Shown here: positions 1 through 64,000 of the stretch, one piece after another
Position numbering within the stretch: the first letter of the stretch is position 1
Layout of the letters: each line of letters opens with the position of its first letter
Assembly: GCF_000956405.1 (NCBI RefSeq)
Contig: NZ_JYIV01000024.1
Span: forward strand, 62,001-126,000
DNA from: Microbacterium oxydans
GTDB lineage: Bacteria > Actinomycetota > Actinomycetes > Actinomycetales > Microbacteriaceae
Length of the DNA stretch: 64,000 bases
Direction of reading: 5' to 3'
The notes under the pieces: generated by a model
Seen by the model: the letters and a program-made list of their open reading frames with translations, nothing else
Database searches by the model: none
What the model was told of the DNA's origin: nothing
Translations under genes and position numbers: made by a program

Positions 1-1
1 C

Positions 2-166
2 ACCCCGCTCAAGTCTCATGTGTTCAACCCGCATCGACGGATGACCGCAGCCGTAACGCAGCGCAAGCGTCTTGCACTCGAACTGGCCGGACAAGGGGCC
101 GACTACGCCGCAATGTTTCGGCGTCTGGGGTTGACGGACCACGAGGTGGCAACGTGGCTATCTTGA
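2..166 (+). CDS. C-terminal end of an unidentified protein (5' end outside window)
   Basis: An open frame enters from the left edge and stops at TGA 164-166, giving the last 54 residues of a basic protein. The tail (LALELAGQGADYAAMFRRLGLTDH split over two helices, then EVATWLS) looks like a helix-turn-helix end, but that is only an impression. It converges on the minus-strand integrase fragment 7 bases further on. No function can be assigned from this fragment. Confidence 0.55.
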   Translation, partial: TPLKSHVFNPHRRMTAAVTQRKRLALELAGQGADYAAMFRRLGLTDHEVATWLS

Positions 167-173
167 ATGGCGC

Positions 174-647
174 TCAGGACGGCACAGCGTTCTGAACGTC
201 CCGCGCAACGTGCCACAACAGCCGCACCGCCAACTGCGTGGTGCGGCTGTTGTCGTCGAGTTCTTCAGCCAGCGCGTAAGCATCGTCGGGGTGGGACCAC
301 GGCCGGTCGGCGTAGCGTTCAAGTTGCTTTCGCGCGTATGCCATCGACTCGTTGGTCGTCTCTGACCAGTTGTGTCGAGGCCTTGCCTCCGTCCACCACC
401 ACGCCAGGACATCGCCAAACGTCGAAGCGTCTTCGGGCTGCGTGAGCGGCACTGCCGCCGAGCGCTTCATCAGTTCGGCCGTCAGTACTTCCTCGGCGTG
501 CTCAGGCGACTCTCCGAAGCGACGGACCTGCACCACCTTCTTGCGAACAGGGTCATGCAGTCGTGCCTGCGCAGCCCAACGTCCATCTGGGGCCTGGTGG
601 GTGGAAATAGCTCCCCACTCGCCCTCATCCAGCGCAGTCCGTGCCAT
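174..647 (-). pseudogene. Tyrosine integrase N-terminal part, no catalytic domain
   Basis: 157 residues. The N-terminus has the arm-binding pattern of phage and ICE integrases (GRWAAQARLHDP, then VRRFGESPEHAEEVLTAEL), followed by a SAM-like core-binding segment with AWWW and YADRPW. The family is usually 350-400 residues with a catalytic R-H-R-Y domain; none is present here or in the other frames downstream. I read it as a truncated integrase left over from element decay. It could instead be a short DNA-binding protein that now represses from the same arm sites. The operator-like palindrome lies just upstream of its start. Confidence 0.5.
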
Positions 648-667
648 GAAGCAAGACTATCGGCTGA

Positions 668-709
668 TTGACTATGTACCGCTTTGCGTGTAAAACGGTA
701 CATAGTCAA
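668..709 (+). promoter_or_regulatory. Palindromic operator over a sigma-70-like promoter
   Basis: TTGACTATGTACCG (668-681) and its exact reverse complement (696-709) form 14-bp arms around a 14-base spacer. The left arm supplies TTGACT (668-673); 17 bases later comes TAAAAC (691-696), a plausible -35/-10 pair reading toward the gene at 828. The dyad also lies directly upstream of the minus-strand integrase fragment, so one dimeric regulator could control both directions. Confidence 0.6.
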
Positions 710-827
710 CTCAGCCACAGACGGACGGTTTAGCCAGCTCTTTGTGGCGGCGGTAAACGTCAGACGCAGCGGCGGCACGGAACCGGCTCGACGAAATCCA
801 GCCAGGAACGAAGGAAAGAGGCAGGGG

Positions 828-1193
828 ATGCAGAGCACCAGAATGCTCATCGACTCGACCACCGTCGCCGTCGCGGCGCGAGGTCACCTGACGCTGCCCG
901 CAGCGCTGCCGATGCTCGCCGAGACCGTGGAGGAGGACGGCGTCCACTACGCGCCCGCCGCGCTTGACCAGCTCCGCCGCCTCCGGGAGACCAAGGACGT
1001 GGTCATCTACCTGCCCGCCGGACAGGCCCACGCAGCCGAGTGGTTCCGGGAGCAGGGCTTCGCCATCGGCCGCACTCCGCTCGACTCACTGGTGAAGGAT
1101 GCCGACGTGGTCGTCCTCCCCGAGTACCGCGACGGCGGTCATCCGGCTGCGCTGCGGGTTCCTGTTCTGCGACTCGGGGAGGAGAGCCTCTGA
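828..1193 (+). CDS. Hypothetical protein, first gene of recombinase operon
   Basis: 121 residues, unrecognised. The ATG at 828 follows a purine-rich AGGAAAGAGGCAGGGG stretch. It begins MQSTRMLIDSTTVAVAARG, which resembles the start of the product at 1819 (IIESTVIALAARP), so the two may be distant paralogues. The stop overlaps the ATG of the serine recombinase (TGATG), so translation is probably coupled. The mix of beta-strand and helix suggests a small alpha/beta fold. Function unknown. Confidence 0.7.
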   Translation: MQSTRMLIDSTTVAVAARGHLTLPAALPMLAETVEEDGVHYAPAALDQLRRLRETKDVVIYLPAGQAHAAEWFREQGFAIGRTPLDSLVKDADVVVLPEYRDGGHPAALRVPVLRLGEESL

Positions 1194-1822
1194 TGCGCAT
1201 GGCCTACCTCCGCGTATCCACAGCCGACCAGTCCATCGCCTCGCAGAGGCTCGCCATCGAGAAGGCGCTCGGTGAGAAGCCGGAGCGGGAGTTCGTCGAT
1301 GAGGGCGTGTCTGGCCGAGTCATGCAGCGCGAAGGACTCGATGCCTGCCTCAACGCACTCCGCGCCGGAGATGAGTTGGTGGTCTACTCCCTGTCGCGCC
1401 TCGGCCGGTCCAGCGCAGAGGTCATCCGCCTCGTGCAAGACCTCACCCGCCCCGTCGAGCAGGGCGGACGCGGCGTCATCCTCCGCTCGGTCACCGAAGC
1501 GCTCGACTCGTCCACGCCCACCGGCCGCGCCTTCATCGGCATCCTCGCCGTTGTCTTCGAGATGGAAGCCGAGCTGACGCGCGAACGCACCCTCGCTGGC
1601 CTTGCGGCCGCTCGGCGTGCTGGCCGCGTCGGTGGACGCAAGCCATCTCTCACCCCGCGCCAGAAGAAGCAAGCACTCAGTCTGTACGAGCAGGCGGGGG
1701 AGCGGCCCATCGACATCGCCGAGACCCTCAACGTGTCCGAGCGCACCGTGTGGCGCGCCATCCGTGATGCCAGGGCGACCCGCGAGAAGGTCCACGGCAA
1801 GAAGGAGGCGATGCCGGTCTGA
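1193..1822 (+). CDS. Serine recombinase, resolvase/invertase family
   Basis: 209 residues. The N-terminal catalytic domain starts MRMAYLRVSTADQ, with the nucleophile Ser9 in the conserved YxRVSTxxQ motif, and continues with LSRLGRS and a long E helix (FEMEAELTRERT). The C-terminus has a Hin-like helix-turn-helix (IDIAETLNVSERTVWRAI, about residues 173-191). This is the small resolvase/invertase type, not the large serine integrase, so resolution of multimers or inversion is more likely than element integration. It is flanked by overlapping genes in one operon. ATG 1193 is chosen for motif position and coupling to the previous stop. Confidence 0.92.
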   Translation: MRMAYLRVSTADQSIASQRLAIEKALGEKPEREFVDEGVSGRVMQREGLDACLNALRAGDELVVYSLSRLGRSSAEVIRLVQDLTRPVEQGGRGVILRSVTEALDSSTPTGRAFIGILAVVFEMEAELTRERTLAGLAAARRAGRVGGRKPSLTPRQKKQALSLYEQAGERPIDIAETLNVSERTVWRAIRDARATREKVHGKKEAMPV

Positions 1823-2271
1823 CTGGTCTGGTCATCATCGAGAGCACCGTCATCGCCCTCGCGGCTCGGCCCCTCGCAGAGTGGCAGCCGCGCCAGCTCC
1901 ACCGCATTGCCGCGCTCACCGCGCACGGCCAGCTCGGGGAACAGGGCGGCGTCATCTTCAACACCGAGGCGATGGCCGAGGTGGAAGCGCTCCAAGAGGC
2001 CGGATACCGTGTCGGCGTCTGGCGACCTGAGGGGGAACGCTCCGAGGACATCACCTTTTGGCGCACCAAGGAACTGGTGGTCTTCCGAGGCTCGCTGCGT
2101 GGCACCGTGGAGCAGCAGCATCACCGAGCCGCGTTCGTGCTCACCCCGAACAACAAGCACCGTGCTCTGCCCACCTACAGGAAGAAGATGACTACCGGGG
2201 GAGTCCTGAGCCTGCCACCGCGTGCCGTGAACGCCGTCGCCGCCATGCTGAGAGGGGACTTCTATGCCTGA
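1819..2271 (+). CDS. Hypothetical protein, probable CTG start
   Basis: Up to 150 residues. The frame is open from before 1819, but its first ATG is only at 1972. The residues ahead of that ATG (IIESTVIALAARPLAEWQ) resemble the start of the protein at 828, so they are probably translated. The only candidate starts are CTG codons at 1819 and 1828, and an AAGGAGG at 1802-1808 sits correctly for 1819. If so, the gene overlaps the recombinase stop by 4 bases. Function unknown; sits in the recombinase operon and overlaps the next gene by 8 bases. Confidence 0.55.
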   Translation: MTGLVIIESTVIALAARPLAEWQPRQLHRIAALTAHGQLGEQGGVIFNTEAMAEVEALQEAGYRVGVWRPEGERSEDITFWRTKELVVFRGSLRGTVEQQHHRAAFVLTPNNKHRALPTYRKKMTTGGVLSLPPRAVNAVAAMLRGDFYA

Positions 2272-3244
2272 CGGCCTCATCATCATCGTGGATGAGATGA
2301 CCCAGATGGACTGGGAGACATCGGCAACCCACGCGAGTGCCGTTGTCCTCCTTCCCGCCGTCAAGGTGGACGCCAAGGTCGCCGCTGTTGTAGCGGAAGG
2401 CATCGAAGCCTTTGGTACCGACGGGCAGTGCAGCGTCGGCGAGAGCTTCACGCCGCAGACGCTCGCTGAAGCCGCGCTATGGCTGCGCGAGCGGGGCGCG
2501 GAGCGCATCGAGCTGCGCGCCGACCCTCGCCACTGGGACTTGGCGCGCATCGGCATCGGCCTCAGCCGCGAAGCGGGCATCTTGCTCCACGACCTCGGGG
2601 GAGTCCCCTGGGATACCGAAGCGCGCGAACGCCGACCGCTCACCACCAGTACGTTGTTGATGGTTGCGGCCGACGCCATCTTCACGCCCGTCTGCGAGCT
2701 TGGGTTCTTCGAAGAGCTAGTCCTCGAAGAAGCAGGCGGTTGGGAACAGCGCGCCATCGAGCAGTGTCGAGCGGTGAACGGCTGGGAGCGGCGACTCGTA
2801 ATGCTGCACTCTGCGTTGCGACCGGCCATGACCGTCATCCTCGCTGAACCCGGCGTCCGCCCCATGCACCGCGCTGCGACGCGGATGCTGAACGCCGTAC
2901 CTGACCGAGGCTTGCGCGCACGCCACACGCTGGGCGAAGCGTGGACGAGCGATGCAATCATCAACGACGCGGCGCGCGTCGTCGAGACAGCGAAGGCGCG
3001 CGGTGGACGCGGGCCTGAGCGCATCATCATCGTTGTCCGCGAGGACGCCGAGTTCGTGGAGGATGCGCTGAGCCGCGCAGCCTGGATGCTCGACGAGGCG
3101 CGGGTCGAAATCATCGCCGTGGACCCACAGCTCGGGCTGCTCGAACGACACGTCACGATGTTCTGGAGCGAGAAAGACGCCGCAGCACACGCCGCAAACC
3201 TGCAAGCCATCCTTGCTGAGCGGGAGAACACCGAACCCTTCTGA
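2264..3244 (+). CDS. Hypothetical protein, last gene of recombinase operon
   Basis: 326 residues, no family recognised. It has an alternating strand/helix pattern (GLIIIVDEM near the start, RIIIVVRED near residue 255, RVEIIAVDP near 285), which suggests a Rossmann-like or nuclease-like alpha/beta fold, but no catalytic motif is clear. The start overlaps the preceding gene, consistent with one transcript from 828 to 3244, and a hairpin terminator follows the stop. Confidence 0.7.
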   Translation: MPDGLIIIVDEMTQMDWETSATHASAVVLLPAVKVDAKVAAVVAEGIEAFGTDGQCSVGESFTPQTLAEAALWLRERGAERIELRADPRHWDLARIGIGLSREAGILLHDLGGVPWDTEARERRPLTTSTLLMVAADAIFTPVCELGFFEELVLEEAGGWEQRAIEQCRAVNGWERRLVMLHSALRPAMTVILAEPGVRPMHRAATRMLNAVPDRGLRARHTLGEAWTSDAIINDAARVVETAKARGGRGPERIIIVVREDAEFVEDALSRAAWMLDEARVEIIAVDPQLGLLERHVTMFWSEKDAAAHAANLQAILAERENTEPF

Positions 3245-3257
3245 CGGCCGAACACTG

Positions 3258-3290
3258 ATGTCCCCAGGTGACCGCCTGGGGGCATTTTCG
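3258..3290 (+). terminator. Rho-independent terminator of the recombinase operon
   Basis: TCCCCAGG and CCTGGGGG flank a short loop and are followed by CATTTTCG. It ends the 828-3244 operon and sits immediately ahead of promoter copy 1. Confidence 0.7.
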
Positions 3291-3297
3291 TGTGCGC

Positions 3298-3333
3298 GTA
3301 TGAGTTGCGTCCTGGGCCGCCGCAGTAGAGGGC
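3298..3333 (+). promoter_or_regulatory. Leaderless promoter-like element, copy 1
   Basis: GTATGAGTT (3298-3306), 9 bases, GCCGCCGCAGTA (3316-3327), 6 bases, then ATG 3334. Taking the A of ATG as +1 puts GTATGA at -36 to -31 and GCAGTA at -12 to -7, the geometry of a promoter giving an mRNA with no 5' leader. There is no Shine-Dalgarno sequence. The same element recurs at 4369, 19167, 19282 and 20092. Confidence 0.75.
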
Positions 3334-4065
3334 ATGACAACATTCACTCCCCTCTCCGAAATCACCGACCGCGAACTCATGGAGCGTCTCGACGCAGACC
3401 CTGGCAAGAACAGGCTCATCCGTGAAGTGGAGCGCCGCATCGCCCCGATTCTGGAGACAGCCACGCGCTTCCTCCCCGATGCTGAAGTGGGTTACTACGA
3501 GGCGCGCAACATCATCGTTAGCCCTGCCGGTGTTGCCTACTTCCTCGAGAAGTGGCGCACCGGCCTTGCGCAGTACTCGTACGGCGTCGCCCGCAGTGAC
3601 GAGGTCCGCACCGCTGGTCTCGCCGGAAAAAAGCGCATGCGCAACGACCCGATGTATGGCACGCGTGCCAGTTCCATTGAGGCCCTCAGCGCAGACGGGT
3701 GGGAGTTCGCCGCGCCGACCCCTGATACCCGCACCTTGGAGGAAGTCGAAGCTGACGAACGCGCCCGCATCCGTGACCTCCGCGAAGCCTTCACGCAGGT
3801 TGCCTCAGGCGTCCTCACCGAGCGACAGGTGCAGGTCATCCTCGCATACGCGAACCTCCACAAGGACAACGCGCTGCCGGAGATGAACACGCAAGAACAG
3901 GTCGCCAAGACGTTGCGCATCTCTCAGCAGGCAGTTTCCCGCCACATTGCGGCAGCGCGCGAGAACGCGAAACTGTACCCGGTTCTGACTATCGCCATCC
4001 GTGAACTCTGCGGGGACGATGAGGGCGCAGCGAAGACCGTCGAGAAGCTGCTGGTCGAAGCATGA
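3334..4065 (+). CDS. Sigma-70-like regulator (divergent sigma factor)
   Basis: 243 residues. About residues 160-212 match the pattern of sigma region 4: LTERQVQVILAYA, a spacer, then QEQVAKTLRISQQAVSRHI as the helix-turn-helix. The middle (FLEKWRTGLAQYSYGVARS) could be a degenerate region 2, but that is weak. The gene is expressed from copy 1 of the repeated promoter-like element, so it may recognise that element and control itself, the replication gene and the 19-21 kb operons. It could alternatively be an ordinary transcription factor with a sigma-4-type domain. It overlaps the next gene by ATGA. Confidence 0.7.
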   Translation: MTTFTPLSEITDRELMERLDADPGKNRLIREVERRIAPILETATRFLPDAEVGYYEARNIIVSPAGVAYFLEKWRTGLAQYSYGVARSDEVRTAGLAGKKRMRNDPMYGTRASSIEALSADGWEFAAPTPDTRTLEEVEADERARIRDLREAFTQVASGVLTERQVQVILAYANLHKDNALPEMNTQEQVAKTLRISQQAVSRHIAAARENAKLYPVLTIAIRELCGDDEGAAKTVEKLLVEA

Positions 4066-4325
4066 ACCGCCGGATGGAAGCGGAAGAAATCGCCGCCATC
4101 ATCAGCAGCCTCGGCCACCTTGAACTCAACGACAAGGGCCTGACCCTGGTTACCGGTGAGGGGCCACCGATGCGGCTGGACGGGCCGGTCATCAGGCGAC
4201 TGGTGGCAGAGGCGGTCTGGCGGCCCATGCCGACACCGGTCGTCGGGCATGCCCTCGAAATGCTCCTCGAAGATGCGCTCGATGTACGCAACCCACCGCC
4301 TCCTGAACACGTCGATGCCGACTGA
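4062..4325 (+). CDS. Small acidic hypothetical protein, partner of the sigma-like gene
   Basis: 87 residues, translationally coupled to the sigma-like gene through a 4-base overlap and followed by a strong terminator, so the two form a two-gene operon. The protein is helical and acidic, without membrane segments or cysteines. Its position is that of an anti-sigma or co-regulator, but no motif supports this directly. Confidence 0.7.
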   Translation: MNRRMEAEEIAAIISSLGHLELNDKGLTLVTGEGPPMRLDGPVIRRLVAEAVWRPMPTPVVGHALEMLLEDALDVRNPPPPEHVDAD

Positions 4326-4361
4326 GAAATCCCCCGAGTGTGCTCGGGGGATTTCCTTTTT
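4326..4361 (+). terminator. Strong rho-independent terminator
   Basis: GAAATCCCCCGAG (4326-4338) pairs perfectly with CTCGGGGGATTTC (4343-4355) across TGTG, followed by a T-rich tail ending at 4361. Promoter copy 2 starts 8 bases later. Confidence 0.92.
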
Positions 4362-4368
4362 GCAGAGC

Positions 4369-4404
4369 GTATGAGTTCGGCTCCGAGCCGCCGCAGTACA
4401 GGGC
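4369..4404 (+). promoter_or_regulatory. Leaderless promoter-like element, copy 2
   Basis: GTATGAGTT (4369-4377), N9, GCCGCCGCAGTA (4387-4398), N6, ATG 4405. Spacings are identical to copy 1. The identity with copy 5 extends into the gene: both downstream genes begin ATGACCGA-TACAC. Confidence 0.75.
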
Positions 4405-6828
4405 ATGACCGACTACACCAACGAATACTCCGACGACCCGATGGCCAGCATGTTCCGCCCGCAGCAGGTGAAGATGCTCGCCGAAGGTGGTATCTCCCCG
4501 ACCGCCGCGTACGAGCGAGGGGTGCTCTCTCTCCGCGTCGCCAAAGAGCAACTGAAGGCCAACTGGCCAGAACTCGCATGGGCCGCCACGGACGAAGGAG
4601 ACTCCGGCCTCATCTTCGAGCACACCATCCTCAACGGTGCACGGCCTGCGCCCACGCGTCTGCCGCAGTACCGCCCGGACGCTGACTCCCCGACGATGCT
4701 CGACAACCCGAAGGCACCGAAGTACGTGTTCCCGAAAGGTTCCGGTACCAACCTCTCCATCGGCCTGAACGCCCAAAAGCGTCTCGCTGACGGGACCGCC
4801 CGCCGCATCGCCCTCGTCGAAGGCACCAAGCAGAGCATCGCGGCTGACATCTGGGCACCCGAAGACGTGGCCGTTATCGGCATGTTCGGCATCATGGGGT
4901 GGAAGGTCGATGACCGCCTCAACGCCGCCCTGGTCGAGTTCTGTGGTGCAGACCACCGCGCGCTTCCCATCACCGTCATCCCCGACGCCGATGTCCACAC
5001 CAACGAGCAGGTACTCAAAGCCGCCACGTGGCTGTGGGAAGAGCTGAAGGGCATCCGCGCGACAGCGACCCTCGGCCGCATCCCCGCCGTCGCCGGAGCC
5101 AAGACAGGCCTTGATGATTACCTCGGCAGCATTCCAGCGGCCGAGCGTACCGCCGCTCTGGCGAACCTCATCCGCACCGCCACGCCCACACTCGACAAGG
5201 CTGTGGAGGCGGATGAGGACGACGCAGACGACTCGTTCCTCCCCGACGTGCGCCCGACCATCCTGCTGAAGAAGGTCTCCCTCAACGAAGCCATTGCCTT
5301 CGGCGTCCAGGCAGCAGCCTCCGCGACCCGTGGCGGCGAGCCGTTTGTGTTCCGCAAGGTGGCGTCCGACGGGAAGGCAACCGCGCTGGTCACCGTCGCC
5401 CCGGACGGCACCTCGTCCCTGTGGACTGAGGCGAATGCGCACAAGTTGTGGTTCACCATCCTCCAGCCCGCTGAGCGCGAGTTCCACAACGCGGTCACCG
5501 GCCAGAAGGAGTACGACTACTCCACCAGCTTCCCCCGCGATGTCGCCGCAGCCCTGTTCAACGCCGCTCTCTACGCGGACAGCATTCCCGCTGTGCGCAT
5601 CATGGCCACCGAGCCGGTCATCCTGCCGAACGGCAACATCGTGTCCAAGCCGGGCTACAACGGTACGAACCGCGTGCTTGTCACCATCCCGCGTGGGCAG
5701 CGCGCCGCCTGGCGTCGCTACTCGGTCACGGAGACGCCAACGGTCGCCGATGCACAGGCCGCGCTGGACTACCTCAACACCGAGTTGCTCTCCGACGTGC
5801 CATTCGCAGAGGACGCTGACCGCGCCATCGTGCTCACCTACTTCGTGACCGCTGCCACACGTCACCTGTGCGGGACCGCGCCGGGCTTCGCGTTCGATGC
5901 GCCTGAGCGCGGTTCTGGGAAGTCGCTGGTTGCCACCGTTGGCCGCATCATCGGCCAGGGCAACGGCGGGTACCAGTCCGTTGGCCACCGACGTGGTCAG
6001 GACGCGGAGACCTGGAAGCAGCTCGGAACCCTTGCCATCGCGGCTGGCCGCCACGCCCACATCGACGAACTGCCGCGTGAGGAGAAGCTCACCTCGACGG
6101 CGCTGTCCGAACTGCTCACCGCCCCGGTTGTGAAGACCCGCCTGCTTGGCCAGAACGCGGAAATCGCGGTCGAAGGGCTGATGCTCACCATCTGTGGCAA
6201 CAACGTCCAGGTCGGCCTCGACTTCGTCCGCCGCATCCTGAAGGCGCGCCTTCACTACACCGGCTCCGGTACCGCAGCGCGTCGCACGGGCTTCCGCCAC
6301 GACAACCTGCTCCGCTGGGTCGCCGACAACCGCCCCGAGCTGCTGGCGGCCGTCCACACCATCGTCCGGTACGGCATCCAGAACAACGCGCGTCCGAACG
6401 GCCGTCTCGGCTCCTACGAGGACTGGAGCAGCATCGTCCTGGGTAGCCTGACGGCCGTGACCATCGGTGACGCTGCGGTGTCTGACCTGGTGCTGGACGC
6501 TCAGCAGGAGGCTGCTGACACCGAGGACGAGCTGGCCGACGACTGGGCCGAGCTGCACCGGTTCATCCACACCGAGATGCCTGAGGGATGGCACAAGACC
6601 GTGGACATCGTCCGCGCCTACCGGGAGACGAACGACGCGGCGAAGCCGAACTTGCCAGTGAGCCTGAACGAGTTCTTCGGGAACGAGTCGAACGTCGCAC
6701 GTGGGTGGTCCAAGGTCATGGCGACGGTCAAGGACACACCGATGGTGGACGGCACAGACCGCTTCGCTCTTCGTCGGAAGAAAATCGGCAACGGGGTCTA
6801 CTTCCGAGTCGAGAACCTCGCCAACTAA
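4405..6828 (+). CDS. Toprim/DUF927-type primase-helicase replication protein
   Basis: 807 residues. The N-terminal third has a Toprim-like DUF3854 pattern: LVEGTKQS (about 136-143) and IPDADVHTN (about 191). The C-terminal half has a P-loop ATPase with APERGSGKS (Walker A, G503) and HIDEL (Walker B, D554/E555), as in the DUF927 or SF3-type helicases of plasmids and phages. Such fusions synthesise primers and unwind DNA at the element origin. Start fixed by the leaderless element. A terminator and the large inverted repeat at 6887-6991 follow, which makes this the likely replication module. Confidence 0.85.
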   Translation: MTDYTNEYSDDPMASMFRPQQVKMLAEGGISPTAAYERGVLSLRVAKEQLKANWPELAWAATDEGDSGLIFEHTILNGARPAPTRLPQYRPDADSPTMLDNPKAPKYVFPKGSGTNLSIGLNAQKRLADGTARRIALVEGTKQSIAADIWAPEDVAVIGMFGIMGWKVDDRLNAALVEFCGADHRALPITVIPDADVHTNEQVLKAATWLWEELKGIRATATLGRIPAVAGAKTGLDDYLGSIPAAERTAALANLIRTATPTLDKAVEADEDDADDSFLPDVRPTILLKKVSLNEAIAFGVQAAASATRGGEPFVFRKVASDGKATALVTVAPDGTSSLWTEANAHKLWFTILQPAEREFHNAVTGQKEYDYSTSFPRDVAAALFNAALYADSIPAVRIMATEPVILPNGNIVSKPGYNGTNRVLVTIPRGQRAAWRRYSVTETPTVADAQAALDYLNTELLSDVPFAEDADRAIVLTYFVTAATRHLCGTAPGFAFDAPERGSGKSLVATVGRIIGQGNGGYQSVGHRRGQDAETWKQLGTLAIAAGRHAHIDELPREEKLTSTALSELLTAPVVKTRLLGQNAEIAVEGLMLTICGNNVQVGLDFVRRILKARLHYTGSGTAARRTGFRHDNLLRWVADNRPELLAAVHTIVRYGIQNNARPNGRLGSYEDWSSIVLGSLTAVTIGDAAVSDLVLDAQQEAADTEDELADDWAELHRFIHTEMPEGWHKTVDIVRAYRETNDAAKPNLPVSLNEFFGNESNVARGWSKVMATVKDTPMVDGTDRFALRRKKIGNGVYFRVENLAN

Positions 6829-6840
6829 CGAATACCACCC

Positions 6841-6890
6841 AAAACGCCCTCCAGGTACCCGAAATACCGGGTCTGGAGGGTGTTTTAGTT
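6841..6890 (+). terminator. Terminator after primase-helicase gene
   Basis: AAAACGCCCTCCAG (6841-6854) pairs with CTGGAGGGTGTTTT (6873-6886) with one G-T pair. The loop holds a second hairpin (ACCCG/CGGGT). T-rich end. Confidence 0.88.
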
Positions 6891-6991
6891 ACATGACTTA
6901 CATGACTTACATGGAATCCAGCCGCCGGAGCTACAGGATTTCCGGGCCGCCACGAGTTAGAAACCATGTAAGTCATGTAAGTCATGTAACT
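6887..6991. repeat. 28-bp perfect inverted repeat made of 9-bp iterations
   Basis: Positions 6887-6914 and 6964-6991 are exact reverse complements. Each arm contains nearly three tandem TTACATGAC units (9-bp period). The 49-base spacer is unrelated. Tandem units in opposite orientations fit a replication origin, a partition centromere or an operator array. It lies directly behind the replication helicase. Confidence 0.9.
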
Positions 6992-7122
6992 ATTTTGGGT
7001 TCACAGCCAATCCTCAGGTTCAGAGGTTGTTAAATCGCGGAAAAGTGCCCTCTTCATATACAGAGGGGGCAAGAAACGGCGCTAAGTAGTTAGCCTCGGC
7101 CATCGCCTCATCACCCTAATCC

Positions 7123-7169
7123 AGCAGCCCCGCGCAAAGTATTCGGTCTCATAACCGCGCGGGGCTGCT
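7123..7169 (+). other. 13-bp GC-rich hairpin ahead of the redoxin gene
   Basis: The 6992-7190 stretch has no gene. Its main feature is AGCAGCCCCGCGC (7123-7135) pairing with GCGCGGGGCTGCT (7157-7169) around a 21-base loop, followed by CCTATTCTC. It may end upstream transcription or act as leader structure; an SD (CTGGAGG) follows for ATG 7191. Confidence 0.6.
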
Positions 7170-7190
7170 CCTATTCTCTGGAGGCTGCCG

Positions 7191-7460
7191 ATGCCCACCA
7201 TTACCGTTTACTCGAAGCCTGGCTGCGTCCAGTGCACCGCTACCGAGCGATGGCTTGGTTCGACGCCGCACGAGGTCGCAGATGTCACTGCCGACTCCTC
7301 GGCCGCTGCTGAGGTTGCCGCGCTCGGGTACCGCTCGGCACCGGTCGTTGTCGTCCGTAAGAACGGCGAGGTCGTCGAGCACTGGTCTGGCTTCAACCCT
7401 GACGCCATCGACCGATGGTCTCGCGCCCTCACAGGCGTCCTGGTCCCGGTGGCAGCATGA
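7191..7460 (+). CDS. nrdH: NrdH-type glutaredoxin-like protein
   Basis: 89 residues, thioredoxin fold. YSKPGCVQCTAT gives the CVQC redox motif (Cys12 and Cys15) typical of NrdH, which donates electrons to class Ib ribonucleotide reductase. YRSAPVVVV supplies the cis-proline site. No nrdE, nrdF or nrdI lies nearby, so the element would supply only the reductant, plausibly to raise dNTP supply during replication; phages often carry such a gene. Good SD (TGGAGG). It overlaps the next gene by ATGA. Confidence 0.9.
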   Translation: MPTITVYSKPGCVQCTATERWLGSTPHEVADVTADSSAAAEVAALGYRSAPVVVVRKNGEVVEHWSGFNPDAIDRWSRALTGVLVPVAA

Positions 7461-7723
7461 GGGCCGCCCGCGTCTACCGCGCCGCTTGCGACCGCGAGTA
7501 CGCGGCGGTGCTCGAAGCCCTCGCAGCGGCTTCTGGACGTTCCGCAGAGGATGCTCAGGGGTGCGGCTGCACGGTGACGCTCACCTTCAACGCTGACGGC
7601 CGCGCGGTCGAAGTGCTGCTCACACAGCGCCAGTTCATCACGGTCAGCGCTACCGACTTCGCGAGCCGGCTCGGAGCGGAAATCATCTCCGCTGACGCCA
7701 CTCATATCCACCTGCGGCGCTGA
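7457..7723 (+). CDS. Hypothetical protein coupled to NrdH
   Basis: 88 residues, ATG overlapping the nrdH stop. A helical N-terminus (AACDREYAAVLEALAAASGRS) is followed by GCGCTVTLTFNADGRAVEVLL, which reads as beta strands. The pair of cysteines may be redox-active or bind metal, but there is no further evidence. Same operon as nrdH; function unknown. Confidence 0.65.
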   Translation: MRAARVYRAACDREYAAVLEALAAASGRSAEDAQGCGCTVTLTFNADGRAVEVLLTQRQFITVSATDFASRLGAEIISADATHIHLRR

Positions 7724-7728
7724 TTCTC

Positions 7729-7826
7729 ACCGGTTCGACCGGTCGCCCGCCCTCAGACGGCTGCCGGTTCATGACCGGCGCAGGCACGAGCCTCACAGCT
7801 CATCCCGCCGGACTGGCCGGTGGGCG
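7729..7826 (+). ncRNA. Candidate structured leader RNA (larger relative of the twin RNAs)
   Basis: A hairpin ACCGGT-TCG-ACCGGT (7729-7743) is followed at once by a long-range helix CGCCCGCC (7744-7751) with GGTGGGCG (7819-7826) enclosing at least two hairpins (GCCGGT/ACCGGC and AGGC-ACGA-GCCT). A TAAGGAGAAAA and ATGAC follow, just as TTAGGAGAAA and ATGAC follow the RNA at 10551-10612. The shared architecture is visible; the homology is inference. Confidence 0.45.
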
Positions 7827-7848
7827 TCATGACCTAAGGAGAAAACGC

Positions 7849-7884
7849 ATGACAGCAACAACATCGGCTATGAGTTATGACTAG
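7849..7884 (+). CDS. 11-codon leader peptide
   Basis: An excellent SD (TAAGGAG) lies 7 bases before an ATG, and the frame ends at TAG 7882-7884 (product MTATTSAMSYD). The stop codon is the exact centre of a palindrome (GTTATGAC-TAG-GTCATAAC, 7874-7892). Translation to the stop would disrupt any hairpin there, so this may be an attenuator or a translational control device for the downstream gene at 8377. Confidence 0.45.
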   Translation: MTATTSAMSYD

Positions 7885-7956
7885 GTCATAACGGTCTACG
7901 AGAAGTCAGTCATGATGAAGAACAAAGAGGTTCTCACCGTGACCCTATGAATGACG

Positions 7957-8210
7957 TGATGTACCTCTGAATACTGACCATGATGTGACCGTTCTGAACC
8001 CATCACGAACAGCCTGATGTAACCATCCGAACACGTCTCTCTGACCCTGTTCGCAGCTCCTGCTTTCACCGCTTACCAGCACCCGGTTCACTGCCCTTCT
8101 TGGCGGCCTGCGCAACGCACTCTGAACGCCGTTCTACACGTCGCCTTGTTGCATCATCAAGCACCCGTCGCGGTCACCGTTTCGCGTCCCATTCCTGACG
8201 TTATGTGACC
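7957..8210 (+). repeat. Iteron-like TGATGTnACC repeats in the replication leader
   Basis: TGATGTACC (7957), TGATGTGACC (7981) and TGATGTAACC (8015), each followed within about 5-6 bases by GAA or GAAC, and a weaker TTATGTGACC (8201). They lie in the 530-base non-coding stretch before the putative initiator gene. Spacing is irregular (24, 34, 186 bases), so iteron status is tentative. I see no other gene in 7885-8330. Confidence 0.4.
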
Positions 8211-8330
8211 GCTTGTCGCACCGCATTTGTGACGCCTCTCAGCGTTCTTCGTTCTGCGTCAGCCGCTCACCCGTCTTGCGGCTGCCGCGAGGTTCCTTCG
8301 CGAACCCATCAGTTTCTTCCCCCTACTGCA

Positions 8331-8360
8331 TGTCCTCTACGGCCTGCGGCCTAGAGGACA
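8331..8360 (+). promoter_or_regulatory. Long hairpin immediately before the SD of the HTH gene
   Basis: TGTCCTCTA (8331-8339) pairs with TAGAGGACA (8352-8360), with an inner GGCC-TGC-GGCC. The SD (GGAGG, 8366-8370) follows 5 bases later. Such a structure could be an attenuator or the target of an antisense RNA limiting initiator synthesis. Confidence 0.6.
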
Positions 8361-8376
8361 ACAGTGGAGGCAAAAA

Positions 8377-9483
8377 ATGCACACTAAGACCAGCTACGCC
8401 AAGACGCTGGAGCGTAATGCTGACAAGTCGCCTGAGGCTCAGATTCTGGCGCTGCTCTGCACACCCAAGAATGACGCTCACAAGGTCCGCTCCTGGCTTC
8501 TCGCAAACGGCTCCTTCGACCACCGTCAGATTGCTCACGATGACACCAAGTGGCTGCACCTTGTGCAGGCAGCCCGTAAGCATCGCGCTACCTCTCAGAA
8601 GACCATCCGTCAGAACACCAACCGCCGCATGGTTTCTCACGTCCTTCGCTCGTATCCCGACATCAAGCCTCTTCGTGCTCGCAAGGCTCGTCTCATCGCC
8701 GCTGTCGCTGGCTCTGAGATGCTTGCGGCGGCGGAGGCTTGGGATACCTGGCTGGTGAACCAGCACGACCTTGCGGTCAAGCTCGGTGTCTCCCGTCCGA
8801 CGGTTCGGAAGATGCTCCAGGCGGCTGTTGATTTGGGCGTGCTTGCACCACGTGCTCGCGCCAAGAACGGGCAGCTCCGGTTCTTCCTGCGTGAGTGGCC
8901 GACGGCCCACACGCCGACGGAGGTGGAGTGCCTTGCTTCCGCTTCCATCGACCGTGGCGCACCGAACGAGGTCGCGCAGTGGATTCTCAGCGCCGCACAT
9001 CCCGCATGGGCGTGGAGCGCGAAGCCGGATGAACCCGGCCAGCCGTACCTGACGCACACCGTGTGGGAACGCCGTGTTCTGAACGCTGCGGGCATCCGAC
9101 GGATGCGGGGCAAGCGCTGGGCGGCCGAGGTTGCTCTGGCTCCGTTCCCCGGTGACTTGGACCTCTGCCTGGACGCGGTCGCCGAGTTCTCTGATGCGTG
9201 GGAGCGCCGGGAGGAGGAGGCGGCCGCACGCAAGGAGGCTGTGGCCACCCACCGCGCGCTGAACGATGAGGCGATGGCTGACCTGCGGTCCCGCAACTGG
9301 CCACCGGCCAAGGGTCAGCTCAGCCCCTGGATTCGTGAGGTTCGCATCTCGCTGGCTTCACGCCCGGTCGCACCGGAACTGACTACGGCGTTCGACAGCG
9401 TCCTGAAGAGGGCGCTGAAGAACCGCTACTCCGACAAGGCGAAGGGCATCTTTGCCGCTATCCGAGAGGACGTTTTCGCATGA
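8377..9483 (+). CDS. Helix-turn-helix protein, putative replication initiator
   Basis: 368 residues. A helix-turn-helix is visible near residues 129-146 (QHDLAVKLGVSRPTVRKMLQ), followed by a winged stretch. The C-terminal half is helical and basic. The position behind iteron-like repeats and a long regulatory leader, and ahead of the transfer genes, fits a plasmid or AICE initiator, but the sequence does not match a Rep family I can name; a transcription regulator is possible. The stop overlaps the next ATG (ATGA). Confidence 0.65.
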   Translation: MHTKTSYAKTLERNADKSPEAQILALLCTPKNDAHKVRSWLLANGSFDHRQIAHDDTKWLHLVQAARKHRATSQKTIRQNTNRRMVSHVLRSYPDIKPLRARKARLIAAVAGSEMLAAAEAWDTWLVNQHDLAVKLGVSRPTVRKMLQAAVDLGVLAPRARAKNGQLRFFLREWPTAHTPTEVECLASASIDRGAPNEVAQWILSAAHPAWAWSAKPDEPGQPYLTHTVWERRVLNAAGIRRMRGKRWAAEVALAPFPGDLDLCLDAVAEFSDAWERREEEAAARKEAVATHRALNDEAMADLRSRNWPPAKGQLSPWIREVRISLASRPVAPELTTAFDSVLKRALKNRYSDKAKGIFAAIREDVFA

Positions 9484-9647
9484 ACGCACTCATGGCCCTG
9501 CTCTTCGTTGCAGTGCTCACCATCGCCGCTGCCAGCGCACTGCTCGCAGCGGCTCCGCAGGCGCTCCTGGACTGGTTCGAGGACCGCCGCCTCGTTCGTG
9601 AAGAAGTTCGCGAACGCCTGAACAGCAACCCTGAAGGAGGTGCATGA
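9480..9647 (+). CDS. Small single-span membrane protein
   Basis: 55 residues, with ATG overlapping the stop of the HTH gene and its own stop overlapping the next gene. MNALMALLFVAVLTIAAASALLAA forms one membrane helix, followed by a charged cytoplasmic tail (DWFEDRRLVREEVRERLN). Tight coupling on both sides argues that it is real. It probably belongs to the transfer apparatus. Confidence 0.65.
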   Translation: MNALMALLFVAVLTIAAASALLAAAPQALLDWFEDRRLVREEVRERLNSNPEGGA

Positions 9648-10552
9648 TGGTTCGTTTCGTGTTCTCACTGCTGGCCGTCGGGTTCTTCCGGGGTTGGTTC
9701 GGCGCTGCACTGTTCGGTGTCCTGCTGGACTTCGCCCCTCGGCGTGAACCTGACTCGACTCTGTCCGATTCGGTGAACGCTAAGCGCGCGAAGACCATCG
9801 CGGCTTCCGGCTGGCGGTGGCTGTCCACGCTGTTCTGGCTGGGCGTCATCGGCCTGGCCACCGTCATTTCTGGCGGTTGGCTTGCGCCGCTCATCCCGGT
9901 CGGCTGGCTGCTGCTGGTGAACCGCATCGTCTGGCCGCGCGGGTCGGCTTCGCCTCGGAAGATGTTCTCCCGCGAGGTGGACGGCGAGGTGGCCCCGGCA
10001 GGTCGCAGCGGCTTCCTCACCGTGGGTCTAAGCGTGCTGCCGCCGCTGACCCTGATGGTGCAGCGGCTGCTTCCGCCGCCGTTCCCGTGGCTGGCTTGGC
10101 TGCCGCTCATCTTCGCTTCGGTCGCGGTGCTCACTGCAACGCTCGGCGCGATTTTGACGGCGCTGCGCCTCAACAAGGACAGCGCTGCTCGGCCGGTCAA
10201 CGACGATGACCTGAAGTTCATCGCTGGTATCACGAAGATGACCGAGGCACAGTTCGCGAAGGGCGGCGTCCAGGTTGCTCGCGAAGGTGAGCAGCTTCAG
10301 GCCGCGTTCCCGGTCGGGATGGACAGCCTGCTGGAGGACGAGGCGGCCATCGAGAAGCGCCTTGCTGACCGTCACGCTCCGTGGGAGGTCGCGATGGTCA
10401 ACCTGGAGAAGCGCTGGCTCATCTTGGAGCCTGCCTCCGAGGAGACGCTCGCACGCCGTGCAGCTCAGGACGCTTCTGGCGGCCTGTTCGGCCAGACGGT
10501 GCAGCACCACACCGACGACGAGGTCATCGACCTCGGCATCTGGAACAACTGA
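9647..10552 (+). CDS. Multi-pass membrane protein of the transfer module
   Basis: 301 residues. Four hydrophobic segments are visible (about 4-25, 50-90 as a pair, and two around 125-165), followed by a soluble C-terminal half of about 120 residues ending in a charged tail. ATG 9647 is preferred over 9644 because GGAGG ends 6 bases before it. It precedes the FtsK-like pump, which lacks membrane helices of its own, so this protein is a good candidate for its membrane anchor or channel. That role is inferred from order only. Confidence 0.75.
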   Translation: MVRFVFSLLAVGFFRGWFGAALFGVLLDFAPRREPDSTLSDSVNAKRAKTIAASGWRWLSTLFWLGVIGLATVISGGWLAPLIPVGWLLLVNRIVWPRGSASPRKMFSREVDGEVAPAGRSGFLTVGLSVLPPLTLMVQRLLPPPFPWLAWLPLIFASVAVLTATLGAILTALRLNKDSAARPVNDDDLKFIAGITKMTEAQFAKGGVQVAREGEQLQAAFPVGMDSLLEDEAAIEKRLADRHAPWEVAMVNLEKRWLILEPASEETLARRAAQDASGGLFGQTVQHHTDDEVIDLGIWNN

Positions 10553-10612
10553 CCGCTCAGCGGTCGCGGTGCCCCTGGTGGGGCTTGGTCGTCGTTCGAT
10601 TCGACGCACCGC
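10551..10612 (+). ncRNA. Structured leader RNA, copy A
   Basis: P0 GACCGC/GCGGTC with loop TCA (10551-10565). P1 GCGGTG (10566-10571) with CACCGC (10607-10612) encloses P2 CCCC-TGGT-GGGG and P3 CGTCG-TTCGATT-CGACG, where TTCGATT has the tRNA T-loop pattern. The 62-nt copy at 13281 keeps the fold with compensatory changes. SD TTAGGAG and ATG 10637 follow. Confidence 0.75.
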
Positions 10613-10636
10613 ACTCACTGACCCTTAGGAGAAACC

Positions 10637-12217
10637 ATGACTCAGAAGGCAACCGCTGTCCCACAGTTCGACACGGGTTCGTGGGACGAGACTGCGACCA
10701 TTGCGCAGTCCATCGCGCAGAAGGGCTTCCAGCTCATCGGCCTCCGCGCCGACGGGACGGCCATCATCTCGGATGACGTGATGACGCTGCCGGACGCGGT
10801 CAGCCCGGAGGTCATCGACCCGTCACTGAACGATGCTGCTGCTCTGGCTGCTTCGGCCCGGTACGCACGCAAGAACAAGGTGACGCTCACCGCTTGGGAC
10901 AAGTTGATGCGCGAGCCGACTTTCACCACGATGCTTCCGGCAACTCACCGGCTGCGTGAGCTGGTAGCTGAGGAGCAGGGCAAGGACGCGCACGAGATTG
11001 GCGTCCACGTCGAGTGGAGTGCGCAGCGCTCCGGTGCCGAGCGCGTGCTCATGCGTCTGCCTCGCAAAGCTGACCCCGAGAAGGTCGGGCCGCTGATTCC
11101 TGGCTGGTCTTCCGGCTGGACTATCGAGCAGGACACCTGGACCGGCCTCACCGCCTTCACCTGGGGTCCGCAGCGGATACTGCCTGGCATCGTGCCGATT
11201 CGCTCGCTGATGCCTGGCGCGTTCGAGCCGACCGCCTGGAACCGCATCCCGATGGGTCTGGCGTCTGACGGGTCGCAGGTCATCTGGCAGCCGCAGCTCC
11301 ACCCGCACGGCCTGATTGCCGGTACGACTGGTTCCGGTAAGACGCAGGGTCTCCTGGCCCTTGTCATCGGCTGCCTGACGCGTGGCTGGAAGGTCGGTAT
11401 CTGCGACCCCATGAAGGGTGGTGCTGACTACAAGTTCCTGAACGACTTCCTGGCCGCTCGGCCCCGTATGGAGTTGGAGGGCGCAACCCAGCTCGAAGCA
11501 TCACAGGACACCGCAGCGATTCTGAAGGCGCTCTACCGAGAGGGCCAGCGGAGGAAGCGGCTCTGTCTGGAGCATGATGTGAACTTCTGGGCCAAGCTGC
11601 CCGCCGAGGTTCGCGAACGCGAGGACATCCGTCCGTTCCTCCTGGTCATCGACGAGTACAAGTCGCTTACTGACCGCGACACCGTGCCGACGATGCCGAA
11701 GGGCGTCAACGACCCTGAGTTGGAAGCGGAAATCGCGGAGCTTCGCGAGTTCGACGTGGCCAAGCTGAGCATCAGCGTCTACGCCGGGAAGATTGCGCGT
11801 GAGCTTCGCGCCTGGGGCATCTACATCTGGTTGGCCTTGCAGAAGGCCGAGCAGGATGCTCTCGGCAGGGACTTGCGTGAGAACCTCCCTGCTCGCATCC
11901 AGTACGTGATTCCGGGTCAGACTTTCGCACCTGAAGTGCTGAAGTTCCTGTTCCCCGGAGATTCCTCGGCGCTGGCGGCAACGGAAATCTCCATCCTGGA
12001 TGACCGCGAGTCTCAGGGTCTGGGCGTGATGACTCAGAAGGACGGTCCGACCGGTTTCCGTGGCGGGTTCGCGCCGGATGAGGAGCACGCTTCGTTCCCG
12101 GACTTGCTGCGCGCGATGGGTGTGCCGTCACCGGTACCGCTGTCGATGGCGGCCCCTACCCGAGCGACTGCCTCCCCATCCGGTTCGGATTCTTCGGACC
12201 GATTCGCTGGCCTCTGA
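10637..12217 (+). CDS. FtsK/SpoIIIE-type DNA translocase (conjugative transfer)
   Basis: 526 residues. Walker A GTTGSGKT spans residues 229-236 and Walker B FLLVIDEY is at about 333-340; FDVAKLSIS and the IWLALQKAEQ segment fit the FtsK sensor region. The N-terminal 200 residues are soluble, with no transmembrane helices, so it needs a membrane partner. In actinobacterial plasmids and AICEs such TraB/TdtA-like pumps move double-stranded DNA between mycelia or cells as hexamers. It is the clearest transfer protein here; no relaxase is seen in the window. SD TTAGGAG precedes the start. Confidence 0.88.
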   Translation: MTQKATAVPQFDTGSWDETATIAQSIAQKGFQLIGLRADGTAIISDDVMTLPDAVSPEVIDPSLNDAAALAASARYARKNKVTLTAWDKLMREPTFTTMLPATHRLRELVAEEQGKDAHEIGVHVEWSAQRSGAERVLMRLPRKADPEKVGPLIPGWSSGWTIEQDTWTGLTAFTWGPQRILPGIVPIRSLMPGAFEPTAWNRIPMGLASDGSQVIWQPQLHPHGLIAGTTGSGKTQGLLALVIGCLTRGWKVGICDPMKGGADYKFLNDFLAARPRMELEGATQLEASQDTAAILKALYREGQRRKRLCLEHDVNFWAKLPAEVREREDIRPFLLVIDEYKSLTDRDTVPTMPKGVNDPELEAEIAELREFDVAKLSISVYAGKIARELRAWGIYIWLALQKAEQDALGRDLRENLPARIQYVIPGQTFAPEVLKFLFPGDSSALAATEISILDDRESQGLGVMTQKDGPTGFRGGFAPDEEHASFPDLLRAMGVPSPVPLSMAAPTRATASPSGSDSSDRFAGL

Positions 12218-12226
12218 GCCAGCATC

Positions 12227-12258
12227 CCGCCCCCGCGTCCTGACCGGCGCGGGGGCGG
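12227..12258 (+). terminator. GC-rich hairpin between transfer genes
   Basis: CCGCCCCCGCG (12227-12237) pairs with CGCGGGGGCGG (12248-12258). There is no T-tract, so it may attenuate or protect the transcript rather than stop it. Confidence 0.55.
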
Positions 12259-12282
12259 TCCCTACTACTGAGAGGACTCGTC

Positions 12283-13050
12283 ATGATGAGCATTCTGAGC
12301 AAGGCGGGCGGTGCTGTCCGCTTCCGCACTACACACTTCTTCTCGCTGACCGTCGTCAGCATCGTCCTGGGATTCTTGGGCATGGTCGGTAACCAGGCTG
12401 TTCAGCCCCTGCTTGATTTCGGTACTGCCGAGCAGCCGCCCGCATCCCAGCTACCGGCCGACCAGCCGTCGGACGACGGTGAACCGTCGGAGCCGAAGCC
12501 GGATGTCGAAATCGGTGAGCCGGAGTCTCCGCTCGGGCAGGCCATCTGGACGGAACTGGGTCCGGCTGATTTCTTCGCTGGCCCGAAGGCTGAACATGCG
12601 CCCGATGAAATCCACCCGGAGAGCGGGCGGGTGCAGGAGCCGCTACGCGGGGACATGGTTCTCATCGCCTGGAATAGCGACCTCAAAGAGGGTGACACCG
12701 TGACCTTCAAAGCGGGTGGAGAAACCTACTGGCTGGCCGTGGACGAGTCGAACGTCCTGAAGGGCGGCACTTACCTCCAGATTCTGCTGGAGGAGGACCA
12801 GCCGAAGAACGACCCGAACACGGGTGAGGCCCCACAGACTGAGTTCACTGGTTCCACGCTGCTCGCCGCACTGGAGGCTGCGGGGTACACCTGGAAGGCA
12901 CCGTACGCGGCTGAGGGCGATGGCATCGAGCGCGGTCTTCGCGACTGGGGTGTCCTGCTCGGGGCCACGTCAGCGACGAAGGTCACCCTGGTGGTCGGCG
13001 GCTCTGAGTTCGTTCTGGACCGGCTGGGGGAGACCTACTTCTTGGGCTGA
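12283..13050 (+). CDS. Membrane-anchored exported protein of the transfer module
   Basis: 255 residues. One membrane helix (about 20-42) is followed by a Pro/Glu/Asp-rich linker and a beta-rich domain of about 170 residues exposed outside the cell. There is no lipobox or cleavage site, so it stays anchored by its N-terminus. SD GAGAGGA precedes the ATG pair. It sits between the pump and the wall-anchored protein, so it may belong to the mating surface; no family recognised. Confidence 0.75.
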   Translation: MMSILSKAGGAVRFRTTHFFSLTVVSIVLGFLGMVGNQAVQPLLDFGTAEQPPASQLPADQPSDDGEPSEPKPDVEIGEPESPLGQAIWTELGPADFFAGPKAEHAPDEIHPESGRVQEPLRGDMVLIAWNSDLKEGDTVTFKAGGETYWLAVDESNVLKGGTYLQILLEEDQPKNDPNTGEAPQTEFTGSTLLAALEAAGYTWKAPYAAEGDGIERGLRDWGVLLGATSATKVTLVVGGSEFVLDRLGETYFLG

Positions 13051-13058
13051 CACACGTC

Positions 13059-13103
13059 CGTTACTGACAGCGCTGGTCAAAGCGTTGTGCGCTGTCAGTA
13101 ACG
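13059..13103. repeat. 15-bp perfect inverted repeat
   Basis: CGTTACTGACAGCGC (13059-13073) and its exact complement (13089-13103) flank a 15-base spacer. There is no T-run, so a protein binding site is as likely as a terminator. Nothing gene-like is seen in 13104-13280, which is rich in CTGGC/GCGCT words. Confidence 0.7.
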
Positions 13104-13280
13104 CTGGCGCTGGCATCCGACGCATGGCTCTGCGGCCTCTGGCTGCGTTCTGAGCGCTCTTCACCGCGCCCAGCAACAAGCGTCCACGCGGCGTGAGTTC
13201 GTCGCATACGCGCCTTCAGCGTGTTCTTGCGCTGACGCTGGTCCGTCCGTTCTTGGCAGGAGAGGAGGCATCACATCTAC

Positions 13281-13342
13281 GGCACCGAGGTGCCAGCGCA
13301 GTCCCTGGTGGGGCTTTGCCGCCGTTCGATTCGGCGCTGCGC
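13281..13342 (+). ncRNA. Structured leader RNA, copy B
   Basis: P0 GGCACC/GGTGCC with loop GA (13281-13294). P1 GCGCAG (13296-13301) with CTGCGC (13337-13342), P2 TCCC-TGGT-GGGG, P3 CGCCG-TTCGATT-CGGCG. It has the same 62-nt length and loop sequences as copy A, and the paired bases differ in a compensating way. A further hairpin GGGAGC-AACC-GCTCCC lies at 13360-13375, then the SD of the gene at 13412. Confidence 0.75.
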
Positions 13343-13411
13343 GCGGGTCGCAAGACCAAGGGAGCAACCGCTCCCGCCTATCAACCCACGTCCCAGGGAG
13401 GGGCGCTAATC

Positions 13412-15202
13412 ATGAACTCATTCATCAAGAAGACCTGCGCCTTCGGCGTGGGTATCACCCTCGGCCTTGCGCCGTTCTTGCTGGTCACGCCAGCCTTCGC
13501 GGCTGACACCGGCATCGAGCAGACTGCCAGCACTGGCCTGAAGACTCTCGGTACCGAGACCGTCGAGACGGCGTTCGGCTCCGTGAGCATCGAGCGTTTC
13601 ATGCCGGAGCTGCGCGATGCTCGCATTCAGGGCATCGCCATCCCAGAGACCTCCGGCCCCGGCGACGAGGTCGCCATCGACCTGCGTTCACTGGTCGGTG
13701 GCTTCGAGTACGACGCTCAGACTGGCGAACTCATCAGTACTCCCGGTTCGGCTGACCGTGCGCCTGAGACGGTCGTGGACCCCGCTGGCCGCACGCCGTT
13801 CATCCCCGACATCGACTGGAGCGCGTTCACCTGGCGTATCAGCGGCCTGGAGGGCACTGGCGTCGTGGACCACCTCGCTGACGCCGATGGCTCCCTCACG
13901 CTCGTCCCGCTGCGGGAGAACGCCGAGTTCGGCGCAACCGTCAAGCTCGTGCACACCGCAACAGGCACCGAGTCCGCACCCATCACCATCACCGGTCAGT
14001 CCGGGGCCAACGGCACGGCCGCTGACTGGCTGACGACGGCCGACCGCGCCGGTGGTGACGGGAACGCCGCGATGTGGAAGGCCTCGGAGCGGGGCTTCGC
14101 GGAGGGGAGGTTCCTGTCCTGGAGCGAGCCTGAGGAGACCACTCTCGCCAGCCCCGCCGCGTGGAGCGACTCTGTTCGTCCGTGGGTTGAGGTGCCGATT
14201 TCCGGCCGCACGAACGCACCCATCATGGCCCCCGCAGGCTTCGGCCTGGAGCGGTGGCCAGACGGCCACATCCAACCGCTCGGTATCCGTACAGCCGCGC
14301 GCGTTGGTCAGGCGCGCAGCGAGCCGGTCACATCGTTCGAGGTGAACCTCGCTGAGCGTCTGCCGGAGTTGGGCATCACCGCTGTCGCTCTGCCTGGCGC
14401 GCCAGACGGCACGCTGTCGCTGGACGCTGCACCCGTTTGGGTACAGCCGTACGGTGTCGGTGGTCTGGACTACCAGGCTGCGGACGGGCTGACTCTCACC
14501 GTGGATGGCACGACCATCACCGGTGAGTTCGGTTCGGCGGAATGGACCAACGCCGTCGGCGTGACCGTCTTCGTCCTCACGGACGCAGGCGTGCAGGCCG
14601 TGGAGCTGCGAGTCGAGGCCCGTCCTGCGGACACTGCTGCCGGACTGGTCGAGAAGCGCGTCGCCACTGACACCGAGGTGCTCATCACCGATGCCGAGAT
14701 GTTGGAGGCCTCCCGCCTCTCGGGCCTGGAGCCGACCATCCGCCAGGTTCGCGCGATGACTCTCCCGGAGGGTATCGAGCGGGTCGAGGATGGCTTCCTC
14801 TTCGCGGGCGCTGCTGAACCGACGGCTCTCGCTTTCGGCTTCGAGGTCACCGAGACCTTCGAGACGCCGTTCGGTCCGGTTCGCCCGGACGCGGTTCGCG
14901 CGCCCGGTGAGGTTCGCATCGAGGTCTTCGAGGACGCGGTCACACCGCCTGTCGAGGAACCGGAACCGCCTGTCACCGAGGAGCCGGAACCGCCGGTCAC
15001 GGAACCTCCCGCTGAGGAGGAGCCACCGGTCACGGATGAGCCTGCGAAGCCGGAACCGAGCAAGCCGACCCCGCCGAAGCGCGTGGAAACCGGTGACGCT
15101 GGTTCACCGTTCTGGCAGGCCCTGCCCGGCGCAGCGGCTGTGCTGGCGCTCATCGGTGGGCTGGCCGCCTACCGCCGCCGTCCTGAGGGCGCGGCGAAGT
15201 AA
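13412..15202 (+). CDS. Large wall-anchored surface protein
   Basis: 596 residues. Signal peptide: MNSFIKK, a hydrophobic core, then TPAFA-AD. A long beta-rich ectodomain ends in a Pro/Glu spacer (repeated PEPPVTE) followed by VETGD, a hydrophobic helix and RRR, i.e. a sortase sorting signal with an unusual VETG in place of LPxTG or LAxTG. GGGAGGGG lies upstream of ATG 13412. It is probably displayed on the donor surface and may promote mating-pair contact. The chromosomal class E sortase at 32919 could process it, but the altered motif makes this uncertain. Confidence 0.8.
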   Translation: MNSFIKKTCAFGVGITLGLAPFLLVTPAFAADTGIEQTASTGLKTLGTETVETAFGSVSIERFMPELRDARIQGIAIPETSGPGDEVAIDLRSLVGGFEYDAQTGELISTPGSADRAPETVVDPAGRTPFIPDIDWSAFTWRISGLEGTGVVDHLADADGSLTLVPLRENAEFGATVKLVHTATGTESAPITITGQSGANGTAADWLTTADRAGGDGNAAMWKASERGFAEGRFLSWSEPEETTLASPAAWSDSVRPWVEVPISGRTNAPIMAPAGFGLERWPDGHIQPLGIRTAARVGQARSEPVTSFEVNLAERLPELGITAVALPGAPDGTLSLDAAPVWVQPYGVGGLDYQAADGLTLTVDGTTITGEFGSAEWTNAVGVTVFVLTDAGVQAVELRVEARPADTAAGLVEKRVATDTEVLITDAEMLEASRLSGLEPTIRQVRAMTLPEGIERVEDGFLFAGAAEPTALAFGFEVTETFETPFGPVRPDAVRAPGEVRIEVFEDAVTPPVEEPEPPVTEEPEPPVTEPPAEEEPPVTDEPAKPEPSKPTPPKRVETGDAGSPFWQALPGAAAVLALIGGLAAYRRRPEGAAK

Positions 15203-15208
15203 CACCCT

Positions 15209-15243
15209 GGCGGGGTGCGGGACATCGTGTTCTGCACCCCGCC
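15209..15243 (+). terminator. Hairpin after surface protein gene
   Basis: GGCGGGGTGC (15209-15218) pairs with GCACCCCGCC (15234-15243). There is no clear T-run; the SD of the next gene follows. Confidence 0.5.
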
Positions 15244-15270
15244 GCCTACATGCTTCTGGAGGCATCAACC

Positions 15271-15711
15271 ATGAAACGCATTACACACATCGCAGTCACG
15301 GCCGTAACACTCTTCGCCCTGGCGACCGGCGTCGGCATCACCGCCGCGCACGCTGCTACGCCGGAACGCATCCTGCCCGCTGGTTCGCAGGCGCAGGCCG
15401 CCAACATCGCCCCGATGGCGATTCCCTCCGGCTCCTGCATCCGCCATCAGAGCGCCACCATGACGACCTTGTTCGTTCGTCCTGGCGTCGCTGTGACCCG
15501 TGCGCAGATGGCGAACCACATGGATGGGAGTGCGGCGCAGGTCGCCGATTCGACGTGGCCGCAAGAACCTGCGCCCGCGAACCGGGTGCGCCGCAACGGC
15601 GAGGCATGGGTCGGCCAGCAAGGCGACTGGGCAGCCATCGGGACGAGCGCCCGTACGGGCCTGAACTTCCATGTCGTCATCGCCACGTGGACGAACGCGC
15701 TGCCTTGCTGA
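15271..15711 (+). CDS. Secreted hypothetical protein
   Basis: 146 residues. A clear signal peptide (MKRITHIAVTAVTLFALATG and AHA cleavage) precedes a mature domain of about 115 residues with two cysteines (one early, one at the C-terminus) that may form a disulfide. The SD (CTGGAGG) supports ATG 15271 over the upstream TTG-like starts. No family is recognised. Its place after the surface protein suggests a role at the mating surface or in exclusion. Confidence 0.75.
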   Translation: MKRITHIAVTAVTLFALATGVGITAAHAATPERILPAGSQAQAANIAPMAIPSGSCIRHQSATMTTLFVRPGVAVTRAQMANHMDGSAAQVADSTWPQEPAPANRVRRNGEAWVGQQGDWAAIGTSARTGLNFHVVIATWTNALPC

Positions 15712-15730
15712 CAGCACCACCTCAACCTCG

Positions 15731-15758
15731 AACAGCCCCCGCGCGTGCGGGGGCTGTT
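15731..15758 (+). terminator. Rho-independent terminator
   Basis: AACAGCCCCCGC (15731-15742) pairs with GCGGGGGCTGTT (15747-15758), followed by CTCGT. Ends the surface-protein transcript. Confidence 0.75.
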
Positions 15759-15777
15759 CTCGTATCTGGAGACTTTC

Positions 15778-16362
15778 ATGAAGACATTTCTCTCGGCCAT
15801 CGCCGCCCTTGCGCTCACTGTTTTGTTGGCCTCCTGCGCTCCCGCGCCGACGGAGACCGGACCGCAGACCATCGAACGCCCCGCCGCCGCGTCTACGCAG
15901 ACGCCAGCGCCGGTGGAGCGGCCCGCTGAAGCACCTGAGCCTGCGCCCGTCGCCCCGACCCTCATCATCAACGAGGTGGAGCCGATGAGCTTCTCGCCCA
16001 CCCTGGACCCTCCGAACTACACCGACATCTTCGAGATTCGTGACGAGCATGAGGGCTACTTCGCGAACACCGCCCTTGGCCCGCGCTTCCTGCTCACGCA
16101 CGCCATGAGCCTCGGCAACTCACCGGCCCCCGGCAATCTCTGGCAGGAGCTGGCTGTCGGTGACGGCATCGAGGCGCTGGGTTCGAACTGGCACATCACT
16201 GAGCGCGTCGAGGCCCCGAAGAGCTGGCCGACGGATGACCCGGCTTTGGAGGAGCGCATCCTCGGCGCTGGCCCCGGCACGCTCGTGCTCATCACGTGCG
16301 TCCCCCGCTGGGAGGGGCGCGCCACGGACAACCTCATTCTCATCGCCAAGGAGGCATCATGA
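15778..16362 (+). CDS. Lipoprotein
   Basis: 194 residues. MKTFLSAIAALALTVLLASC gives a lipobox (LLASC) with the modified cysteine at residue 20, followed by a Pro/Thr/Ala-rich tether and a beta-rich domain. The C-terminal half has the look of a sortase-like or transglutaminase-free surface domain, but no motif is convincing. Coupled to the next gene by ATGA. Probably anchored on the outer face of the membrane near the transfer machinery. Confidence 0.78.
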   Translation: MKTFLSAIAALALTVLLASCAPAPTETGPQTIERPAAASTQTPAPVERPAEAPEPAPVAPTLIINEVEPMSFSPTLDPPNYTDIFEIRDEHEGYFANTALGPRFLLTHAMSLGNSPAPGNLWQELAVGDGIEALGSNWHITERVEAPKSWPTDDPALEERILGAGPGTLVLITCVPRWEGRATDNLILIAKEAS

Positions 16363-16913
16363 CGCGCGTCGCGCATCAGCCAGGCAAGCGCCTGGTTCCA
16401 TCGAACGGCGGCACTGGACCGCGCCGCTGGACGGGTACGTCGCCTGCTGCCGCGCCGGTCGCCATCCCAAGCGGTCCGCTGTGGGATGCCCATGGGTGGC
16501 AGCCGAACGGTACGCATCGGAAGACGAACACGGCGGTCAGCCCCGAAGGTGTGCCCTTCGCGTACTCGCAGACGCTGCGCGAGGCCTCGCCGACCATCAC
16601 CGAGGCGGACGTGACCCGACTCCACAGCGGCAGTATCCCCGCTGACTACGCGGCTGAAGGCCTCCGTCACGGGGCGACGGTCGAAGAGGTCGAGATGCTC
16701 TGGGCGGAACGCTGGTCGAAGGGCGGGCTGCACCGTCGGTTCGGCTCAGCACCACCCGCAGAAGCTCAGCAGACGGCCCCTGTGGCCCCTAGAACGAGTC
16801 CTGCGCCCGTTCGCCGTACTACGCGTGCCTCGAAGCTTGGCGCGGCTCTGGATGCACTCCGCACCCTCAATATTCCACGGAAGGAAGACACTGATGACAC
16901 CGAAAATCTCTGA
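16359..16913 (+). CDS. Hypothetical protein
   Basis: 184 residues, ATG 16359 with SD AAGGAGG overlapping the lipoprotein stop. The protein is basic, Pro/Thr-rich at both ends, with a central helical stretch (ITEADVTRLHSGSIPADYAAEGLRHGATVEEVEMLWAE, read here in two parts). No signal peptide, so it is cytoplasmic. The end overlaps the next gene by 20 bases. Unknown function in the same operon. Confidence 0.65.
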   Translation: MTRVAHQPGKRLVPSNGGTGPRRWTGTSPAAAPVAIPSGPLWDAHGWQPNGTHRKTNTAVSPEGVPFAYSQTLREASPTITEADVTRLHSGSIPADYAAEGLRHGATVEEVEMLWAERWSKGGLHRRFGSAPPAEAQQTAPVAPRTSPAPVRRTTRASKLGAALDALRTLNIPRKEDTDDTENL

Positions 16914-17646
16914 ACGACCGGGATACGAGCTGAAGGCTGCTCGCCCCGGCGGCCCCAGACGATGGCACTATGTGGGGGAGAACCCGGTACCGGCGTCGCT
17001 CTGGCAGCGCTGCACCACATGGCTGAAGGACACGACAGCTCACCGTTCACGCCTCGCCGCTGCGAAGCGCTGGTACGAGAGCGTCGGCATCACGCCGGAG
17101 CCAGCGGCGGCGAAGGAGCCGATGGACCGGTCGGTTGAGGAACAGCGCCGCGCCCGCATCGGCTACCGGCAGTGGCTCCAGGAGAACGGCTTCGACCCCG
17201 ATACGGGCTACAACGAGTTGGGCGTGGACGCGTGGGGCGGCATCAAGGGCCAGCAGCTCAGCCGTCCGGTGAACCTTCTCACTGGCAAGCCTTGGGCACC
17301 GACCGGCTTCCTCCGCGACGGAACTCACGCGAAGACGGGCACACCGTATGGGCCGGATGGCGCGGACCAGGATGGATGGTTGCGGCCGGACGCGGAGGGC
17401 CGCCGCGTCAACGTGCTCACCAACACCATCTTCTCGCCGGGCAACCCGCCGAAGACCTTCAACGGGGAGACCGTCGAGCAGTACTGGCTGAACCACATCT
17501 CGTGGCGGACACCGGAGGTGGAGGCGCAGATTCAGCGCGACCGCGTCGAGTCCGAGGAAATCAGCCGCCGCATTGCTGCCGAGCTGGCCGAGGAGGAGCG
17601 CCTGGAGCGGAAGGAGGAGGCCCTGCGCGCCCGAGGCATCATCTGA
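16894..17646 (+). CDS. Hypothetical protein with charged coiled-coil tail
   Basis: 250 residues. ATG 16894 has an SD (GGAAGGAAG) and overlaps the upstream gene. Features: a Gly/Trp-rich N-terminus, a middle with FDPDTGYNELG and DGADQDGW that suggests a small extended domain, and a final 60-residue coiled coil (ISRRIAAELAEEERLERKEE). No membrane segment. Function unknown; last gene of the operon that starts at 15778. Confidence 0.68.
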   Translation: MTPKISERPGYELKAARPGGPRRWHYVGENPVPASLWQRCTTWLKDTTAHRSRLAAAKRWYESVGITPEPAAAKEPMDRSVEEQRRARIGYRQWLQENGFDPDTGYNELGVDAWGGIKGQQLSRPVNLLTGKPWAPTGFLRDGTHAKTGTPYGPDGADQDGWLRPDAEGRRVNVLTNTIFSPGNPPKTFNGETVEQYWLNHISWRTPEVEAQIQRDRVESEEISRRIAAELAEEERLERKEEALRARGII

Positions 17647-17649
17647 CAC

Positions 17650-17685
17650 AAGACCCCTGCACCCATCCGTGGGTGTGGGGGTCTT
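17650..17685 (+). terminator. Rho-independent terminator
   Basis: A 16-bp stem pairs 17650-17665 with 17670-17685, including two G-T pairs, followed by CGTGTTCC. Confidence 0.8.
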
Positions 17686-17747
17686 CGTGTTCCTGGCCGC
17701 GCTCAGCCCGGAACCTGTCACAGTGTAGACTAAGTATCGAAGCGATG

Positions 17748-17927
17748 TCCTATCGGTTTCACTGCCCCCAGTGCTTGTCAGAGCCTGGGGGCTTCTTCGT
17801 ATCCCAGGTCAACCCACAAATGTGTGGATGACCTATAGCATACCTCGCTCACTTCCACAACGCCCGAATGCTATGATTGAGATAAGAACAAAAGTTCGAC
17901 CGGCTGACACCGGGACCACCGATAGGA
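17748..17927 (+). promoter_or_regulatory. Regulatory interval with inverted 10-mers and internal terminator
   Basis: TCCTATCGGT (17748-17757) and ACCGATAGGA (17918-17927) are exact complements that bracket the interval before the gene at 17934. Between them GCCCCCAG/CTGGGGGC (17764-17792) with TTCTTCG looks like a terminator, so a short transcript may start near 17730 and stop near 17800. A TATGAT at about 17870 is a possible -10 for the downstream gene. Confidence 0.4.
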
Positions 17928-17933
17928 CAAGAG

Positions 17934-19130
17934 ATGGGAACCTTCACCCTCACCGCAGCAGAACTCCACACCGAGCTTGCCGAGATGCAGGCACACCGCA
18001 CGACATACGCCGAGGCGACCGGCGCTGACACCGCCTTCGAAATGACCGCTTGCCCCGAGACCTTCGAGCGCATGGTCACCTTCGCCGCCCGCCGCGCCGT
18101 GTACGGCCAGGGCATCTGGGAGGCAGAGGCAGCCGCAGAACTCGGCATCGGCCTCGTCAACCACGCGCGTGAGCGCCGCGTGCAGCGTCTGGTCGAGGAG
18201 GCCACCGCGCTCATCAAGGCGGACGCCGAGGTCGAGAAGCTGGCTGAGGGCTTCACCATCAACGCTGCGTTCGAGGCTGCCGCCAAGAACGAGCACGCCA
18301 TCCGCTCCATCCGCAAGGCCGCGAACCGCATCACTGTCGGCGCGACAGCGGTTCACCGCGCTGACACCGAGTCCCTGGCCCGCGTGGCTGCCGCCCGCGC
18401 CATGAGCGCCACGTACACCAAGGGCGCGACGACTCCGTTCAATGCTTCCCCGGTCGCCGCGTACCGCATCCTGGCGGGCATCGAGGCACTGGTCGCCTAC
18501 CTCCACGACCTTGCTGAGCCGCTGGCGAAGGCGGAGCGGAGTGACATCGGCTTCTCCGCGAAGAAGCTTCGCTACGAAGCGACTGATGCTCTCGACTCTC
18601 TGCGCTACTGCTACGGCGTCAGTCGCGAGCAGGCTCGCGCCGCTCGCGACCTTGCGGCTTTCACGAAGGGCATTGAGCGTCTTGACGCCGAGGAGCAGGC
18701 TGACGCTTGGCTCGCACGCGAAGCGCAGATTGCCGAGTGGGCCGCTTCCAAGAACAAGTCCGAGCGTGCGAAGGCGTCGGCCGCCGCAGACGCTGCGGAG
18801 GTGCTCGCTGTGGACATCAGCGTGTCGATGGATGCTGAGGATGGCGCGCAGTACGCCGCGCGCTTGGGCGATGCGCGTCGAGAGGCAGTTCTGGCGGACG
18901 GTCTGGGTGCCGCGTGGGCTGCCATCGCCCCACAGTTCGGTTACGCGGACCCGGCCGAGTTGGCCGCCGCCGTCGAGTGGGCTACCGACGGCTCCAAGGC
19001 TTCGAAGGCGCTCAGCACGTTCTTCGAAACCTCAAACAGCCGTCCCTACCACGCGGCTCTGGCCCGCGCCCGAGCGTTGAGCATCGACGCGGTTCGCGCT
19101 GCCTTGGCCAGCGAACTGGCCGCTATCTGA
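17934..19130 (+). CDS. Long helical hypothetical protein
   Basis: 398 residues, almost entirely predicted helix, alanine- and glutamate-rich, with no membrane helix and no cysteine cluster. The composition (for instance AEAAAELGIGLVNHARERRV) suggests a coiled-coil scaffold or DNA-associated structural protein. ATG 17934 has a purine-rich upstream (GGACAAGAG). A single-gene unit between a terminator and promoter copy 3. I cannot name a family. Confidence 0.7.
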   Translation: MGTFTLTAAELHTELAEMQAHRTTYAEATGADTAFEMTACPETFERMVTFAARRAVYGQGIWEAEAAAELGIGLVNHARERRVQRLVEEATALIKADAEVEKLAEGFTINAAFEAAAKNEHAIRSIRKAANRITVGATAVHRADTESLARVAAARAMSATYTKGATTPFNASPVAAYRILAGIEALVAYLHDLAEPLAKAERSDIGFSAKKLRYEATDALDSLRYCYGVSREQARAARDLAAFTKGIERLDAEEQADAWLAREAQIAEWAASKNKSERAKASAAADAAEVLAVDISVSMDAEDGAQYAARLGDARREAVLADGLGAAWAAIAPQFGYADPAELAAAVEWATDGSKASKALSTFFETSNSRPYHAALARARALSIDAVRAALASELAAI

Positions 19131-19166
19131 CCGGCTCCACGGCGAAGTCGTGGATTTGGTGTTCTC

Positions 19167-19202
19167 GTATGAGTTCATCCCTTAGCCGCCGCAGTAGGGA
19201 GT
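19167..19202 (+). promoter_or_regulatory. Leaderless promoter-like element, copy 3 (orphan)
   Basis: GTATGAGTT (19167-19175), N9, GCCGCCGCAGTA (19185-19196). Unlike the other four there is no ATG 6 bases on. A GTG at 19201 opens a 28-codon frame ending at 19287 within the following hairpin. The copy may drive a micro-ORF or an RNA, or be a relic of a deleted gene. Confidence 0.65.
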
Positions 19203-19251
19203 GAATAGCGGTTGGTTCCCGTTCTTCTGGTTGGAAAGGATTTCGGTCCTA

Positions 19252-19288
19252 CTCATACGCCCCGGATGTCGCATCCGGGGCGTATGAG
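19252..19288. repeat. 17-bp perfect hairpin fused to promoter copy 4
   Basis: CTCATACGCCCCGGATG and CATCCGGGGCGTATGAG flank a 3-base loop. The right arm contains the GTATGAG of the promoter, so terminator-like hairpin and -35-like box share bases. Confidence 0.9.
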
Positions 19289-19317
19289 TTTGTTGTTCAG
19301 CCGCCGCAGTAGGGGGT
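19282..19317 (+). promoter_or_regulatory. Leaderless promoter-like element, copy 4
   Basis: GTATGAGTT (19282-19290), N9, GCCGCCGCAGTA (19300-19311), N6, ATG 19318. Same spacing as copies 1, 2 and 5. Confidence 0.75.
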
Positions 19318-19707
19318 ATGAAGAATGAAATCAATACCCAGAACCTGGACTCTGTCCAGTCTTACCTTGACCGTGCGCAGGCGAACGCTCGCGCTGGTCT
19401 CTACGACGCCGAGGCGGTGCAGGCGGACGCACGCGATGCCGAAGCGCGCCTCGACGCACTTGGTCTGCCCGAGGTCGAGAAGCGTGGGGCCGAATGGACC
19501 GGATACTCACGTGTGGCGCGCGGCTCCCACTACCGCGAGGGGGCTACGGTCATTCACCTGCGGCGTGGCAGCGCAGGCCGATGGTTCATCTGGCACGCCC
19601 GACGGACGACGGTCACCGACCGGGACCGGAACACAGTCACAGCGCCGAACGCGGACATCGAGAAGGTCGCCCGCAAGGCTGCGGCAGTTGCGGGGGTGAC
19701 CCTGTGA
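19318..19707 (+). CDS. Hypothetical protein under leaderless promoter
   Basis: 129 residues. A helical N-terminal half (LDSVQSYLDRAQANARAG) is followed by a basic beta-rich stretch (VIHLRRGSAGRWFIWHARR) that could bind nucleic acid. The start is fixed by the promoter-like element, 6 bases upstream. It overlaps the membrane protein at 19704 (GTGA), so the two are co-translated. Unknown family. Confidence 0.72.
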   Translation: MKNEINTQNLDSVQSYLDRAQANARAGLYDAEAVQADARDAEARLDALGLPEVEKRGAEWTGYSRVARGSHYREGATVIHLRRGSAGRWFIWHARRTTVTDRDRNTVTAPNADIEKVARKAAAVAGVTL

Positions 19708-20045
19708 TTCGCTTCGTCCTGGCGTGTCTGTCCTTCGTCGGCATGTGCTTGCTCATCTTCACCGGCTCGGTCGCTTCGATGGCGGTGAGTTGGCTGACGA
19801 CCGTTGCCTGGCCGGTCATCGCGCTTGTCGTCACGGTGGTGCTGGGGCTGCTTGCGGGGCGCGCTTGGGGTAGCCGTCGGCTGGCAGCCATCGCGCTGCT
19901 CGTCCTCGGCGATGTCGCGGTGCTCATCTGGCTCCTCATCGGCAGTCCGATGACCGCCGCAACACTGCTGCTGTACGGCGCGCTCGGGCTGTGGTTCGCC
20001 TCCGGGGCCGCTGCGCTGACCGGTGATGCACCGCCCGGAAAGTGA
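19704..20045 (+). CDS. Multi-pass membrane protein
   Basis: 113 residues, GTG start overlapping the previous stop. Four hydrophobic segments fill almost the whole chain (about 2-25, 30-50, 57-77 and 82-103), with short loops. No functional motif. Size and topology resemble small plasmid membrane proteins involved in entry exclusion or transfer, but this is only context. Confidence 0.72.
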   Translation: MIRFVLACLSFVGMCLLIFTGSVASMAVSWLTTVAWPVIALVVTVVLGLLAGRAWGSRRLAAIALLVLGDVAVLIWLLIGSPMTAATLLLYGALGLWFASGAAALTGDAPPGK

Positions 20046-20059
20046 CACCCGTCCATCTA

Positions 20060-20096
20060 CATACGCCCTCGCAAGAAAGTCTTGCGAGGGCGTATG
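20060..20096. repeat. 16-bp perfect hairpin fused to promoter copy 5
   Basis: CATACGCCCTCGCAAG (20060-20075) and its exact complement (20081-20096) with loop AAAGT. As with copy 4, the right arm ends in CGTATG of the promoter, although the stem sequence is otherwise different. Confidence 0.9.
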
Positions 20097-20127
20097 AGTT
20101 TGGCTCGGAGCCGCCGCAGTAATGGGT
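20092..20127 (+). promoter_or_regulatory. Leaderless promoter-like element, copy 5
   Basis: GTATGAGTT (20092-20100), N9, GCCGCCGCAGTA (20110-20121), N6, ATG 20128. An in-frame ATG also occurs at 20122, but the spacing rule of the other copies points to 20128. Confidence 0.75.
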
Positions 20128-20646
20128 ATGACCGATTACACAAAAACATCAGAACAGTTCGCTGCCGAGCAGGCTCGCAAGAAGCCGAAGGCCAGCAAGA
20201 AGCGCATCATCGGATGGAGCATCGGACTCCCGCTCGCGGCTCTCGTGCTGCTCATCGGCGGCATCCTCATCGCTCCGTACGCTAAGGCGCATGTGGCCGC
20301 AGCCGTGGCCCCGACCGTTACGGCCGCTGACGCCATCGCCGATGAAGCGAAGACGTTGGACGCAGAGTACGTGGCCATCTGCTCCGACCCTGCTTGGGAC
20401 GAGGGTCTCGCACTAGTGGCAGGCACCGGTTCAGGTGAAGCCATGGACAGCATCACGGGCGCTTGCACTGACCTGGGCAAGCGCGGCCAGGCCTACGTCA
20501 CGAAGGTGGAGGCTGCGACTTCCATCTGGACGAACATCGGTGACGGCTTCGGCGAGGTCACCGACACGGTTCGTGCGGCGGTTGCCGCTGGCGACATCGA
20601 GACCGCGATTCGCATTCTCTTCGCTCAGAGCGAGGAGGCAGAGTGA
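20128..20646 (+). CDS. Membrane-anchored hypothetical protein
   Basis: 172 residues. It begins MTDYT like the primase-helicase under promoter copy 2. A basic cytoplasmic N-terminus (KKPKASKKR) precedes one membrane helix (about 28-50) and a helical extracytoplasmic domain with two cysteines. Probably a surface or exclusion protein; no family recognised. It touches the next gene (TGATG). Confidence 0.72.
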   Translation: MTDYTKTSEQFAAEQARKKPKASKKRIIGWSIGLPLAALVLLIGGILIAPYAKAHVAAAVAPTVTAADAIADEAKTLDAEYVAICSDPAWDEGLALVAGTGSGEAMDSITGACTDLGKRGQAYVTKVEAATSIWTNIGDGFGEVTDTVRAAVAAGDIETAIRILFAQSEEAE

Positions 20647-20996
20647 TGGAGAAGCTCATTCGACAGGCCCGCGAGGCTATGCGCGACGAGTTCATGGCTG
20701 AGGCCATCCGTCTCGGAGCCACGGTCCACGCCGACGGCGACGCCCTGGTTGCAGTCTGGCCGGAGGCTGCCCGTCAGACCACCAGCGCCACGCTGAGCGC
20801 GGAGGGCGGACGGCTTGTTCTCACGGAGACCGCGACCGTTCGGGTACCGGATGAACTCCCAGACGAGCTGGTCGAGCGCTTCGGGCACCGCGCGAAGAAG
20901 GTCTGCGACCTTCGCAGGCACTTGAACATGGTTGAGCGGGAGACGGGCGTCCCGCTGCTCACCCCGCCCGATGAGCTGAAAGTGGTGCGAGCATGA
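20646..20996 (+). CDS. Hypothetical cytoplasmic protein
   Basis: 116 residues, ATG overlapping the preceding stop, SD GAGGAG. A helical start (LIRQAREAMRDEFMAEAIRLG) is followed by beta strands and a basic end (RAKKVCDLRRHLN). No recognisable motif. Middle gene of a three-gene operon from promoter copy 5. Confidence 0.65.
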   Translation: MEKLIRQAREAMRDEFMAEAIRLGATVHADGDALVAVWPEAARQTTSATLSAEGGRLVLTETATVRVPDELPDELVERFGHRAKKVCDLRRHLNMVERETGVPLLTPPDELKVVRA

Positions 20997-21250
20997 CCGA
21001 GTTCGTGATTGCAGCAGCGTCTGCACCCCTGAACATCGTCGGGGCTGTCACCCTGTGGCAGTGGTGGCGGGGTCGTGCCGTGCGTCGGGCCGAGCGCATC
21101 GAACGGCTCGCGTTCTGCATCGAGGCGGAGTTCCTGGATGCGTACGCGCCGGGATGGCAGGAAGGCGAGTGCAGCGTACGGGCGGTGAAGCGCGCGCAGC
21201 GCGAGTCGCTTCGGCCTCGCCCGGACTGGGTGTTGGAGCTGGCCTGCTGA
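20993..21250 (+). CDS. Small membrane-associated hypothetical protein
   Basis: 85 residues, ATGA overlap with the previous gene. One hydrophobic helix (about 3-24) is followed by a very basic segment with repeated arginines (RGRAVRRAERIER), so it probably sits in the membrane with a cytoplasmic nucleic-acid-friendly tail. Function unknown; last gene of the promoter copy 5 operon. Confidence 0.62.
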   Translation: MTEFVIAAASAPLNIVGAVTLWQWWRGRAVRRAERIERLAFCIEAEFLDAYAPGWQEGECSVRAVKRAQRESLRPRPDWVLELAC

Positions 21251-21280
21251 GCGGGAGCGCTCTGCCGATACCATCCCCTC

Positions 21281-22753
21281 ATGAGCTTGGGTACGTTGGC
21301 GGAGTCGAAAGAATGGGTCGCTGAGTGGCGGATACCGGGGGAGGCCGCGACCGAGGCAGGCATTCTGACGTATGACCCCGCGAAGGGTCTTCATCTACGT
21401 CTTATTCGCACCGGAAACGATGCTCCGTTTGGCGGAGCGCGACGAACGACTGGCCGCCGTGACGAGGGGTTGCCCAAGTGGCCCGTGCTTCATGGCGTGG
21501 CGAAGGGAATCAGGCTCACTCTGCACAACGTGTGGGTCAGCCGGATGCAGACCACCCTCAGTTCCGCAGCGGCTGAAGTTGAAGCGGAGGCGTCCGTCCT
21601 CCTCGTCGGGTGCCACCTCGATGATTTCGATGAGACGGTATTTGTTGGGGCAGTCACTCAGGTGGACTGGCTGACGGCATGGTCCGGCCTCACGGCATAC
21701 GAAATCACTGAGGAATCTGATGCCGAGACCAACCGCCTGACGGGTTCTACGGCCATCACGACGCGTTCCGTTCAGAGCCTCTCGGTCAGGACAGGGGAGA
21801 CAAGCTTCGGCCTGTTCCACACCTTCATGGTTCCGGACTTTGATTCGCAGCCAAGCCGGACGTTCGCGCGGACATGGGAAGCTGTGAGCGCAACCGCGTC
21901 GTTCCCCGCGCCCGTGTCGTTCACCGACGCTCTGCATCCGTTGGCGAGTCTGTCGCACCTCGTCTCGCTCTCAGCCCTGGAGAACTGCGGCATCGTCTCC
22001 GAATCGCTGACACTGCCGCCAGCGCCGGAGTTGTGGCCGGACGGCCATCTCCTCCAGGACAAGGTGCGCCGGGTTGAGGTGTATCGAGAGCACATCGTGC
22101 CCCCGCTTGGCGTGGCGAAGGGACGACCGAGATTCCTGCTAGACCTCGACGACATCCCGTTCGAAGAGCTCATCCCACGCTGGTTGGCGCTTCATCGGTC
22201 ACTCGAACCGGTCATCGGGATGGTGCTCGGGCTGCGCTACCTGCCTGATGGCTTTGTCGAACCTAGGGTTGTCACGGCGGTCGGGGCGGCTGAGGCGCTC
22301 CATCAATCGCTTGACAAGACGACGGAGATGCCTCGCGCTGAGCACAGGAACCTTCGCCGCGCCATCCTGGATGTCGTCCCGGCCGAGCGCAAGCTGTGGG
22401 TCAGCGAACGCATCGCCGACAACAAGCCGAAGCTGATGAACCGACTTGTCGCTCTGGCAGACCTGATGGGGGAGGCTGTTCGGGATGCGCTGCTCCCGAG
22501 CGCCGAGGTCTGGGCTGAGCGGAGCGTGAAAGCACGCAACCATCTGGCGCACACTGGGGCGGCTGACTTCGACTTGGAGGAGTTGCACGCGGTCATCGAA
22601 GTGTCCTCAGCCGTCGTCGTCTTGGTACTTCTGCGCCAGCTCGGACAGAGCGAGGAACGATTGCTTGATGCAGTCAAGTACCATCCTGAAGTCAACTACG
22701 CTCGACGGCTTGCGCGACTGCACTTTGCGGTACCCGACAACGCGGTCGAGTAA
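21281..22753 (+). CDS. ApeA-like HEPN anti-phage protein
   Basis: 490 residues. The N-terminus (EWVAEWRIPGEAA, LTYDPAKGLHLRLI, VLHGVAKGIRLTL) matches the ApeA N-terminal domain pattern. The C-terminus is an Apea-like HEPN domain with the RNase motif R-x4-H as RNHLAH (R419, H424). ApeA proteins are abortive-infection RNases that respond to phage and stop growth. Start ATG 21281 has no strong SD. It opens the cargo end of the element, beside the RES protein and a restriction system. Family assignment is good; the trigger and target are unknown. Confidence 0.82.
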   Translation: MSLGTLAESKEWVAEWRIPGEAATEAGILTYDPAKGLHLRLIRTGNDAPFGGARRTTGRRDEGLPKWPVLHGVAKGIRLTLHNVWVSRMQTTLSSAAAEVEAEASVLLVGCHLDDFDETVFVGAVTQVDWLTAWSGLTAYEITEESDAETNRLTGSTAITTRSVQSLSVRTGETSFGLFHTFMVPDFDSQPSRTFARTWEAVSATASFPAPVSFTDALHPLASLSHLVSLSALENCGIVSESLTLPPAPELWPDGHLLQDKVRRVEVYREHIVPPLGVAKGRPRFLLDLDDIPFEELIPRWLALHRSLEPVIGMVLGLRYLPDGFVEPRVVTAVGAAEALHQSLDKTTEMPRAEHRNLRRAILDVVPAERKLWVSERIADNKPKLMNRLVALADLMGEAVRDALLPSAEVWAERSVKARNHLAHTGAADFDLEELHAVIEVSSAVVVLVLLRQLGQSEERLLDAVKYHPEVNYARRLARLHFAVPDNAVE

Positions 22754-22777
22754 GGGTGGCGATGCCATGATGTGCAC

Positions 22778-24022
22778 ATGGAGTTCCCCATCATCGGCTG
22801 GACGGACAAGGCGCTCTGCCTTGACCACATCGAAGACGAGCACCTGCTGAAGCGAGTGCAGGGGCAAGCGAACGAGCGCGAGTGCTCGTTCTGCGGGCGG
22901 ACCTCTCCTGAGGACGCGGTCCCCTTCGCGGTGAACCTGGAACAGTTCACTGAGGTCATCTACGAAGTGGCGTGCGACCTCTATGAAGACTCGAACAACG
23001 CTCCGCGAATCGACGGTGAGACCCTCAGCGAGGAGATGGATACCCTGACCGTCGTCTACAACTTGATAGACGATGCAGTCCCGAGCAGCATGCTCGACGC
23101 CATCGCCGAGGAAGTGTCGGGACTCATCAGCGAACCGTCCTACTGGGTCGAGCGAGACGACATGTCGTATGTGGAGTTCGGGTGGGAGAGCTTCGCTCAG
23201 ACGGTGAAGCATGAAGCTCGGTTCGCACTTCCCCGCGCCGAAGGGAGCAAGTCTGGCCTCACGCCGCCGGAGCGGCTGTTCTCATTCCTCAATGCACTCT
23301 CGGGATTCGTGCGGGACGAAACCGGACTGATGGAAACCTTGCCGCAGGGCACTCCGGTGTACCGCGCTCGCATTGAGCGAGAAGCCCGCAAACTGGAGAC
23401 GAAGGTACTGAAAGACCCCGCTGGTGAGCTTGGTCCCGCACCGGCTGGCAGCGCGTCGGCCGGTCGTATGAACGCGCAGGGAATCTCTCTGTTCTACACC
23501 GCGAGCGACCCGGAGACAGCCTGCGCCGAAGTGGTGGCACACAGCCCCTACAGCGAAGCGGTGGTTGGGGAGTTCGTGCTTCAGCGTCCGATGCGCGTGC
23601 TTGACCTGACCCGCGTGCCGATTCGCCCGAGCCTGTTCGACGAGTCGGTGAGGGCATCATTCGTGTTCATCGCCTTCTTCGACTACTTCCGTGACGCCAT
23701 TACGCAGCCGGTCATCCTGGATGACAAGCATCCCGTGGACTACGCGCCCACGCAGATGGTCACCGAGTTCCTCCGATGGGGTACCGGGGTGCAGTTCGAT
23801 GGCATCGCTTGGGAGTCGCAGGTCGCACCTGGCGGCAAGAACGTGGTGTTGTTCTTCGGTCCGGACACTGCGATGCGCTCGACGGAGGAGCCAGAGCCGG
23901 AAGTGCACGAACTGTGGAAGCGAACGGTCGGTGAGAAGAAGGCCGTGTTCCTCATCGACCCAAAGTCGGTGAAGCGTTACCGCGCGGAGCGGACGGTTGC
24001 TGTCACGGCTTCGCGATGGTGA
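22778..24022 (+). CDS. HEPN/RES-type protein (RES NAD-degrading toxin domain)
   Basis: 414 residues. The N-terminal half has a CxxC pair (CSFCG, about 30) and helices as in the HEPN/RES N-terminal domain. The C-terminal half is a RES domain: GTPVYRARI (about 190), GRMNAQGISLFYTA (about 228-241) and ETACAEV (about 246-252), which carry the Arg, Ser and Glu of the active site. RES toxins consume NAD+ and halt growth. There is no adjacent antitoxin, so it is probably controlled by its own N-terminal domain, as in a defence effector. Follows the ApeA-like gene by 24 bases. Confidence 0.8.
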   Translation: MEFPIIGWTDKALCLDHIEDEHLLKRVQGQANERECSFCGRTSPEDAVPFAVNLEQFTEVIYEVACDLYEDSNNAPRIDGETLSEEMDTLTVVYNLIDDAVPSSMLDAIAEEVSGLISEPSYWVERDDMSYVEFGWESFAQTVKHEARFALPRAEGSKSGLTPPERLFSFLNALSGFVRDETGLMETLPQGTPVYRARIEREARKLETKVLKDPAGELGPAPAGSASAGRMNAQGISLFYTASDPETACAEVVAHSPYSEAVVGEFVLQRPMRVLDLTRVPIRPSLFDESVRASFVFIAFFDYFRDAITQPVILDDKHPVDYAPTQMVTEFLRWGTGVQFDGIAWESQVAPGGKNVVLFFGPDTAMRSTEEPEPEVHELWKRTVGEKKAVFLIDPKSVKRYRAERTVAVTASRW

Positions 24023-24029
24023 GCGTCAG

Positions 24030-24761
24030 CTAAATCTTCTTGATTTCGCCGTCGGTGCCGTCGTACAGGTCGAAGTTCCGCTCGCCGATGAGTTCGATGA
24101 GGTCGTCCAGCGCACTGTCCAGGTCTACCTGCACGGTCTCATCGTCCACTTCGAACGCACGCAGTGACGGCTGGAAGCTGTTCGAGTCGAGCAGGAACAC
24201 GTAGAACCGCTCGAACTGCTCTTCACGGCCAGAAGGGTCGGGGCGCTTCGTGAACAGGCGCAGACGCGGGAACGCGTTCTCGAACGTGCTCTTCCTTCGG
24301 GCCGTGCCGTCGTGCTCAGCGCCAGCATCCAGGAACAGGAACGCTGCGAGCACTGCGTACGGGAACCGGCGGTGCAGCGTGACTGACTCGACCAGGAGGT
24401 CACCACGCCGGTTGGTGAGGTTCTTCTGGTAGTTCTTCGTGCTGTTGTCGCGGAACATGATGGTCTTCACGCTCACCGCGAAGATGAGGCCGCTCTCCTC
24501 GGTTGCCCAGGAGACATCGACCTTCTTAGCGCCGATGCCGCCAGCCAGCCGCCGCTCAGCGCCGCTCAGCCCGAGCTGGCCCGGCTCAGCTGGAAGCGCG
24601 CCAGACATTCCACGGTCCCGAAGCTCAGCCGCGATGGCGAGAGCAAGCCCGTCCGAGAGGCGCTGGTTCCAGTTCTTCTTGTTCGCCTGGGTATCGGTGT
24701 CAGCAGGCTTCGGCCCGGTCGCCTTGATGGCGGCTAACAGCCGGTCTTCAAACCTCGACAC
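24030..24761 (-). CDS. Type II restriction endonuclease (PD-D/ExK-like)
   Basis: 243 residues. KKVDVSWATEESGLIFAVSVKT holds the likely catalytic D82 and the SVK triad end (S97-K99), a variant of the PD-(D/E)xK core seen in several type II enzymes. It overlaps the 3' end of the adenine methyltransferase gene by 14 bases on the same strand, the typical layout of an R-M pair in which the methylase is made first. Recognition sequence not predictable. Confidence 0.78.
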   Translation of the reverse strand: MSRFEDRLLAAIKATGPKPADTDTQANKKNWNQRLSDGLALAIAAELRDRGMSGALPAEPGQLGLSGAERRLAGGIGAKKVDVSWATEESGLIFAVSVKTIMFRDNSTKNYQKNLTNRRGDLLVESVTLHRRFPYAVLAAFLFLDAGAEHDGTARRKSTFENAFPRLRLFTKRPDPSGREEQFERFYVFLLDSNSFQPSLRAFEVDDETVQVDLDSALDDLIELIGERNFDLYDGTDGEIKKI

Positions 24762-26424
24762 GCTGACCCCGTGCGGTGCGTCGGGCTGTCAGCTCGGCGT
24801 GCGCATCACGGAGCGCCTTCACTTCACTTCTCTTCATACCCAGCTCTCCAATGAGGAGGACATCATCGACCAGCTTGGCCGCCTCTACCAGCCGACCGTA
24901 CCGCAGCCGCGTGGCAAGCTGCGGCCGAAGCGCGGTCAGAGGGTCACTCGCGGCAGCGACAACCTCAGGCGACGGCACGGGCAGGCGGTCAGCCTCACGC
25001 GGCTCAATCTTCAGCATCCCGCCGCCGTACGAGCGGCCCACGGTCTCAGCACCGACGAGCGTCATCGAGGTCAGCGCAGCGAGCGGCAGGAACTTGCGTC
25101 CGACCTTGCTGTGCTCCGGCCGCAGGTAGATACCGTGTACCGAGTTCAGGTGCAGAGCCTTCGCCTCGTTCGTGGTGATGCGCGGGGTGTCCGCGTTCAT
25201 GTACGTCAAGAACAGGTCGGCAGGCTTCACCAGCGGCACGCGCCACCAGGGCTTGCGGACCCGGCACTTGTACGCGGTGTTCACGCTGGCGGTCTCACCA
25301 GCGTTGATGTACTCCCACGCCGCCGCGCTCGGCTCCCCGTTGGGGCGGAACAGGTAGGTCGCGCTCCCCTTCTTGCCCAGCGCCCGCCAAGCGTCAGACG
25401 AGAACACGAGTCCACGCAGGTGGCTGCTTCCGGGAGGGCTGAGCTTCAGCAGGTCCGACTCAGCCAACCCCAACTCAGCCACCTTCTCGGGCGACATCGC
25501 GAAGTACTTGTTGTTCCCGGTGACCATGCCAAGGGTCGTGTCGCCCCAGGTCTCCAGCGTGGTGAAGTCACCGCTGGACAGCAGGCCGCTATACACACCG
25601 AGCGCATCAGCGGAGAGCAGCGAGGGCGTCCACTTCTCGGCCGGGTCGGTCGGCGTCCACGTGGTCGCCGCGAGCGTCTCGGAGAGCGCTGCTGCGTTCT
25701 GCGCCTGGTAGATGGAGGCGTGCTTCGCGCTCCCCTCCTCATACCCGTCCGCGAGCAGCAGGACAACTTCTTCCTGCACCTCAGCGAACACCCGCTCGGT
25801 GAACAGGACCAGGTCTACATGCGCGAAGCGGTCGAAGAGGAAGCGCCGTACCTCGGCCGCGTAGTTCACGCTGAGCAGCTCGGCGGGAACCACGAGCGCC
25901 AAGCGTCCGCCCTTGCGGAGCATGAGCGCCGAATGAACCGTGAATGCGGCCCACGACGAGGCCAGGCCACTCATGTTCACACCGGCCTGGAGTGCTGCCT
26001 CCCGGCTGCGGGTCCGGGCTTCACCGGAGAAATCCTGGTACCGGATATACGGCGGGTTGCCGATGACAGCCGTGTACTTCGGCTCCGGCCTCACGATGAA
26101 GAAGTCGCTGACCGTGATGTTCGGGTCGCCGCCAGCAGCGCGCACCAGACGCTCAGCCTCGGCGGCGCTGGCTTCGTGAATCTCGACGCCGTCCACGCGC
26201 GGAGGCATGGGGAGCGCGCTGGTGGCGAGCTGAAGCTCAGTGAGTCGTCGGACTGCCTGCGTCAGGAATGCGGCTTCACCGCAGGACGGCTCCAGGACGA
26301 GGTCGTCGGCTGAGCGGACAGCCCAGTTCGTCGTGAACTCGGCGATGGCGTCGGGGGTAAAGAAGGCTCCGCGAGCCTTCCGTAGCGTCGCGGTGTCGGG
26401 GACGACGGCAAGGTTCGGACGCAT
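24748..26424 (-). CDS. N6-adenine DNA methyltransferase
   Basis: 558 residues. SAM-binding motif I is VLEPSCGEAAFL (43-54) and the catalytic motif IV is NPPY (123-126), followed by the Eco57I-like class features (GGRLALVVPAELL). The C-terminal 250 residues form the target recognition region. It modifies adenine in the site cut by the partner enzyme at 24030. The pair stabilises the element and protects against incoming DNA. First gene of the minus-strand operon; start ATG at 26424. Confidence 0.92.
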   Translation of the reverse strand: MRPNLAVVPDTATLRKARGAFFTPDAIAEFTTNWAVRSADDLVLEPSCGEAAFLTQAVRRLTELQLATSALPMPPRVDGVEIHEASAAEAERLVRAAGGDPNITVSDFFIVRPEPKYTAVIGNPPYIRYQDFSGEARTRSREAALQAGVNMSGLASSWAAFTVHSALMLRKGGRLALVVPAELLSVNYAAEVRRFLFDRFAHVDLVLFTERVFAEVQEEVVLLLADGYEEGSAKHASIYQAQNAAALSETLAATTWTPTDPAEKWTPSLLSADALGVYSGLLSSGDFTTLETWGDTTLGMVTGNNKYFAMSPEKVAELGLAESDLLKLSPPGSSHLRGLVFSSDAWRALGKKGSATYLFRPNGEPSAAAWEYINAGETASVNTAYKCRVRKPWWRVPLVKPADLFLTYMNADTPRITTNEAKALHLNSVHGIYLRPEHSKVGRKFLPLAALTSMTLVGAETVGRSYGGGMLKIEPREADRLPVPSPEVVAAASDPLTALRPQLATRLRYGRLVEAAKLVDDVLLIGELGMKRSEVKALRDAHAELTARRTARGQRVEV

Positions 26425-26539
26425 GTTCCTATTGTGGGGTGAAGGTCTGACACGGGGGACCAGCGCCGCGCCCCTTCATGTGGTCCGGACGGCATCAGAC
26501 CCCTACATCTTGTGGGGCGGATTTGGTGCCTATAGGTGT

Positions 26540-26655
26540 GACCATAGGTGTGACTTGGCATCCCTGAGGCGATGAAGTTGAGCTGAAACCGCGTAAATAC
26601 GCGGCACAACAGGGCATCTGGTCAGACTGCTTCGAATCTCCTAGGCTCCACAGGA
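26540..26655. other. Probable right boundary of the mobile element
   Basis: No gene lies in 26425-26704. Direct repeats CATAGGTGTGAC and CTATAGGTGTGAC occur near 26530-26555, and TTCGAATCTCCTAGGCTCCA at about 26632-26651 resembles the T-loop and acceptor end of a tRNA or tmRNA gene, as left by integrative elements. Element genes stop here and chromosomal housekeeping genes begin. The left copy is outside the window, so the site is unproven. Confidence 0.35.
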
Positions 26656-26656
26656 A

Positions 26657-26690
26657 GAAGAAGCCCCCGGCACCTGCCGGGGGCTTCTTC
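26657..26690. terminator. Bidirectional terminator
   Basis: GAAGAAGCCCCCGGCA (26657-26672) and its exact complement (26675-26690) with a 2-base loop. Serves the minus-strand acetyltransferase gene and anything arriving from the left. Confidence 0.88.
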
Positions 26691-26704
26691 GTTTCCATGC
26701 CCGC

Positions 26705-27151
26705 TCAGTCGAGGTCGATCTCGTAGTGGATCAAGCCCGACCGCGAGGCGACACGATCGTAGAGGCCGCGCGCGGTGGTGTTCGACTCCGCCGTGAGCCA
26801 GTAGAGCTTCGACGAGCCATGTCGCTCCGCCCAGGCGCGCACGTGAGCGATGAGTGCTCGGCCGACGCCGCCTCCGCGCAGGTTCGGGGCGACGAACAGG
26901 TCTTCCAGGTAGCAGTAGTCGGCGACGGTCCAGGTGCCGGGGTGCGTGAGCCAGTGGACGATGCCTACCGCCGCACCGCTGTCGTCGCGGGCGATCGCGC
27001 CGTGGATGCCGGACCCGCGGTCGACGAGCCTTCGGAAGGTCGCCGCCGTGGTCGCGTCATCGAGGTCCGTCTCGTAGAAGGACAGGTACCCCTTCCAGAG
27101 CACCTCCCACTCGGGGCGGTCCTCGGCAGTGATCGCAGCGATCGTCGTCAT
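26705..27151 (-). CDS. GNAT family N-acetyltransferase
   Basis: 148 residues. Motif A of the GNAT fold is LEDLFVAPNLRGGGVGRALI (split: LEDLFV at about 82, then RGGGVGRAL), which binds acetyl-CoA. The YWLTAESNTTARGLYDR segment is motif B. Acetylates a small molecule or protein amine; substrate not predictable. ATG 27151 is chosen because the longer frame lacks a family match upstream. First chromosomal-type gene right of the element. Confidence 0.88.
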   Translation of the reverse strand: MTTIAAITAEDRPEWEVLWKGYLSFYETDLDDATTAATFRRLVDRGSGIHGAIARDDSGAAVGIVHWLTHPGTWTVADYCYLEDLFVAPNLRGGGVGRALIAHVRAWAERHGSSKLYWLTAESNTTARGLYDRVASRSGLIHYEIDLD

Positions 27152-27182
27152 GAGTCGAGAGTAGCGAGTGTGCGAACCCGCT

Positions 27183-27557
27183 TCACTCAACCGGTCGAAG
27201 CACCTGGAGGATCGTGGCATGCCGCACGAGGAAGCTCCGCTCGTCGAGCTTCTTGCGGCGCAGCCAGCCGGTGACCTCGTCATTGTGCTTGCTCGCATTG
27301 CAGGAGGCGCATGCCGGGACGACGTTCTCCAGCGTGTAGCGGCCGCCGCGAGAAACCGGCTGGATGCAGTCACGCTGCAGCGCGGCACCGTCTCCGCCGC
27401 AGTACGCACACCCGCCCCAGGCATCCATCAGCGCGTACCACTGCTCGTCGGTGAGATCGTTGTCCACGCGGGCGAGCCGATTCTGTCGGCGCTTCGCATA
27501 GCGGGCGCGAGTGGCTGGTGACGCGTTGGCGGAAGAGACCTTGCGACGACGTTGCAT
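27183..27557 (-). CDS. HNH endonuclease family protein
   Basis: 124 residues. C-x2-C (CAYCG), then DCIQPVSRGGRYTLENVVPAC and CNASK give the HNH beta-beta-alpha metal fold with a zinc-binding cysteine set. The histidine of the first HNH position appears replaced (DCIQPVSRGG rather than DHIxP), a variation that may lower activity. Basic N-terminus for DNA contact. Common in actinobacterial chromosomes as a housekeeping or selfish nuclease. Confidence 0.82.
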   Translation of the reverse strand: MQRRRKVSSANASPATRARYAKRRQNRLARVDNDLTDEQWYALMDAWGGCAYCGGDGAALQRDCIQPVSRGGRYTLENVVPACASCNASKHNDEVTGWLRRKKLDERSFLVRHATILQVLRPVE

Positions 27558-27570
27558 GCCCGGGCGCGTC

Positions 27571-28695
27571 TCAGTCGGAGCCGACCGAGGTCAACTCGTG
27601 CGGTGCGACGTTCAGCCGCTCCGCGCCGTCGGACGTCACGACGACGATGTCCTCGATGCGGGCACCCCATTCGCCGGGGAAGTAGATGCCCGGCTCGATG
27701 CTGAACGCCATGCCCTCACGGAGCACCAGGTCGTTGCCCGGGGCGATGTACGGCTCTTCGTGCACCGAGACCCCGATGCCATGGCCGGTGCGGTGCAGGA
27801 AGGCCTCCCCCAGGCCGGCCTCCTCGAGCACGGTTCGCGCGGCGGCGTCCACCTCGGCGGCAGTGGCTCCGGGGCGCACGGCATCGACCGCCGCCTGCTG
27901 TGCGCGCACCAGCACCTCGATGCGTTCCGCTGCCACGGGGTCGGGGGTTCCGACCACGTACGTCCTGGTGCTGTCGGAGTTGTAGCCGCTCGGCACCGCT
28001 CCCCCGATATCGACCACGACCACGTCGCCCTCTTCGATCACACGGTCAGAGACCTCGTGGTGCGGGTCTGCCCCGTTCGGGCCCGATCCGACGATCACGA
28101 ACTCCACCGTGCGGTGTCCTTCGGCGACGATGGCCTCGGCGATGTCGGCTGCCACTTCGCGTTCGGTGCGCCCGGAGCGGAGCCACTCGTGCACGCGCCG
28201 GTGCACCGCGTCGATGGCGTCTCCGGCGCGACGCAGCTCGGCGACCTCCACGGCATCCTTGAACATGCGGCCCTCACGCAGGACGGGAGTGGCGAGTTCG
28301 AGACGCACGCCCAGGCGCTCACCGATCGGGATGACGTGCAGTGCGGGGAGGGCATCGGACACACCGACATGCGTCACGGAGCCCGTAGCCTCGCCGACGA
28401 GCGCATAGGGATCCTCGCCGTCCACCCAGTCGGCGACGCGGAGGCCGAGCTCACCGACGGAGGTGGTGCGCACCTTGGCGAGTTCCATCCGAGGCACGAC
28501 GACCGTCGGCGTGAGGTCGGGACCGAGGACGAGTGCGGTGAGTCGCTCGATCGTGTCGCCTTCCACACCCAGCAGGTACTGCAGGTCGGGCCCTGGGCCC
28601 ACGACGACGGCATCCATTCCTGCTTCACGCGCGCGTGATGCGGCAGCGGCGAGGCGGGCGGCGTATATGGCGGCGGGGAACGGCAGTGTGCTCAC
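27571..28695 (-). CDS. pepQ: M24 family Xaa-Pro aminopeptidase/dipeptidase
   Basis: 374 residues. An N-terminal creatinase-like domain is followed by the pita-bread catalytic domain with metal ligands in DIGGAVPSGYNSDSTRTY (two Asp), FLHRTGHGIG (His), and the Glu residues of FSIEPGIYFPGEWGARIED. Removes residues next to proline from peptides in the cytoplasm. The gene stands alone on the minus strand. The symbol is by family resemblance; a pepP-like assignment is also possible. Confidence 0.88.
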   Translation of the reverse strand: MSTLPFPAAIYAARLAAAASRAREAGMDAVVVGPGPDLQYLLGVEGDTIERLTALVLGPDLTPTVVVPRMELAKVRTTSVGELGLRVADWVDGEDPYALVGEATGSVTHVGVSDALPALHVIPIGERLGVRLELATPVLREGRMFKDAVEVAELRRAGDAIDAVHRRVHEWLRSGRTEREVAADIAEAIVAEGHRTVEFVIVGSGPNGADPHHEVSDRVIEEGDVVVVDIGGAVPSGYNSDSTRTYVVGTPDPVAAERIEVLVRAQQAAVDAVRPGATAAEVDAAARTVLEEAGLGEAFLHRTGHGIGVSVHEEPYIAPGNDLVLREGMAFSIEPGIYFPGEWGARIEDIVVVTSDGAERLNVAPHELTSVGSD

Positions 28696-28740
28696 GCATC
28701 AACGCTACTGCGCGAGTGGCCAGAAGGTATCAGGATGTGG

Positions 28741-29187
28741 TCAGCTGATCGCCTGACGGATGCGGTCGGCCAGGAACTCCAGGTCGGCCTCGGTGAGGTC
28801 GGTCACCGCATAGGCGGTCGGCCACACGGTTCCGTCGTCGAGGTTCGAGATCGGTTCGAAGCCGAATGTGCCGTAGCGGACCTTGAACTTGCTGGCCGGC
28901 TGGAAGAAGCAGAGCACCTTGCCGTCGCGCCCCCACGCCGGCATCCCGTAGTAGGTGCGCGGAACCAGGTCGGGGGCGACGTCGGAGACCAGGGCGTGCA
29001 GCTTGTTCGCCAGCGCCTGATCCTCGGCGACGAGCTTGCCGATCGCCTCCTTGATGTCGGCCTCCCCCGCGGCTCGAAGCTCCTCCGGGGACTTCTTCGC
29101 CCTGGAGCGTCGTGTGCGCGCTTCCTTCGCGGCGGCCTGCATGGCCTCACGTTCTTCGGCGCTGAAGTTCTTCTCGTTCTCGGCCAT
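28741..29187 (-). CDS. DUF1801 (YdhG-like) protein
   Basis: 148 residues. A charged, lysine-rich N-terminus of about 50 residues is followed by the DUF1801 fold: VPRTYYGMPAWGRDGKVLCFFQPASKFKVRYGTFGF is the family signature around residues 75-112. Relatives have been called iron chaperones on weak grounds; the function is open. ATG 29187 is chosen because the N-terminal extension still precedes the domain and an AGAGGA-type SD lies upstream. Confidence 0.8.
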   Translation of the reverse strand: MAENEKNFSAEEREAMQAAAKEARTRRSRAKKSPEELRAAGEADIKEAIGKLVAEDQALANKLHALVSDVAPDLVPRTYYGMPAWGRDGKVLCFFQPASKFKVRYGTFGFEPISNLDDGTVWPTAYAVTDLTEADLEFLADRIRQAIS

Positions 29188-29346
29188 GATCCGTCCTCTC
29201 GAGGTGTTGTCCGGTGTGCAGATCACACTACGGATACCGCGCCACGGTGCGCTTCTCGATTCCTGATCGATCGGGGCGGACCATCGAGTGTTCCGACGGT
29301 GACGCACGGTCATCGAGCATCCCCGCCGACGGATAGTGTGTGATCC

Positions 29347-29769
29347 ATGGACCTGCGTGTCGCGGCGTACGCGGTCGTCACCGATGACGACGGACGGTTG
29401 CTGTTGGCGCGCTGGACGGAGGGGCGCCGAGTCGCGTGGACGATGCCCGGTGGCGGACTCGAGGCGGGTGAGGCACCGGAAGACGCCGTACGTCGGGAGC
29501 TCCGCGAGGAGACCGGCTACACGGTCAAGGTCGGCGAGCTCCTCGGCATCCACTCCCGGGTGATCCCCGCAGGGCGACGAGTGCAGAAGGCCGCGGAGCC
29601 GTTGCACACGCTGCGCATCCTGTACCGGGCCGAGGTCACCGGCGGGAAGCTGCGCTTCGAGACCGGCGGCTCCACCGACATGGCCGAGTGGTTTCCGGTG
29701 AAGGCGGTCGCCGAGCTGCAACGGGTGCGACTGGTCGACATCGCCATGCGGATGGCCGGGATCCTCTGA
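29347..29769 (+). CDS. NUDIX hydrolase
   Basis: 140 residues. The full Nudix box GGGLEAGEAPEDAVRREL-REETGY (about 36-58) is present, giving the Mg2+-binding helix that cleaves a nucleoside diphosphate linked to another group. The N-terminal RVAAYAVVTDDDGRLLLARW is the standard first strand pair. Substrate unknown; housecleaning of oxidised or non-canonical nucleotides is typical. Confidence 0.9.
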   Translation: MDLRVAAYAVVTDDDGRLLLARWTEGRRVAWTMPGGGLEAGEAPEDAVRRELREETGYTVKVGELLGIHSRVIPAGRRVQKAAEPLHTLRILYRAEVTGGKLRFETGGSTDMAEWFPVKAVAELQRVRLVDIAMRMAGIL

Positions 29770-29794
29770 ACCGGACCATCGCCGGCGGAGGAGA

Positions 29795-30310
29795 TCAGCG
29801 CTCTTCGGGAACGGAGATGTCGGCGACGGTCGCTCCGTAGGCAGAGATCAGGTCGTCGGCATCGACGAACAGACTGTATCCGTGAGCACCCGCGCCCATG
29901 GCGATGCGCTGACCGACGATGGACTCGTCGGCGTAGATCGGCCAGTCGGTGGTGCTGCCGATCGGAACGATGGTGCCGCGCTCGTATCCGGTCGCTGCGA
30001 GGGCCAACTCGGCCTCCGGAAGCCGCAGCTTGTTCACTCCGACGAGAGCGCGGAGCTTCGGCCAGGAGATCGAGCGGCCACCCGGTATCAGCGCGAACAG
30101 GAACGTGTCGTCCGAGCGCTTCACGACGAGTGTCTTGACGATGCCCGACGGCGGGATGCCGAGGAGCTCGGCTGCCTCGAACAGGCTGCCTGCCGCCGGG
30201 CGCTCCCGGATCTCGATCTCGAGACCGCGAGCTGCGGCGGCTTCACGCACCCGCGCATGCCGATCGCCTCCGTCACCCGGGGCGACGGAGGCGATATCGG
30301 ACGGGGTCAC
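29795..30310 (-). CDS. YbaK/EbsC-type aminoacyl-tRNA deacylase
   Basis: 171 residues. The conserved segment GIVKTLVVKRSDDTFLFALIPG (lysine in KTLV) and GYERGTIVPIG match the YbaK/ProX editing fold, which hydrolyses mischarged Cys- or Ala-tRNA. The C-terminal GAGAHGYSLFVDADDLI closes the domain. It overlaps the next minus-strand gene (30307) by 4 bases, so the two are cotranscribed. Confidence 0.85.
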   Translation of the reverse strand: MTPSDIASVAPGDGGDRHARVREAAAARGLEIEIRERPAAGSLFEAAELLGIPPSGIVKTLVVKRSDDTFLFALIPGGRSISWPKLRALVGVNKLRLPEAELALAATGYERGTIVPIGSTTDWPIYADESIVGQRIAMGAGAHGYSLFVDADDLISAYGATVADISVPEER

Positions 30311-30813
30311 GCGTCGGGTGCGGCGAGCGGGTCGTCCGCGACCCAGAGCTCGTCATCGGCGCGCAGTGCCTGCCAGGCGGCGTAGAGAACGCCGACGGCC
30401 GCGGCGGCGCCGAGGACGATAGCGATGACGGAGCCGAGACCCGGGCCCGACTTCTGCTTCTTCCCGAAGGCACCGCGGGGTGCCGGGACGGCCACACCGT
30501 GGCGCTTGGCGTTGGCGACGTCCCACGCGGTGAGAGCGGAACCGACGACCCCGCCCACGATCGGGACGACCTTGTCATCGACGACGTGCTTGCCGATCTT
30601 GACGCCGCGGTCGACGACGGGGGCGACGCGACGGTTGTACGTGTCCTGGATGACCGGGACGACCTGCTCGCGATTGATGCTGCCGAGCTGACGTCCGGCC
30701 TCTCGGGCGACATCGGCGGCGTGGCCGACGAGCACCTGCTGGTTCTCCCAGAGCTGGTTCGCTTCCTTCTGAAGACGACGCAGTTCCTTCTTCCGCTTGC
30801 GGCTGAGGCTCAC
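30307..30813 (-). CDS. Membrane-associated hypothetical protein
   Basis: 168 residues from a GTG at 30813 with SD AGGAGA. A strongly basic coiled N-terminus (SLSRKRKKELRRLQKEANQ) is followed by a middle region with VVPVI and VVPIVGG, then one hydrophobic helix (about 133-155) and an acidic tail. The layout suggests a membrane-tethered, cytoplasm-facing protein. The family is common beside ppiA in Microbacteriaceae but has no assigned role that I can state. Confidence 0.75.
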   Translation of the reverse strand: MSLSRKRKKELRRLQKEANQLWENQQVLVGHAADVAREAGRQLGSINREQVVPVIQDTYNRRVAPVVDRGVKIGKHVVDDKVVPIVGGVVGSALTAWDVANAKRHGVAVPAPRGAFGKKQKSGPGLGSVIAIVLGAAAAVGVLYAAWQALRADDELWVADDPLAAPDA

Positions 30814-30960
30814 GATGCTCTCCTGTCCATTGGAGTACGGGTTCCCCATCTTGCCACGACAGGCTGGAAGGGGGGAGGGAATCGCCCGACCCTTGCTTCT
30901 TCGCCTGATCAGGGGTACAGGCCTCGGCCAACTCACCGGAAGCTCTGCGAGAATGAAGGC

Positions 30961-31518
30961 ATGGCTCACGCTTCTCATGTCGCAACCCTGCACACCAACC
31001 ACGGTGACATCGTCATCAACCTCTTCGGCGATCACGCACCGAAGACGGTCAAGAACTTCGTCGGCCTCGCTGACGGCACCCAGGAGTGGACCGACCCCGC
31101 CACCGGCAAGCCCGGCGAGGGACCCCTCTACAAGGACGTCATCTTCCACCGCATCATCCCGAACTTCATGATCCAGGGCGGCGACCCGCTCGGACAGGGC
31201 GTCGGCGGCCCCGGCTACAACTTCGACGACGAGATCAACATGGAGCTCGACTTCAACAAGCCGTACATCCTCGCCATGGCCAACGCCGGCCTGCGCCGCA
31301 ACGCCATCACCGGCAAGCCCGAGGGCACCAACGGCTCGCAGTTCTTCATCACGACGGACCCCACCCCGTGGCTGCAGGGCAAGCACACGATCTTCGGCGA
31401 GGTCGCGGATGACGCTTCCCGCGCCGTCGTCGACGCGATCGGTGCCGTGCAGACCGGCCCGGGCGACCGTCCGGTCGAGCCCGTCGTGCTGCAGTCGATC
31501 GACATCGTCGCGGCCTGA
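30961..31518 (+). CDS. ppiA: Cyclophilin peptidyl-prolyl isomerase
   Basis: 185 residues, a full cyclophilin domain: VIFHRIIPNFMIQGGDPLGQG carries the catalytic Arg and the FMIQGGD signature, and NGSQFFITT completes the active site. There is no signal peptide, so it acts in the cytoplasm on protein folding. The position upstream of rhomboid and crgA is the conserved actinobacterial order near oriC. Confidence 0.95.
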   Translation: MAHASHVATLHTNHGDIVINLFGDHAPKTVKNFVGLADGTQEWTDPATGKPGEGPLYKDVIFHRIIPNFMIQGGDPLGQGVGGPGYNFDDEINMELDFNKPYILAMANAGLRRNAITGKPEGTNGSQFFITTDPTPWLQGKHTIFGEVADDASRAVVDAIGAVQTGPGDRPVEPVVLQSIDIVAA

Positions 31519-31539
31519 CGACAGCTGCGGCCGATCCGG

Positions 31540-32430
31540 ATGACCACGCCAGAGTTCACGGGCAATAGCGACAACTTCTGTTATCGCCATCCGGATCGGC
31601 AGAGCTTCGTGCTCTGCCAGCGGTGCATGCGCACCATCTGCCCCGAGTGCCAGACGCAGGCGGCCGTCGGCGTCATCTGTCCCGAGTGCATGAACGAGGA
31701 TCGGAAGAACCGTACCCCTGCCCAGAAGAAGGCCGCTCGTCGGTGGGGTGGCAGCGGCGCGACCATGGCGCTGGGGCGCGGTGGAAAGCCGGTCGTCACC
31801 TACGCTCTTCTCGCGGTCACGTCGTTCATCGGGCTGGTTCAGCTGATCCCGGGGCTCAATGATCCGATCGCGCAGGCGCTGGGCTTCTACGCGCCATACC
31901 TGTACCCGAATCTCTTCGGGCTCCCCTTCGAGCCCTGGCGTCTGCTGACCGCGCTCTTCGTCCATGGAGGGTTCGTCCACCTCGCGCTGAACATGCTCGC
32001 GCTGTGGATGCTCGGGCAGAGCCTCGAGCCCATGCTCGGCCGCGTCCGCTACCTCGCGCTGTATCTCATCAGCGGCCTCGGCGGTTCCGTGATGGTCGCG
32101 ATTCTGGCGCCCGGCTCGTTGACCGTCGGAGCATCCGGGGCGATCTTCGGACTCTTGGCGTCGCTGCTGATCATCGGGCGCCACATCGGTGCGAACGTCA
32201 CCGGGATCCTCGTCATCCTCGGCATCAACTTCGCCTTCGGTTTCTTCGCCGGGGGAATCTCCTGGCAAGCGCACCTGGGCGGCGCCATCGTCGGCGCCCT
32301 CGTCGCCCTCATCCTGGTCAAGACCAAGCGCCGCGACCAGCGGACCCTGCAGATCGTTCTGCTGTCTGCGCTGGTCGTCCTGTTGATCGTCGTCGTGGCC
32401 TTCGTGCCGCCGCTCATCCTTTTGTCCTGA
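31540..32430 (+). CDS. Rhomboid intramembrane serine protease with zinc-finger N-terminus
   Basis: 296 residues. The N-terminus has a B-box-like zinc finger (CYRH, CQRC, CPEC, CPEC within residues 14-50). The membrane part contains the catalytic dyad Ser199 in GASG and His245 in SWQAHLGG, with HGGFVHLALNM as the conserved oxyanion-side motif. Cuts transmembrane substrates; targets unknown. The gene lies 21 bases after ppiA, so they are likely cotranscribed. Confidence 0.93.
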   Translation: MTTPEFTGNSDNFCYRHPDRQSFVLCQRCMRTICPECQTQAAVGVICPECMNEDRKNRTPAQKKAARRWGGSGATMALGRGGKPVVTYALLAVTSFIGLVQLIPGLNDPIAQALGFYAPYLYPNLFGLPFEPWRLLTALFVHGGFVHLALNMLALWMLGQSLEPMLGRVRYLALYLISGLGGSVMVAILAPGSLTVGASGAIFGLLASLLIIGRHIGANVTGILVILGINFAFGFFAGGISWQAHLGGAIVGALVALILVKTKRRDQRTLQIVLLSALVVLLIVVVAFVPPLILLS

Positions 32431-32460
32431 TCGCGAGTTGTTAACAGGGTTGTTAACCCC

Positions 32461-32513
32461 TGTGAATAACACCGGTGTAATTCTCCCCAGGCTGTGGATG
32501 GACCTGTGGATAA
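32461..32513. promoter_or_regulatory. Cluster of DnaA-box-like sites
   Basis: TGTGGATAA at 32505-32513 is the exact complement of the consensus DnaA box TTATCCACA. TGTGAATAA (32461) and TGTGGATGG (32493) are near matches in the same orientation. They follow a TTGTTAAC repeat pair (32437-32458). The intergenic site is close to where oriC is expected in this gene order. Confidence 0.55.
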
Positions 32514-32524
32514 CTCCAGGTACG

Positions 32525-32559
32525 AGAAAGGCCCCCTCGCGATGCGAGGGGGCCTTTCT
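32525..32559. terminator. Bidirectional terminator between rhomboid and crgA
   Basis: AGAAAGGCCCCCTCGC and its exact complement around GAT form a 16-bp stem ending in TTTCT on the plus strand and AAAGA-type runs on the other. Serves both converging genes. Confidence 0.92.
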
Positions 32560-32574
32560 AGAAAGAGAGAGGTG

Positions 32575-32814
32575 TCAGCGCCAGCGTGTGGTCATCAGGA
32601 AGCCGATCAGCGCGATGCCGAGGCCGATCGCCAGGTTCCAGTTCGACAGACCGGGGATCGGGTACTGCATGCCGGAGATGTAGAACACCAGGATCCACAC
32701 GAGCCCCAGGAGCATGAAGCCGATCATCACCGGCTTGAACCACACGGCGTTGGGAGCGGCGTCGCCTTCGGCGCGCTCGACGGCGGGTTCTTCTGTCTTG
32801 CGGTCACGTGCCAT
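32575..32814 (-). CDS. crgA: Cell division protein CrgA
   Basis: 79 residues with two membrane helices: WFKPVMIGFMLLGLVWILVFYI and LAIGLGIALIGFLMTTRW, with the conserved GMQYPIPG loop between them. CrgA is the actinobacterial divisome protein that recruits PBPs and FtsQ at the septum. Size and motif are typical. Transcribed toward the rhomboid gene and away from the sortase. Confidence 0.93.
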   Translation of the reverse strand: MARDRKTEEPAVERAEGDAAPNAVWFKPVMIGFMLLGLVWILVFYISGMQYPIPGLSNWNLAIGLGIALIGFLMTTRWR

Positions 32815-32918
32815 TCCGTCATTGTACCCATGAGACCTGTCCCCCGCCGAGGCGGGGATGCCCCTCGCGAACGGCGAAGCCACGGCACGCGCTCAGTGTT
32901 CCCGGATATGATCACCGC

Positions 32919-33710
32919 ATGAGTGCATCCGTCGTGCCTGGGGGGCGTCCGCGGCGACAGCGACCGCGCTCGCGTGCCACGTTCGCGAGCGTGCTCGGAG
33001 AGCTGCTCCTCACCGCCGGCGTGATCGTCTTGCTCTTCGTCGCATGGCAGATGTGGATCGGCGACATCATCATCAGCGCCCAGAAGAACGACGAGGGCGC
33101 CGCTGTGTCGCAGGCGCTCGCGCAGGCTAATCCCCCAGCGCTCCCGCCCGTCGTCGAAGGGGACGACGGAACCACAGCGTACGTGCCCCCTGTGCCCGCA
33201 GCTCCTGCCGATGCGCAGTGGTTCGGACAGATGCACATCCCCCGCTTCGGCGCGGACTACAACTTCGGGATCTTCGGCGGGACGAGCCGTGCGCGCACGC
33301 TCGACCAGCAGGGCATCGGGATCTACACGAACTCGAAGATGCCGGGCGAGGTCGGCAACTTCTCGCTGGCCGGGCATCGGACGACGTGGGGAAAGCCGTT
33401 CAATCAGCTCGACAAGCTGCAGTTGAACGACGCGATCGTTGTGGAAACCCCCGACGGCTGGTACACCTACCGTTTCCGGACGCTCGAGTACGTGAAGCCC
33501 AGTCAGACCGACGTGCTCGCCGACGTGCCGCAGATGCCGGAGCAGCAGACCGGGGAGCAGTACATCACGCTCACGGCCTGTTCTCCTCTGTACTCCTTGG
33601 CGGAGCGCATCGTCGCCTACGGGGTGTTCGAGGGCTTCCAGCCGCGCGCGGAGGGCCCGCCGACCGCGCTGACCGACCCGCCGCCTCCCCCGGCCGCGCC
33701 TTCGGTGTGA
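32919..33710 (+). CDS. srtE: Class E sortase
   Basis: 263 residues. N-terminal basic stretch and one membrane helix (28-50), then the sortase barrel with catalytic His153 (LAGHRTTW), Cys221 (TLTACSP) and Arg230 (SLAERIVAYG). Class E enzymes prefer LAxTG signals in high-GC actinobacteria. It may anchor host surface proteins and possibly the element protein at 13412, whose signal is VETG. The Pro-rich C-terminus is disordered. Confidence 0.93.
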   Translation: MSASVVPGGRPRRQRPRSRATFASVLGELLLTAGVIVLLFVAWQMWIGDIIISAQKNDEGAAVSQALAQANPPALPPVVEGDDGTTAYVPPVPAAPADAQWFGQMHIPRFGADYNFGIFGGTSRARTLDQQGIGIYTNSKMPGEVGNFSLAGHRTTWGKPFNQLDKLQLNDAIVVETPDGWYTYRFRTLEYVKPSQTDVLADVPQMPEQQTGEQYITLTACSPLYSLAERIVAYGVFEGFQPRAEGPPTALTDPPPPPAAPSV

Positions 33711-33738
33711 TCATGGACGTCTGCAAGGGAGAAGACTG

Positions 33739-33894
33739 ATGTACGCCGCCCTCTGGCGCCTGCTGCCCGGTCCGTGGTGGCTGCGCGTGCTCATCCTCGT
33801 GATCGTGGTCGCCGCGGTCCTCTACGGACTCTTCTGGTACGTGTTCCCTTGGGTGAGCCCGATCATCGCCCCGGGCGAGGTCGACGTCGAATGA
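33739..33894 (+). CDS. Small conserved membrane protein
   Basis: 51 residues with one central helix (WWLRVLILVIVVAAVLYGLFWYVF). The SD GGGAGAAG precedes the ATG and its stop overlaps the start of the glutamine amidotransferase gene (ATGA). A small protein at this exact place is a regular part of the srtE-pabA interval in Microbacteriaceae; function unknown. Confidence 0.8.
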   Translation: MYAALWRLLPGPWWLRVLILVIVVAAVLYGLFWYVFPWVSPIIAPGEVDVE

Positions 33895-34523
33895 CCCGGG
33901 TGCTCGTGGTCGACAACCACGACAGCTTCGTGCACACCCTGGTCGGATACCTGCGTGAGCTCGGAGCCGACACCGGGATGATCGAGTCGGATGCAACGGA
34001 CGCGGCGGAACTGGAGAGGATCGTGTCGGAGTACGACGCGATGATGCTCTCGCCGGGACCTGGCTCGCCTGTCGACGCCGGGGCTTCGATCGATGCCGTC
34101 CGCATCGCCACGCGGCTGCGGGTGCCGACCCTCGGAGTGTGTCTCGGGCATCAGACGATCGGTGAGGCGTTCGGGACTCCTGTCACTCCCGCAACTGCAC
34201 TCATGCATGGCATGGTCTCGGCCGTCACGCACGATTCTTCCGCGCTGTTCGCCGGAATCCCGTCGCCGTTCGACGCGGGTCGCTACCACTCGCTCGTGCT
34301 CGCGGGGTCCGATCTGCCGCCCGAGGTGGTCGTGACCGCCTGGACCGAGGATGGGACGGTGATGGCGCTGGCCCATCGCGACCTGCCGCTGTGGGGCGTG
34401 CAGTTCCACCCGGAGAGCGTGCTCACCGAGGGAGGCTACCGACTCCTGGCGAACTGGTTGGAACTGTGCGGTGACGTCGACGCCGTCGCGCGCGCCGAGA
34501 CCCTGCACCCGCTGTCACGCTGA
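33891..34523 (+). CDS. pabA: Glutamine amidotransferase subunit (anthranilate/aminodeoxychorismate synthase component II)
   Basis: 210 residues, class I amidotransferase: nucleophile Cys84 in GVCLGHQ, with His173 and Glu175 in QFHPES. Releases ammonia from glutamine for a chorismate-using partner. The stand-alone location in the srtE-pknB cluster, instead of a trp operon, favours the pabA role in folate synthesis, though trpG function is possible since such subunits are often shared. Confidence 0.9.
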   Translation: MTRVLVVDNHDSFVHTLVGYLRELGADTGMIESDATDAAELERIVSEYDAMMLSPGPGSPVDAGASIDAVRIATRLRVPTLGVCLGHQTIGEAFGTPVTPATALMHGMVSAVTHDSSALFAGIPSPFDAGRYHSLVLAGSDLPPEVVVTAWTEDGTVMALAHRDLPLWGVQFHPESVLTEGGYRLLANWLELCGDVDAVARAETLHPLSR

Positions 34524-34557
34524 GGCGGCGGCGCGCAGATTCAGCGACCCGCCACCG

Positions 34558-36246
34558 TCAACCGGTGCAGAAGAAGATCTGGACGGACGAGCCGACGGGA
34601 ACATCGCCAGGCGCGACGGACATGGAGTGCACGGTCCGCGGCTCCGTGGCGGGGCATTCCGCTGTCTCGGTCGGCACGGCCACGAGCCCGAGATCGGTGA
34701 GGTTGGCCGTGGCGGCATCCACCGTCCACCCCACGAGGTCGGTGAGCGTCACCTTGCCGCTGGCCACGACCAGGTTGACGACGGTTCCCGGATCGAGCTC
34801 GGCATCAGCCTTCTCGCTGGCGGAGATGACGGTGTTCGTAGCCAACGACTTGTCGTTGCGCTGGATCACCGTTCCGAGTTCGAGGCCGGCCGCTTCGAGG
34901 GCTTTGGTGGCGTCGTCGAGTGCCATCCCCTCGATCTTCGGCATCACGACCGTCTCTTCACCCTTGGAGACGTACAGGGTGACCGTGGAACCCTCCTCGA
35001 CCGACACTCCCGCCTCGGGGTCGGTGCGGATGACGTTGCCCTCGGCGACCTCGGAGCTCGTCTCGATCACGATCTTCGAGGACAGGTCGAGATCAGCGAG
35101 GTCGTCCTGTGCACGCTCGGACGAGACATTCACGAGGTTCGGGACCGTTCGCGACGTGCTCGACACCTCGGGAGGGCGCATGCTGATCGTGACCACCCAG
35201 AACAGCACCGATGCCAGCAGCACGGCGAGAAGCGCCACTCCGGCCCAGATCCACGCGACCGGTGGCCCTGACTGGGTCCTGGTCATGGTGGTGTCCGTGC
35301 TCAGCTGACGCAGCGACCGCGCGGTCTCCTGGGCCTGCCGCGGGCTCGCGCCGTACAGCTCGCTCGTCAGCGCTCCGAGTTCCTTGCGCGTCGGGGCGTT
35401 TCCCGTCATGGCGGAGTCGAGGGCTGCGCGGAAGTGCGCGGCGTCCGGGTACCGCTGGTACGGATCCTTCGCGAGTGCGCGCAGCACGATCGGGTCGAGC
35501 GTACGGGGAGCGTCCTCGTTGACCTCGGTCGGAGGGACCGGCGTCTCACTGACGTGCTGATAGGCGACAGCAACCGGCGATTCGCCGCGGAACGGCTGGC
35601 GTCCGGTGAGCAGCTCGTAGAGGACCACACCGGTGGAGTAGAGGTCGGCTCGCGCATCGACAGGCTCGCCCTTCGCCTGCTCCGGCGAGAAGTAGGCGGC
35701 GGTGCCGATGATCTGGGTCGTCTCGGCCACAGTGGAGGACGAGTCGGAGACGGCCCGGGCGATGCCGAAGTCCATGACCTTGACCTGACCCTTGTCGGTC
35801 ACCATCACGTTGCCCGGCTTGATGTCGCGGTGCACGACTCCCGCACGATGCGAATAGTCGAGCGCCTCGAGTATGCCGTCGACGTAGCGCACGGCGTCGG
35901 CCGCGGGAACCGGACCGGCGGCGATGATGTCCTTGAGCAGGGTGCCCTTGACGAGCTCCATCACGATGTAGGGCGGCTCGTCGGAACCGCCGTCGCTCGT
36001 GGAAGGATCACCGGCGTCGAACACGCGGACGATCGACGGGTGCGACATGCGCGACGCGGCCTGCGCCTCGAGTCGGAACCGGTTTCGGAACGTCGTGTCG
36101 CGGGCCAGCTCGGCGTCGAGGATCTTGATCGCGACCTCGCGACCGAGTGTCAGGTCGTACCCGCGGTACACCTTCGCCATCCCGCCATGCCCGATGAGCT
36201 CGTCGACGCGGTACCGGCCCGCGATGACTCGTGGCTCTGTGGACAC
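34558..36246 (-). CDS. pknB: Ser/Thr protein kinase PknB with PASTA domains
   Basis: 562 residues. Kinase domain with Lys41 (VAIKIL), catalytic Asp141 (VVHRDIKPGN) and the DFG Asp159; a membrane helix at about 335-357; then PASTA repeats outside the cell (starting VPNLVNVSS, VVMPKIEG, LTDLVGWT). Senses peptidoglycan fragments and phosphorylates division and wall-synthesis proteins. Last gene of the minus-strand fhaA-to-pknB operon. Three visible PASTA repeats, fewer than in Mycobacterium PknB (four). Confidence 0.95.
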   Translation of the reverse strand: MSTEPRVIAGRYRVDELIGHGGMAKVYRGYDLTLGREVAIKILDAELARDTTFRNRFRLEAQAASRMSHPSIVRVFDAGDPSTSDGGSDEPPYIVMELVKGTLLKDIIAAGPVPAADAVRYVDGILEALDYSHRAGVVHRDIKPGNVMVTDKGQVKVMDFGIARAVSDSSSTVAETTQIIGTAAYFSPEQAKGEPVDARADLYSTGVVLYELLTGRQPFRGESPVAVAYQHVSETPVPPTEVNEDAPRTLDPIVLRALAKDPYQRYPDAAHFRAALDSAMTGNAPTRKELGALTSELYGASPRQAQETARSLRQLSTDTTMTRTQSGPPVAWIWAGVALLAVLLASVLFWVVTISMRPPEVSSTSRTVPNLVNVSSERAQDDLADLDLSSKIVIETSSEVAEGNVIRTDPEAGVSVEEGSTVTLYVSKGEETVVMPKIEGMALDDATKALEAAGLELGTVIQRNDKSLATNTVISASEKADAELDPGTVVNLVVASGKVTLTDLVGWTVDAATANLTDLGLVAVPTETAECPATEPRTVHSMSVAPGDVPVGSSVQIFFCTG

Positions 36247-36292
36247 GGATGACCCCCTGGAAAAAACGTCGCTTGCTGAACTGAACTACAGG

Positions 36293-38026
36293 TTACCCGT
36301 CGGTGCCGCTGTCCCCGTTTCCCGGAGCCGCCGTGATCGTGACCGAGAGCGGGGGCGATGCGGCAGAAGTGCGCTGGTCGCCGCCGGAGCACATGCCCTG
36401 GTAGGTGACGATGAGCTGCTGCCCTTCGGCATCGGCGATCTTCACCTGCGCATTGCGCTGCGTCGGCTGGAAGTTCGGCCCGCCGGACACGAAGGTGCCG
36501 TTCTGGACCGAGACGACGTAGCCGGAGAGCGTCGTTCCGCTGGGGCACGTGAAGCCGGTTCCCCAGGAGATCGTCACGGTGGAGCCGGCGACCGGGTTGC
36601 CGGTGATCGTCGGAGCATCGGTCGGAGTCGGAACCCCGGCCCGCGCGGCGTAGGTCGTCAAAGTGATCGCCTGAGTGGTCTCCACGTTGCCAGAAGGGGC
36701 CACACGGTAGACCTGGCCGACCTCCGCGTCGCTCGGCGCAGGGTCGCCGTCCACGCAGGTGATCTCACTGTCGAAGCCCGCATCCTTGAGCGTGGAGGTG
36801 GCGGTCGCGCAGTCCATGCCGTTCAGGCCCAGAGCGGTGACGTTGACTCGGGTCACCTCCGGCGTCGGCGAGGGCGGCGGGGGAGTGGTCTGCGTCACCG
36901 TGGGAGTGTTGCTCGGGGACTTCGTCGGATCCGCGTCGCCGCCCTGGTTCGCCAGCATCGCCCACAATGTTCCGCCGAGGACGATCACCAGCAGTGCGAT
37001 CAGAGCGATCAGCGGCCACGTCCAGGGGCTGCGCTTCTTCTTCTTCTTCTCTTCTTCCGCTTCTTCCTCGGTGGGAAGCTGCGCCGTCGTGGGAAGGATG
37101 CGCGTGGTGCCGTCGTCGCCCGTCGCGGTCAGTATCCGGGTCGCGTCGTCTCCACCGGCGACGCCGCCCGTCGCGATCGCAGGCACGGCGATGGCCGCCG
37201 AGTTCAGGTCGCCTCGGCGAAGAGCCTGGGCGGCCCGTGCCACGGTCGCGGACGACGAGGGGCGATCGCCGGGCTTCTTGGCGATCATCGCCATGACGAG
37301 GTTCTGCACCGGGATCGGCACGGTCGGAGGCAGCGGCGGCGGCTGCTCGTTGATCTGCGCCATCGCGATGGCCACCTGCGACTCGCCCGTGAATGGACGC
37401 TTGCCCGCCAGGCATTCGTACGCGACGATGCCGAGCGAGTAGGTGTCTGTCGCGGGGGATGCCGGATGACCGGATGCCTGCTCGGGGGAGAGGTACTGCA
37501 CCGTGCCCATGACCTGTCCGGTCGCGGTGAGCGGAACCTGGTCGGCGATGCGGGCGATGCCGAAGTCCGTGATCTTGACGCGGCCGTCCGGGGTGATCAG
37601 CAGGTTGCCGGGCTTGATGTCGCGGTGCACGAGGCCGGCGGCGTGCGCAGCCTGCAGAGCGGATGCCGTCTGAGCGACGATGTCGAGCGTCTTGTCGGCG
37701 CTCAGCGCTCCGTCGCGTTCGAGAACGGTCGAGAGCGCTTCGCCTGGCACGAGCTCCATGACGAGGTAGGCGCTGCCGTTCTCCTCGCCGTAGTCGAACA
37801 CGCTGGCGATGCCCTCATGGTTGACGAGAGCGGCATGCCGGGCCTCGGCACGGAAACGCTCGAGGAACCCGGGGTCCCCCATGTACTCGTCCTTGAGGAT
37901 CTTGATCGCGACGGTACGTCCGATGACGTGATCCGTCGCTTCCCACACCTCGCCCATGCCACCGATCGCGATACGCGACTGCAGCTCGTAACGACCACCG
38001 AACGACACACCCTGCGTCGGCCTCAT
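36293..38026 (-). CDS. pknA: Ser/Thr protein kinase, PknA-like
   Basis: 577 residues from ATG 38026, overlapping the pbpA stop by 4 bases. Kinase domain with Lys42 and catalytic Asp136 (LVHRDIKPGN). Unlike mycobacterial PknA, a poly-Lys/Glu juxtamembrane stretch and one membrane helix are followed by a long extracellular part with a Thr/Pro linker, a PASTA-like segment (VTALGLNGMDCATATSTLKDAG) and a beta domain. The start is fixed by the domain boundary and the overlap. Works with PknB in growth control. Confidence 0.93.
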   Translation of the reverse strand: MRPTQGVSFGGRYELQSRIAIGGMGEVWEATDHVIGRTVAIKILKDEYMGDPGFLERFRAEARHAALVNHEGIASVFDYGEENGSAYLVMELVPGEALSTVLERDGALSADKTLDIVAQTASALQAAHAAGLVHRDIKPGNLLITPDGRVKITDFGIARIADQVPLTATGQVMGTVQYLSPEQASGHPASPATDTYSLGIVAYECLAGKRPFTGESQVAIAMAQINEQPPPLPPTVPIPVQNLVMAMIAKKPGDRPSSSATVARAAQALRRGDLNSAAIAVPAIATGGVAGGDDATRILTATGDDGTTRILPTTAQLPTEEEAEEEKKKKKRSPWTWPLIALIALLVIVLGGTLWAMLANQGGDADPTKSPSNTPTVTQTTPPPPSPTPEVTRVNVTALGLNGMDCATATSTLKDAGFDSEITCVDGDPAPSDAEVGQVYRVAPSGNVETTQAITLTTYAARAGVPTPTDAPTITGNPVAGSTVTISWGTGFTCPSGTTLSGYVVSVQNGTFVSGGPNFQPTQRNAQVKIADAEGQQLIVTYQGMCSGGDQRTSAASPPLSVTITAAPGNGDSGTDG

Positions 38027-39477
38027 CTGCCCAGCACCGCCTCTATGACCTTCTTCGCAATCGGAGCGGCGATGGTGTCGCCGCTGCCTGATTGTCCCTG
38101 TCCGCCGCCGTCTTCGACGACGACCGCTACTGCGACCGCGGGGTCGTTCGCCGGCGCGAAGCCGGTGAACCACAACGTGTGCGGCCTGTTTCCGTTCTCT
38201 GCGGTGCCCGTCTTACCGGCCACGTCGATCCCGTCTATTCTTGCACCCTGGGCCGCGCCCGTTGCGACGCTCGCGACCATCGCGGCCGTCACGTCGTTGG
38301 CCACATCGGCCTCCATCGCGCGTCCGAACTCACTGTCCTGGAACGCCTTGATGACAGAGAGGTCGTTGCCGATCACGGCATCGACCATCCGCGGATTCAT
38401 CACGATGCCGTCGTTCGCGAGACCTGCGGAGACCATGGCCATCTGCAGCGGGGTCGCGGTGACCTTCCCCTGACCGAAGCCGGTCAGTGCGGTCTGTGCG
38501 TCGTCGAGAGCACGAGGGTAGCTGGAGGGCGTCGACGTCAGCGGCGTGTCGAAGGACTGGTTGAAGCCGAGCTTGTCGGCCATCTCGCGGATCGCGTCGT
38601 CGCCGAGTTCGACCGCGAGCTCGGCCATGGGGATGTTGCAGCTGAGGCGGATCGCCTCGGCGATCGTGACCGTCTCGCCGGGGCCGCAGGCACTGCCCCA
38701 GGCATTGGAGACTCGATTGGACGACCCGGGAAGGGTGTAGACGGCCGGGTTGGGCAGCGTCGACTCCGGCGTCCATTTGCCGCTCGCGTATGCCGCAGCC
38801 GCGACCACGACCTTGAAGGTCGAACCGGGAGGGTTCAGATCTCCGGCGATCGCACGGTTGGACAGCGGCTTGTTCGCATCGGCCACCAGCTGGTCGTACG
38901 TGGCATTCGCGGCGTCCGCGTCGTGCGTCGCCATCAGGTTGGTGTCGAATCCCGGCGTGGACACCATGGCGAGGATTCGTCCGGTCTTCGGGTCCATCGC
39001 CACGACGGCGCCCTTGAGGCCGCCGAGGGCTTCATAGGCCGCTCGCTGCGCCGCGGTGTTCAGCGAGAGTTCCACGCTGTACCCCCGCTGCGGCTGACCG
39101 GAGAGGATGCGCTCGACCTCGCCGAGGAAGGCGTTCGATCCCGTGCCGGAGAGCTCGGCGTTCATGGCCTTCTCGATGCCGGTGCTCGATCCCAGAGCCG
39201 GGTTGAAGTATCCCGTCACGGGTTCCCAGATGGGGGCATCCGCGTAGGTGCGCTGGAACTGGTAGCGGTCGTCGCTGGGCACCGAGCTCGCGATCGCGAC
39301 GCCGTCGACGATGATCGATCCGCGCTGGATCTCGTAGCTGTCGAGCTGGGTGCGCTTGTTGTTGCCGTTCTGGGCGAGAGCATCGGCCTCGACGACCTGG
39401 ATCCAGCTGGTCGCGGCGAACAGTGCGATGAACATGAACAGCATGATGATGCTGAGGCGGCGGAGTTCCTTCGTCAT
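38023..39477 (-). CDS. pbpA: Class B penicillin-binding protein PbpA
   Basis: 484 residues. Signal-anchor helix (8-26), dimerisation region, then the transpeptidase domain with Ser219-x-x-Lys222 (PPGSTFKV), SCN at 279-281 and KTG at 422-424 (AGKTGTA). Cross-links septal or side-wall peptidoglycan together with RodA. Starts 2 bases after the rodA stop; overlaps pknA. Confidence 0.95.
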   Translation of the reverse strand: MTKELRRLSIIMLFMFIALFAATSWIQVVEADALAQNGNNKRTQLDSYEIQRGSIIVDGVAIASSVPSDDRYQFQRTYADAPIWEPVTGYFNPALGSSTGIEKAMNAELSGTGSNAFLGEVERILSGQPQRGYSVELSLNTAAQRAAYEALGGLKGAVVAMDPKTGRILAMVSTPGFDTNLMATHDADAANATYDQLVADANKPLSNRAIAGDLNPPGSTFKVVVAAAAYASGKWTPESTLPNPAVYTLPGSSNRVSNAWGSACGPGETVTIAEAIRLSCNIPMAELAVELGDDAIREMADKLGFNQSFDTPLTSTPSSYPRALDDAQTALTGFGQGKVTATPLQMAMVSAGLANDGIVMNPRMVDAVIGNDLSVIKAFQDSEFGRAMEADVANDVTAAMVASVATGAAQGARIDGIDVAGKTGTAENGNRPHTLWFTGFAPANDPAVAVAVVVEDGGGQGQSGSGDTIAAPIAKKVIEAVLGR

Positions 39478-39478
39478 G

Positions 39479-40864
39479 TCAGCCGATCACCACCCGGGGT
39501 TGGCGCCGCACACCGTCGGAGATACGCAGCAGCAGAGCCACGATGAGCCAGTTGGCCACGAGGGAGGATCCACCCGCTGCGAGGAACGGGGTGGTCAGAC
39601 CGGTCAGCGGGATGAGGCGGGTGACACCGCCGACCATGATGAACACCTGCAGGGCGATCGTGAACGAGAGTCCGGTGGCGAGCAGCTTGCCGAAGTCGTC
39701 CTGACCTGCGAGGCCGATGCGCATGCCGCGGCTGACGAACACCATGTAGAGGCAGAGGATCGCGAACAGTCCGATCAGTCCGAGCTCTTCGCCGAGGCTG
39801 GTGATGATGTAGTCGCTGTGCGCCAGCGGGGTGACCTCAGGACGGCCCTGACCCCAACCGGTGCCCATGAGACCGCCACGGGCGAGACCGAAGAGACCCT
39901 GCATGGGCTGGTAGCCGGCGCCATCGGGGTCGACCTTGTTCGCATCGAAGAGGAAGAGCCAGTTGGTGAAGCGACCCTGCACGTAGCTGAGGATCTGCGT
40001 CGCGAGTGCGACACCGGCCACGACGAGGGCCAGGCCGATGAGTACCCAGCTGGTCTTCCCGGTCGCGACGTAGAGCATCGCGACGAACATCCCGAAGATC
40101 AGGGTTCCGGTGCCGAGGTCGCGCTGGAACACGATGATCCCCAGCGAGATGAGCCAGACGACGAGCACGGGGCCGAGCTCGCGCATCCGGGGCCAGGTGA
40201 TGCCCAGCACCCGCTTGCCGACCGATGTCAGGCTCTCGCGCGTGCGGACCAGATACCCGGCGAAGAAGATGGCCAGGCAGATCTTGGCCAGCTCGCCGGG
40301 CTGGAACGCGAAAGCTCCGCCGAGCGACACCCACACGGCCGCGTTCGCGTCGGGGATGCGCAGCCCGGGGACGAAGGGCAGCAGCAGGAGCAGGATTCCG
40401 GCGAGGCCGAAGATGTACGTGTACCGGAAGAGGACGCGGTAGTTGCGCAGCAGGATGACGACCACGATCGCACCGGCGAGTGAGATCGCCGTCCACGCGA
40501 GCTGCTTGGTCGAGTAGGCGTTCCAGCCGGTGTTCTTGAAGGCGATGTCGATGCGGTAGATCATCGCGATGCCGAGGCCGGTGAGCAGCGTCGCGATCGG
40601 CACCACGAACGGATCCGCGTCCGACGCCACGAAGCGCAGCACGATGTGCAGGGCGAACGCGAGGGCGGCGAGGCCACCGCCGATCGCGAGGATCATCGGG
40701 TCGATCACACCGAGCGCGCCCAACTGCACGAGTGTGAGCGCGGCACCGCTGATCACACACGCGAACAGCAGCAGCCAGAATTCGCGGTTGCGCTGGCTCT
40801 GCGGCATCCGGATGCGCTTGAGGGCCTTGATGACGCTGGTGTCGGCCGCGACGTCGGTGCTCAT
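39479..40864 (-). CDS. rodA: RodA/FtsW-type peptidoglycan polymerase
   Basis: 461 residues, about 10-12 membrane helices. SEDS features include FQPGELAKICLAIFFAGYL, QRDLGTGTLIFGMF (with the catalytic-type Asp) and GWGQGRPEVTPLAHSDYIITSLGEELGL. Polymerises glycan strands as partner of PbpA. The start overlaps the pstP stop by 4 bases, so the operon is tightly coupled. Confidence 0.95.
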   Translation of the reverse strand: MSTDVAADTSVIKALKRIRMPQSQRNREFWLLLFACVISGAALTLVQLGALGVIDPMILAIGGGLAALAFALHIVLRFVASDADPFVVPIATLLTGLGIAMIYRIDIAFKNTGWNAYSTKQLAWTAISLAGAIVVVILLRNYRVLFRYTYIFGLAGILLLLLPFVPGLRIPDANAAVWVSLGGAFAFQPGELAKICLAIFFAGYLVRTRESLTSVGKRVLGITWPRMRELGPVLVVWLISLGIIVFQRDLGTGTLIFGMFVAMLYVATGKTSWVLIGLALVVAGVALATQILSYVQGRFTNWLFLFDANKVDPDGAGYQPMQGLFGLARGGLMGTGWGQGRPEVTPLAHSDYIITSLGEELGLIGLFAILCLYMVFVSRGMRIGLAGQDDFGKLLATGLSFTIALQVFIMVGGVTRLIPLTGLTTPFLAAGGSSLVANWLIVALLLRISDGVRRQPRVVIG

Positions 40865-42162
40865 CCCTCACCCCCCGCCGGGGTGTCGACAGGAGTCGGC
40901 ATGGGCGAGGGCAGCGGCGTCTCGATGACGTTCGCGTCCGCACCGGCCTTGAGCCGGTCGACGATCGCCATCGCGTCGGACAGCGAACGTGCGGTGATCG
41001 TGCGCTCCACCGATGCCCGCTGATACGGCGGCAGGTTCGCGAGCAGGATGTCGGTGTCCTGGATCGGAGTCGACAGCGTGATCGGGCCGATGTTCTGCTG
41101 CACGCCCTGGAAGATCACGACGCTGTCCTCATCGGCTCCGATGAAGTACCGGGTCTGGGTCCAGCTGTAGGCGGCGAAAGCTGCGACGCCGAGCATCACG
41201 ATCACCACGAGAGCGCCGGCGATCCACCCGAGACGGCGGCGCTTGGCGCGGCGGCGATCCTCTTCGATGAGCTCCTCGAGGTACTCGGGTGCCGGCTCGA
41301 AGTGGCTGGGTTCGTTCGCGGCCTGCCGCACCGGGTGCAGCCAGTTGCTGCGCGGAGCCCGGACCGGAGGCACGTACACGCCGTCGGGGTTCGAGGCGGA
41401 GCCGACGATGGTGGGGGTTCCCGAGTGGATCGGGTGCTGCCCGCCGACGTCGACCAAGACCATCGTGACGTTGTCCGGTGCGCCGCCGTCGAGTGCCTGC
41501 TTGAGCAGGATGTCGGCCGTGCGCCCCGGGGCGAGGCCGAGCTGCATGGCCTTGAGGATGTGGGGCTCGTCGACGACTCCTGAGAGTCCGTCGGAGCAGA
41601 GCAGCCAGCGGTCGCCGGGCTGCGTGTGCATGACGAACATGTCGAGCTCGGGGTCGGAGTCCATGTCGCTGAGCACGCGCATCAGCACGGAGCGGCGCGG
41701 GTGGTAGCGCGCCTCCTCCGGGGTGATTCGGCCCGAGTCGACCAGACGCTGCACGAAGGTGTGATCGGCGGTGATCTGCGTCAGGGCGTCGTCGCGATAG
41801 AGGTAGATGCGCGAGTCGCCGATGTGGCCGATGACGGCGTACTCGTCGACCATGATGATCGCACTCAGCGTGGTGCCGAGACCTGCCAGTTCCGGACGGT
41901 CCTTCGCGGCGCGGATGAGGTCGCCCGCGGCCGTGGTCGCCGCGGCCTGCAGCGAGGCCTGCGCGTCCTCCGTCGTCGCATAGGCCTGGTCGAGGGGCTC
42001 GAGGCGCTGGATCGCGATGCTGGAGGCGACGTCACCACCGGCGTGCCCGCCCATGCCGTCGGCGACGACGAAGAGATTCGCCCCGGAATAGCCGGAATCC
42101 TGGTTGTTGGAGCGGACCTTCCCGGTATGGGAGATCGCGACGCTCGAGCCCTCGAAGACCAT
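40861..42162 (-). CDS. pstP: PP2C-family Ser/Thr phosphatase PstP
   Basis: 433 residues. Catalytic domain with metal ligands in VRSNNQDSG, ADGMGGHAGGD and GHIGDSRIYLY, and the final GGAPDNVTMVLVDVG motif. A linker, one membrane helix (about 310-332) and an extracellular tail follow. Reverses the action of PknA and PknB in the same operon. Confidence 0.95.
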   Translation of the reverse strand: MVFEGSSVAISHTGKVRSNNQDSGYSGANLFVVADGMGGHAGGDVASSIAIQRLEPLDQAYATTEDAQASLQAAATTAAGDLIRAAKDRPELAGLGTTLSAIIMVDEYAVIGHIGDSRIYLYRDDALTQITADHTFVQRLVDSGRITPEEARYHPRRSVLMRVLSDMDSDPELDMFVMHTQPGDRWLLCSDGLSGVVDEPHILKAMQLGLAPGRTADILLKQALDGGAPDNVTMVLVDVGGQHPIHSGTPTIVGSASNPDGVYVPPVRAPRSNWLHPVRQAANEPSHFEPAPEYLEELIEEDRRRAKRRRLGWIAGALVVIVMLGVAAFAAYSWTQTRYFIGADEDSVVIFQGVQQNIGPITLSTPIQDTDILLANLPPYQRASVERTITARSLSDAMAIVDRLKAGADANVIETPLPSPMPTPVDTPAGGEG

Positions 42163-42169
42163 GCCGGCG

Positions 42170-42694
42170 TCAGGCTCGCAGCTCGAAGGTCGTGGCGCCC
42201 ACCTTGATGGGGGTGCCGAGCGAGAGGGCGACCGGCGAGCCGGAGACGCGCTGACCGGCGACGAAGGTGCCGTTGGTCGAGTCGAGGTCCTGGATCGCCC
42301 AGGCGTCGCCGCGCAGCATCAGGCGCGCGTGGTGGCTGGAGGTGTAGTCGTCGCGGATCACGAGGGCGGACTCGCTGGAGCGGCCGATCGTGAGGGAGTC
42401 GGCGCTCAGCGGCAGCTCCAGGCCCGCCTTGGGGCCCGAGGTGATCACGAGCCGCTTGGCGGTCGCGACCGTCGCCGGGCCTGTGGAGGGGCGGGCGGAG
42501 GCGGGCTTCGCGGCGGGTGCCGCGGGTGCCGCCGTCGGCGCTGCAGCGGGGGCTCCCGCCGCCGCCTCGGCCGGGAGCTTGCGCACGCGCACGCCGAACA
42601 GGTCTGCCCGGAGCGAGTACACCACCCCGAACACGAAGAACCACATCAGGAGCAGGAACCCGATGCGGAGCAGAAGGAGGATCAGTTCACTCAA
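42170..42694 (-). CDS. fhaB: FHA-domain protein FhaB (FipA-type)
   Basis: 174 residues from a TTG start that overlaps the fhaA stop (TTGA). One N-terminal membrane helix, an Ala/Pro linker, then an FHA domain at about 90-170 with LTIGRSSESALVIRDDYTSSHHARL and DLDSTNGTFV. Binds phosphothreonine on kinase substrates at the divisome. TTG is chosen because the FHA gene otherwise lacks a start near the helix. Confidence 0.9.
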   Translation of the reverse strand: MSELILLLLRIGFLLLMWFFVFGVVYSLRADLFGVRVRKLPAEAAAGAPAAAPTAAPAAPAAKPASARPSTGPATVATAKRLVITSGPKAGLELPLSADSLTIGRSSESALVIRDDYTSSHHARLMLRGDAWAIQDLDSTNGTFVAGQRVSGSPVALSLGTPIKVGATTFELRA

Positions 42695-43416
42695 CCGAGG
42701 GCTCCGAACGCTCGGGTGGCGTCGTCGTCCCTGGGGGCTGGACGCGACGGTGCGGCCACGGGGACGATGCGGAACACCAGATCGGTGCGACCGATCGTGA
42801 TCGTGGTGTCGGTGGGGAGCGCGGCTTCGCGCAGCTTCTGACCGTTCACCTTCGTGCCATTGGTGGAACCGAGGTCGCGCATCATGGCGCGCTCCCCGTC
42901 CCACAGGATCTCGATGTGCTTGCGGCTGGAACCGGCGTCGGCGATTGTGATGTCGGCATCCGAACCGCGTCCGATCACCGTACGGGCGCGCGAGATCGAG
43001 TGGCGGCGGCCGTCGACGTCGACCACGGCCTGCCAGCTGACGCGGCCCTCGACCGTTCCGGAGCTGACGCGCACCGTGCCGGTGGCGACCTTCTCGTCGG
43101 CCTCGAGGGTGATCGAGAGCGGCCCGGCGAAGCTGTACCCCTGCGACGAGGCGTGCTTGGTCAGCAGAGCGTGCAGCTCGTCGGTGAGAGCGCCGCCGAG
43201 TCCACGCATCCGCTCCGCATCGTCGGCGCTGAGGCGAACGATGTAGCTGTTGGGCGCGATGATGCGGTCGCGGCTCACGACCGCAGCCTTCGTATCGGCC
43301 TCACGCCGCAGCGCCGAAGCGATCTCCACAGGCTGGATGCCGCTGCGGAAGGTCTTGGCGAACGCGCTGTTCACTGCGCGCTCGAGACCTTTCTCAAAGC
43401 TGTCAAGTAGTCCCAC
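42691..43416 (-). CDS. fhaA: FHA-domain protein FhaA (DUF3662)
   Basis: 241 residues from GTG 43416 with SD GAGGAG. N-terminal DUF3662 domain (VGLLDSFEKGLERAVNSAFAKTF), then a C-terminal FHA domain with ARTVIGRGSDADITIADAGSSRKH and DLGSTNGTKVNG. Reads kinase phosphorylation and links it to peptidoglycan precursor export (MviN in mycobacteria). First gene of the operon that ends with pknB. Confidence 0.92.
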   Translation of the reverse strand: MGLLDSFEKGLERAVNSAFAKTFRSGIQPVEIASALRREADTKAAVVSRDRIIAPNSYIVRLSADDAERMRGLGGALTDELHALLTKHASSQGYSFAGPLSITLEADEKVATGTVRVSSGTVEGRVSWQAVVDVDGRRHSISRARTVIGRGSDADITIADAGSSRKHIEILWDGERAMMRDLGSTNGTKVNGQKLREAALPTDTTITIGRTDLVFRIVPVAAPSRPAPRDDDATRAFGALG

Positions 43417-43561
43417 TGGGCTCCTCTGGCATGCCGGCTGGTAGGGACATCGTAGCCAGGTGTCCTGGGGGAACGCCGCCGAAGACCCCCGTCGAGTGTG
43501 CAACGAGCCCGAAAACGCATGATATCTTTGGGAAGTTGAGTTCTTCGGAACGAGACGACTC

Positions 43562-43644
43562 GCGCGAGTGGCGGAATGGTAGACGCGCTGGCTTCAGGTG
43601 CCAGTGTCCTTATGGACGTGGGGGTTCAAGTCCCCCCTCGCGCA
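43562..43644 (+). tRNA. tRNA-Leu (CAG)
   Basis: Acceptor stem GCGCGAG (43562-43568) pairs with CTCGCGC (43637-43643). The anticodon stem-loop CTGGC-TTCAGGT-GCCAG gives anticodon CAG; a variable arm follows and the T arm is GGGGG-TTCAAGT-CCCCC. CCA is not encoded. It marks the end of the core block and the start of the variable island. Confidence 0.95.
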
Positions 43645-43693
43645 CAGCGAGGCCCTGTTCGTTTTTACAGGGCAATCTGTTCGTGAATGAAAG

Positions 43694-43727
43694 AGCCGGT
43701 CAGGTCGAGAATCTGACCGGCTTTTTC
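43694..43727 (+). terminator. Rho-independent terminator after tRNA-Leu
   Basis: AGCCGGTCAG (43694-43703) pairs with CTGACCGGCT (43713-43722), followed by TTTTTCTG. A second hairpin GCCCTGT/ACAGGGC lies at 43652-43673. Confidence 0.92.
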
Positions 43728-43775
43728 TGTATCCGGTGAAGTTGGTCGTGATCGAGCGAGAGGCATGCGGAGACA

Positions 43776-45179
43776 GTGAACCCGCCGTTCCAGCTTCGGG
43801 CACACCACGCCAGTGACGACCCGCTGCTTCGCGATGGCCGTGCGGCGCGAGCACTGAGGGTGCTCGTGGACGCATCAGTCTGGGTGAGGGTCCAAGAGAG
43901 CGACGACCTTCCCGACATCCTGCTTCGAACGCTGGTTCTGAGCGAGCGGATAACCATGACCCTCTATGGAGACGATGGCCCGCCGGATGGGGTCGAGCGT
44001 CGGCCGATGGATTCGTTGTTCGGCGGCGGGGAAGCAATCGGCTGGACAGTCGTCACGAAGACAGACGACCAGACGGTCCCGTACGAGATCACGACAGCCA
44101 CCACCAAGCGGGTTGCGGGTGGGGCTCTCTTCGAGGGCCAGGTCTTCGAAGCGAGAATGATTCTTGGACAAGAGCGGGATGCGGCAGATGAACGCGATGC
44201 TCTACTCATTACCGTGGCTCAGGAGGTCGGCGCCGATCTGCTGATCACAGAACGCGCCTCCCTCCTCGACACTCGACTGTTGGAGAGGGGGAACTGTCAG
44301 GTCGCAGGGCCGGCCGACGCACTGGCGCTGGTCGCCCTCTACCTCCGGGCTTCCGGAGAGTTCATCACCGCGAAGCTCGATTCATGGAGCTTCACGGCCA
44401 CACCGACACGCTTCTACCAGCAGATGGCGGAGGCGCACATTCCGTCATTCGCGGGTTTCGTTCGTCGCGGGGATGGTCGTGTAACTGCAGCCCGACTCCT
44501 GACTGTGCTGAGTCGTGCACGCTCGCTGTTTGCGGCCCGGGATCGCATCGCCCTTCTGACGAGCGAGCCGGCGACGGAGGACATCGCGGAGGAGATCTCG
44601 CTCACCTTCACCCACGCCCTCGTGGATATGGTCGCGTTCCATGATGTTCTCGCACGTGTCGTCAACGAGTGCTTGAAGCAGCCAGAGACCGAACCTCAGC
44701 GGATCAAGTGGCAGAACCATGCGTGGTGCGAGCGGGCTATTGATCAGTTCCCTGAGCTCCGGGCTCTCTGGAGTGCGGACGGGTACGCGAAGCGCCTTAA
44801 TCACGCCATGCGGGTCATACGCAACGAGATTCACGATGTCGCGCCGTCCATCGTCCCCTTCAGAGATGAGCACGGAGCTGCCCAAGTGGGATTGGCTTTC
44901 CATTTCGACGTCGGGTCGCGGGTACGGGCGTCGCTGGACACGCTCGTTGATCAGCGGAACTACGGAGTCCGGCAGGTGTTCACCGACGGTCATCTGATTG
45001 ACCCACATATCTTCTATGAGTTCGTGTTGCCATGGATGCTCCGTTCGGTCGATGACATCCTGACGGCGCTGCTTCGCCGCCTGCCGGAGCGTGCGCAGGC
45101 TGAGCGGTCAGTCTTGCTTCCGGAAGCTGTTAGAGATGATGCTCTGCGCTCCCTCGCGCGAGTCCCGGCACACCAGTAG
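43776..45179 (+). CDS. Possible PIN plus HEPN protein
   Basis: 467 residues, GTG start with GCGGAGAC upstream. The first 190 residues have a PIN pattern: an initial strand LRVLVDASVWV with Asp, and a closing segment ERDALLITVAQEVGADLLITERASLL with two acids. The C-terminal half is helical with RVIRNEIHD, which fits the R-x(4-6)-H ribonuclease motif of HEPN domains. Two RNase folds in one chain at a tRNA-adjacent island would suit an abortive defence role. No family is confirmed. Confidence 0.55.
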   Translation: MNPPFQLRAHHASDDPLLRDGRAARALRVLVDASVWVRVQESDDLPDILLRTLVLSERITMTLYGDDGPPDGVERRPMDSLFGGGEAIGWTVVTKTDDQTVPYEITTATTKRVAGGALFEGQVFEARMILGQERDAADERDALLITVAQEVGADLLITERASLLDTRLLERGNCQVAGPADALALVALYLRASGEFITAKLDSWSFTATPTRFYQQMAEAHIPSFAGFVRRGDGRVTAARLLTVLSRARSLFAARDRIALLTSEPATEDIAEEISLTFTHALVDMVAFHDVLARVVNECLKQPETEPQRIKWQNHAWCERAIDQFPELRALWSADGYAKRLNHAMRVIRNEIHDVAPSIVPFRDEHGAAQVGLAFHFDVGSRVRASLDTLVDQRNYGVRQVFTDGHLIDPHIFYEFVLPWMLRSVDDILTALLRRLPERAQAERSVLLPEAVRDDALRSLARVPAHQ

Positions 45180-45298
45180 TTACGTTCGGCGGTTTTGGGG
45201 GTCCTCGTAGGCGGGCCGTCGACGGATACCTTGCGGCACATCGCATCGGTCCATGATTCTGTAGTTGGACCCGCCGCACGCCTCGATAGCCTTGGCGC

Positions 45299-45649
45299 AT
45301 GACGGACAACGGAAACATGCACCCGTTCGAGCCGACCATTCGGGCCGCGGTCAATGCGGTGGAAGCGAGACTCCCCGAGATCCGGGCGGCGAAGGAGTCG
45401 CACCCGGACCGGTGGCAGGCGCTGCACCTTGAGTCCTTTTGGAACGGGGACGCAGCGCTTGTGGTGTTGAAGCCGCGGAACGTCCGCCCCACGGACATGA
45501 CGGTCACGGCAGACGGTGATCTGCAGGAGTACATGGGCGGGCACGGAGCCGTAGCTGTTCTTCTTCGCAATGCTGCGACGCACATCGTCGTGGACTGCAA
45601 CGTGGAGACCGCGCGAGTCCAGATGACGCTGCCAATCACTGCGCTCTAG
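45299..45649 (+). CDS. Hypothetical protein
   Basis: 116 residues. A helical N-terminus (FEPTIRAAVNAVEARLPEI) is followed by beta strands (AALVVLKPRNV, MTVTADGD, AVAVLLRNAATHIVV). No motif, signal or membrane helix. It stands alone between the possible PIN/HEPN gene and the DUF4236 gene. SD is weak (GGCGC), so the start is uncertain. Confidence 0.6.
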   Translation: MTDNGNMHPFEPTIRAAVNAVEARLPEIRAAKESHPDRWQALHLESFWNGDAALVVLKPRNVRPTDMTVTADGDLQEYMGGHGAVAVLLRNAATHIVVDCNVETARVQMTLPITAL

Positions 45650-45708
45650 ACGACCCGTCGACCGCCAGTAGGGTGCATCTGAAGACATGACAACCAGTGA
45701 GGGTGACC

Positions 45709-46725
45709 ATGGGGTTCAAGGTCCGTAAATCCATCAAGATCGCGCCCGGCGTGCGCTTGAACGTCTCGAGCAAGAACGTCGGGCTATCGGCAGGTGTGCG
45801 GGGAGCGCGCGTGAGCGTGAATACCAATGGGCGCACGACGCGCACCGTCGGGATTCCGGGCACCGGCATCTCGCACACGTCCACGACATCGACGAAGAAG
45901 CGCGCTTCCTCCGCTCGACAGCCGGTACGCGCACCGCAGCCCGTTCGCCCGCCGGTGCCCAAGAAGATCAAACCCGGGCTCACCGCTCCGGCGTGGGAGA
46001 AGCAGCTGTTCAAACAGCTCTCGGGCACCCCGGATACGACTGCGATTCACGCCGTTGGGCAGCAACACCCTGTTGCTGTGGCCACCGCAGCGATGGTGGA
46101 AATTCTTCGGGTCGTGGGACCCAACAAGGATGCAGGGCGTGCCCGCGTGCTCCTCGGATGGCTGTTTGATACGGGCTATGACCCGTCCCGGGACCCGTTC
46201 ATCATCAAGTACCTCGAAAGCCCCGAGATCAGCATTCCGGTGGCGACGGGAGTGACCGCAGAGATGCCCTGGGACCGGCAGGCGATGGGACTGTTCGTCG
46301 CAGAACTGGAACAGGCGAGCGGGAACCTCCCACGTGCCATCGCGGTCGTCGAGAGCCTGGACCCGACCACGGTCGCCGCCGTGTCACTGGCGGAGCTCTA
46401 TGCCGAAGCTGAGCGGTGGGCTGATGTCGTCGATCTCACCAACGGCCTGAGCAACGACGATGTCGCTGCGGCCTTCCTTCTTATCCAGCGCGGGACCGCG
46501 CTTCGAGAGCAGGGCTACTTCGAGGCTGCACGCGAGGCGCTGAAAGAGGCGCTGCGGCCACGGTCACGACCTGTCGAGCTGAGGCACCTCGCGTTGGTCG
46601 CGCGCGGGCACACGTATCTCGCGGAAGGCAAGAAGGCGATGGCACGGAAGGACTACGAGCGGGTGATGGCTGACAACGCCGCATACCCGGGCCTCAAGGA
46701 GATGCTCGAAGCCGCTGCCAGCTGA
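45709..46725 (+). CDS. DUF4236 protein with TPR-like C-terminus
   Basis: 338 residues from ATG 45709, SD GAGGGTG. The first 55 residues are a textbook DUF4236 domain (MGFKVRKSIKIAPGVRLN, RGARVSV, TVGIPGTGIS). A basic Pro-rich linker leads to about 230 residues of helical repeats at the end (LRHLALVARGHTYLAEGKKAMARKDYE), typical of TPR. DUF4236 proteins are of unknown function and common in defence and mobile islands. Confidence 0.82.
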   Translation: MGFKVRKSIKIAPGVRLNVSSKNVGLSAGVRGARVSVNTNGRTTRTVGIPGTGISHTSTTSTKKRASSARQPVRAPQPVRPPVPKKIKPGLTAPAWEKQLFKQLSGTPDTTAIHAVGQQHPVAVATAAMVEILRVVGPNKDAGRARVLLGWLFDTGYDPSRDPFIIKYLESPEISIPVATGVTAEMPWDRQAMGLFVAELEQASGNLPRAIAVVESLDPTTVAAVSLAELYAEAERWADVVDLTNGLSNDDVAAAFLLIQRGTALREQGYFEAAREALKEALRPRSRPVELRHLALVARGHTYLAEGKKAMARKDYERVMADNAAYPGLKEMLEAAAS

Positions 46726-46777
46726 GTCGCGAAAGCGGTGGGCACCTCAGTGAGTACCGAGGCACCCATCGCTCGCA

Positions 46778-47269
46778 TCAAGCCGACGGAGAGCTGGTCA
46801 GAGCCTCGAGCACGTCGGTGACAACGTCGACCGGTGGAGCGTCGGCCATCAGGTCGAAGTGGACGGCCACTCGCCGGCGGTTGTCACTGGCCTCAATCGT
46901 CGCCACACCATTGCGCCGCGAGATGTGGTGGAACAGCACATCGGGTTTCATGACGATGCCGTTCGGTGCGAGAACACCGAAGTTGTACAACGTCTCCGCC
47001 CACCAGAAGTTCTCCGTCTTGAACGGTGGCGCCCACTCCGGGCTGGCGTTCGCGTCGACTGTTTCACCCAGCACCGCCGAGATGGCGCTTGCCATCTCAT
47101 CCCGTGATGCAGTGGCGCGCACCATCAACTGTTGCCCGGTTGTCAGCGTCACGCCCAGTTCAACGGGCCCGAGGTCGATCCGTTGCAGCAGACCGTTCTC
47201 GGGTCGGACGTTCTCGAGAGTGGAGAGCTCGATGAGAGCGTCGCGCCACAGGGTGACGTCGGATGTCAC
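46778..47269 (-). CDS. Hypothetical protein
   Basis: 163 residues. An alpha/beta pattern: ELGVTLTTGQQLMVRATA, FGVLAPNGIVMKPDVLFHHI and RRVAVHFDLM read as strands with a helical cap. No catalytic motif or transmembrane helix. Likely cytoplasmic. Its neighbours give no functional clue. Confidence 0.65.
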   Translation of the reverse strand: MTSDVTLWRDALIELSTLENVRPENGLLQRIDLGPVELGVTLTTGQQLMVRATASRDEMASAISAVLGETVDANASPEWAPPFKTENFWWAETLYNFGVLAPNGIVMKPDVLFHHISRRNGVATIEASDNRRRVAVHFDLMADAPPVDVVTDVLEALTSSPSA

Positions 47270-47311
47270 TGGTTCATAGGGTTCCGGGAGGACCGAAGCG
47301 CTGGCCGCGCT

Positions 47312-47719
47312 CTACCTGTTCTTTCGCTTCTTCCTCGGATCCTCGCGGTGCTGCTGGATCTGGTGAATGTGTCGAAGCGAACTTGTATACCCCGCCTCCT
47401 GGTCATTGGGCCTTGCCCACGCGTCATAGGAGAAGTAGAGAGTGAGTCCGGCGATCACGACGCCGACGATCCCCGGGAGTGATGTATCGACGCCGTTGAG
47501 GAGCCACAGACCAAAGAACCCGACGCCGATGCCTGGCGTGCCGAAAACTCCGAGCTTGATCAGTCTCCGTTTTTGCAGATGGCTGCGGCTCCCACGGAGA
47601 CGAGCGCTTTCGACGTCAAGCTGCTCGTCGCTGCACTGCTCGTACGGGACGTACTGCTGCTGCTGGTCATGCACGTGGATTCCCCCGTACAGGTTGCCCC
47701 CGGTATTGATATCCCTCAT
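47312..47719 (-). CDS. Small membrane protein
   Basis: 135 residues from ATG 47719. A Gln/Tyr-rich soluble start (GGIHVHDQQQQYVPYEQ) precedes a basic stretch and two hydrophobic helices (about 55-75 and 81-100), then a basic tail ending RKKRKNR. Divergent from the small HTH gene at 47765, so both may share a promoter region. Function unknown. Confidence 0.65.
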   Translation of the reverse strand: MRDINTGGNLYGGIHVHDQQQQYVPYEQCSDEQLDVESARLRGSRSHLQKRRLIKLGVFGTPGIGVGFFGLWLLNGVDTSLPGIVGVVIAGLTLYFSYDAWARPNDQEAGYTSSLRHIHQIQQHREDPRKKRKNR

Positions 47720-47764
47720 CCTGATTCCTCGCGCATAGGGCTTCCGTTCACAGATAGGAGTCCC

Positions 47765-47998
47765 ATGCCTCACTTGCTCAACTCGAACGCCTATGTCGTC
47801 CGTGATCCTGCGGCACAGCGTCTGCGCCTCGCGGAGAATGCCCGCACGGAGTGGATGCTCGCGGACGATCTCGGGATCAGCCGAGCGCGTCTGCGTCTTC
47901 TCCGCTGGAGCGGATGTGCCCCGAGCGCAATCCTCTTCGAGGGCGTCGTCTACTACACCTTCGACGCCATCGCAGAGTGGCACCGCCGATTCGAGTGA
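47765..47998 (+). CDS. Excisionase-like helix-turn-helix protein
   Basis: 77 residues, SD ATAGGAG. The segment MLADDLGISRARLRLLRWSG then AILFEGVVYYTFDAIAEWHRRF resembles MerR or Xis-type winged helix proteins (recognition helix then wing). Could be an excisionase relic of the island or a regulator. No integrase is found nearby. Confidence 0.6.
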   Translation: MPHLLNSNAYVVRDPAAQRLRLAENARTEWMLADDLGISRARLRLLRWSGCAPSAILFEGVVYYTFDAIAEWHRRFE

Positions 47999-48239
47999 CG
48001 CTGCCACGTCATCGTGGCACGCGATGCGCAGCAGGAGTGGTGGCCCGCGTGAACACATGAAGAGCTGTCTCAAACTCTGTGTCTCCGTCAGCCTCGGGAA
48101 TGCAGGAATCCCGCCAGGTTTACCTGACGTTCCCGCGTAATTCCGCGGCACCACAGCAGAACCCTCCGGTCACGCCGGAACCCCCGAACACGGGTTGGAC
48201 ATACCGAAGCGAATCCAACCCCTATCGGAGGAGCTTCCC

Positions 48240-48803
48240 GTGTCCCTACGCCCATGGTTCGCGACCGCTGCAATCATCGCAACGTTTGCGTTCGCCACCC
48301 CCACCTCCGCCCTCGCAACAGCTGAACCAGATGCCTGCACCGTCGCCGGCGTCGCTGTTCCAGAAGGCAATCCATTGCCCGAGGAGATCCCGACGGTGAT
48401 CTCGTGCTTCGACTCTGTCGAGGAAGCCGAACAGTTCATCGAAGACGGTGCGCCCGGCGACCTCGAGCAGGTTGAGCAGACGAACCTCGCTGCACGCGCG
48501 GCAGCTGCGACAGTCATCGTCGGAAAAGCGTGGACGGGCACGTCACGCTCGGGCACCGTACTCATCCATTACGGCTCTGGCACCGGGTGCTACGGCGTCT
48601 CGTTCGGTTTCCCGACCATCGCATCGACCTGGAACAACAACGTTCGCTCCGCGGAGGGTCTCAACAACTGCTGGTCAACGCAATACGACGGGACCAGCTA
48701 CACGGGCGCGCTGCTGAACTGCACGCCGTACTGCGCCACCCTCGGATCTTTCGCTGCGAAGACCTCATCCATCGTCTATCGCCCCACCGGAACATGGGGA
48801 TGA
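48240..48803 (+). CDS. Secreted hypothetical protein
   Basis: 187 residues. GTG 48240 has a strong SD (GGAGGAG). Signal peptide: SLRPWFATAAIIATFAFATPTSALA. The mature part has an acidic linker and a beta-rich Ser/Gly/Tyr domain with five cysteines, which fits a stable extracellular protein. It lies tail-to-tail with the sigma/anti-sigma pair, so that pair does not obviously transcribe it. Confidence 0.78.
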   Translation: MSLRPWFATAAIIATFAFATPTSALATAEPDACTVAGVAVPEGNPLPEEIPTVISCFDSVEEAEQFIEDGAPGDLEQVEQTNLAARAAAATVIVGKAWTGTSRSGTVLIHYGSGTGCYGVSFGFPTIASTWNNNVRSAEGLNNCWSTQYDGTSYTGALLNCTPYCATLGSFAAKTSSIVYRPTGTWG

Positions 48804-48805
48804 TG

Positions 48806-49291
48806 TCAGCTTTGGAACGGATGCAGTCTCAGCACTGAGCACTCGATGACCCCGGGCACGACCGCGGCTTCGCCTTCGTCGGTGACGCACATGGTGAACT
48901 CCGTGGGCGCGATTGCAGGGGAAGGGGTGGCGACCAACGGGTCATGCTCTTCGAAGGCGCCCCCTTCCCACATCTGCACACAAACTGCCTCAGCATCTGT
49001 GATGGCTACAACGCCGTCTGGTGTGGCGATGCTCGCTGCTGCACCAGACAGCGTGCCGTCGGAGTTGCGGTACGGGCCTTCGAGACAGTGAACGACGCTG
49101 GTCTCACTCACAGGCTTCTCCTCGAGCAGCACCACAGCGGCGACACCTGCGCCGGCGACAGCGAGAACACCGCCTGCGATGGCAGCACGGCCCCAAATGG
49201 TCTTCCACCATCTAGGTCGGGAAAGGTCGCGGCGCATCTGCTCGATGAGCAGATCTTGAACTTCGCGATGATGCGGCATGCGGTCTGTCAC
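48806..49291 (-). CDS. Membrane protein, probable anti-sigma partner
   Basis: 161 residues. Cytoplasmic N-terminus of about 33 residues, one membrane helix (36-56), then an extracellular domain with four cysteines. Overlaps the ECF sigma gene by ATGA on the same strand, the classic sigma/anti-sigma arrangement. A zinc-binding anti-sigma motif (HxxxCxxC) is absent, so it would be a non-ZAS type. Role inferred from position. Confidence 0.68.
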   Translation of the reverse strand: MTDRMPHHREVQDLLIEQMRRDLSRPRWWKTIWGRAAIAGGVLAVAGAGVAAVVLLEEKPVSETSVVHCLEGPYRNSDGTLSGAAASIATPDGVVAITDAEAVCVQMWEGGAFEEHDPLVATPSPAIAPTEFTMCVTDEGEAAVVPGVIECSVLRLHPFQS

Positions 49292-49875
49292 GCGCGGGCC
49301 TCCTCTGATGTCGGAGCGTACTGCTCCAGCGCTCCTCGCAGTCGGGTCTTCACTCGAGATAGCCGCGATTTCACTGTCCCTTCAGGCACACCGAGGACGA
49401 CGGCGGCGTCTGCAAGCGGCATCTCCTGGATGACGCAGAGGATCACGACGCTCGCTTCGCGGCTGTTCAGCTGCAAGAGCGCGTTGCGCACGCTCTGCGA
49501 GATCTTCAGGGAATCCATCGCCTGAGCGACCTCGTCGGCATGGTCGGGCACGTGGTCGTCATGGGGGATCCGATGAAGCAGGCGTTGGTATCGGCGGCGA
49601 CTTCTCTGGCTGTTCTTTGCGGCGAACGACGTCGTCGCGAGCAACCACGGCAAGACCGAGCCGTCCACGACGCGGACCTTGTCGCGTTTGCGCCAGAGTT
49701 CGAAGAATGCGGTGGCGGCGACCTCCTCGGCGTCCCACGTGGATTGCATCAGCACGAGCGACATCCGAAACACCGGCGCCTGATGGCGGTCGTGTAGTAA
49801 CCGATACGCCGGCTCGTCACCGCGGGATAGTCGGAAGAGGAGCTCGCCGTCTGTGGATCCACCCGACTCCGACAC
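49288..49875 (-). CDS. ECF sigma-70 factor
   Basis: 195 residues. Region 2 is visible as DEPAYRLLHDRHQAPVFRMSLVLM and AEEVAATAFFELWRKRDKV; region 4 ends with ASVVILCVIQEMPLADAAVVLGVPEGTVKSRLSRVKTRL, the helix-turn-helix for the -35 site. Directs RNA polymerase to a small regulon, probably under control of the membrane partner at 48806. Confidence 0.92.
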   Translation of the reverse strand: MSESGGSTDGELLFRLSRGDEPAYRLLHDRHQAPVFRMSLVLMQSTWDAEEVAATAFFELWRKRDKVRVVDGSVLPWLLATTSFAAKNSQRSRRRYQRLLHRIPHDDHVPDHADEVAQAMDSLKISQSVRNALLQLNSREASVVILCVIQEMPLADAAVVLGVPEGTVKSRLSRVKTRLRGALEQYAPTSEEARA

Positions 49876-49946
49876 GATCTCACCTCACACACTCCGGTCG
49901 ACATCCAGACCTTCATCGAGTCTATGACGCGTGTGAGAAGCACGGT

Positions 49947-50297
49947 TCAGGCGGCGAGGGTGACGTTGAGGTCGCGGCGCGCTTGACGCGGGCTCCGGTG
50001 CAGGTACCGGTGGCATTGCGAACGAAACGTCTCGTACGTGCCGTAGCCGCAATGGACGGCGATGACCGACATCGCCACTGTGGGGTTTCGGGCGGCCATG
50101 ATCACCACCTGTTTCAGGCGGCGGCGCCCGAGGATCTCCGCGACTCCGGGACCTCCCGCGAACGCCCGGTCCAGTTGCCGTCGGGACACGAACAACTCCT
50201 GGGCGAGCCAGACCGGATTGACATCCGGTCGCTTGAAGTGCGCCTCGATGAGGGCGAAGCACTGCTCCCGAAGAGCTACTAGATCAGTGGACCCCAT
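49947..50297 (-). CDS. AraC family transcription regulator, DNA-binding domain only
   Basis: 116 residues from ATG 50297. Two helix-turn-helix motifs: VNPVWLAQELFVSRRQLDRAF and VAMSVIAVHCGYGTYETFRSQCHRY, typical of the AraC C-terminal domain; no ligand-binding N-terminus is present. The longer frame from GTG 50348 would begin directly against the terminator at 50349, leaving no room for an SD, so a later start is preferred. Target unknown. Confidence 0.8.
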   Translation of the reverse strand: MGSTDLVALREQCFALIEAHFKRPDVNPVWLAQELFVSRRQLDRAFAGGPGVAEILGRRRLKQVVIMAARNPTVAMSVIAVHCGYGTYETFRSQCHRYLHRSPRQARRDLNVTLAA

Positions 50298-50348
50298 ACT
50301 TCGAGATGTCCGGCAGTCGCAGGCTGGTTCCATATTCGACGCAGACAC

Positions 50349-50385
50349 ACTGTGGCCCCGGCTGCGAGGCAGTCGGGGCCACAGT
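50349..50385 (-). terminator. Terminator of the helicase gene
   Basis: ACTGTGGCCCCG (50349-50360) pairs with CGGGGCCACAGT (50374-50385) and the stem continues through GCTGC/GCAGT with one G-T pair to a 3-base loop. It lies 7 bases past the helicase stop on the minus strand. Confidence 0.8.
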
Positions 50386-50392
50386 GGTGGGG

Positions 50393-52993
50393 CTATTCGC
50401 TGGCGCTGTTCTCGTCGCCCAGCGGCGTCAGCGTCAGGCGGTCAACGATGTCCTCCGGTGTCAGCCGAGCATTCTTCAATGCTTCGGCAACCGGCGCGCG
50501 CCGCGCCTTGACGTCCAAGGTTCGCAGCGTCTGGAGGTGAGACCACAAACGCTCCACGTCGACGGCCAGCGCGAGCACGTTTGCCGGCGTGACTCGCCAT
50601 GTGCCGGGCTCGGCGAGAGCCATGGCTGTCCGGTTCACGAGAGTTCGCGGGGAGATCATCACTGCGGCGCTTCCCGTGGGGATCGCTGCGACGTCGCGGT
50701 CGTGGGCGACAAGCCCCAGATGTCCGTTGACCTGCCGCACGTCCTCCGCGCCGATGAGTCCCTCCGGAACGTGCTCGCTCTTCGCCTCGAGGCTGAGCCA
50801 CAGATGGTCATCCCAGCACCATTGCGAGTCCGTTCGAGCATCACCGGTCGGCTTGCTGGCGTCGGCGCCCACGAGCTTTCCGAGAGCGCTCAGTGCCGGC
50901 TCATACGTGCCGTGGTCGATGGCGCCGAGACCGGAGATGGTTTCGGAGATGATCTGCGACAGCCGGGCGGGGGTGCCGACATCGCCGATGTACGCCGACA
51001 GTCTCACCACGGCGCTGGTGAACGCCGGGCTCGCCGTCATCGCGGTTCTCCCCGCGAAAGGCAGATACGAGTTCATCCAGGTGGCCGGGGTCGCTGCGCG
51101 GACTGCCTGATCTGCGAGGGCGTCGGCGGCGCTCGCCAGTGCGGGATCCTCCCTCAGCCTGCCTGCCTTGTCCATGAGCACAGCCGCCCGGAACAGCAGC
51201 GTCGCGCGGTAGCCGCGAGCGTCCCGAGCGCTACCAAGCGCGGTGGCCGCGTCGTGCAGCTTGTCAGCTGCAGTCTTCCAGTCCTCGTGCCACTGGCTTT
51301 CCAGCGACTCCACCTCAAAGCGCGCAGCGCGGGCGAGGGCATCAGCGGCCGCCGGCACAACCTGCCGAACGGAGGTGAGGTTGGTGGTGATGTCCTTCTC
51401 GGCGTTGTCTCGCCAATTGGTGCCCTGTTCGAGGAACGCATCAACGTTCTCGAGAACCTCGTCGGGTGTTGTCTCCGACTGTTCAAGGCCGAACTGGATC
51501 TCGGCCTGCAGCTCCGGAGGGAACGCGCGTGTCACTTCCGGCCGGGACAGGTAGGTGGTGGTCTCCGAGTCTGCGATGACGACGAGAGCCCAGTCGCTGC
51601 GGTGTCGGGTGCAGCGGCCGATCCCCTGCACGACGCGGCTGCGCACTCGCTCGTCCGTGACCGAGCTGGAACGTGCACGGGACTTGTAGAAGCGTTCCTG
51701 CAGGTTCGTGGTGCCGGGGAATCCGTACAGGGTCACCGCTCGGCAGGCGTCACCAGGCAGGTCGATGCCGTCGTACCGGTTGGCGAGGACCGCGGCGGCA
51801 TCGGTCGCGGATGCGAACGTATCGAAGCTCTCCTCCACGTCCCCCTTGTGGAACACGCTCCACCCGTCAGGGACGAGAACCTCCTCCGCCTTCTCAGCCT
51901 CATGGTCGCTGGGAGCGATGATCACTGCCTTGCCCATCTTCGCCAACAGTGTCTTCGTGAACGCTTCCGGGTCCACGCTGTCGACATGATGCGGAAAGAC
52001 AAGGAAACGTCGTCCGGATCGAGGCGTTGGCGCCTCGGGCGGGAGGGACAGCTTCTTGATGGACGGCCGGCCGAACGCACGCTCCAGCTCTCCGGCCGCG
52101 CCCATGGTCGCGGACAGATAGATGCGTTGGTTCGCGTTCGTGAACAAGGTGTTCTCGAACGTCGGCGGCGTCGCCGGCCGGATCTCCATCCTGTTCCACG
52201 ACAGGTACAGAGTGCACGAGGAGAGGTGTCCGTCGATGGCTCTGCGGGCGAACATGGCGCTCCGAGCTGCGCCGTCGTCCTTCTTCCCGAACAGGTTCAG
52301 GGCATTGCTGAGAGGCTCGATCCAGTCCTCATGCTGCGCGAGGAACAGAGCATCGACGAGCTCCCGGGTGCCCGAGCCCGGGTTGTTCATGATGAGCTGG
52401 CTGTAGCGGTCCGGGGACAGCGTCGAGCGGACGGCTTCGAGGACCGCCGTGTAGATGTCGTTGTGCTTCGCCCGGGACACCTCTACCGTGTACGCGTGGG
52501 ACACGTACTGCTCACCGGCGTGCGCGTCGTCGAACACGATCACATCCGCGTCGATGAGCTTGGGCGAGGTGTTGAAGATTGCGGAGTACGTTGTCACGGC
52601 AACCGCGCGAGCGCGCTCGTAGGACGTCTTCGCTGACGCGTCCCAATCGCCGAAGGGCCCTGACAGGTCGACGACGGGGATGCCTTCCTTCGCTGCTGCC
52701 TGCATGACCTGCTTCACGAGCTGGCGAGTGGGGCACGCGAAGATCGCACGGCCCTTGCCCTCCCGTCGACGCCAATCGGCGATGAGCAGACCGGTGAGTG
52801 TCTTGCCTGTCCCCGTCGGCAACTCGATGGAGAGATCCTTCGCCGTGACGCGCTTCGATATGTAGGCGCGCATGAGGTCGGTCTGCTGCGACCACAGACC
52901 CTCCGAATTCTCTCCGGTACGCGGGAGCAGCGGAAACAGCTTCTCCGGTGTCTCTGCGCGAAGTTCGGGGGCGGGCCCCTTCTTGAATGCCAT
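50393..52993 (-). CDS. SF2 helicase with C-terminal nuclease-like domain
   Basis: 866 residues from ATG 52993. Helicase motif I PTGTGKT (59-65), motif II DDAH (155-158), and motif VI-like VVQGIGRCTRHR. The family is DEAD/DEAH with an XPD/DinG-style second domain. The last 200 residues contain WDDHLWLSLEAKSEH, matching a D-(x)n-ExK nuclease core (D729, E736, K738). Such helicase-nuclease chains act in phage defence. The XRE gene upstream on the same strand may regulate it. Confidence 0.75.
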   Translation of the reverse strand: MAFKKGPAPELRAETPEKLFPLLPRTGENSEGLWSQQTDLMRAYISKRVTAKDLSIELPTGTGKTLTGLLIADWRRREGKGRAIFACPTRQLVKQVMQAAAKEGIPVVDLSGPFGDWDASAKTSYERARAVAVTTYSAIFNTSPKLIDADVIVFDDAHAGEQYVSHAYTVEVSRAKHNDIYTAVLEAVRSTLSPDRYSQLIMNNPGSGTRELVDALFLAQHEDWIEPLSNALNLFGKKDDGAARSAMFARRAIDGHLSSCTLYLSWNRMEIRPATPPTFENTLFTNANQRIYLSATMGAAGELERAFGRPSIKKLSLPPEAPTPRSGRRFLVFPHHVDSVDPEAFTKTLLAKMGKAVIIAPSDHEAEKAEEVLVPDGWSVFHKGDVEESFDTFASATDAAAVLANRYDGIDLPGDACRAVTLYGFPGTTNLQERFYKSRARSSSVTDERVRSRVVQGIGRCTRHRSDWALVVIADSETTTYLSRPEVTRAFPPELQAEIQFGLEQSETTPDEVLENVDAFLEQGTNWRDNAEKDITTNLTSVRQVVPAAADALARAARFEVESLESQWHEDWKTAADKLHDAATALGSARDARGYRATLLFRAAVLMDKAGRLREDPALASAADALADQAVRAATPATWMNSYLPFAGRTAMTASPAFTSAVVRLSAYIGDVGTPARLSQIISETISGLGAIDHGTYEPALSALGKLVGADASKPTGDARTDSQWCWDDHLWLSLEAKSEHVPEGLIGAEDVRQVNGHLGLVAHDRDVAAIPTGSAAVMISPRTLVNRTAMALAEPGTWRVTPANVLALAVDVERLWSHLQTLRTLDVKARRAPVAEALKNARLTPEDIVDRLTLTPLGDENSASE

Positions 52994-53119
52994 GACTGTC
53001 CCTTCGCCCTCTTGGTGCACTGCTGCTTCGAGTCTGGCGGGAGACGTGTATTCAAACGTGCGAGAAGTGCAGAATTTAAGACAGCATTAGGTGTTCGTCT
53101 CACCCGCAGACGCCGCAGT

Positions 53120-53407
53120 TCAGGAGTCGTCAGCGGACTTCGGGGCAGCAGGCCTCGGGAGCGACTGGGGTCGGAGCGGACCTGTTCGACGACGCAGGAG
53201 GTCAGTCACGTCGAGACCGAGCTCGACGGCGATGGCGGCGATGGTGAAGATGCCGGGATTCGGGCTTCGCCCATCCTCGATCTTCTGAATGGTTGACTCG
53301 TTCACGCCCGACCGCTTGGCCAGCTCTTTTCGGGACATTTTTACGTGTTCTGTTCGGAAGGTCTTGATCACATGCGCCAGGGCGGAACTCCGTTCAGTAT
53401 CAACCAT
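53120..53407 (-). CDS. XRE-family helix-turn-helix regulator
   Basis: 95 residues from ATG 53407. MSRKELAKRSGVNESTIQKIEDGRSPNPG is a canonical XRE helix-turn-helix (about 24-52), followed by IFTIAAIAVELGLDVTDLL. It is divergent from the IetAS-like genes with an 85-base AT-rich intergenic, and lies ahead of the helicase gene on its own strand, so it could repress both defence transcripts until infection. Confidence 0.9.
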   Translation of the reverse strand: MVDTERSSALAHVIKTFRTEHVKMSRKELAKRSGVNESTIQKIEDGRSPNPGIFTIAAIAVELGLDVTDLLRRRTGPLRPQSLPRPAAPKSADDS

Positions 53408-53492
53408 TGCGCACCTCCACTCCCTCCGATCTGCCAACACAAACTAGCAAAATACTACTATCTATGTAGGCTATCAGTGCTACGATAAGAAC
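53408..53492. promoter_or_regulatory. Divergent AT-rich promoter region
   Basis: Between the XRE start and the AAA gene is an unusually AT-rich stretch with TAGCAAAATACTA and CTATCTATGTAGGCTATCAG partial dyads. TACGAT at about 53478-53483 fits a -10 for the plus-strand genes. The likely operator for the XRE protein. Confidence 0.5.
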
Positions 53493-54461
53493 ATGGCTGG
53501 ACGGCACCTGCGGGACCTCATCTCCGCATACGGAGAGCGCGACGATCTGAAGTTCCGTCGCGCCGCGCAGGCCATCATCCAGGAGGAGGAAGGCAAGAAG
53601 CACACGGTGCTGGCGCGCGAGCTGCGTGGCATCCTGGCGGCGAACAGCAACCTCGCGGTGAGCGAGCAGCCGGCCCTCCCTGCCTTGCCCGTGGACCGGG
53701 ATAGCTCTCTGCCCCTGGCGTACGCGACTCATCCGGACGTCTACCTCAGCGACCTCGTGCTTGCGGATGCACCGGCTGCGGCGCTTGCTGGGCTGCTCAA
53801 CGAGGTGCGCCAGTGGTCCGCGCTGGATGCGGCGGGCATTCCCCGCCGCAACCGCTTGCTCCTTTCAGGTCCGCCCGGTTGCGGCAAGACCACTGCGGTG
53901 TCGGCGCTGGCCGGCGAACTCGGTCGCCCATTGGTCACTGCCCGCGTCGAAGGCCTCATCTCCAGCTACCTGGGGGAGACGGCAGCAAACCTGAACAGCC
54001 TGTTCGAGTTCGCCAGCTCTGGACCGTATGTTCTGTTCCTGGACGAGTTCGACAGCCTCGGAAAGACGCGGGAGGACAGCAGCGACCATGGTGAGCTCCG
54101 CCGTGTCGTGAACGCCGTGCTGCAACAGATCGACCGGTACGCGGGCCCATCGCTCATTGTCGCTGCGACCAATCACTCGAACATCTTGGACTCGGCGCTC
54201 TGGCGTCGGTTCGACGCTGTCGTCGAGCTGCCGCTGCCCGACCACGCGCAGATCATTACACTCCTCAGCCGGCTCCTTCCGAAGCTGCCCAGCGACAAGG
54301 CCGACGCGATGGCGGTCGAGCTGATGGGGCTCCCTCACGCAGGAATCGAGTTCTACGCGAACGCGGTCCGGCGTGCAGCGGTCCTTGACGGCGCCAAGCT
54401 GCCCACCGACGAGCATTACGCGCTCGCCCTGCACAGCACGACGTCTCGCCGCTGGCAGTAG
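53493..54461 (+). CDS. ietA: AAA+ ATPase, IetA-like
   Basis: 322 residues. A helical N-terminal 60 residues is followed by an AAA+ core with GPPGCGKT (126-133), LFLDEFDSL (Walker B) and ALWRRFD (arginine finger). In IetAS systems an AAA ATPase is paired with a subtilisin-like protease and gives plasmid exclusion or anti-phage protection. The next gene is such a protease. The assignment is by pairing and order; the symbol is provisional. Confidence 0.78.
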   Translation: MAGRHLRDLISAYGERDDLKFRRAAQAIIQEEEGKKHTVLARELRGILAANSNLAVSEQPALPALPVDRDSSLPLAYATHPDVYLSDLVLADAPAAALAGLLNEVRQWSALDAAGIPRRNRLLLSGPPGCGKTTAVSALAGELGRPLVTARVEGLISSYLGETAANLNSLFEFASSGPYVLFLDEFDSLGKTREDSSDHGELRRVVNAVLQQIDRYAGPSLIVAATNHSNILDSALWRRFDAVVELPLPDHAQIITLLSRLLPKLPSDKADAMAVELMGLPHAGIEFYANAVRRAAVLDGAKLPTDEHYALALHSTTSRRWQ

Positions 54462-54510
54462 GCTCAGCCCGCTGTGCACCACAGCTTCGTCGTGCCCTAG
54501 CATCAGCGAT

Positions 54511-56913
54511 GTGGCCAACCACCTTCCTCTTCCGACTCCGATCAATCTGACGGAGAGCAAACGCCGTCCCCCGAACCCGACGGGCACGGAGGTCGTCTTC
54601 AATCCCCGACGGCAGGCGACGACGCTGCGCGGCATCCTCGAAGGGCTGGAATCGAACCTTCCCGGTGCGTTCGTCAGCACCTCGGAAGAGGAAGACGGCA
54701 TCGATGCGTCGGAACTCGGACGCATCGTCCTGAAGATCACAGGCACCATGGCCTTCACAACCAGTGGGCTCGGCAGCTGGGACCACAAGCTCGTCGCCCT
54801 CGGCATCAGCCACGAGAAGACCTTCTACGCGCTCAGCGACGCTGACTCTCGCCGCTTCTTCCGTGAGCTCGTCGACACGTACGACGCGGACCCCGACGGG
54901 TTCGACACCACAGCGTCGTGGAAGCAAGCGCTCGACCAGATCGCGAACATCGAACTCTATGACCGCGGCGACCGAGAGACGCCGGATCTTCCTGACCCGG
55001 GCGACGACGGCGTCGTTGTCGTCGACATCAGCGCCTGGCCGACGTCCATCGCCACCCGTGGGGCCGAGAAGGAAGCGAAGGCCCGCATCACTGAGCTCGT
55101 CGAGCTCATCGACTCCTCTGACGATGACCGAGTGCATGTGATCTATGACGACGCTGACCCGGACCGTCCTGTGATCCGAGCTCAGCTCGGCCGGGGAATG
55201 CTGGACGTTATTCTCGACCACCCTCTCGTCGAGAAGGTGCGCGGCCCCCTGCAAGCGGATGTGACAGTCGCTGACCTCGCGGGAGGCAGTCGTCCTCAGG
55301 GCGATGTCGTCCCGTCGGGCGCCGCCATTGGCATCATCGACGACCAAGTCATCGACTCCAACCCCTGGCTCCATGGGGTCGTCGTGAAGTCGCGCTCGTT
55401 CCCTGACGACGGTTCGATGGGGATGCCCACCGCGCACGCCACACAAGTGGCGGGCATCGCCGCCTGGGGGCGCGTGGCCGACCTTCTCGACGGCGATCCC
55501 GGACGCAGCCCACGTCCCATCTATTCGGCGCGCGTAGCGCACAGCGCGGCGCAAGGGCGCACCGCCCTTGCCGGGGCGCCCACCGTCGAGGTCGCGGCAG
55601 CGATGCGATGGCTGGCCTCCGAAGGCGTTCGGATCGTCGTGTTCGCATTCGCCTACCCCTACGCAGATGATGACGCGCTCCCGTCCGATCTGACGGCAGT
55701 CATCGACGAGCTCGCTCGAGAGCTCAACCTCGTCGTGGTCCTGAGCGCCGGGAACCTCACCGCGCTTCCCGAAGGCACGCACTGGAAGACGGACTACCCG
55801 ACCTACCTCCACGACCCGTCCGCCCGAATCGCGTCCCCAGGAGCTGCCGCGCTGGCGCTCACCGTCGGGTCCGTCGCACACTCCCACGCCCCCGACACGA
55901 CCGCGTCCCGGGGTGCTGTGCGCATCGCTGACATCGGTCAGCCCGCACCGTTCTCCCGCACTGGCCCCACGGTCACCGGTCGCCACAAGCCGGAGTTCAG
56001 CGGTCATGGCGGAAGCTGGTCCTGGGATCAGGCCACGGGTACGCTACTCACCAAGGACGCGAACATCGCCACCACGACCCTCACCGCCCAACCTGGTGGT
56101 CGACTGTTCAGCGCTGTCGCCGGTACGAGCTTCGCGGCTCCATTCGTTGCACATGAGGTGGCGGAGATCGCCACACGATACCCGGACGCCAGCGCGAACC
56201 GCCTACGGGCGCTCACCGCGCTATCCGCATTGCCACCTGACCCCATGCCCGCCGTCATCCACAGCGCGTACGGGGTACCCGACGCCTCCCAGGTGCTCGA
56301 AAGCGACGGTCCCCGCGCGATCTTCGTTCACGACGGCACAATCGAACGCGACACCTACCAGGTGATTTCCGTCCCCATCCCGGATGAGTTCGCGAAGGAG
56401 ACCTTCGACCGCGAGCTTCGTGTGGCGCTGGCCTTCGATCCTGCGGTGCGCCGCAGCCGCCGGGACTACATCTCCGGCCGCATCAAGGTGCAGCTATACC
56501 GAAATCACACCCTTGAGGAGATCACGCAGATCTTCCGTCAACAGCCGACGGTAAAAGAGCGAGCGGCCGGCGCGACAGCGTTCGGCCTTCCCGACGGCCG
56601 CAACGCCATCAACCTCCTGCCGGGCTCGAACTCTGTGAACCTGGACACCGTCATGTGCCGAAGCATTCGCCGGCAGGGCGGCTGGGACCCGGATGACCAC
56701 AGCTACTTCCTCGTGCTCACCCACTCGTCGAGCCCGTGGACGGATTCGCAGAAGAACGATACGCCGACCCAGGACTACGCCATCGCCGTGGAGCTGCTCG
56801 CTCACGGGCGTCCCCAGCTCGATCTTCACGCGGCTGCGGAAGCGCAGTTGACAGCACAGACGGAAGCGCAGTTGCGCCAGCAGGGCCGACAGCGAGAGCG
56901 AGGCCGCTCATGA
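54511..56913 (+). CDS. ietS: Subtilisin-like serine protease, IetS-like
   Basis: 800 residues from GTG 54511. Peptidase S8 catalytic triad: Asp277 (GIIDDQ), His309 (TAHATQVAGI) and Ser540 (AGTSFAAPF). There is no signal peptide, so it acts inside the cell. A 250-residue N-terminal domain precedes the protease and a 250-residue domain follows, likely for substrate recognition. Presumed to cleave a host or phage protein when activated by the ATPase. Overlaps the next gene. Confidence 0.82.
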   Translation: MANHLPLPTPINLTESKRRPPNPTGTEVVFNPRRQATTLRGILEGLESNLPGAFVSTSEEEDGIDASELGRIVLKITGTMAFTTSGLGSWDHKLVALGISHEKTFYALSDADSRRFFRELVDTYDADPDGFDTTASWKQALDQIANIELYDRGDRETPDLPDPGDDGVVVVDISAWPTSIATRGAEKEAKARITELVELIDSSDDDRVHVIYDDADPDRPVIRAQLGRGMLDVILDHPLVEKVRGPLQADVTVADLAGGSRPQGDVVPSGAAIGIIDDQVIDSNPWLHGVVVKSRSFPDDGSMGMPTAHATQVAGIAAWGRVADLLDGDPGRSPRPIYSARVAHSAAQGRTALAGAPTVEVAAAMRWLASEGVRIVVFAFAYPYADDDALPSDLTAVIDELARELNLVVVLSAGNLTALPEGTHWKTDYPTYLHDPSARIASPGAAALALTVGSVAHSHAPDTTASRGAVRIADIGQPAPFSRTGPTVTGRHKPEFSGHGGSWSWDQATGTLLTKDANIATTTLTAQPGGRLFSAVAGTSFAAPFVAHEVAEIATRYPDASANRLRALTALSALPPDPMPAVIHSAYGVPDASQVLESDGPRAIFVHDGTIERDTYQVISVPIPDEFAKETFDRELRVALAFDPAVRRSRRDYISGRIKVQLYRNHTLEEITQIFRQQPTVKERAAGATAFGLPDGRNAINLLPGSNSVNLDTVMCRSIRRQGGWDPDDHSYFLVLTHSSSPWTDSQKNDTPTQDYAIAVELLAHGRPQLDLHAAAEAQLTAQTEAQLRQQGRQRERGRS

Positions 56914-57230
56914 TGCCGCACATTGCCTCGGCCTGGGGCCAAGATCCCTCAGCGGCTTTCCACGACGAGCTGTACCTCGCGTTCACCGTCAAAGAGGGCC
57001 ACGGAGGCAAGACCTGGGTGGTCGAAGGGCCATGCCCCTATTGCGCGGGGGACGTGAAGTTCGAGATCGAACGTGAAGGTGTCCCGAGCGACACCTCGGA
57101 CCTCGTCGCCCAGTCCGAGTCGTCGGATGTGCTGATGATCGAGTGCACGTGCTCCGCAGTGCACTCGGGCCGCCCGGCTGGAGTTCGCGGCTGCGGCCAG
57201 ATGTGGACGCTCGAGCTGGAGGCATCATGA
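56910..57230 (+). CDS. Zinc-ribbon protein in the IetAS-like operon
   Basis: 106 residues, ATG overlapping the protease stop. CPYC (about 44-47) and the later CTCS with a Gly/Cys end (RGCGQMW) form a probable zinc ribbon around a beta domain. It is not part of the described two-gene IetAS pair, so it may be a regulator, substrate adaptor or sensor. Coupled to the next gene by ATGA. Confidence 0.7.
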   Translation: MMPHIASAWGQDPSAAFHDELYLAFTVKEGHGGKTWVVEGPCPYCAGDVKFEIEREGVPSDTSDLVAQSESSDVLMIECTCSAVHSGRPAGVRGCGQMWTLELEAS

Positions 57231-57697
57231 CCGGCAGCACGTACAAGGTGACCGCGATTCGCCGCCCCACGACTGAGCAGATCGCGACCCATGAACGGGT
57301 CAAGGCAATGCAGGCAAACCAGTTGCCCGTTGTGCGCAAGGCTGCCGAGAAGTGGCGCAACGGTCTGGGGTTCTCCGGGGCTGCCGTTGCCGCAGCGTCG
57401 CTGTTGACGTCCCCAGAGGTCTTGGCCACGGCCAGCGAATCTCAGCGGATACAGGGCGGCTGGGTTGTTCTGGCAGCGCTTGTCGCGACGCTCATCGCGG
57501 TCGGCGGGAGCCTTCGGGCGTCCTTCGGCTGGCCGAAGATTCAGTCGCTCAGCCTGAACAAGGTCAAGGCGTGGGAGCGTGCTGAGGTCCGCAAGAGCAT
57601 CTGGTGGTTGCGCACGTCGATGATTGCGACCTTGGTCGCCATCGTCGCAGCGAGTGCCGGTGTTGCCGTGCTGCTCTTCGGATTCGTCTTGCCCTGA
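57227..57697 (+). CDS. Small membrane protein in the IetAS-like operon
   Basis: 156 residues. Cytoplasmic basic N-terminus, then three hydrophobic helices (about 48-68, 78-100 and 130-152). A membrane partner at the end of a protease-based defence operon would suit membrane damage as the final step, but nothing in the sequence shows this. Last gene of a four-gene overlapping operon. Confidence 0.68.
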   Translation: MTGSTYKVTAIRRPTTEQIATHERVKAMQANQLPVVRKAAEKWRNGLGFSGAAVAAASLLTSPEVLATASESQRIQGGWVVLAALVATLIAVGGSLRASFGWPKIQSLSLNKVKAWERAEVRKSIWWLRTSMIATLVAIVAASAGVAVLLFGFVLP

Positions 57698-57911
57698 CGT
57701 GCGTTTGGCATAGTGCGGACTGAGGTGCAAAGGGCAGCCACCGACGTTTCAAATCGGATTGACGGCTGTGAATGAGAGGGCCTCGCCTGCCCGTCGCCCC
57801 CTGCTTGGGTCAGGACTACAGGATTCGCGCCAAGACGTAGCGTCGCTTGGGGAACAGACGCGTTCGGCTCATACGCTCGCTTAGAGCCGACGCGAGTGGA
57901 GGGCAGCTGCC

Positions 57912-58994
57912 GTGGCAATAGAAGGACGAGTGCACCGCTGGCCCTGGCTAGTCGTGGCCGGCGTCACGATCCTGGCGTTGGGCGCAGCGGGGGCATGGGC
58001 GGCGCTGACGGTCCTGCGCCCGACGGATGACCCGCTCGCTTCTACGGAGCACACCTACGTCGAGGTGACGGCAGGGTCAGTCGGTACCTCCATCGCGTTG
58101 AACACTGTCGCTGCATGGAGTCAGGTCCCTGTTGCCGCCAATCAGGCGACGGGCATCGTGACTGAGGTGACCGTCGAGACGGGCGCTGAGGTTGCTCAGG
58201 GTGCGACCCTGTACACAGTCGGGCTCCGGCCCGTGGTCGCAGCACAAGGCGAGGTTCCGATGTTCCGAGATATCGGTGCGGAGGCTACCGGTGCGGATGT
58301 CAGTCAACTGCAGCAGATGCTTGCATCCCTGGGCCATTACGGTGGCGCCATCGATGGCAAGGCTGGGAAAGGAACAGTCACGGCCATCACATCGTGGCAG
58401 GGGTCGCTGGGCGTGGACAAGACCGGTGTGGTCGCTCTCGGAGACGTTGTCTTCCTTCCCCAGCTCCCGTCGCGTGTGGCTTTCGATCCAGAGCTCATCG
58501 CGAGAGGGCTGACCCTCTCTGGTGGAGAGTCAGCAATTCTTGGCTTGGCTCCGGCGCCCGCATTCTGGATCCCCGTGACGGACGCGCAGGCAGCCATGAT
58601 TCCGGCCGGAGGCTCGGTCGAGGTCACTGCACCGGACGGTCAGGTGTGGCCGGGCGTTGCAGGAGAGCAGAAGAGGAACGCGGACGACGGCACAGTGACC
58701 ATCGCCGTGGCGGGAGCCGAGGGGGCGGTGCTGTGCGGTGATTTCTGTGGTCAGGTGCCCATATCGGGGCAGGCCACGCTTCCATCCAAGATTGTCACCG
58801 TCGAGCAGGTCGACGGGCTCGTTGTGCCGTCCGCAGCACTGGTCACGACTGCGACCAATGACACGGCCGTGATCGACAGCGACGACAACAGAGTGCCTGT
58901 CGAGGTCGTAGCCTCAGCCAAAGGCATGTCGGTGATCACTGGCGCGCCGGAGGGTCTGCGGGTGCGCGTGCCGGCAATGGAAGAGCCAGGCTGA
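57912..58994 (+). CDS. Periplasmic-adaptor-like protein with peptidoglycan-binding domain
   Basis: 360 residues, GTG start. N-terminal membrane anchor (13-33), a half-barrel strand region (VEVTAGSVGTSIALNT), then a PG_binding_1 domain (ATGADVSQLQQMLASLGHYGGAIDGKAGKGTVTAI split), and a beta-barrel like that of membrane fusion proteins. In Gram-positives such proteins accompany MacB-type ABC transporters. It overlaps the ATPase gene by one base, so the three genes 57912-60735 act together in export or signalling. Confidence 0.8.
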   Translation: MAIEGRVHRWPWLVVAGVTILALGAAGAWAALTVLRPTDDPLASTEHTYVEVTAGSVGTSIALNTVAAWSQVPVAANQATGIVTEVTVETGAEVAQGATLYTVGLRPVVAAQGEVPMFRDIGAEATGADVSQLQQMLASLGHYGGAIDGKAGKGTVTAITSWQGSLGVDKTGVVALGDVVFLPQLPSRVAFDPELIARGLTLSGGESAILGLAPAPAFWIPVTDAQAAMIPAGGSVEVTAPDGQVWPGVAGEQKRNADDGTVTIAVAGAEGAVLCGDFCGQVPISGQATLPSKIVTVEQVDGLVVPSAALVTTATNDTAVIDSDDNRVPVEVVASAKGMSVITGAPEGLRVRVPAMEEPG

Positions 58995-59644
58995 TGACGG
59001 ACCTGAGAGTGCCATTAGAGGCGCGGGACGTCGACTTCGGTTACGTGCCCGGCTCGCTCGTCCTGAATGGATGGTCGGCGCAGTTCTCTGCCGGTAGCAT
59101 GACCGCCATCACCGGGCCGTCCGGGCGGGGGAAGTCCACGCTGCTTTACCTATTGGGATTGATGCTCCGCCCGTCGGCTGGGCAGGTCATCGTCAACGGC
59201 GAAGATGCTGCAAGCGCTCGGGACGCTCCTCGAGCACGACTTCGCGCGCAGCAGTTCGGCTTTGTGTTCCAAGACGCCGCGCTGGACGCGACGCGCAGTA
59301 TCCTCGACAACGTCACGGAGACGGCTCTTTACCGGCGCGAGTCACGCGCCGCCGCTGAGAGAAGAGCGCGAGACCTGCTGGAACGCTTCGGGGTCGACCT
59401 CCCGCCGAACCGCAAACCCGGCCAGGTGTCTGGCGGGCAGGCTCAACGAATCGCACTGTGCCGGGCGCTCCTGAACGCGCCACGAGTGCTACTCGCCGAC
59501 GAACCGACCGGCAACCTTGATCCGGCGACCAGTGAACTCGTTGTCGAGGCGCTCAGAGGGCACGCGCACGCGGGCAATGCCGTCATCGTCGTCACACATT
59601 CGCCAGGTGTCGCGGCAGCCAGCGACGCGGAGATTCGCCTCTGA
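58994..59644 (+). CDS. ABC transporter ATPase, MacB/LolD type
   Basis: 216 residues. Walker A GPSGRGKST, signature VSGGQ, Walker B VLLADEPTGNLD. Drives the permease encoded next. Overlaps both neighbours by one base (TGATG/TGATG type), so translation is coupled. No substrate can be inferred; related Gram-positive systems export peptides or antibiotics, or regulate the membrane. Confidence 0.92.
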   Translation: MTDLRVPLEARDVDFGYVPGSLVLNGWSAQFSAGSMTAITGPSGRGKSTLLYLLGLMLRPSAGQVIVNGEDAASARDAPRARLRAQQFGFVFQDAALDATRSILDNVTETALYRRESRAAAERRARDLLERFGVDLPPNRKPGQVSGGQAQRIALCRALLNAPRVLLADEPTGNLDPATSELVVEALRGHAHAGNAVIVVTHSPGVAAASDAEIRL

Positions 59645-60735
59645 TGTGGGCCGTAGTCAGGGAGGGGGCCGCCTCCGCGCGCTCACAACCGGTAGCGTCT
59701 GCTGTCACGGTGCTCATGGTCGTCGGCATGATCCTGACTGTGATGCTCACGACTGGTCGTACGGTGGGCGCGGAGCAGCAGGTTCTCGGTTCCATTGACT
59801 CGGCAGGCACCCGCTCCATCACGGTGCGTGCCGAGGCCGGTGCGGGCGTCACGAGCAGCGTCATGGATCGTCTCGCTGGCATCGAAGGCATCGAGTGGGC
59901 TGCGGGGTTCTCCCAGGCGGTGGACGCGACGAACTCGGCCGTGCCTGACGGCGTCAAGGTCCCGGTGCGTCTTGCTTTCGGGTCTCATTTCGAGCGTCTC
60001 GGTGTTCCGTCCAGGATCCCGGTTCCAGGCTCGACCGCGTGGGCCTCCGTGGCCGCACTCGAGCAACTCGGAATGCCCGATGGTATCGGCGGGGTGGCGC
60101 TCATGAACGGGGCAGCATACGGCGTGGCAGGAAGCCTCGACGTGCCCGACTTCCTCCGGGGGCTCGAACCGGCCGTCTTTGTTCCTCAACCGACGCCCTC
60201 GGGTGACGAGGTGCTGAGCGTCGTGATCGTCATCGCCGACTCTCCACAGTTGGTGGCTCCGGTCAGCGACGCAGTTGTCTCTGTTCTCGGCGCCGATGAT
60301 CCGACGAAGATTACCGTTCAGACCAGCGAAGCCCTCGCGCATCTTCGCGGGCTCATTGAAGGGCAACTGGGATCATTCTCGCGAGGACTGGTCGTCGCGC
60401 TTCTCGGGCTGACGGGAATGCTCGTCGCCATCCTCCTGTACGGCCTCGTCATGATGCGAAGGAAGGACTTCGGACGCCGTAGGGCCCTCGGTGCCACCCG
60501 CGGCCTCATAATCGGTCTCCTGCTCGCTCAGACGGGGATGCTCGCACTCACCGGGATCCTCGTGGGGTCAGTGCTCTCCGGGGTGCTGCTACTCGCCTCC
60601 GGGGATCCATGGCCCGGGCTTGCGTTCACCGCGGCGCTCGGTATCCTCACGCTGATCACCGCACTTCTCGCTGCGCTTGTGCCAGCCACGATTGCGAGCC
60701 GCCGTGAACCAATCCGGGAACTCCGTGTTCCCTGA
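59644..60735 (+). CDS. ABC transporter permease, MacB/FtsX type
   Basis: 363 residues with the four-helix FtsX layout: one N-terminal helix (about 18-38), a large extracellular domain (45-250), then three C-terminal helices with RRKDFGRRRALGATRGLIIGLLLAQ between the second and third, the usual FtsX cytoplasmic loop. Partner of the ATPase at 58994 and the adaptor at 57912. Confidence 0.88.
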   Translation: MWAVVREGAASARSQPVASAVTVLMVVGMILTVMLTTGRTVGAEQQVLGSIDSAGTRSITVRAEAGAGVTSSVMDRLAGIEGIEWAAGFSQAVDATNSAVPDGVKVPVRLAFGSHFERLGVPSRIPVPGSTAWASVAALEQLGMPDGIGGVALMNGAAYGVAGSLDVPDFLRGLEPAVFVPQPTPSGDEVLSVVIVIADSPQLVAPVSDAVVSVLGADDPTKITVQTSEALAHLRGLIEGQLGSFSRGLVVALLGLTGMLVAILLYGLVMMRRKDFGRRRALGATRGLIIGLLLAQTGMLALTGILVGSVLSGVLLLASGDPWPGLAFTAALGILTLITALLAALVPATIASRREPIRELRVP

Positions 60736-60771
60736 TGCCGAAGAGGGGCCTCGCCCCTCCGCACTCCGTCT

Positions 60772-61305
60772 CTACCCGTCGAGGTTGGTAAGGAATGAGC
60801 GGGTCAGAGCGTTCATGTCAGGCTGGCGGGCTCCGAAGCTCGACTGGTTGCTAGGCGCAAGGCGCAACGGTTCGTCGAAGCCTTCGACGGTGACGGTCAG
60901 CGCGAAGACACCGGGCCAGGTGCGTCGTTCGTCACGGTCCACAAGTCCGAATGGCTCCTCTGTGCGAACCTCGCTGACGCCCCGACGGGAGACGGCACGG
61001 CACTCGAGGTCCCGGGCTTCTCGACGCCCCGTGGCCTGTGCCTCAACGATCCGATGTGTCGTCACCACCCGCACACTGACCATGTACGTGTCCACGTCCA
61101 TATCGACGAATGCAGCCTCGACCATGTCGCCACCGCAGAGCAGAGTGAGGTTGGAGAGGAGCTCGGAGTACCACGGCGGCACGTTGCCGCGGAACATGTA
61201 GTCGTCCAACAGGCCTTCCACCTGCCGGTTGCCGGTCAGCCACTCGTGAAGGTCGGCGGTCAGTGCCTGGTCGTCTTCGGTCTGTGATGAATGCCCTACG
61301 TGCAT
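60772..61305 (-). CDS. Hypothetical protein
   Basis: 177 residues. A helical N-terminal third (LTADLHEWLTGNRQVEGLLDDY) precedes an alpha/beta part (DVDTYMVSVRVVTTHRI, FALTVTVEGFDEP). No motif or membrane segment. It converges on the ABC permease gene. Not recognised. Confidence 0.62.
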   Translation of the reverse strand: MHVGHSSQTEDDQALTADLHEWLTGNRQVEGLLDDYMFRGNVPPWYSELLSNLTLLCGGDMVEAAFVDMDVDTYMVSVRVVTTHRIVEAQATGRREARDLECRAVSRRGVSEVRTEEPFGLVDRDERRTWPGVFALTVTVEGFDEPLRLAPSNQSSFGARQPDMNALTRSFLTNLDG

Positions 61306-61400
61306 TGCGCCTCCGTCAAGTGGTTTCTCGAACGGTATCGGGACCCTCGGACATGACGAGTGCTGCGGACAATACCTTTCGACTCAAAGTCGCAACCGTC

Positions 61401-61574
61401 CTAGGGTGTCGGGGTTGGAGCCGGCGGGACCTCTAGGGGGAATGCGGCGATGGACCCGGCCAGCCCTACGGCGATGCTCGCTGCCAGGCAGATGAACCCG
61501 ATGCGCGTGATGAGGCCTCGGTTGTCGAGCCATTTCTGATCCGCTTGTCTCAGATCCTGTAGTTCGCTGCATAC
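61401..61574 (-). pseudogene. 5'-truncated remnant of a small membrane protein
   Basis: A frame without any ATG, GTG or TTG start reads LITRIGFICLAASIAVGLAG then SIAAFPLEVPPAPTPTP to a TAG at 61401-61403. The hydrophobic helix and Pro/Thr end look like a real tail of a membrane protein, while the upstream part ends in a stop (TTA at 61575-61577). Probably broken; a CTG start is possible but unlikely. Confidence 0.35.
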
Positions 61575-61619
61575 TTACGAACTTAAGTCCGTATGTTGCA
61601 AAGTAGGCGATACGGCAGA

Positions 61620-62060
61620 TGCGTATGTGTGTGCTACGTTGTGGGGGAAGTTCCTGTCCCAGGTGGATAAGAACACTCCTCCCACACGGGCGGAGCCCGA
61701 AAGGGAACATGGGCGGATTGAGTCCGCACAGTATGACGCGAACGGCTAGAGGCCGGGAGTGAATTCGCAAAGGCTAGAGACCGGCGCGGAACAATAGTCG
61801 ATGGGCGATTCGCCCTCCGACACACCACCGTAGGCGATGCGTCACGGCGGTGGCAGGACACTGGAAACGGGCGGGAACCCGGCCGGTGTCGCGGAAAGCG
61901 CCAGGTGCGCTGGACGCGAAGTGGCGAGAACGCACGAGACGGATACCTCGAGTCCCCAGGCAGGCTCTCGGAGGCCCGACTTGTCGTCGATCTCATCAGC
62001 CACGCACGAACTTTTGTTAGCATTCCCGTCAACCATCAGTGCCTTGTCCTGGGCTCCGCA
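61620..62060 (+). ncRNA. Candidate structured non-coding RNA
   Basis: No convincing gene in this 440-base stretch. It is full of hairpins: GTCG-AT-GGGCG-ATT-CGCCC-TC-CGAC at about 61797-61821, CCACCGT/GCGGTGG (about 61826-61854), GACACTGG/CCGGTGTC (about 61858-61892) and CCAG-GTGCG-CTGG (about 61902-61914), with GGAA, GAAA and GAGA loops or linkers. A 13-mer GGCTAGAGrCCGG occurs twice (61744 and 61772). Strand is guessed from the downstream gene at 62077. Confidence 0.4.
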
Positions 62061-62076
62061 CTAGTTGGGAGACGCG

Positions 62077-62244
62077 ATGTTCGACATCGCCCCATTGCTC
62101 ACTGAGGCAAGCGGACCGCTGTCGCTGCTCGCTCTCGTCGTCATCATGCCCATCATGTGGGTGGCGGTTCTCGGCACAGGCCCACGGGGGAAGAACGCAC
62201 GGAAGGTGCTGTCCATCATCTTTCGACGTAGACCACCAGGCTGA
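62077..62244 (+). CDS. Small membrane protein
   Basis: 55 residues: MFDIAPLLTEASGPLSLLAL then one hydrophobic helix (VVIMPIMWVAVLGT) and a basic tail with KNARKVLS and RRRPPG. SD GGGAGAC precedes the ATG. A plausible short protein under control of the structured stretch upstream. Function unknown. Confidence 0.55.
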   Translation: MFDIAPLLTEASGPLSLLALVVIMPIMWVAVLGTGPRGKNARKVLSIIFRRRPPG

Positions 62245-62316
62245 TTGCACCAGCGCAGTGTGTACCCCTCGGTCGCTTCCGAAACCCGCTACCACTTCGC
62301 GGTAAGGGCGCCGGCA

Positions 62317-62982
62317 TCAACTAGGTGAGGTGAGTCGCCACCGACGCACGGCGAGGAGGCTGCCGACGCCGAAGCACGCGGCGGCGATCAACAGCATGCC
62401 AGCCGACGCTGCGACCACTCCGAGAAGGTCGACATGGTCGTCCACTCGCATCAGCAGTGTGTTCATCGGGGACATCGGCACGATGATGAGCGCGACCGCT
62501 GCCAAGAACACGACGCCCAGAGTGAGGGGAGTGCGCTGAAGGACTGGCCAGGCGCCCACGTAGCCGAGAGCGACACCGACAAGCGCGGACGAAGCTAGAG
62601 CCAAGAGGCAGCCGGAGGCTTGAGGCACTATCGCATGAGGAGTCGGCGCAGGCGACGCGCGGACGAACGCGGCCGTCAATCCGAGGACCGACAATCCGGA
62701 CACAAAAAGGAAGGATGCCAGGGCCTCTCCCGCTCGAGCTCGGACGCGTCCTCCGCTCGCGAGCGCAACCACACTCTTCTGGCTGGGGTCATCGCCGTCA
62801 ATAGTCGTCACCGACACCCAGGCGCCGACGAGGAGGGATCCGATTCCAAGGATCGGCAACATACTCGGCAGTGGCGCCGAGTACGGCATAAGTGCGACCA
62901 CCACGATGAGGTACCCCGCTGCGGGCCCGAGCCAGGTCAGCCGCACAACATTCCTGCGCAGAACATAACGAGTAGACCTCAC
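62317..62982 (-). CDS. ABC transporter membrane protein
   Basis: 221 residues from GTG 62982, overlapping the ATPase stop (GTGA). About six hydrophobic helices (WLGPAAGYLIVVVALMPY, LPILGIGSLLVGAWVSV, FLFVSGLSVLGLTAAFV and three more). The likely membrane part of the ABC system with the ATPase at 62979. Not similar enough to a named family; an ABC-2-like exporter is the best guess. Confidence 0.72.
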   Translation of the reverse strand: MRSTRYVLRRNVVRLTWLGPAAGYLIVVVALMPYSAPLPSMLPILGIGSLLVGAWVSVTTIDGDDPSQKSVVALASGGRVRARAGEALASFLFVSGLSVLGLTAAFVRASPAPTPHAIVPQASGCLLALASSALVGVALGYVGAWPVLQRTPLTLGVVFLAAVALIIVPMSPMNTLLMRVDDHVDLLGVVAASAGMLLIAAACFGVGSLLAVRRWRLTSPS

Positions 62983-63770
62983 TCCCGCTCCACGCCTTCC
63001 ACGACCCACCCAGCGCTGAGAATTGCGCGGAGCGTGGCTTCAACTGTGTCAGAAGCTGAGTTGATGACGGCGCGCCCCATCGAGGCGGGCATGACCATCG
63101 TCGTGTCAGGAAGCGCCGGCAGGGAATCGTTGGTCAACGCGTGAATGACGTAACGGATAGGTGACCGAGGCGTGAGCTTCCCTTCCTCGAGCCAGAGGGA
63201 CTGCGAAGCGGCAAAGGGGGCCGCACCATGGTGAACGACGAGCAGAGTGCTCCCCATGGCACGGGCATCTTCTATCGCTCGCGTGACAAGATCGGTACCT
63301 GCGGCATCCAGCCCGGTGAAAGGTTCGTCGAGCACGATGAGCCCGGTTGCCCCGATGAGAGCGCTGGCTATCCCGACCCGCTGCAGATTCCCCTTCGACA
63401 GCAGTCGCAACGGTCCCCACGGGCCGGTGAAGCCCAACGAGTCCAATGTTGTCGAGACAGCCCGGTAGCGAGCGCGGCGCTGGAGCCCCCGGGTGCCCGC
63501 GACCCAGTTCATGTAAGTGGCAACGCTCATGCCGGATGGAGGATTGAACCGCTCTGGGAGGTAGGAGGTGCTGGCGCTTCGATTTTGCACCGTCCCCCAG
63601 CTGGGCTCCATCAATCCTGTCGCCACACCCAGAAGGGTCGACTTCCCGGCCCCGTTCGATCCGTGGAGCGACGTGACGGTGCCCTGCTGGCACTCCATGG
63701 AGATGTCATGCAAGATGACCCGTCCGCGCCGACGGACGCCCACCCTGTCGAGGCGCAGCGTCGGTGTCAT
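62979..63770 (-). CDS. ABC transporter ATPase
   Basis: 263 residues. Walker A GSNGAGKST, Walker B LIVLDEPFTGLD and the H-loop LVVHHG. The signature is LLSKGNLQRV, that is LSKGN in place of LSGGQ, as in some bacteriocin and immunity-type ABC ATPases. A C-terminal extension of about 60 residues follows the domain. Works with the membrane protein at 62317. Confidence 0.9.
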   Translation of the reverse strand: MTPTLRLDRVGVRRRGRVILHDISMECQQGTVTSLHGSNGAGKSTLLGVATGLMEPSWGTVQNRSASTSYLPERFNPPSGMSVATYMNWVAGTRGLQRRARYRAVSTTLDSLGFTGPWGPLRLLSKGNLQRVGIASALIGATGLIVLDEPFTGLDAAGTDLVTRAIEDARAMGSTLLVVHHGAAPFAASQSLWLEEGKLTPRSPIRYVIHALTNDSLPALPDTTMVMPASMGRAVINSASDTVEATLRAILSAGWVVEGVERE

Positions 63771-63791
63771 GGTGCTCCTCCTTCGGGCGAC

Positions 63792-64000
63792 TCAGTTTCC
63801 GCGGAATCCTGCAGGCTTGGCGGGGCAGGCCCCCATCAATGCCATGTACTTCTCCTCGGAGCCAGGATCCAGAGAGTCGAACGGATTCCACTCCTGGCCG
63901 GAGTTGAGTTGTTCTTCGAACGTACCCTCACTCGGCACGTCAGGCACCGTGTATCCCTCGCCGTCGAGGCATGGGACAACGGTGTCCACGAGATAGCGGT
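63792..64000 (-). CDS. C-terminal part of a probable exported protein (5' end outside window)
   Basis: The frame runs off the right edge and ends at TGA 63794-63792. The 68 visible residues begin RYLVDTVVPCLDGEGYTVPDVP, which resembles the C-x-x-x-GY repeat of actinobacterial secreted or lipoproteins, and end YMALMGACPAKPAGFRGN. It lies directly upstream of the ABC genes on the same strand, so it may be their substrate-binding or accessory part. Confidence 0.6.
   Translation of the reverse strand, partial: RYLVDTVVPCLDGEGYTVPDVPSEGTFEEQLNSGQEWNPFDSLDPGSEEKYMALMGACPAKPAGFRGN

Follow-up and report, generated by a model that had tools for sequence, protein, structure and literature searches.

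Mini-tRNA-like RNA elements in an integrated element of Microbacterium oxydans and in tailed phages, with a candidate role in message processing

Two RNA copies in an integrated element

The window analysed here, a stretch of 64,000 nucleotides from Microbacterium oxydans (contig NZ_JYIV01000024.1), carries two copies of a structured RNA within a 33.9-kb element that is integrated at a tRNA-Ala gene and encodes an FtsK/TraB-like protein. The right attachment repeat of this element matches the 3' terminus of the tRNA-Ala gene exactly over 21 bp; that gene lies 33.9 kb leftward, outside the window. An earlier sequence-only reading had placed the copies ahead of a DNA pump gene and a surface protein gene, and the FtsK/TraB-like gene and the surface-protein gene were both confirmed. 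The nearest called gene upstream of copy 2 is 245 nt away, so this copy resembles a leader rather than punctuation between genes. The features are as follows.

9644-10552, + strand: gene upstream of copy 1 (302 aa, without family match), with its stop codon 13 nt before P1
10551-10565, + strand: P0 hairpin of copy 1, which overlaps the stop codon of the gene upstream; not a family feature
10566-10612, + strand: predicted mini-tRNA-like core, copy 1 (from sequence, fold, compensated pairs and covariance model hits)
10566-10571/10607-10612, + strand: P1 of copy 1
10572-10575/10580-10583, + strand: P2 of copy 1, with loop TGGT at 10576-10579
10584-10589, + strand: linker of copy 1
10590-10594/10602-10606, + strand: T-arm (P3) of copy 1, with T-loop TTCGATT at 10595-10601
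10613-10614, + strand: AC 3' of copy 1 P1, like the tRNA discriminator base and C74 (from sequence; R-C is kept in relatives)
10637-12217, + strand: FtsK/TraB-like DNA translocase, starting 24 nt after copy 1, with AGGAG at 10627-10631
13281-13294, + strand: P0 hairpin of copy 2, of other sequence and length; not a family feature
13296-13342, + strand: predicted mini-tRNA-like core, copy 2 (from sequence, fold, compensated pairs and covariance model)
13296-13301/13337-13342, + strand: P1 of copy 2
13302-13305/13310-13313, + strand: P2 of copy 2, with loop TGGT at 13306-13309
13320-13324/13332-13336, + strand: T-arm of copy 2, with T-loop at 13325-13331
13343-13344, + strand: GC (R-C) 3' of copy 2 P1 (from sequence)
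13346-13357, + strand: hairpin GGTC-GCAA-GACC 3' of copy 2, where phage relatives have their P4 hairpin (from sequence and fold; hairpins are enriched there in relatives)
13412-15202, + strand: predicted secreted protein with a sorting-type C terminus (GPS-CTERM match under the curated cut-off), starting 69 nt after copy 2
26631-26651, + strand: right attachment repeat of the integrated element, adjoining a tyrosine integrase

The sequence and coordinates of the twin RNAs had been read correctly. The core of both copies is a 47-nt three-way junction, and P1, P2 and P3 form in each. To judge from its sequence, the core is a tRNA without the anticodon arm, consisting of an acceptor-like P1, a D-arm-like P2 with GG in its loop and a T-arm stacked on P1, followed by R-C. 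Both copies have a T-arm with a canonical T-loop (G-TTCRANN-C) and a 6-nt linker in place of the anticodon arm; P1 and P3 together comprise 11 pairs in each, not 12, and the letters after P1 read AC-T and GC-G, so that neither has a CCA end. Comparison of the two cores revealed nine substitutions, which left three fully compensated pairs, no broken pair and all 15 of 15 pairs kept. Compensation was found at pair 4-44 (G-C to C-G), pair 5-43 (T-A to A-T) and pair 27-39 (T-A to C-G), which are the two paired changes in P1 and the one in P3 that had been claimed; the only other change among the pairs, C7 to T7, is the C-G to T-G wobble already noted, and the remaining two differences lie in the linker. 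When nine substitutions were placed at random, all pairs were kept with at least three compensated in about 4 per 100,000 of 300,000 trials, for a structure that had been picked after the sequence was seen. The folding energy of the 62-mers was only mildly unusual (z of -2.5 and -1.3).

The hairpin P0, which had been counted as part of the structure with three covarying pairs, fared differently. It spans 15 nt in copy 1 but 14 in copy 2, and the two agree at only 5 of 15 positions, so the three pairs said to change together are not homologous. A hairpin of at least 5 bp just 5' of P1 occurred in 17 of 200 relatives against 16.0 expected, no more often than by chance, which rules out P0 as a component of the family.

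A search of the window with Rfam 15 (4227 families) matched neither copy at gathering or permissive thresholds, and its one match was a tRNA-Leu gene. The Rfam tRNA model and ARAGORN likewise found neither window copy. In seven element-rich loci Rfam matched no element, only one tRNA gene and one hammerhead, and in phage Fowlmouth only the annotated tRNA gene. The Rfam covariance model of the yjdF riboswitch had no match in the window or in the seven loci. There was no further copy in the same genome (3.69 Mb, 30 contigs), and model R1, run over 198 genomes of the genus and 396 of the order, found the window pair plus four weak hits in the genus (28.6-33.4 bits), which we took as chance, one lacking the T-loop and one the P2 stem. 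Model R1 detected no element near five other FtsK homologues of the genus (32-36% identity). We found no plasmid homologues of 13412-15202, and when plasmids were searched by blastn with the region or with copy 1, the outcome was either no match or hits attributable to chance (E of 1-5). A seed pattern matched 18 stretches of genome contigs, which were rejected with a best model score of just 18.4 bits.

Relatives in viral contigs

Further members, on whose existence the earlier proposal had staked itself, were found in number: pattern scans of viral contigs and a structural descriptor yielded 200 non-redundant relatives whose stems differ. The descriptor gave 340 hits in 314 viral loci (2.82 Mb), which had been chosen for holding such elements, and 119 were left after ARAGORN tRNAs and seed-pattern matches had been dropped, compared with 2, 4, 0 and 2 folds for four scrambled T-loops. 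In 33 members, selected by and aligned to the model, 98.2% of cells were paired, 14 of the 15 pairs changed on both sides, and covariation reached 0.776, compared with 0.150 after shuffling and at most 0.130 after sliding. Covariation, the relatives and the scrambled T-loops together bear out the suggestion of a selected, tRNA-mimicking RNA fold with a T-loop. Of the four contigs from an initial viral scan, two gave candidates that were set aside: the one in L044, at 28.1 bits, falls within a reading frame of 247 aa, and the model did not find the seed in L045.

The family model R2 also picks real tRNA genes, which made up 25 of its 28 non-window hits in 396 genomes; the other three, counted at the level of the phylum, did not correspond to tRNA genes. 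In the genus it gave two weak non-tRNA hits besides the window. Among the descriptor hits in contigs, ARAGORN calls lay over three (a tRNA-Arg in L049 and a "tRNA-???" in each of L069 and L096). The elements share with tRNA (RF00005) the T-arm, the coaxial acceptor-like helix, GG in the D-like loop and a 3' R followed by C, whereas they have no anticodon arm and no encoded CCA and are embedded between protein genes. The T4 stable RNA rnaC (species 1 RNA) is also encoded by a phage and has a T-arm of tRNA type close to its 3' end, but it is 139 nt long, lies beside a tRNA cluster rather than between cistrons and is not matched by the descriptor.

The T-loop TTCGATT was present in 161 of 200 members, a canonical T-loop being required by the descriptor. 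GG in the P2 loop occurred in 94 of 102 members against 44 expected and a maximum of 56 under segment shuffling; these 102 are non-redundant, match no seed pattern and were found without requiring GG. Segment shuffling was used because a decoy with the loop GG changed to CC failed to discriminate (68 hits versus 161). P1 and P3 summed to 12 pairs in 52/101, 46/99 and 50/102 members and to 11 in 33/102, and the distance from the T-loop to the 5' end was mostly 11-12 bp irrespective of the split between P1 and P3. The linker measured 0-14 nt, with no anticodon arm with a 7-nt loop, in relatives for which no more than 22 nt had been allowed from P1 to P3. At +2 after the helix, C was found in 73 of the 102 seed-pattern-free members; at +3 it was found in only 14 of 200, so that C75 is avoided and there is no CCA. 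Base -1 was A in about half of members, not U. Pairing of the frequent GGT 5' of P1 with the RC 3' of P1 was considered and dropped, as it was not consistently kept.

Altogether, a mini-tRNA-like class of about 40-50 nt in many tailed phages and in this integrative element is well supported. Among the literature matches listed, no description of such elements appeared in titles or the start of abstracts; preprints and most subscription journals lay outside this scope. Contig L083 is similar to Gordonia phages over 2% of the query among the matches listed, and no named phage similar to contigs L063, L074 or L328 was found.

Placement between genes

We then compared the position of members with that of the surrounding genes. 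Members lay 0-15 nt after a frame of at least 50 codons in 48/101 and 60/99 cases, compared with 6.6% of 4040 positions drawn at random. A clear upstream stop within 15 nt was missing from 39% to 52% of the elements detected, perhaps in part owing to incomplete contigs and frames. A start with a Shine-Dalgarno sequence followed within 120 nt in 58/101 and 51/99, about 43 nt away. The stretch from +3 to +33 held a hairpin within the lowest 5% of shuffles in 35 of 101 members, compared with 12 and 9 at two control places. One element lies just 3' of the major capsid gene in contig L046, and L070 carries an array of about 13 elements in what looks like non-coding sequence; most of these elements have a 5' hairpin whose loop is TGTGAA.

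In the stretches examined of Mycobacterium phages Send513, Predator, Oaker, Indlulamithi, Fowlmouth and Cuke there are 7-12 elements each, all on the coding strand and without RNA annotation, mostly 5-13 nt past a stop codon and about 43 nt ahead of the next start. R-C follows the helix in 54 of these 56 elements, 40 of the 56 have 11 pairs rather than 12, and orthologous sites in Fowlmouth and Cuke show changes on both sides of pairs. In stretches of four cultured mycobacteriophages, by our count, 28 of 34 gene gaps of 75-130 nt hold an element. Arthrobacter phages ArV2 and Hum25 and Rothia phage Spartoi, which have the capsid gene in common with L046, had no element; their two low-scoring hits both lie within tape-measure genes.

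The window pair had been proposed as possible cis-regulators or tRNA mimics controlling transfer genes. A cis role is likely, but control specific to transfer is not supported: the same elements stand between genes in many phage contigs and are not confined to transfer genes, to plasmids of actinobacteria or to AICEs.

Possible message processing and competing explanations

Starting from the fold, T-arm, GG loop, missing anticodon arm, R-C and intergenic coding-strand place, all established by sequence comparison, we infer that the elements may be intercistronic processing signals for RNase P, and perhaps also RNase Z, in the mRNA of phages and integrative elements, a function to which we give nearly an even chance. 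The GG of the P2 loop and the T-loop would dock as a tRNA elbow, and host RNase P would mistake the element for a precursor tRNA and cut on the 5' side of P1, which would leave the upstream gene with a short 3' end. RNase Z or another nuclease could cut a second time, behind the discriminator base, which would free the mini-tRNA and leave the downstream message beginning with a protective hairpin, so that the element would serve as "tRNA punctuation" of polycistronic phage mRNA. In MALAT1 mascRNA and in mitochondrial tRNA punctuation, tRNA or tRNA-like structures set neighbouring transcript ends through RNase P and RNase Z; both systems are eukaryotic, however, and mascRNA retains a small anticodon-like arm. 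We consider it slightly less probable that the elements form an undescribed, widespread class of anticodon-less mini-tRNAs marking gene boundaries for cutting by host tRNA-processing enzymes, and hold with the same reserve that this class might be the phage counterpart of mitochondrial punctuation, unannotated in cultured mycobacteriophages.

A review of RNase P (PMC11143913) names the T-loop, the 12-bp distance and pairing of D73/C74/C75 with RNase P RNA as recognition features, with strong interference at G19, G53, A58 and G71. That RNase P cleaves mRNAs and phage RNAs is established for T4 gene 32, polycistronic operons and phage P1/P7 C4 RNA, but as presented in that review these are separate cases and not a recurring tRNA-like family at gene junctions. 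Several observations count against the RNase P reading. The window copies and most named-phage elements are one pair short of 12, base -1 is A in about half of members rather than U, and the avoidance of C75 makes the R73-C74-C75 pairing to RNase P RNA incomplete; by our reading of the alignment, L15 of the host RNase P RNA is CGGCU, with no clean GGU. The leader-like copy 2, the members without an upstream stop and the three related actinophages free of elements weigh in the same direction.

The main rival, which we judge unlikely, is a translation-enhancing cis-tRNA leader upstream of the Shine-Dalgarno sequence, perhaps a ligand-controlled switch, acting without any cut. Its precedent, and the nearest tested analogue of our elements, is the yjdF riboswitch, likewise a cis-acting mRNA element upstream of a gene with a tRNA-like fold and a D-loop/T-loop elbow, although it is a ligand-binding four-helix junction homologous to tRNA-Lys (PMC9142559). 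According to the same study, translation in vitro rose 2- to 6.3-fold when tRNA-like structures stood upstream of a Shine-Dalgarno sequence, and translation dropped almost to background once the two loop G's of the yjdF aptamer had been mutated (PMC9142559). This analogue acts on translation and would by analogy count against a processing role, and both the spacing of downstream starts and the leader-like copy 2 fit a leader. Such a leader would leave unexplained the R-C that follows the helix, a length kept close to 11-12 bp while the P1/P3 split varies, and the tight stop-codon spacing; the yjdF study also records little loss of expression when the 3' ACCA of a cis-tRNA was altered (PMC9142559). 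The enriched downstream hairpin and the location at gene ends would suit an mRNA stability element whose fold and hairpin stop exonucleases where genes meet, the ends being produced by another nuclease such as RNase E or RNase J. A plain hairpin would suffice for this, leaving the strict conservation of T-loop, GG and R-C unexplained, and we regard it as improbable.

It is more doubtful still that a released mini-tRNA acts in trans, for instance as a decoy for tRNA-targeting defence or for tRNA-modifying or processing enzymes, with the intergenic site as a mere source. The many copies per genome and the L070 array would fit, but the elements lack the anticodon arm and CCA, and their close spacing to stop and start favours a role in cis. 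A put-type antiterminator or pause element acting on RNA polymerase would likewise be directional and recur along runs of small genes; put sites, however, lie near promoters and are not known to carry tRNA hallmarks, so that we give this only a slender chance. Least probable of all is the ordinary explanation, in which a DNA-level repeat, operator or tRNA fragment is present in two copies that have diverged and whose pairing is due to chance. One short two-copy family alone could be chance, and the host element is integrated in a tRNA-Ala gene, but for the family this is refuted by covariation, decoy tests and 200 relatives with differing stems, as well as by the both-sided changes at orthologous Fowlmouth and Cuke sites.

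If the RNase P reading is correct, tailed phages contain a common structured RNA that has been overlooked although it occupies most of the 75-130-nt gene gaps in the stretches examined of four cultured mycobacteriophages, the stereotyped gaps separating small phage genes would be explained, and phages would organise their messages through tRNA mimicry. It would also provide a compact processing or translation signal usable in synthetic operons.

In Fowlmouth, several coding regions as annotated overlap these RNAs, which calls gene starts into question.

Sequence and fold of the window pair

The two RNAs in the window share a 47-nt core that runs, 5' to 3', through a 6-bp helix (P1), a 4-bp hairpin with loop TGGT (P2), a 6-nt linker and a 5-bp hairpin (P3) whose TTCGATT loop is closed by G-C; the 3' strand of the first helix adjoins the 5-bp hairpin directly and is followed by a purine and then C (R-C). 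The cores are:

10566-10612, + strand: copy 1 of the mini-tRNA-like core, identified by sequence and fold
13296-13342, + strand: copy 2 of the mini-tRNA-like core, identified by sequence and fold

Judged by its sequence, the core is a tRNA minus the anticodon arm, with a putative acceptor, a small D-arm carrying GG, a T-arm stacked on the acceptor, a discriminator and C74. Neither copy was recognised by ARAGORN or by Rfam. The sequence-only reading had drawn both copies in this form, and sequence and fold bear the drawing out. The cores differ at nine positions (three pairs altered on both sides, one C-G to T-G change and two changes in the linker), and all 15 pairs are intact in each copy. 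When nine substitutions were placed randomly in 300,000 trials, at least three compensated pairs arose in 0.03%, and all pairs intact together with at least three compensated in 0.004%, figures that serve as a guide because the structure was picked with the sequence in view. The hairpin 5' of P1 (P0), which that reading had included in a shared 62-nt RNA, did not hold up as a common part: the two versions do not align (5 of 15 positions identical; lengths 15 and 14), and hairpins at this place in the relatives showed no excess (17/200 vs 16.0 expected).

Relatives in viral contigs and named mycobacteriophages

No third copy was found in the M. oxydans genome beyond the window pair, and the proposed covariance model of the two copies returned nothing convincing past the window in 198 genomes of the genus and 396 of the order. 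Relatives were recovered by pattern scans of viral contigs. In one contig, L046, the element shares P2 and the start of the linker with the window copies (CCCTGGTGGG-CTT), whereas its P1 and P3 are different stems. The stop of a gene whose protein is 70.6% identical to the major capsid protein of phage ArV2 is 6 nt upstream of it, and a GTG start preceded by AGGAGG is 26 nt downstream. Three other actinophages sharing this capsid gene had no elements, which shows that the element is not universal. Many elements with quite different stems were obtained with a structural descriptor (P1 of 5-9 bp, a P2 hairpin, P3 closed on G-TTCRANN-C). With hits inside ARAGORN tRNAs and near-identical cores discarded, the first scans gave 101 elements in 60 loci and the last scan 99 new ones in 62 loci. 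The G+C content of element-bearing loci spans 0.28-0.67, so the hosts are probably diverse. Five contigs (L328, L338, L299, L344 and L368) each carry several nearly identical elements (TCCCA-AACGGTT-...-TGGGA-ACAA); G+C was 0.35 and 0.37 in the two of them measured, and the class therefore probably extends beyond actinophages. Contig L070 bears an array of about 13 elements in apparently non-coding sequence (7380-9037), most with a 5' hairpin of loop TGTGAA, and the element-bearing phage contig L063 also contains a Type II hammerhead ribozyme (4548-4609, - strand).

Without the GG requirement, the descriptor gave 340 matches in 314 viral loci (2.82 Mb), 318 without ARAGORN tRNAs and 119 when matches to the seed patterns of the scans were also removed. 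Four scrambled T-loops gave 2, 4, 0 and 2 matches in the same loci, with 408-759 raw motif occurrences each vs 1687 for the real motif; since the loci were chosen for containing elements, this control shows that motif and fold co-occur, not how frequent they are. In a non-redundant set of 102 elements, none matching any seed, 94 had GG in the P2/linker segment, where shuffling of the segments led to an expectation of 44 and none of 200 shuffles exceeded 56. Position +2 was C in 73 elements, and +1 was a purine in 67. The summed P1 and P3 length was 12 in 50 elements, 11 in 33, 10 in 6 and at least 13 in 13. P1+P3 of at least 11 could be formed by 46 of 85 unique seeds, compared with 12.4% when 5' flanks were swapped among seeds, a fraction which implies that some seeds are not real elements. 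Across 33 model-aligned members, 98.2% of cells were paired and 14 of 15 pairs showed both-sided changes; the covariation score was 0.776 (0.150 shuffled; 0.041-0.130 slid), members and alignment being fitted to the structure. The elements very probably exist as a selected RNA family.

One viral locus, L179, has exactly the sequence of part of Mycobacterium phage Fowlmouth. Using their own gene tables, we examined stretches of 18-48 kb from six Mycobacterium phages and found 56 elements at the score cut-off (Fowlmouth 9, Cuke 9, Indlulamithi 12, Predator 7, Oaker 8, Send513 11), all on the + strand, which is the strand of nearly all genes there. By manual count, elements occupied the 75-130-nt gaps between annotated genes in 10/10 cases in Indlulamithi, 5/8 in Predator, 6/7 in Oaker and 7/9 in Send513; the six gene tables annotate none of the elements as an RNA. 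Four orthologous Fowlmouth/Cuke sites showed 13 both-sided stem changes and none broken (manual count), the descriptor detecting paired stems only and the script total of 33 including non-orthologous cross-matches. In the Fowlmouth stretch L248, elements at 12982-13021, 13846-13887 and 17440-17486 lie within or across the annotated starts of genes 43, 47 and 56, which suggests wrong start sites or spurious genes.

Intergenic layout and possible role

The typical order is a stop codon, 5-13 nt, an element of about 40-48 nt, R-C, a hairpin, a Shine-Dalgarno sequence and a start about 43 nt past the element. Location 0-15 nt past a frame of at least 50 codons was found for 48/101 and 60/99 elements, as well as 49/102 of the seed-independent set, compared with 6.6% of 4040 random positions. 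Hairpins were enriched at +3 to +33: there 35/101 fell in the lowest 5% of shuffles, and two control positions gave 12 and 9. R-C came next in 54 of the 56 named-phage elements. With the sets of 101 and 99 combined, +3 was C in only 14/200 and +4 was A in 106/200; the 3' side resembles ACCA with the second C avoided.

Across the family the T-loop, the GG and the R-C are kept, as is an almost constant length within which the junction shifts. This points to RNase P, which would process the message at the element. CCA inhibits bacterial RNase Z, and avoidance of C75 would suit a cut by RNase Z after the discriminator. According to the review PMC11143913, the T-stem-loop is recognised by RNase P, the 12 bp between T-loop and 5' end are believed to serve as a measuring device, D73, C74 and C75 pair with RNase P RNA, and strong interference occurs at G19, G53, A58 and G71; hairpins of acceptor, T-stem and T-loop alone are cut, and mRNAs including T4 gene 32 are substrates. 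Against RNase P, many members, including the window copies, have 11 pairs, RCC is incomplete, A stands at -1 in about half, and L15 of the host's RNase P RNA is not plainly GGU. We give processing about an even chance of being the elements' role. The main rival, that the element aids translation as a tRNA-like leader, draws on an analogy: PMC9142559 shows that in vitro translation rises with tRNA-like leaders and that the yjdF aptamer depends on its GG. Such an aid would account for the place ahead of a start but gives no reason for R-C, for the length or for the position after a stop, and we consider it rather unlikely.

The fold is that of a pared-down tRNA, and tRNA mimics that act in cis are already known. 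No Rfam 15 family matches the elements, and no description of them was found among the open-access papers listed; the RNA family and its genomic role appear to be new, and an earlier report may exist.

Genomic setting of the window pair

The pair sits in an element of 33.9 kb whose boundaries are marked by a 21-bp repeat of a tRNA-Ala gene's 3' end, and a tyrosine integrase lies next to this tRNA; the element encodes a primase/polymerase-like protein, an FtsK/TraB-like translocase and defence-type genes. Both copies have 11 pairs and R-C. Copy 1 matches the phage layout, lying 13 nt past a stop with the FtsK start 24 nt further on, whereas copy 2 departs from it: 245 nt separate it from the end of the nearest called gene upstream, and the next start is 69 nt downstream with a hairpin in between. 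Ahead of copy 2, shortly past the gene at 12283-13050, is another hairpin with a 15-bp perfect stem (13059-13103). The defence-type cargo near the element's right end (21281-26424) comprises an ApeA-like HEPN protein, a HEPN/RES protein and an Eco57I-type methyltransferase. In the gap behind the primase-like gene, a large inverted repeat of repeated ACATGACTT units (6886-6992) looks like the iterons of a replication origin. A family of repeats of about 40-60 nt (GCGTATGAGTT...CCGCCGCAGTA..GGG.ATGA) occurs at 3286-3338, 4360-4421, 19155-19202, 19278-19321 and 20082-20144; some members terminate at a start codon, and the family is reminiscent of phage start-associated sequences.
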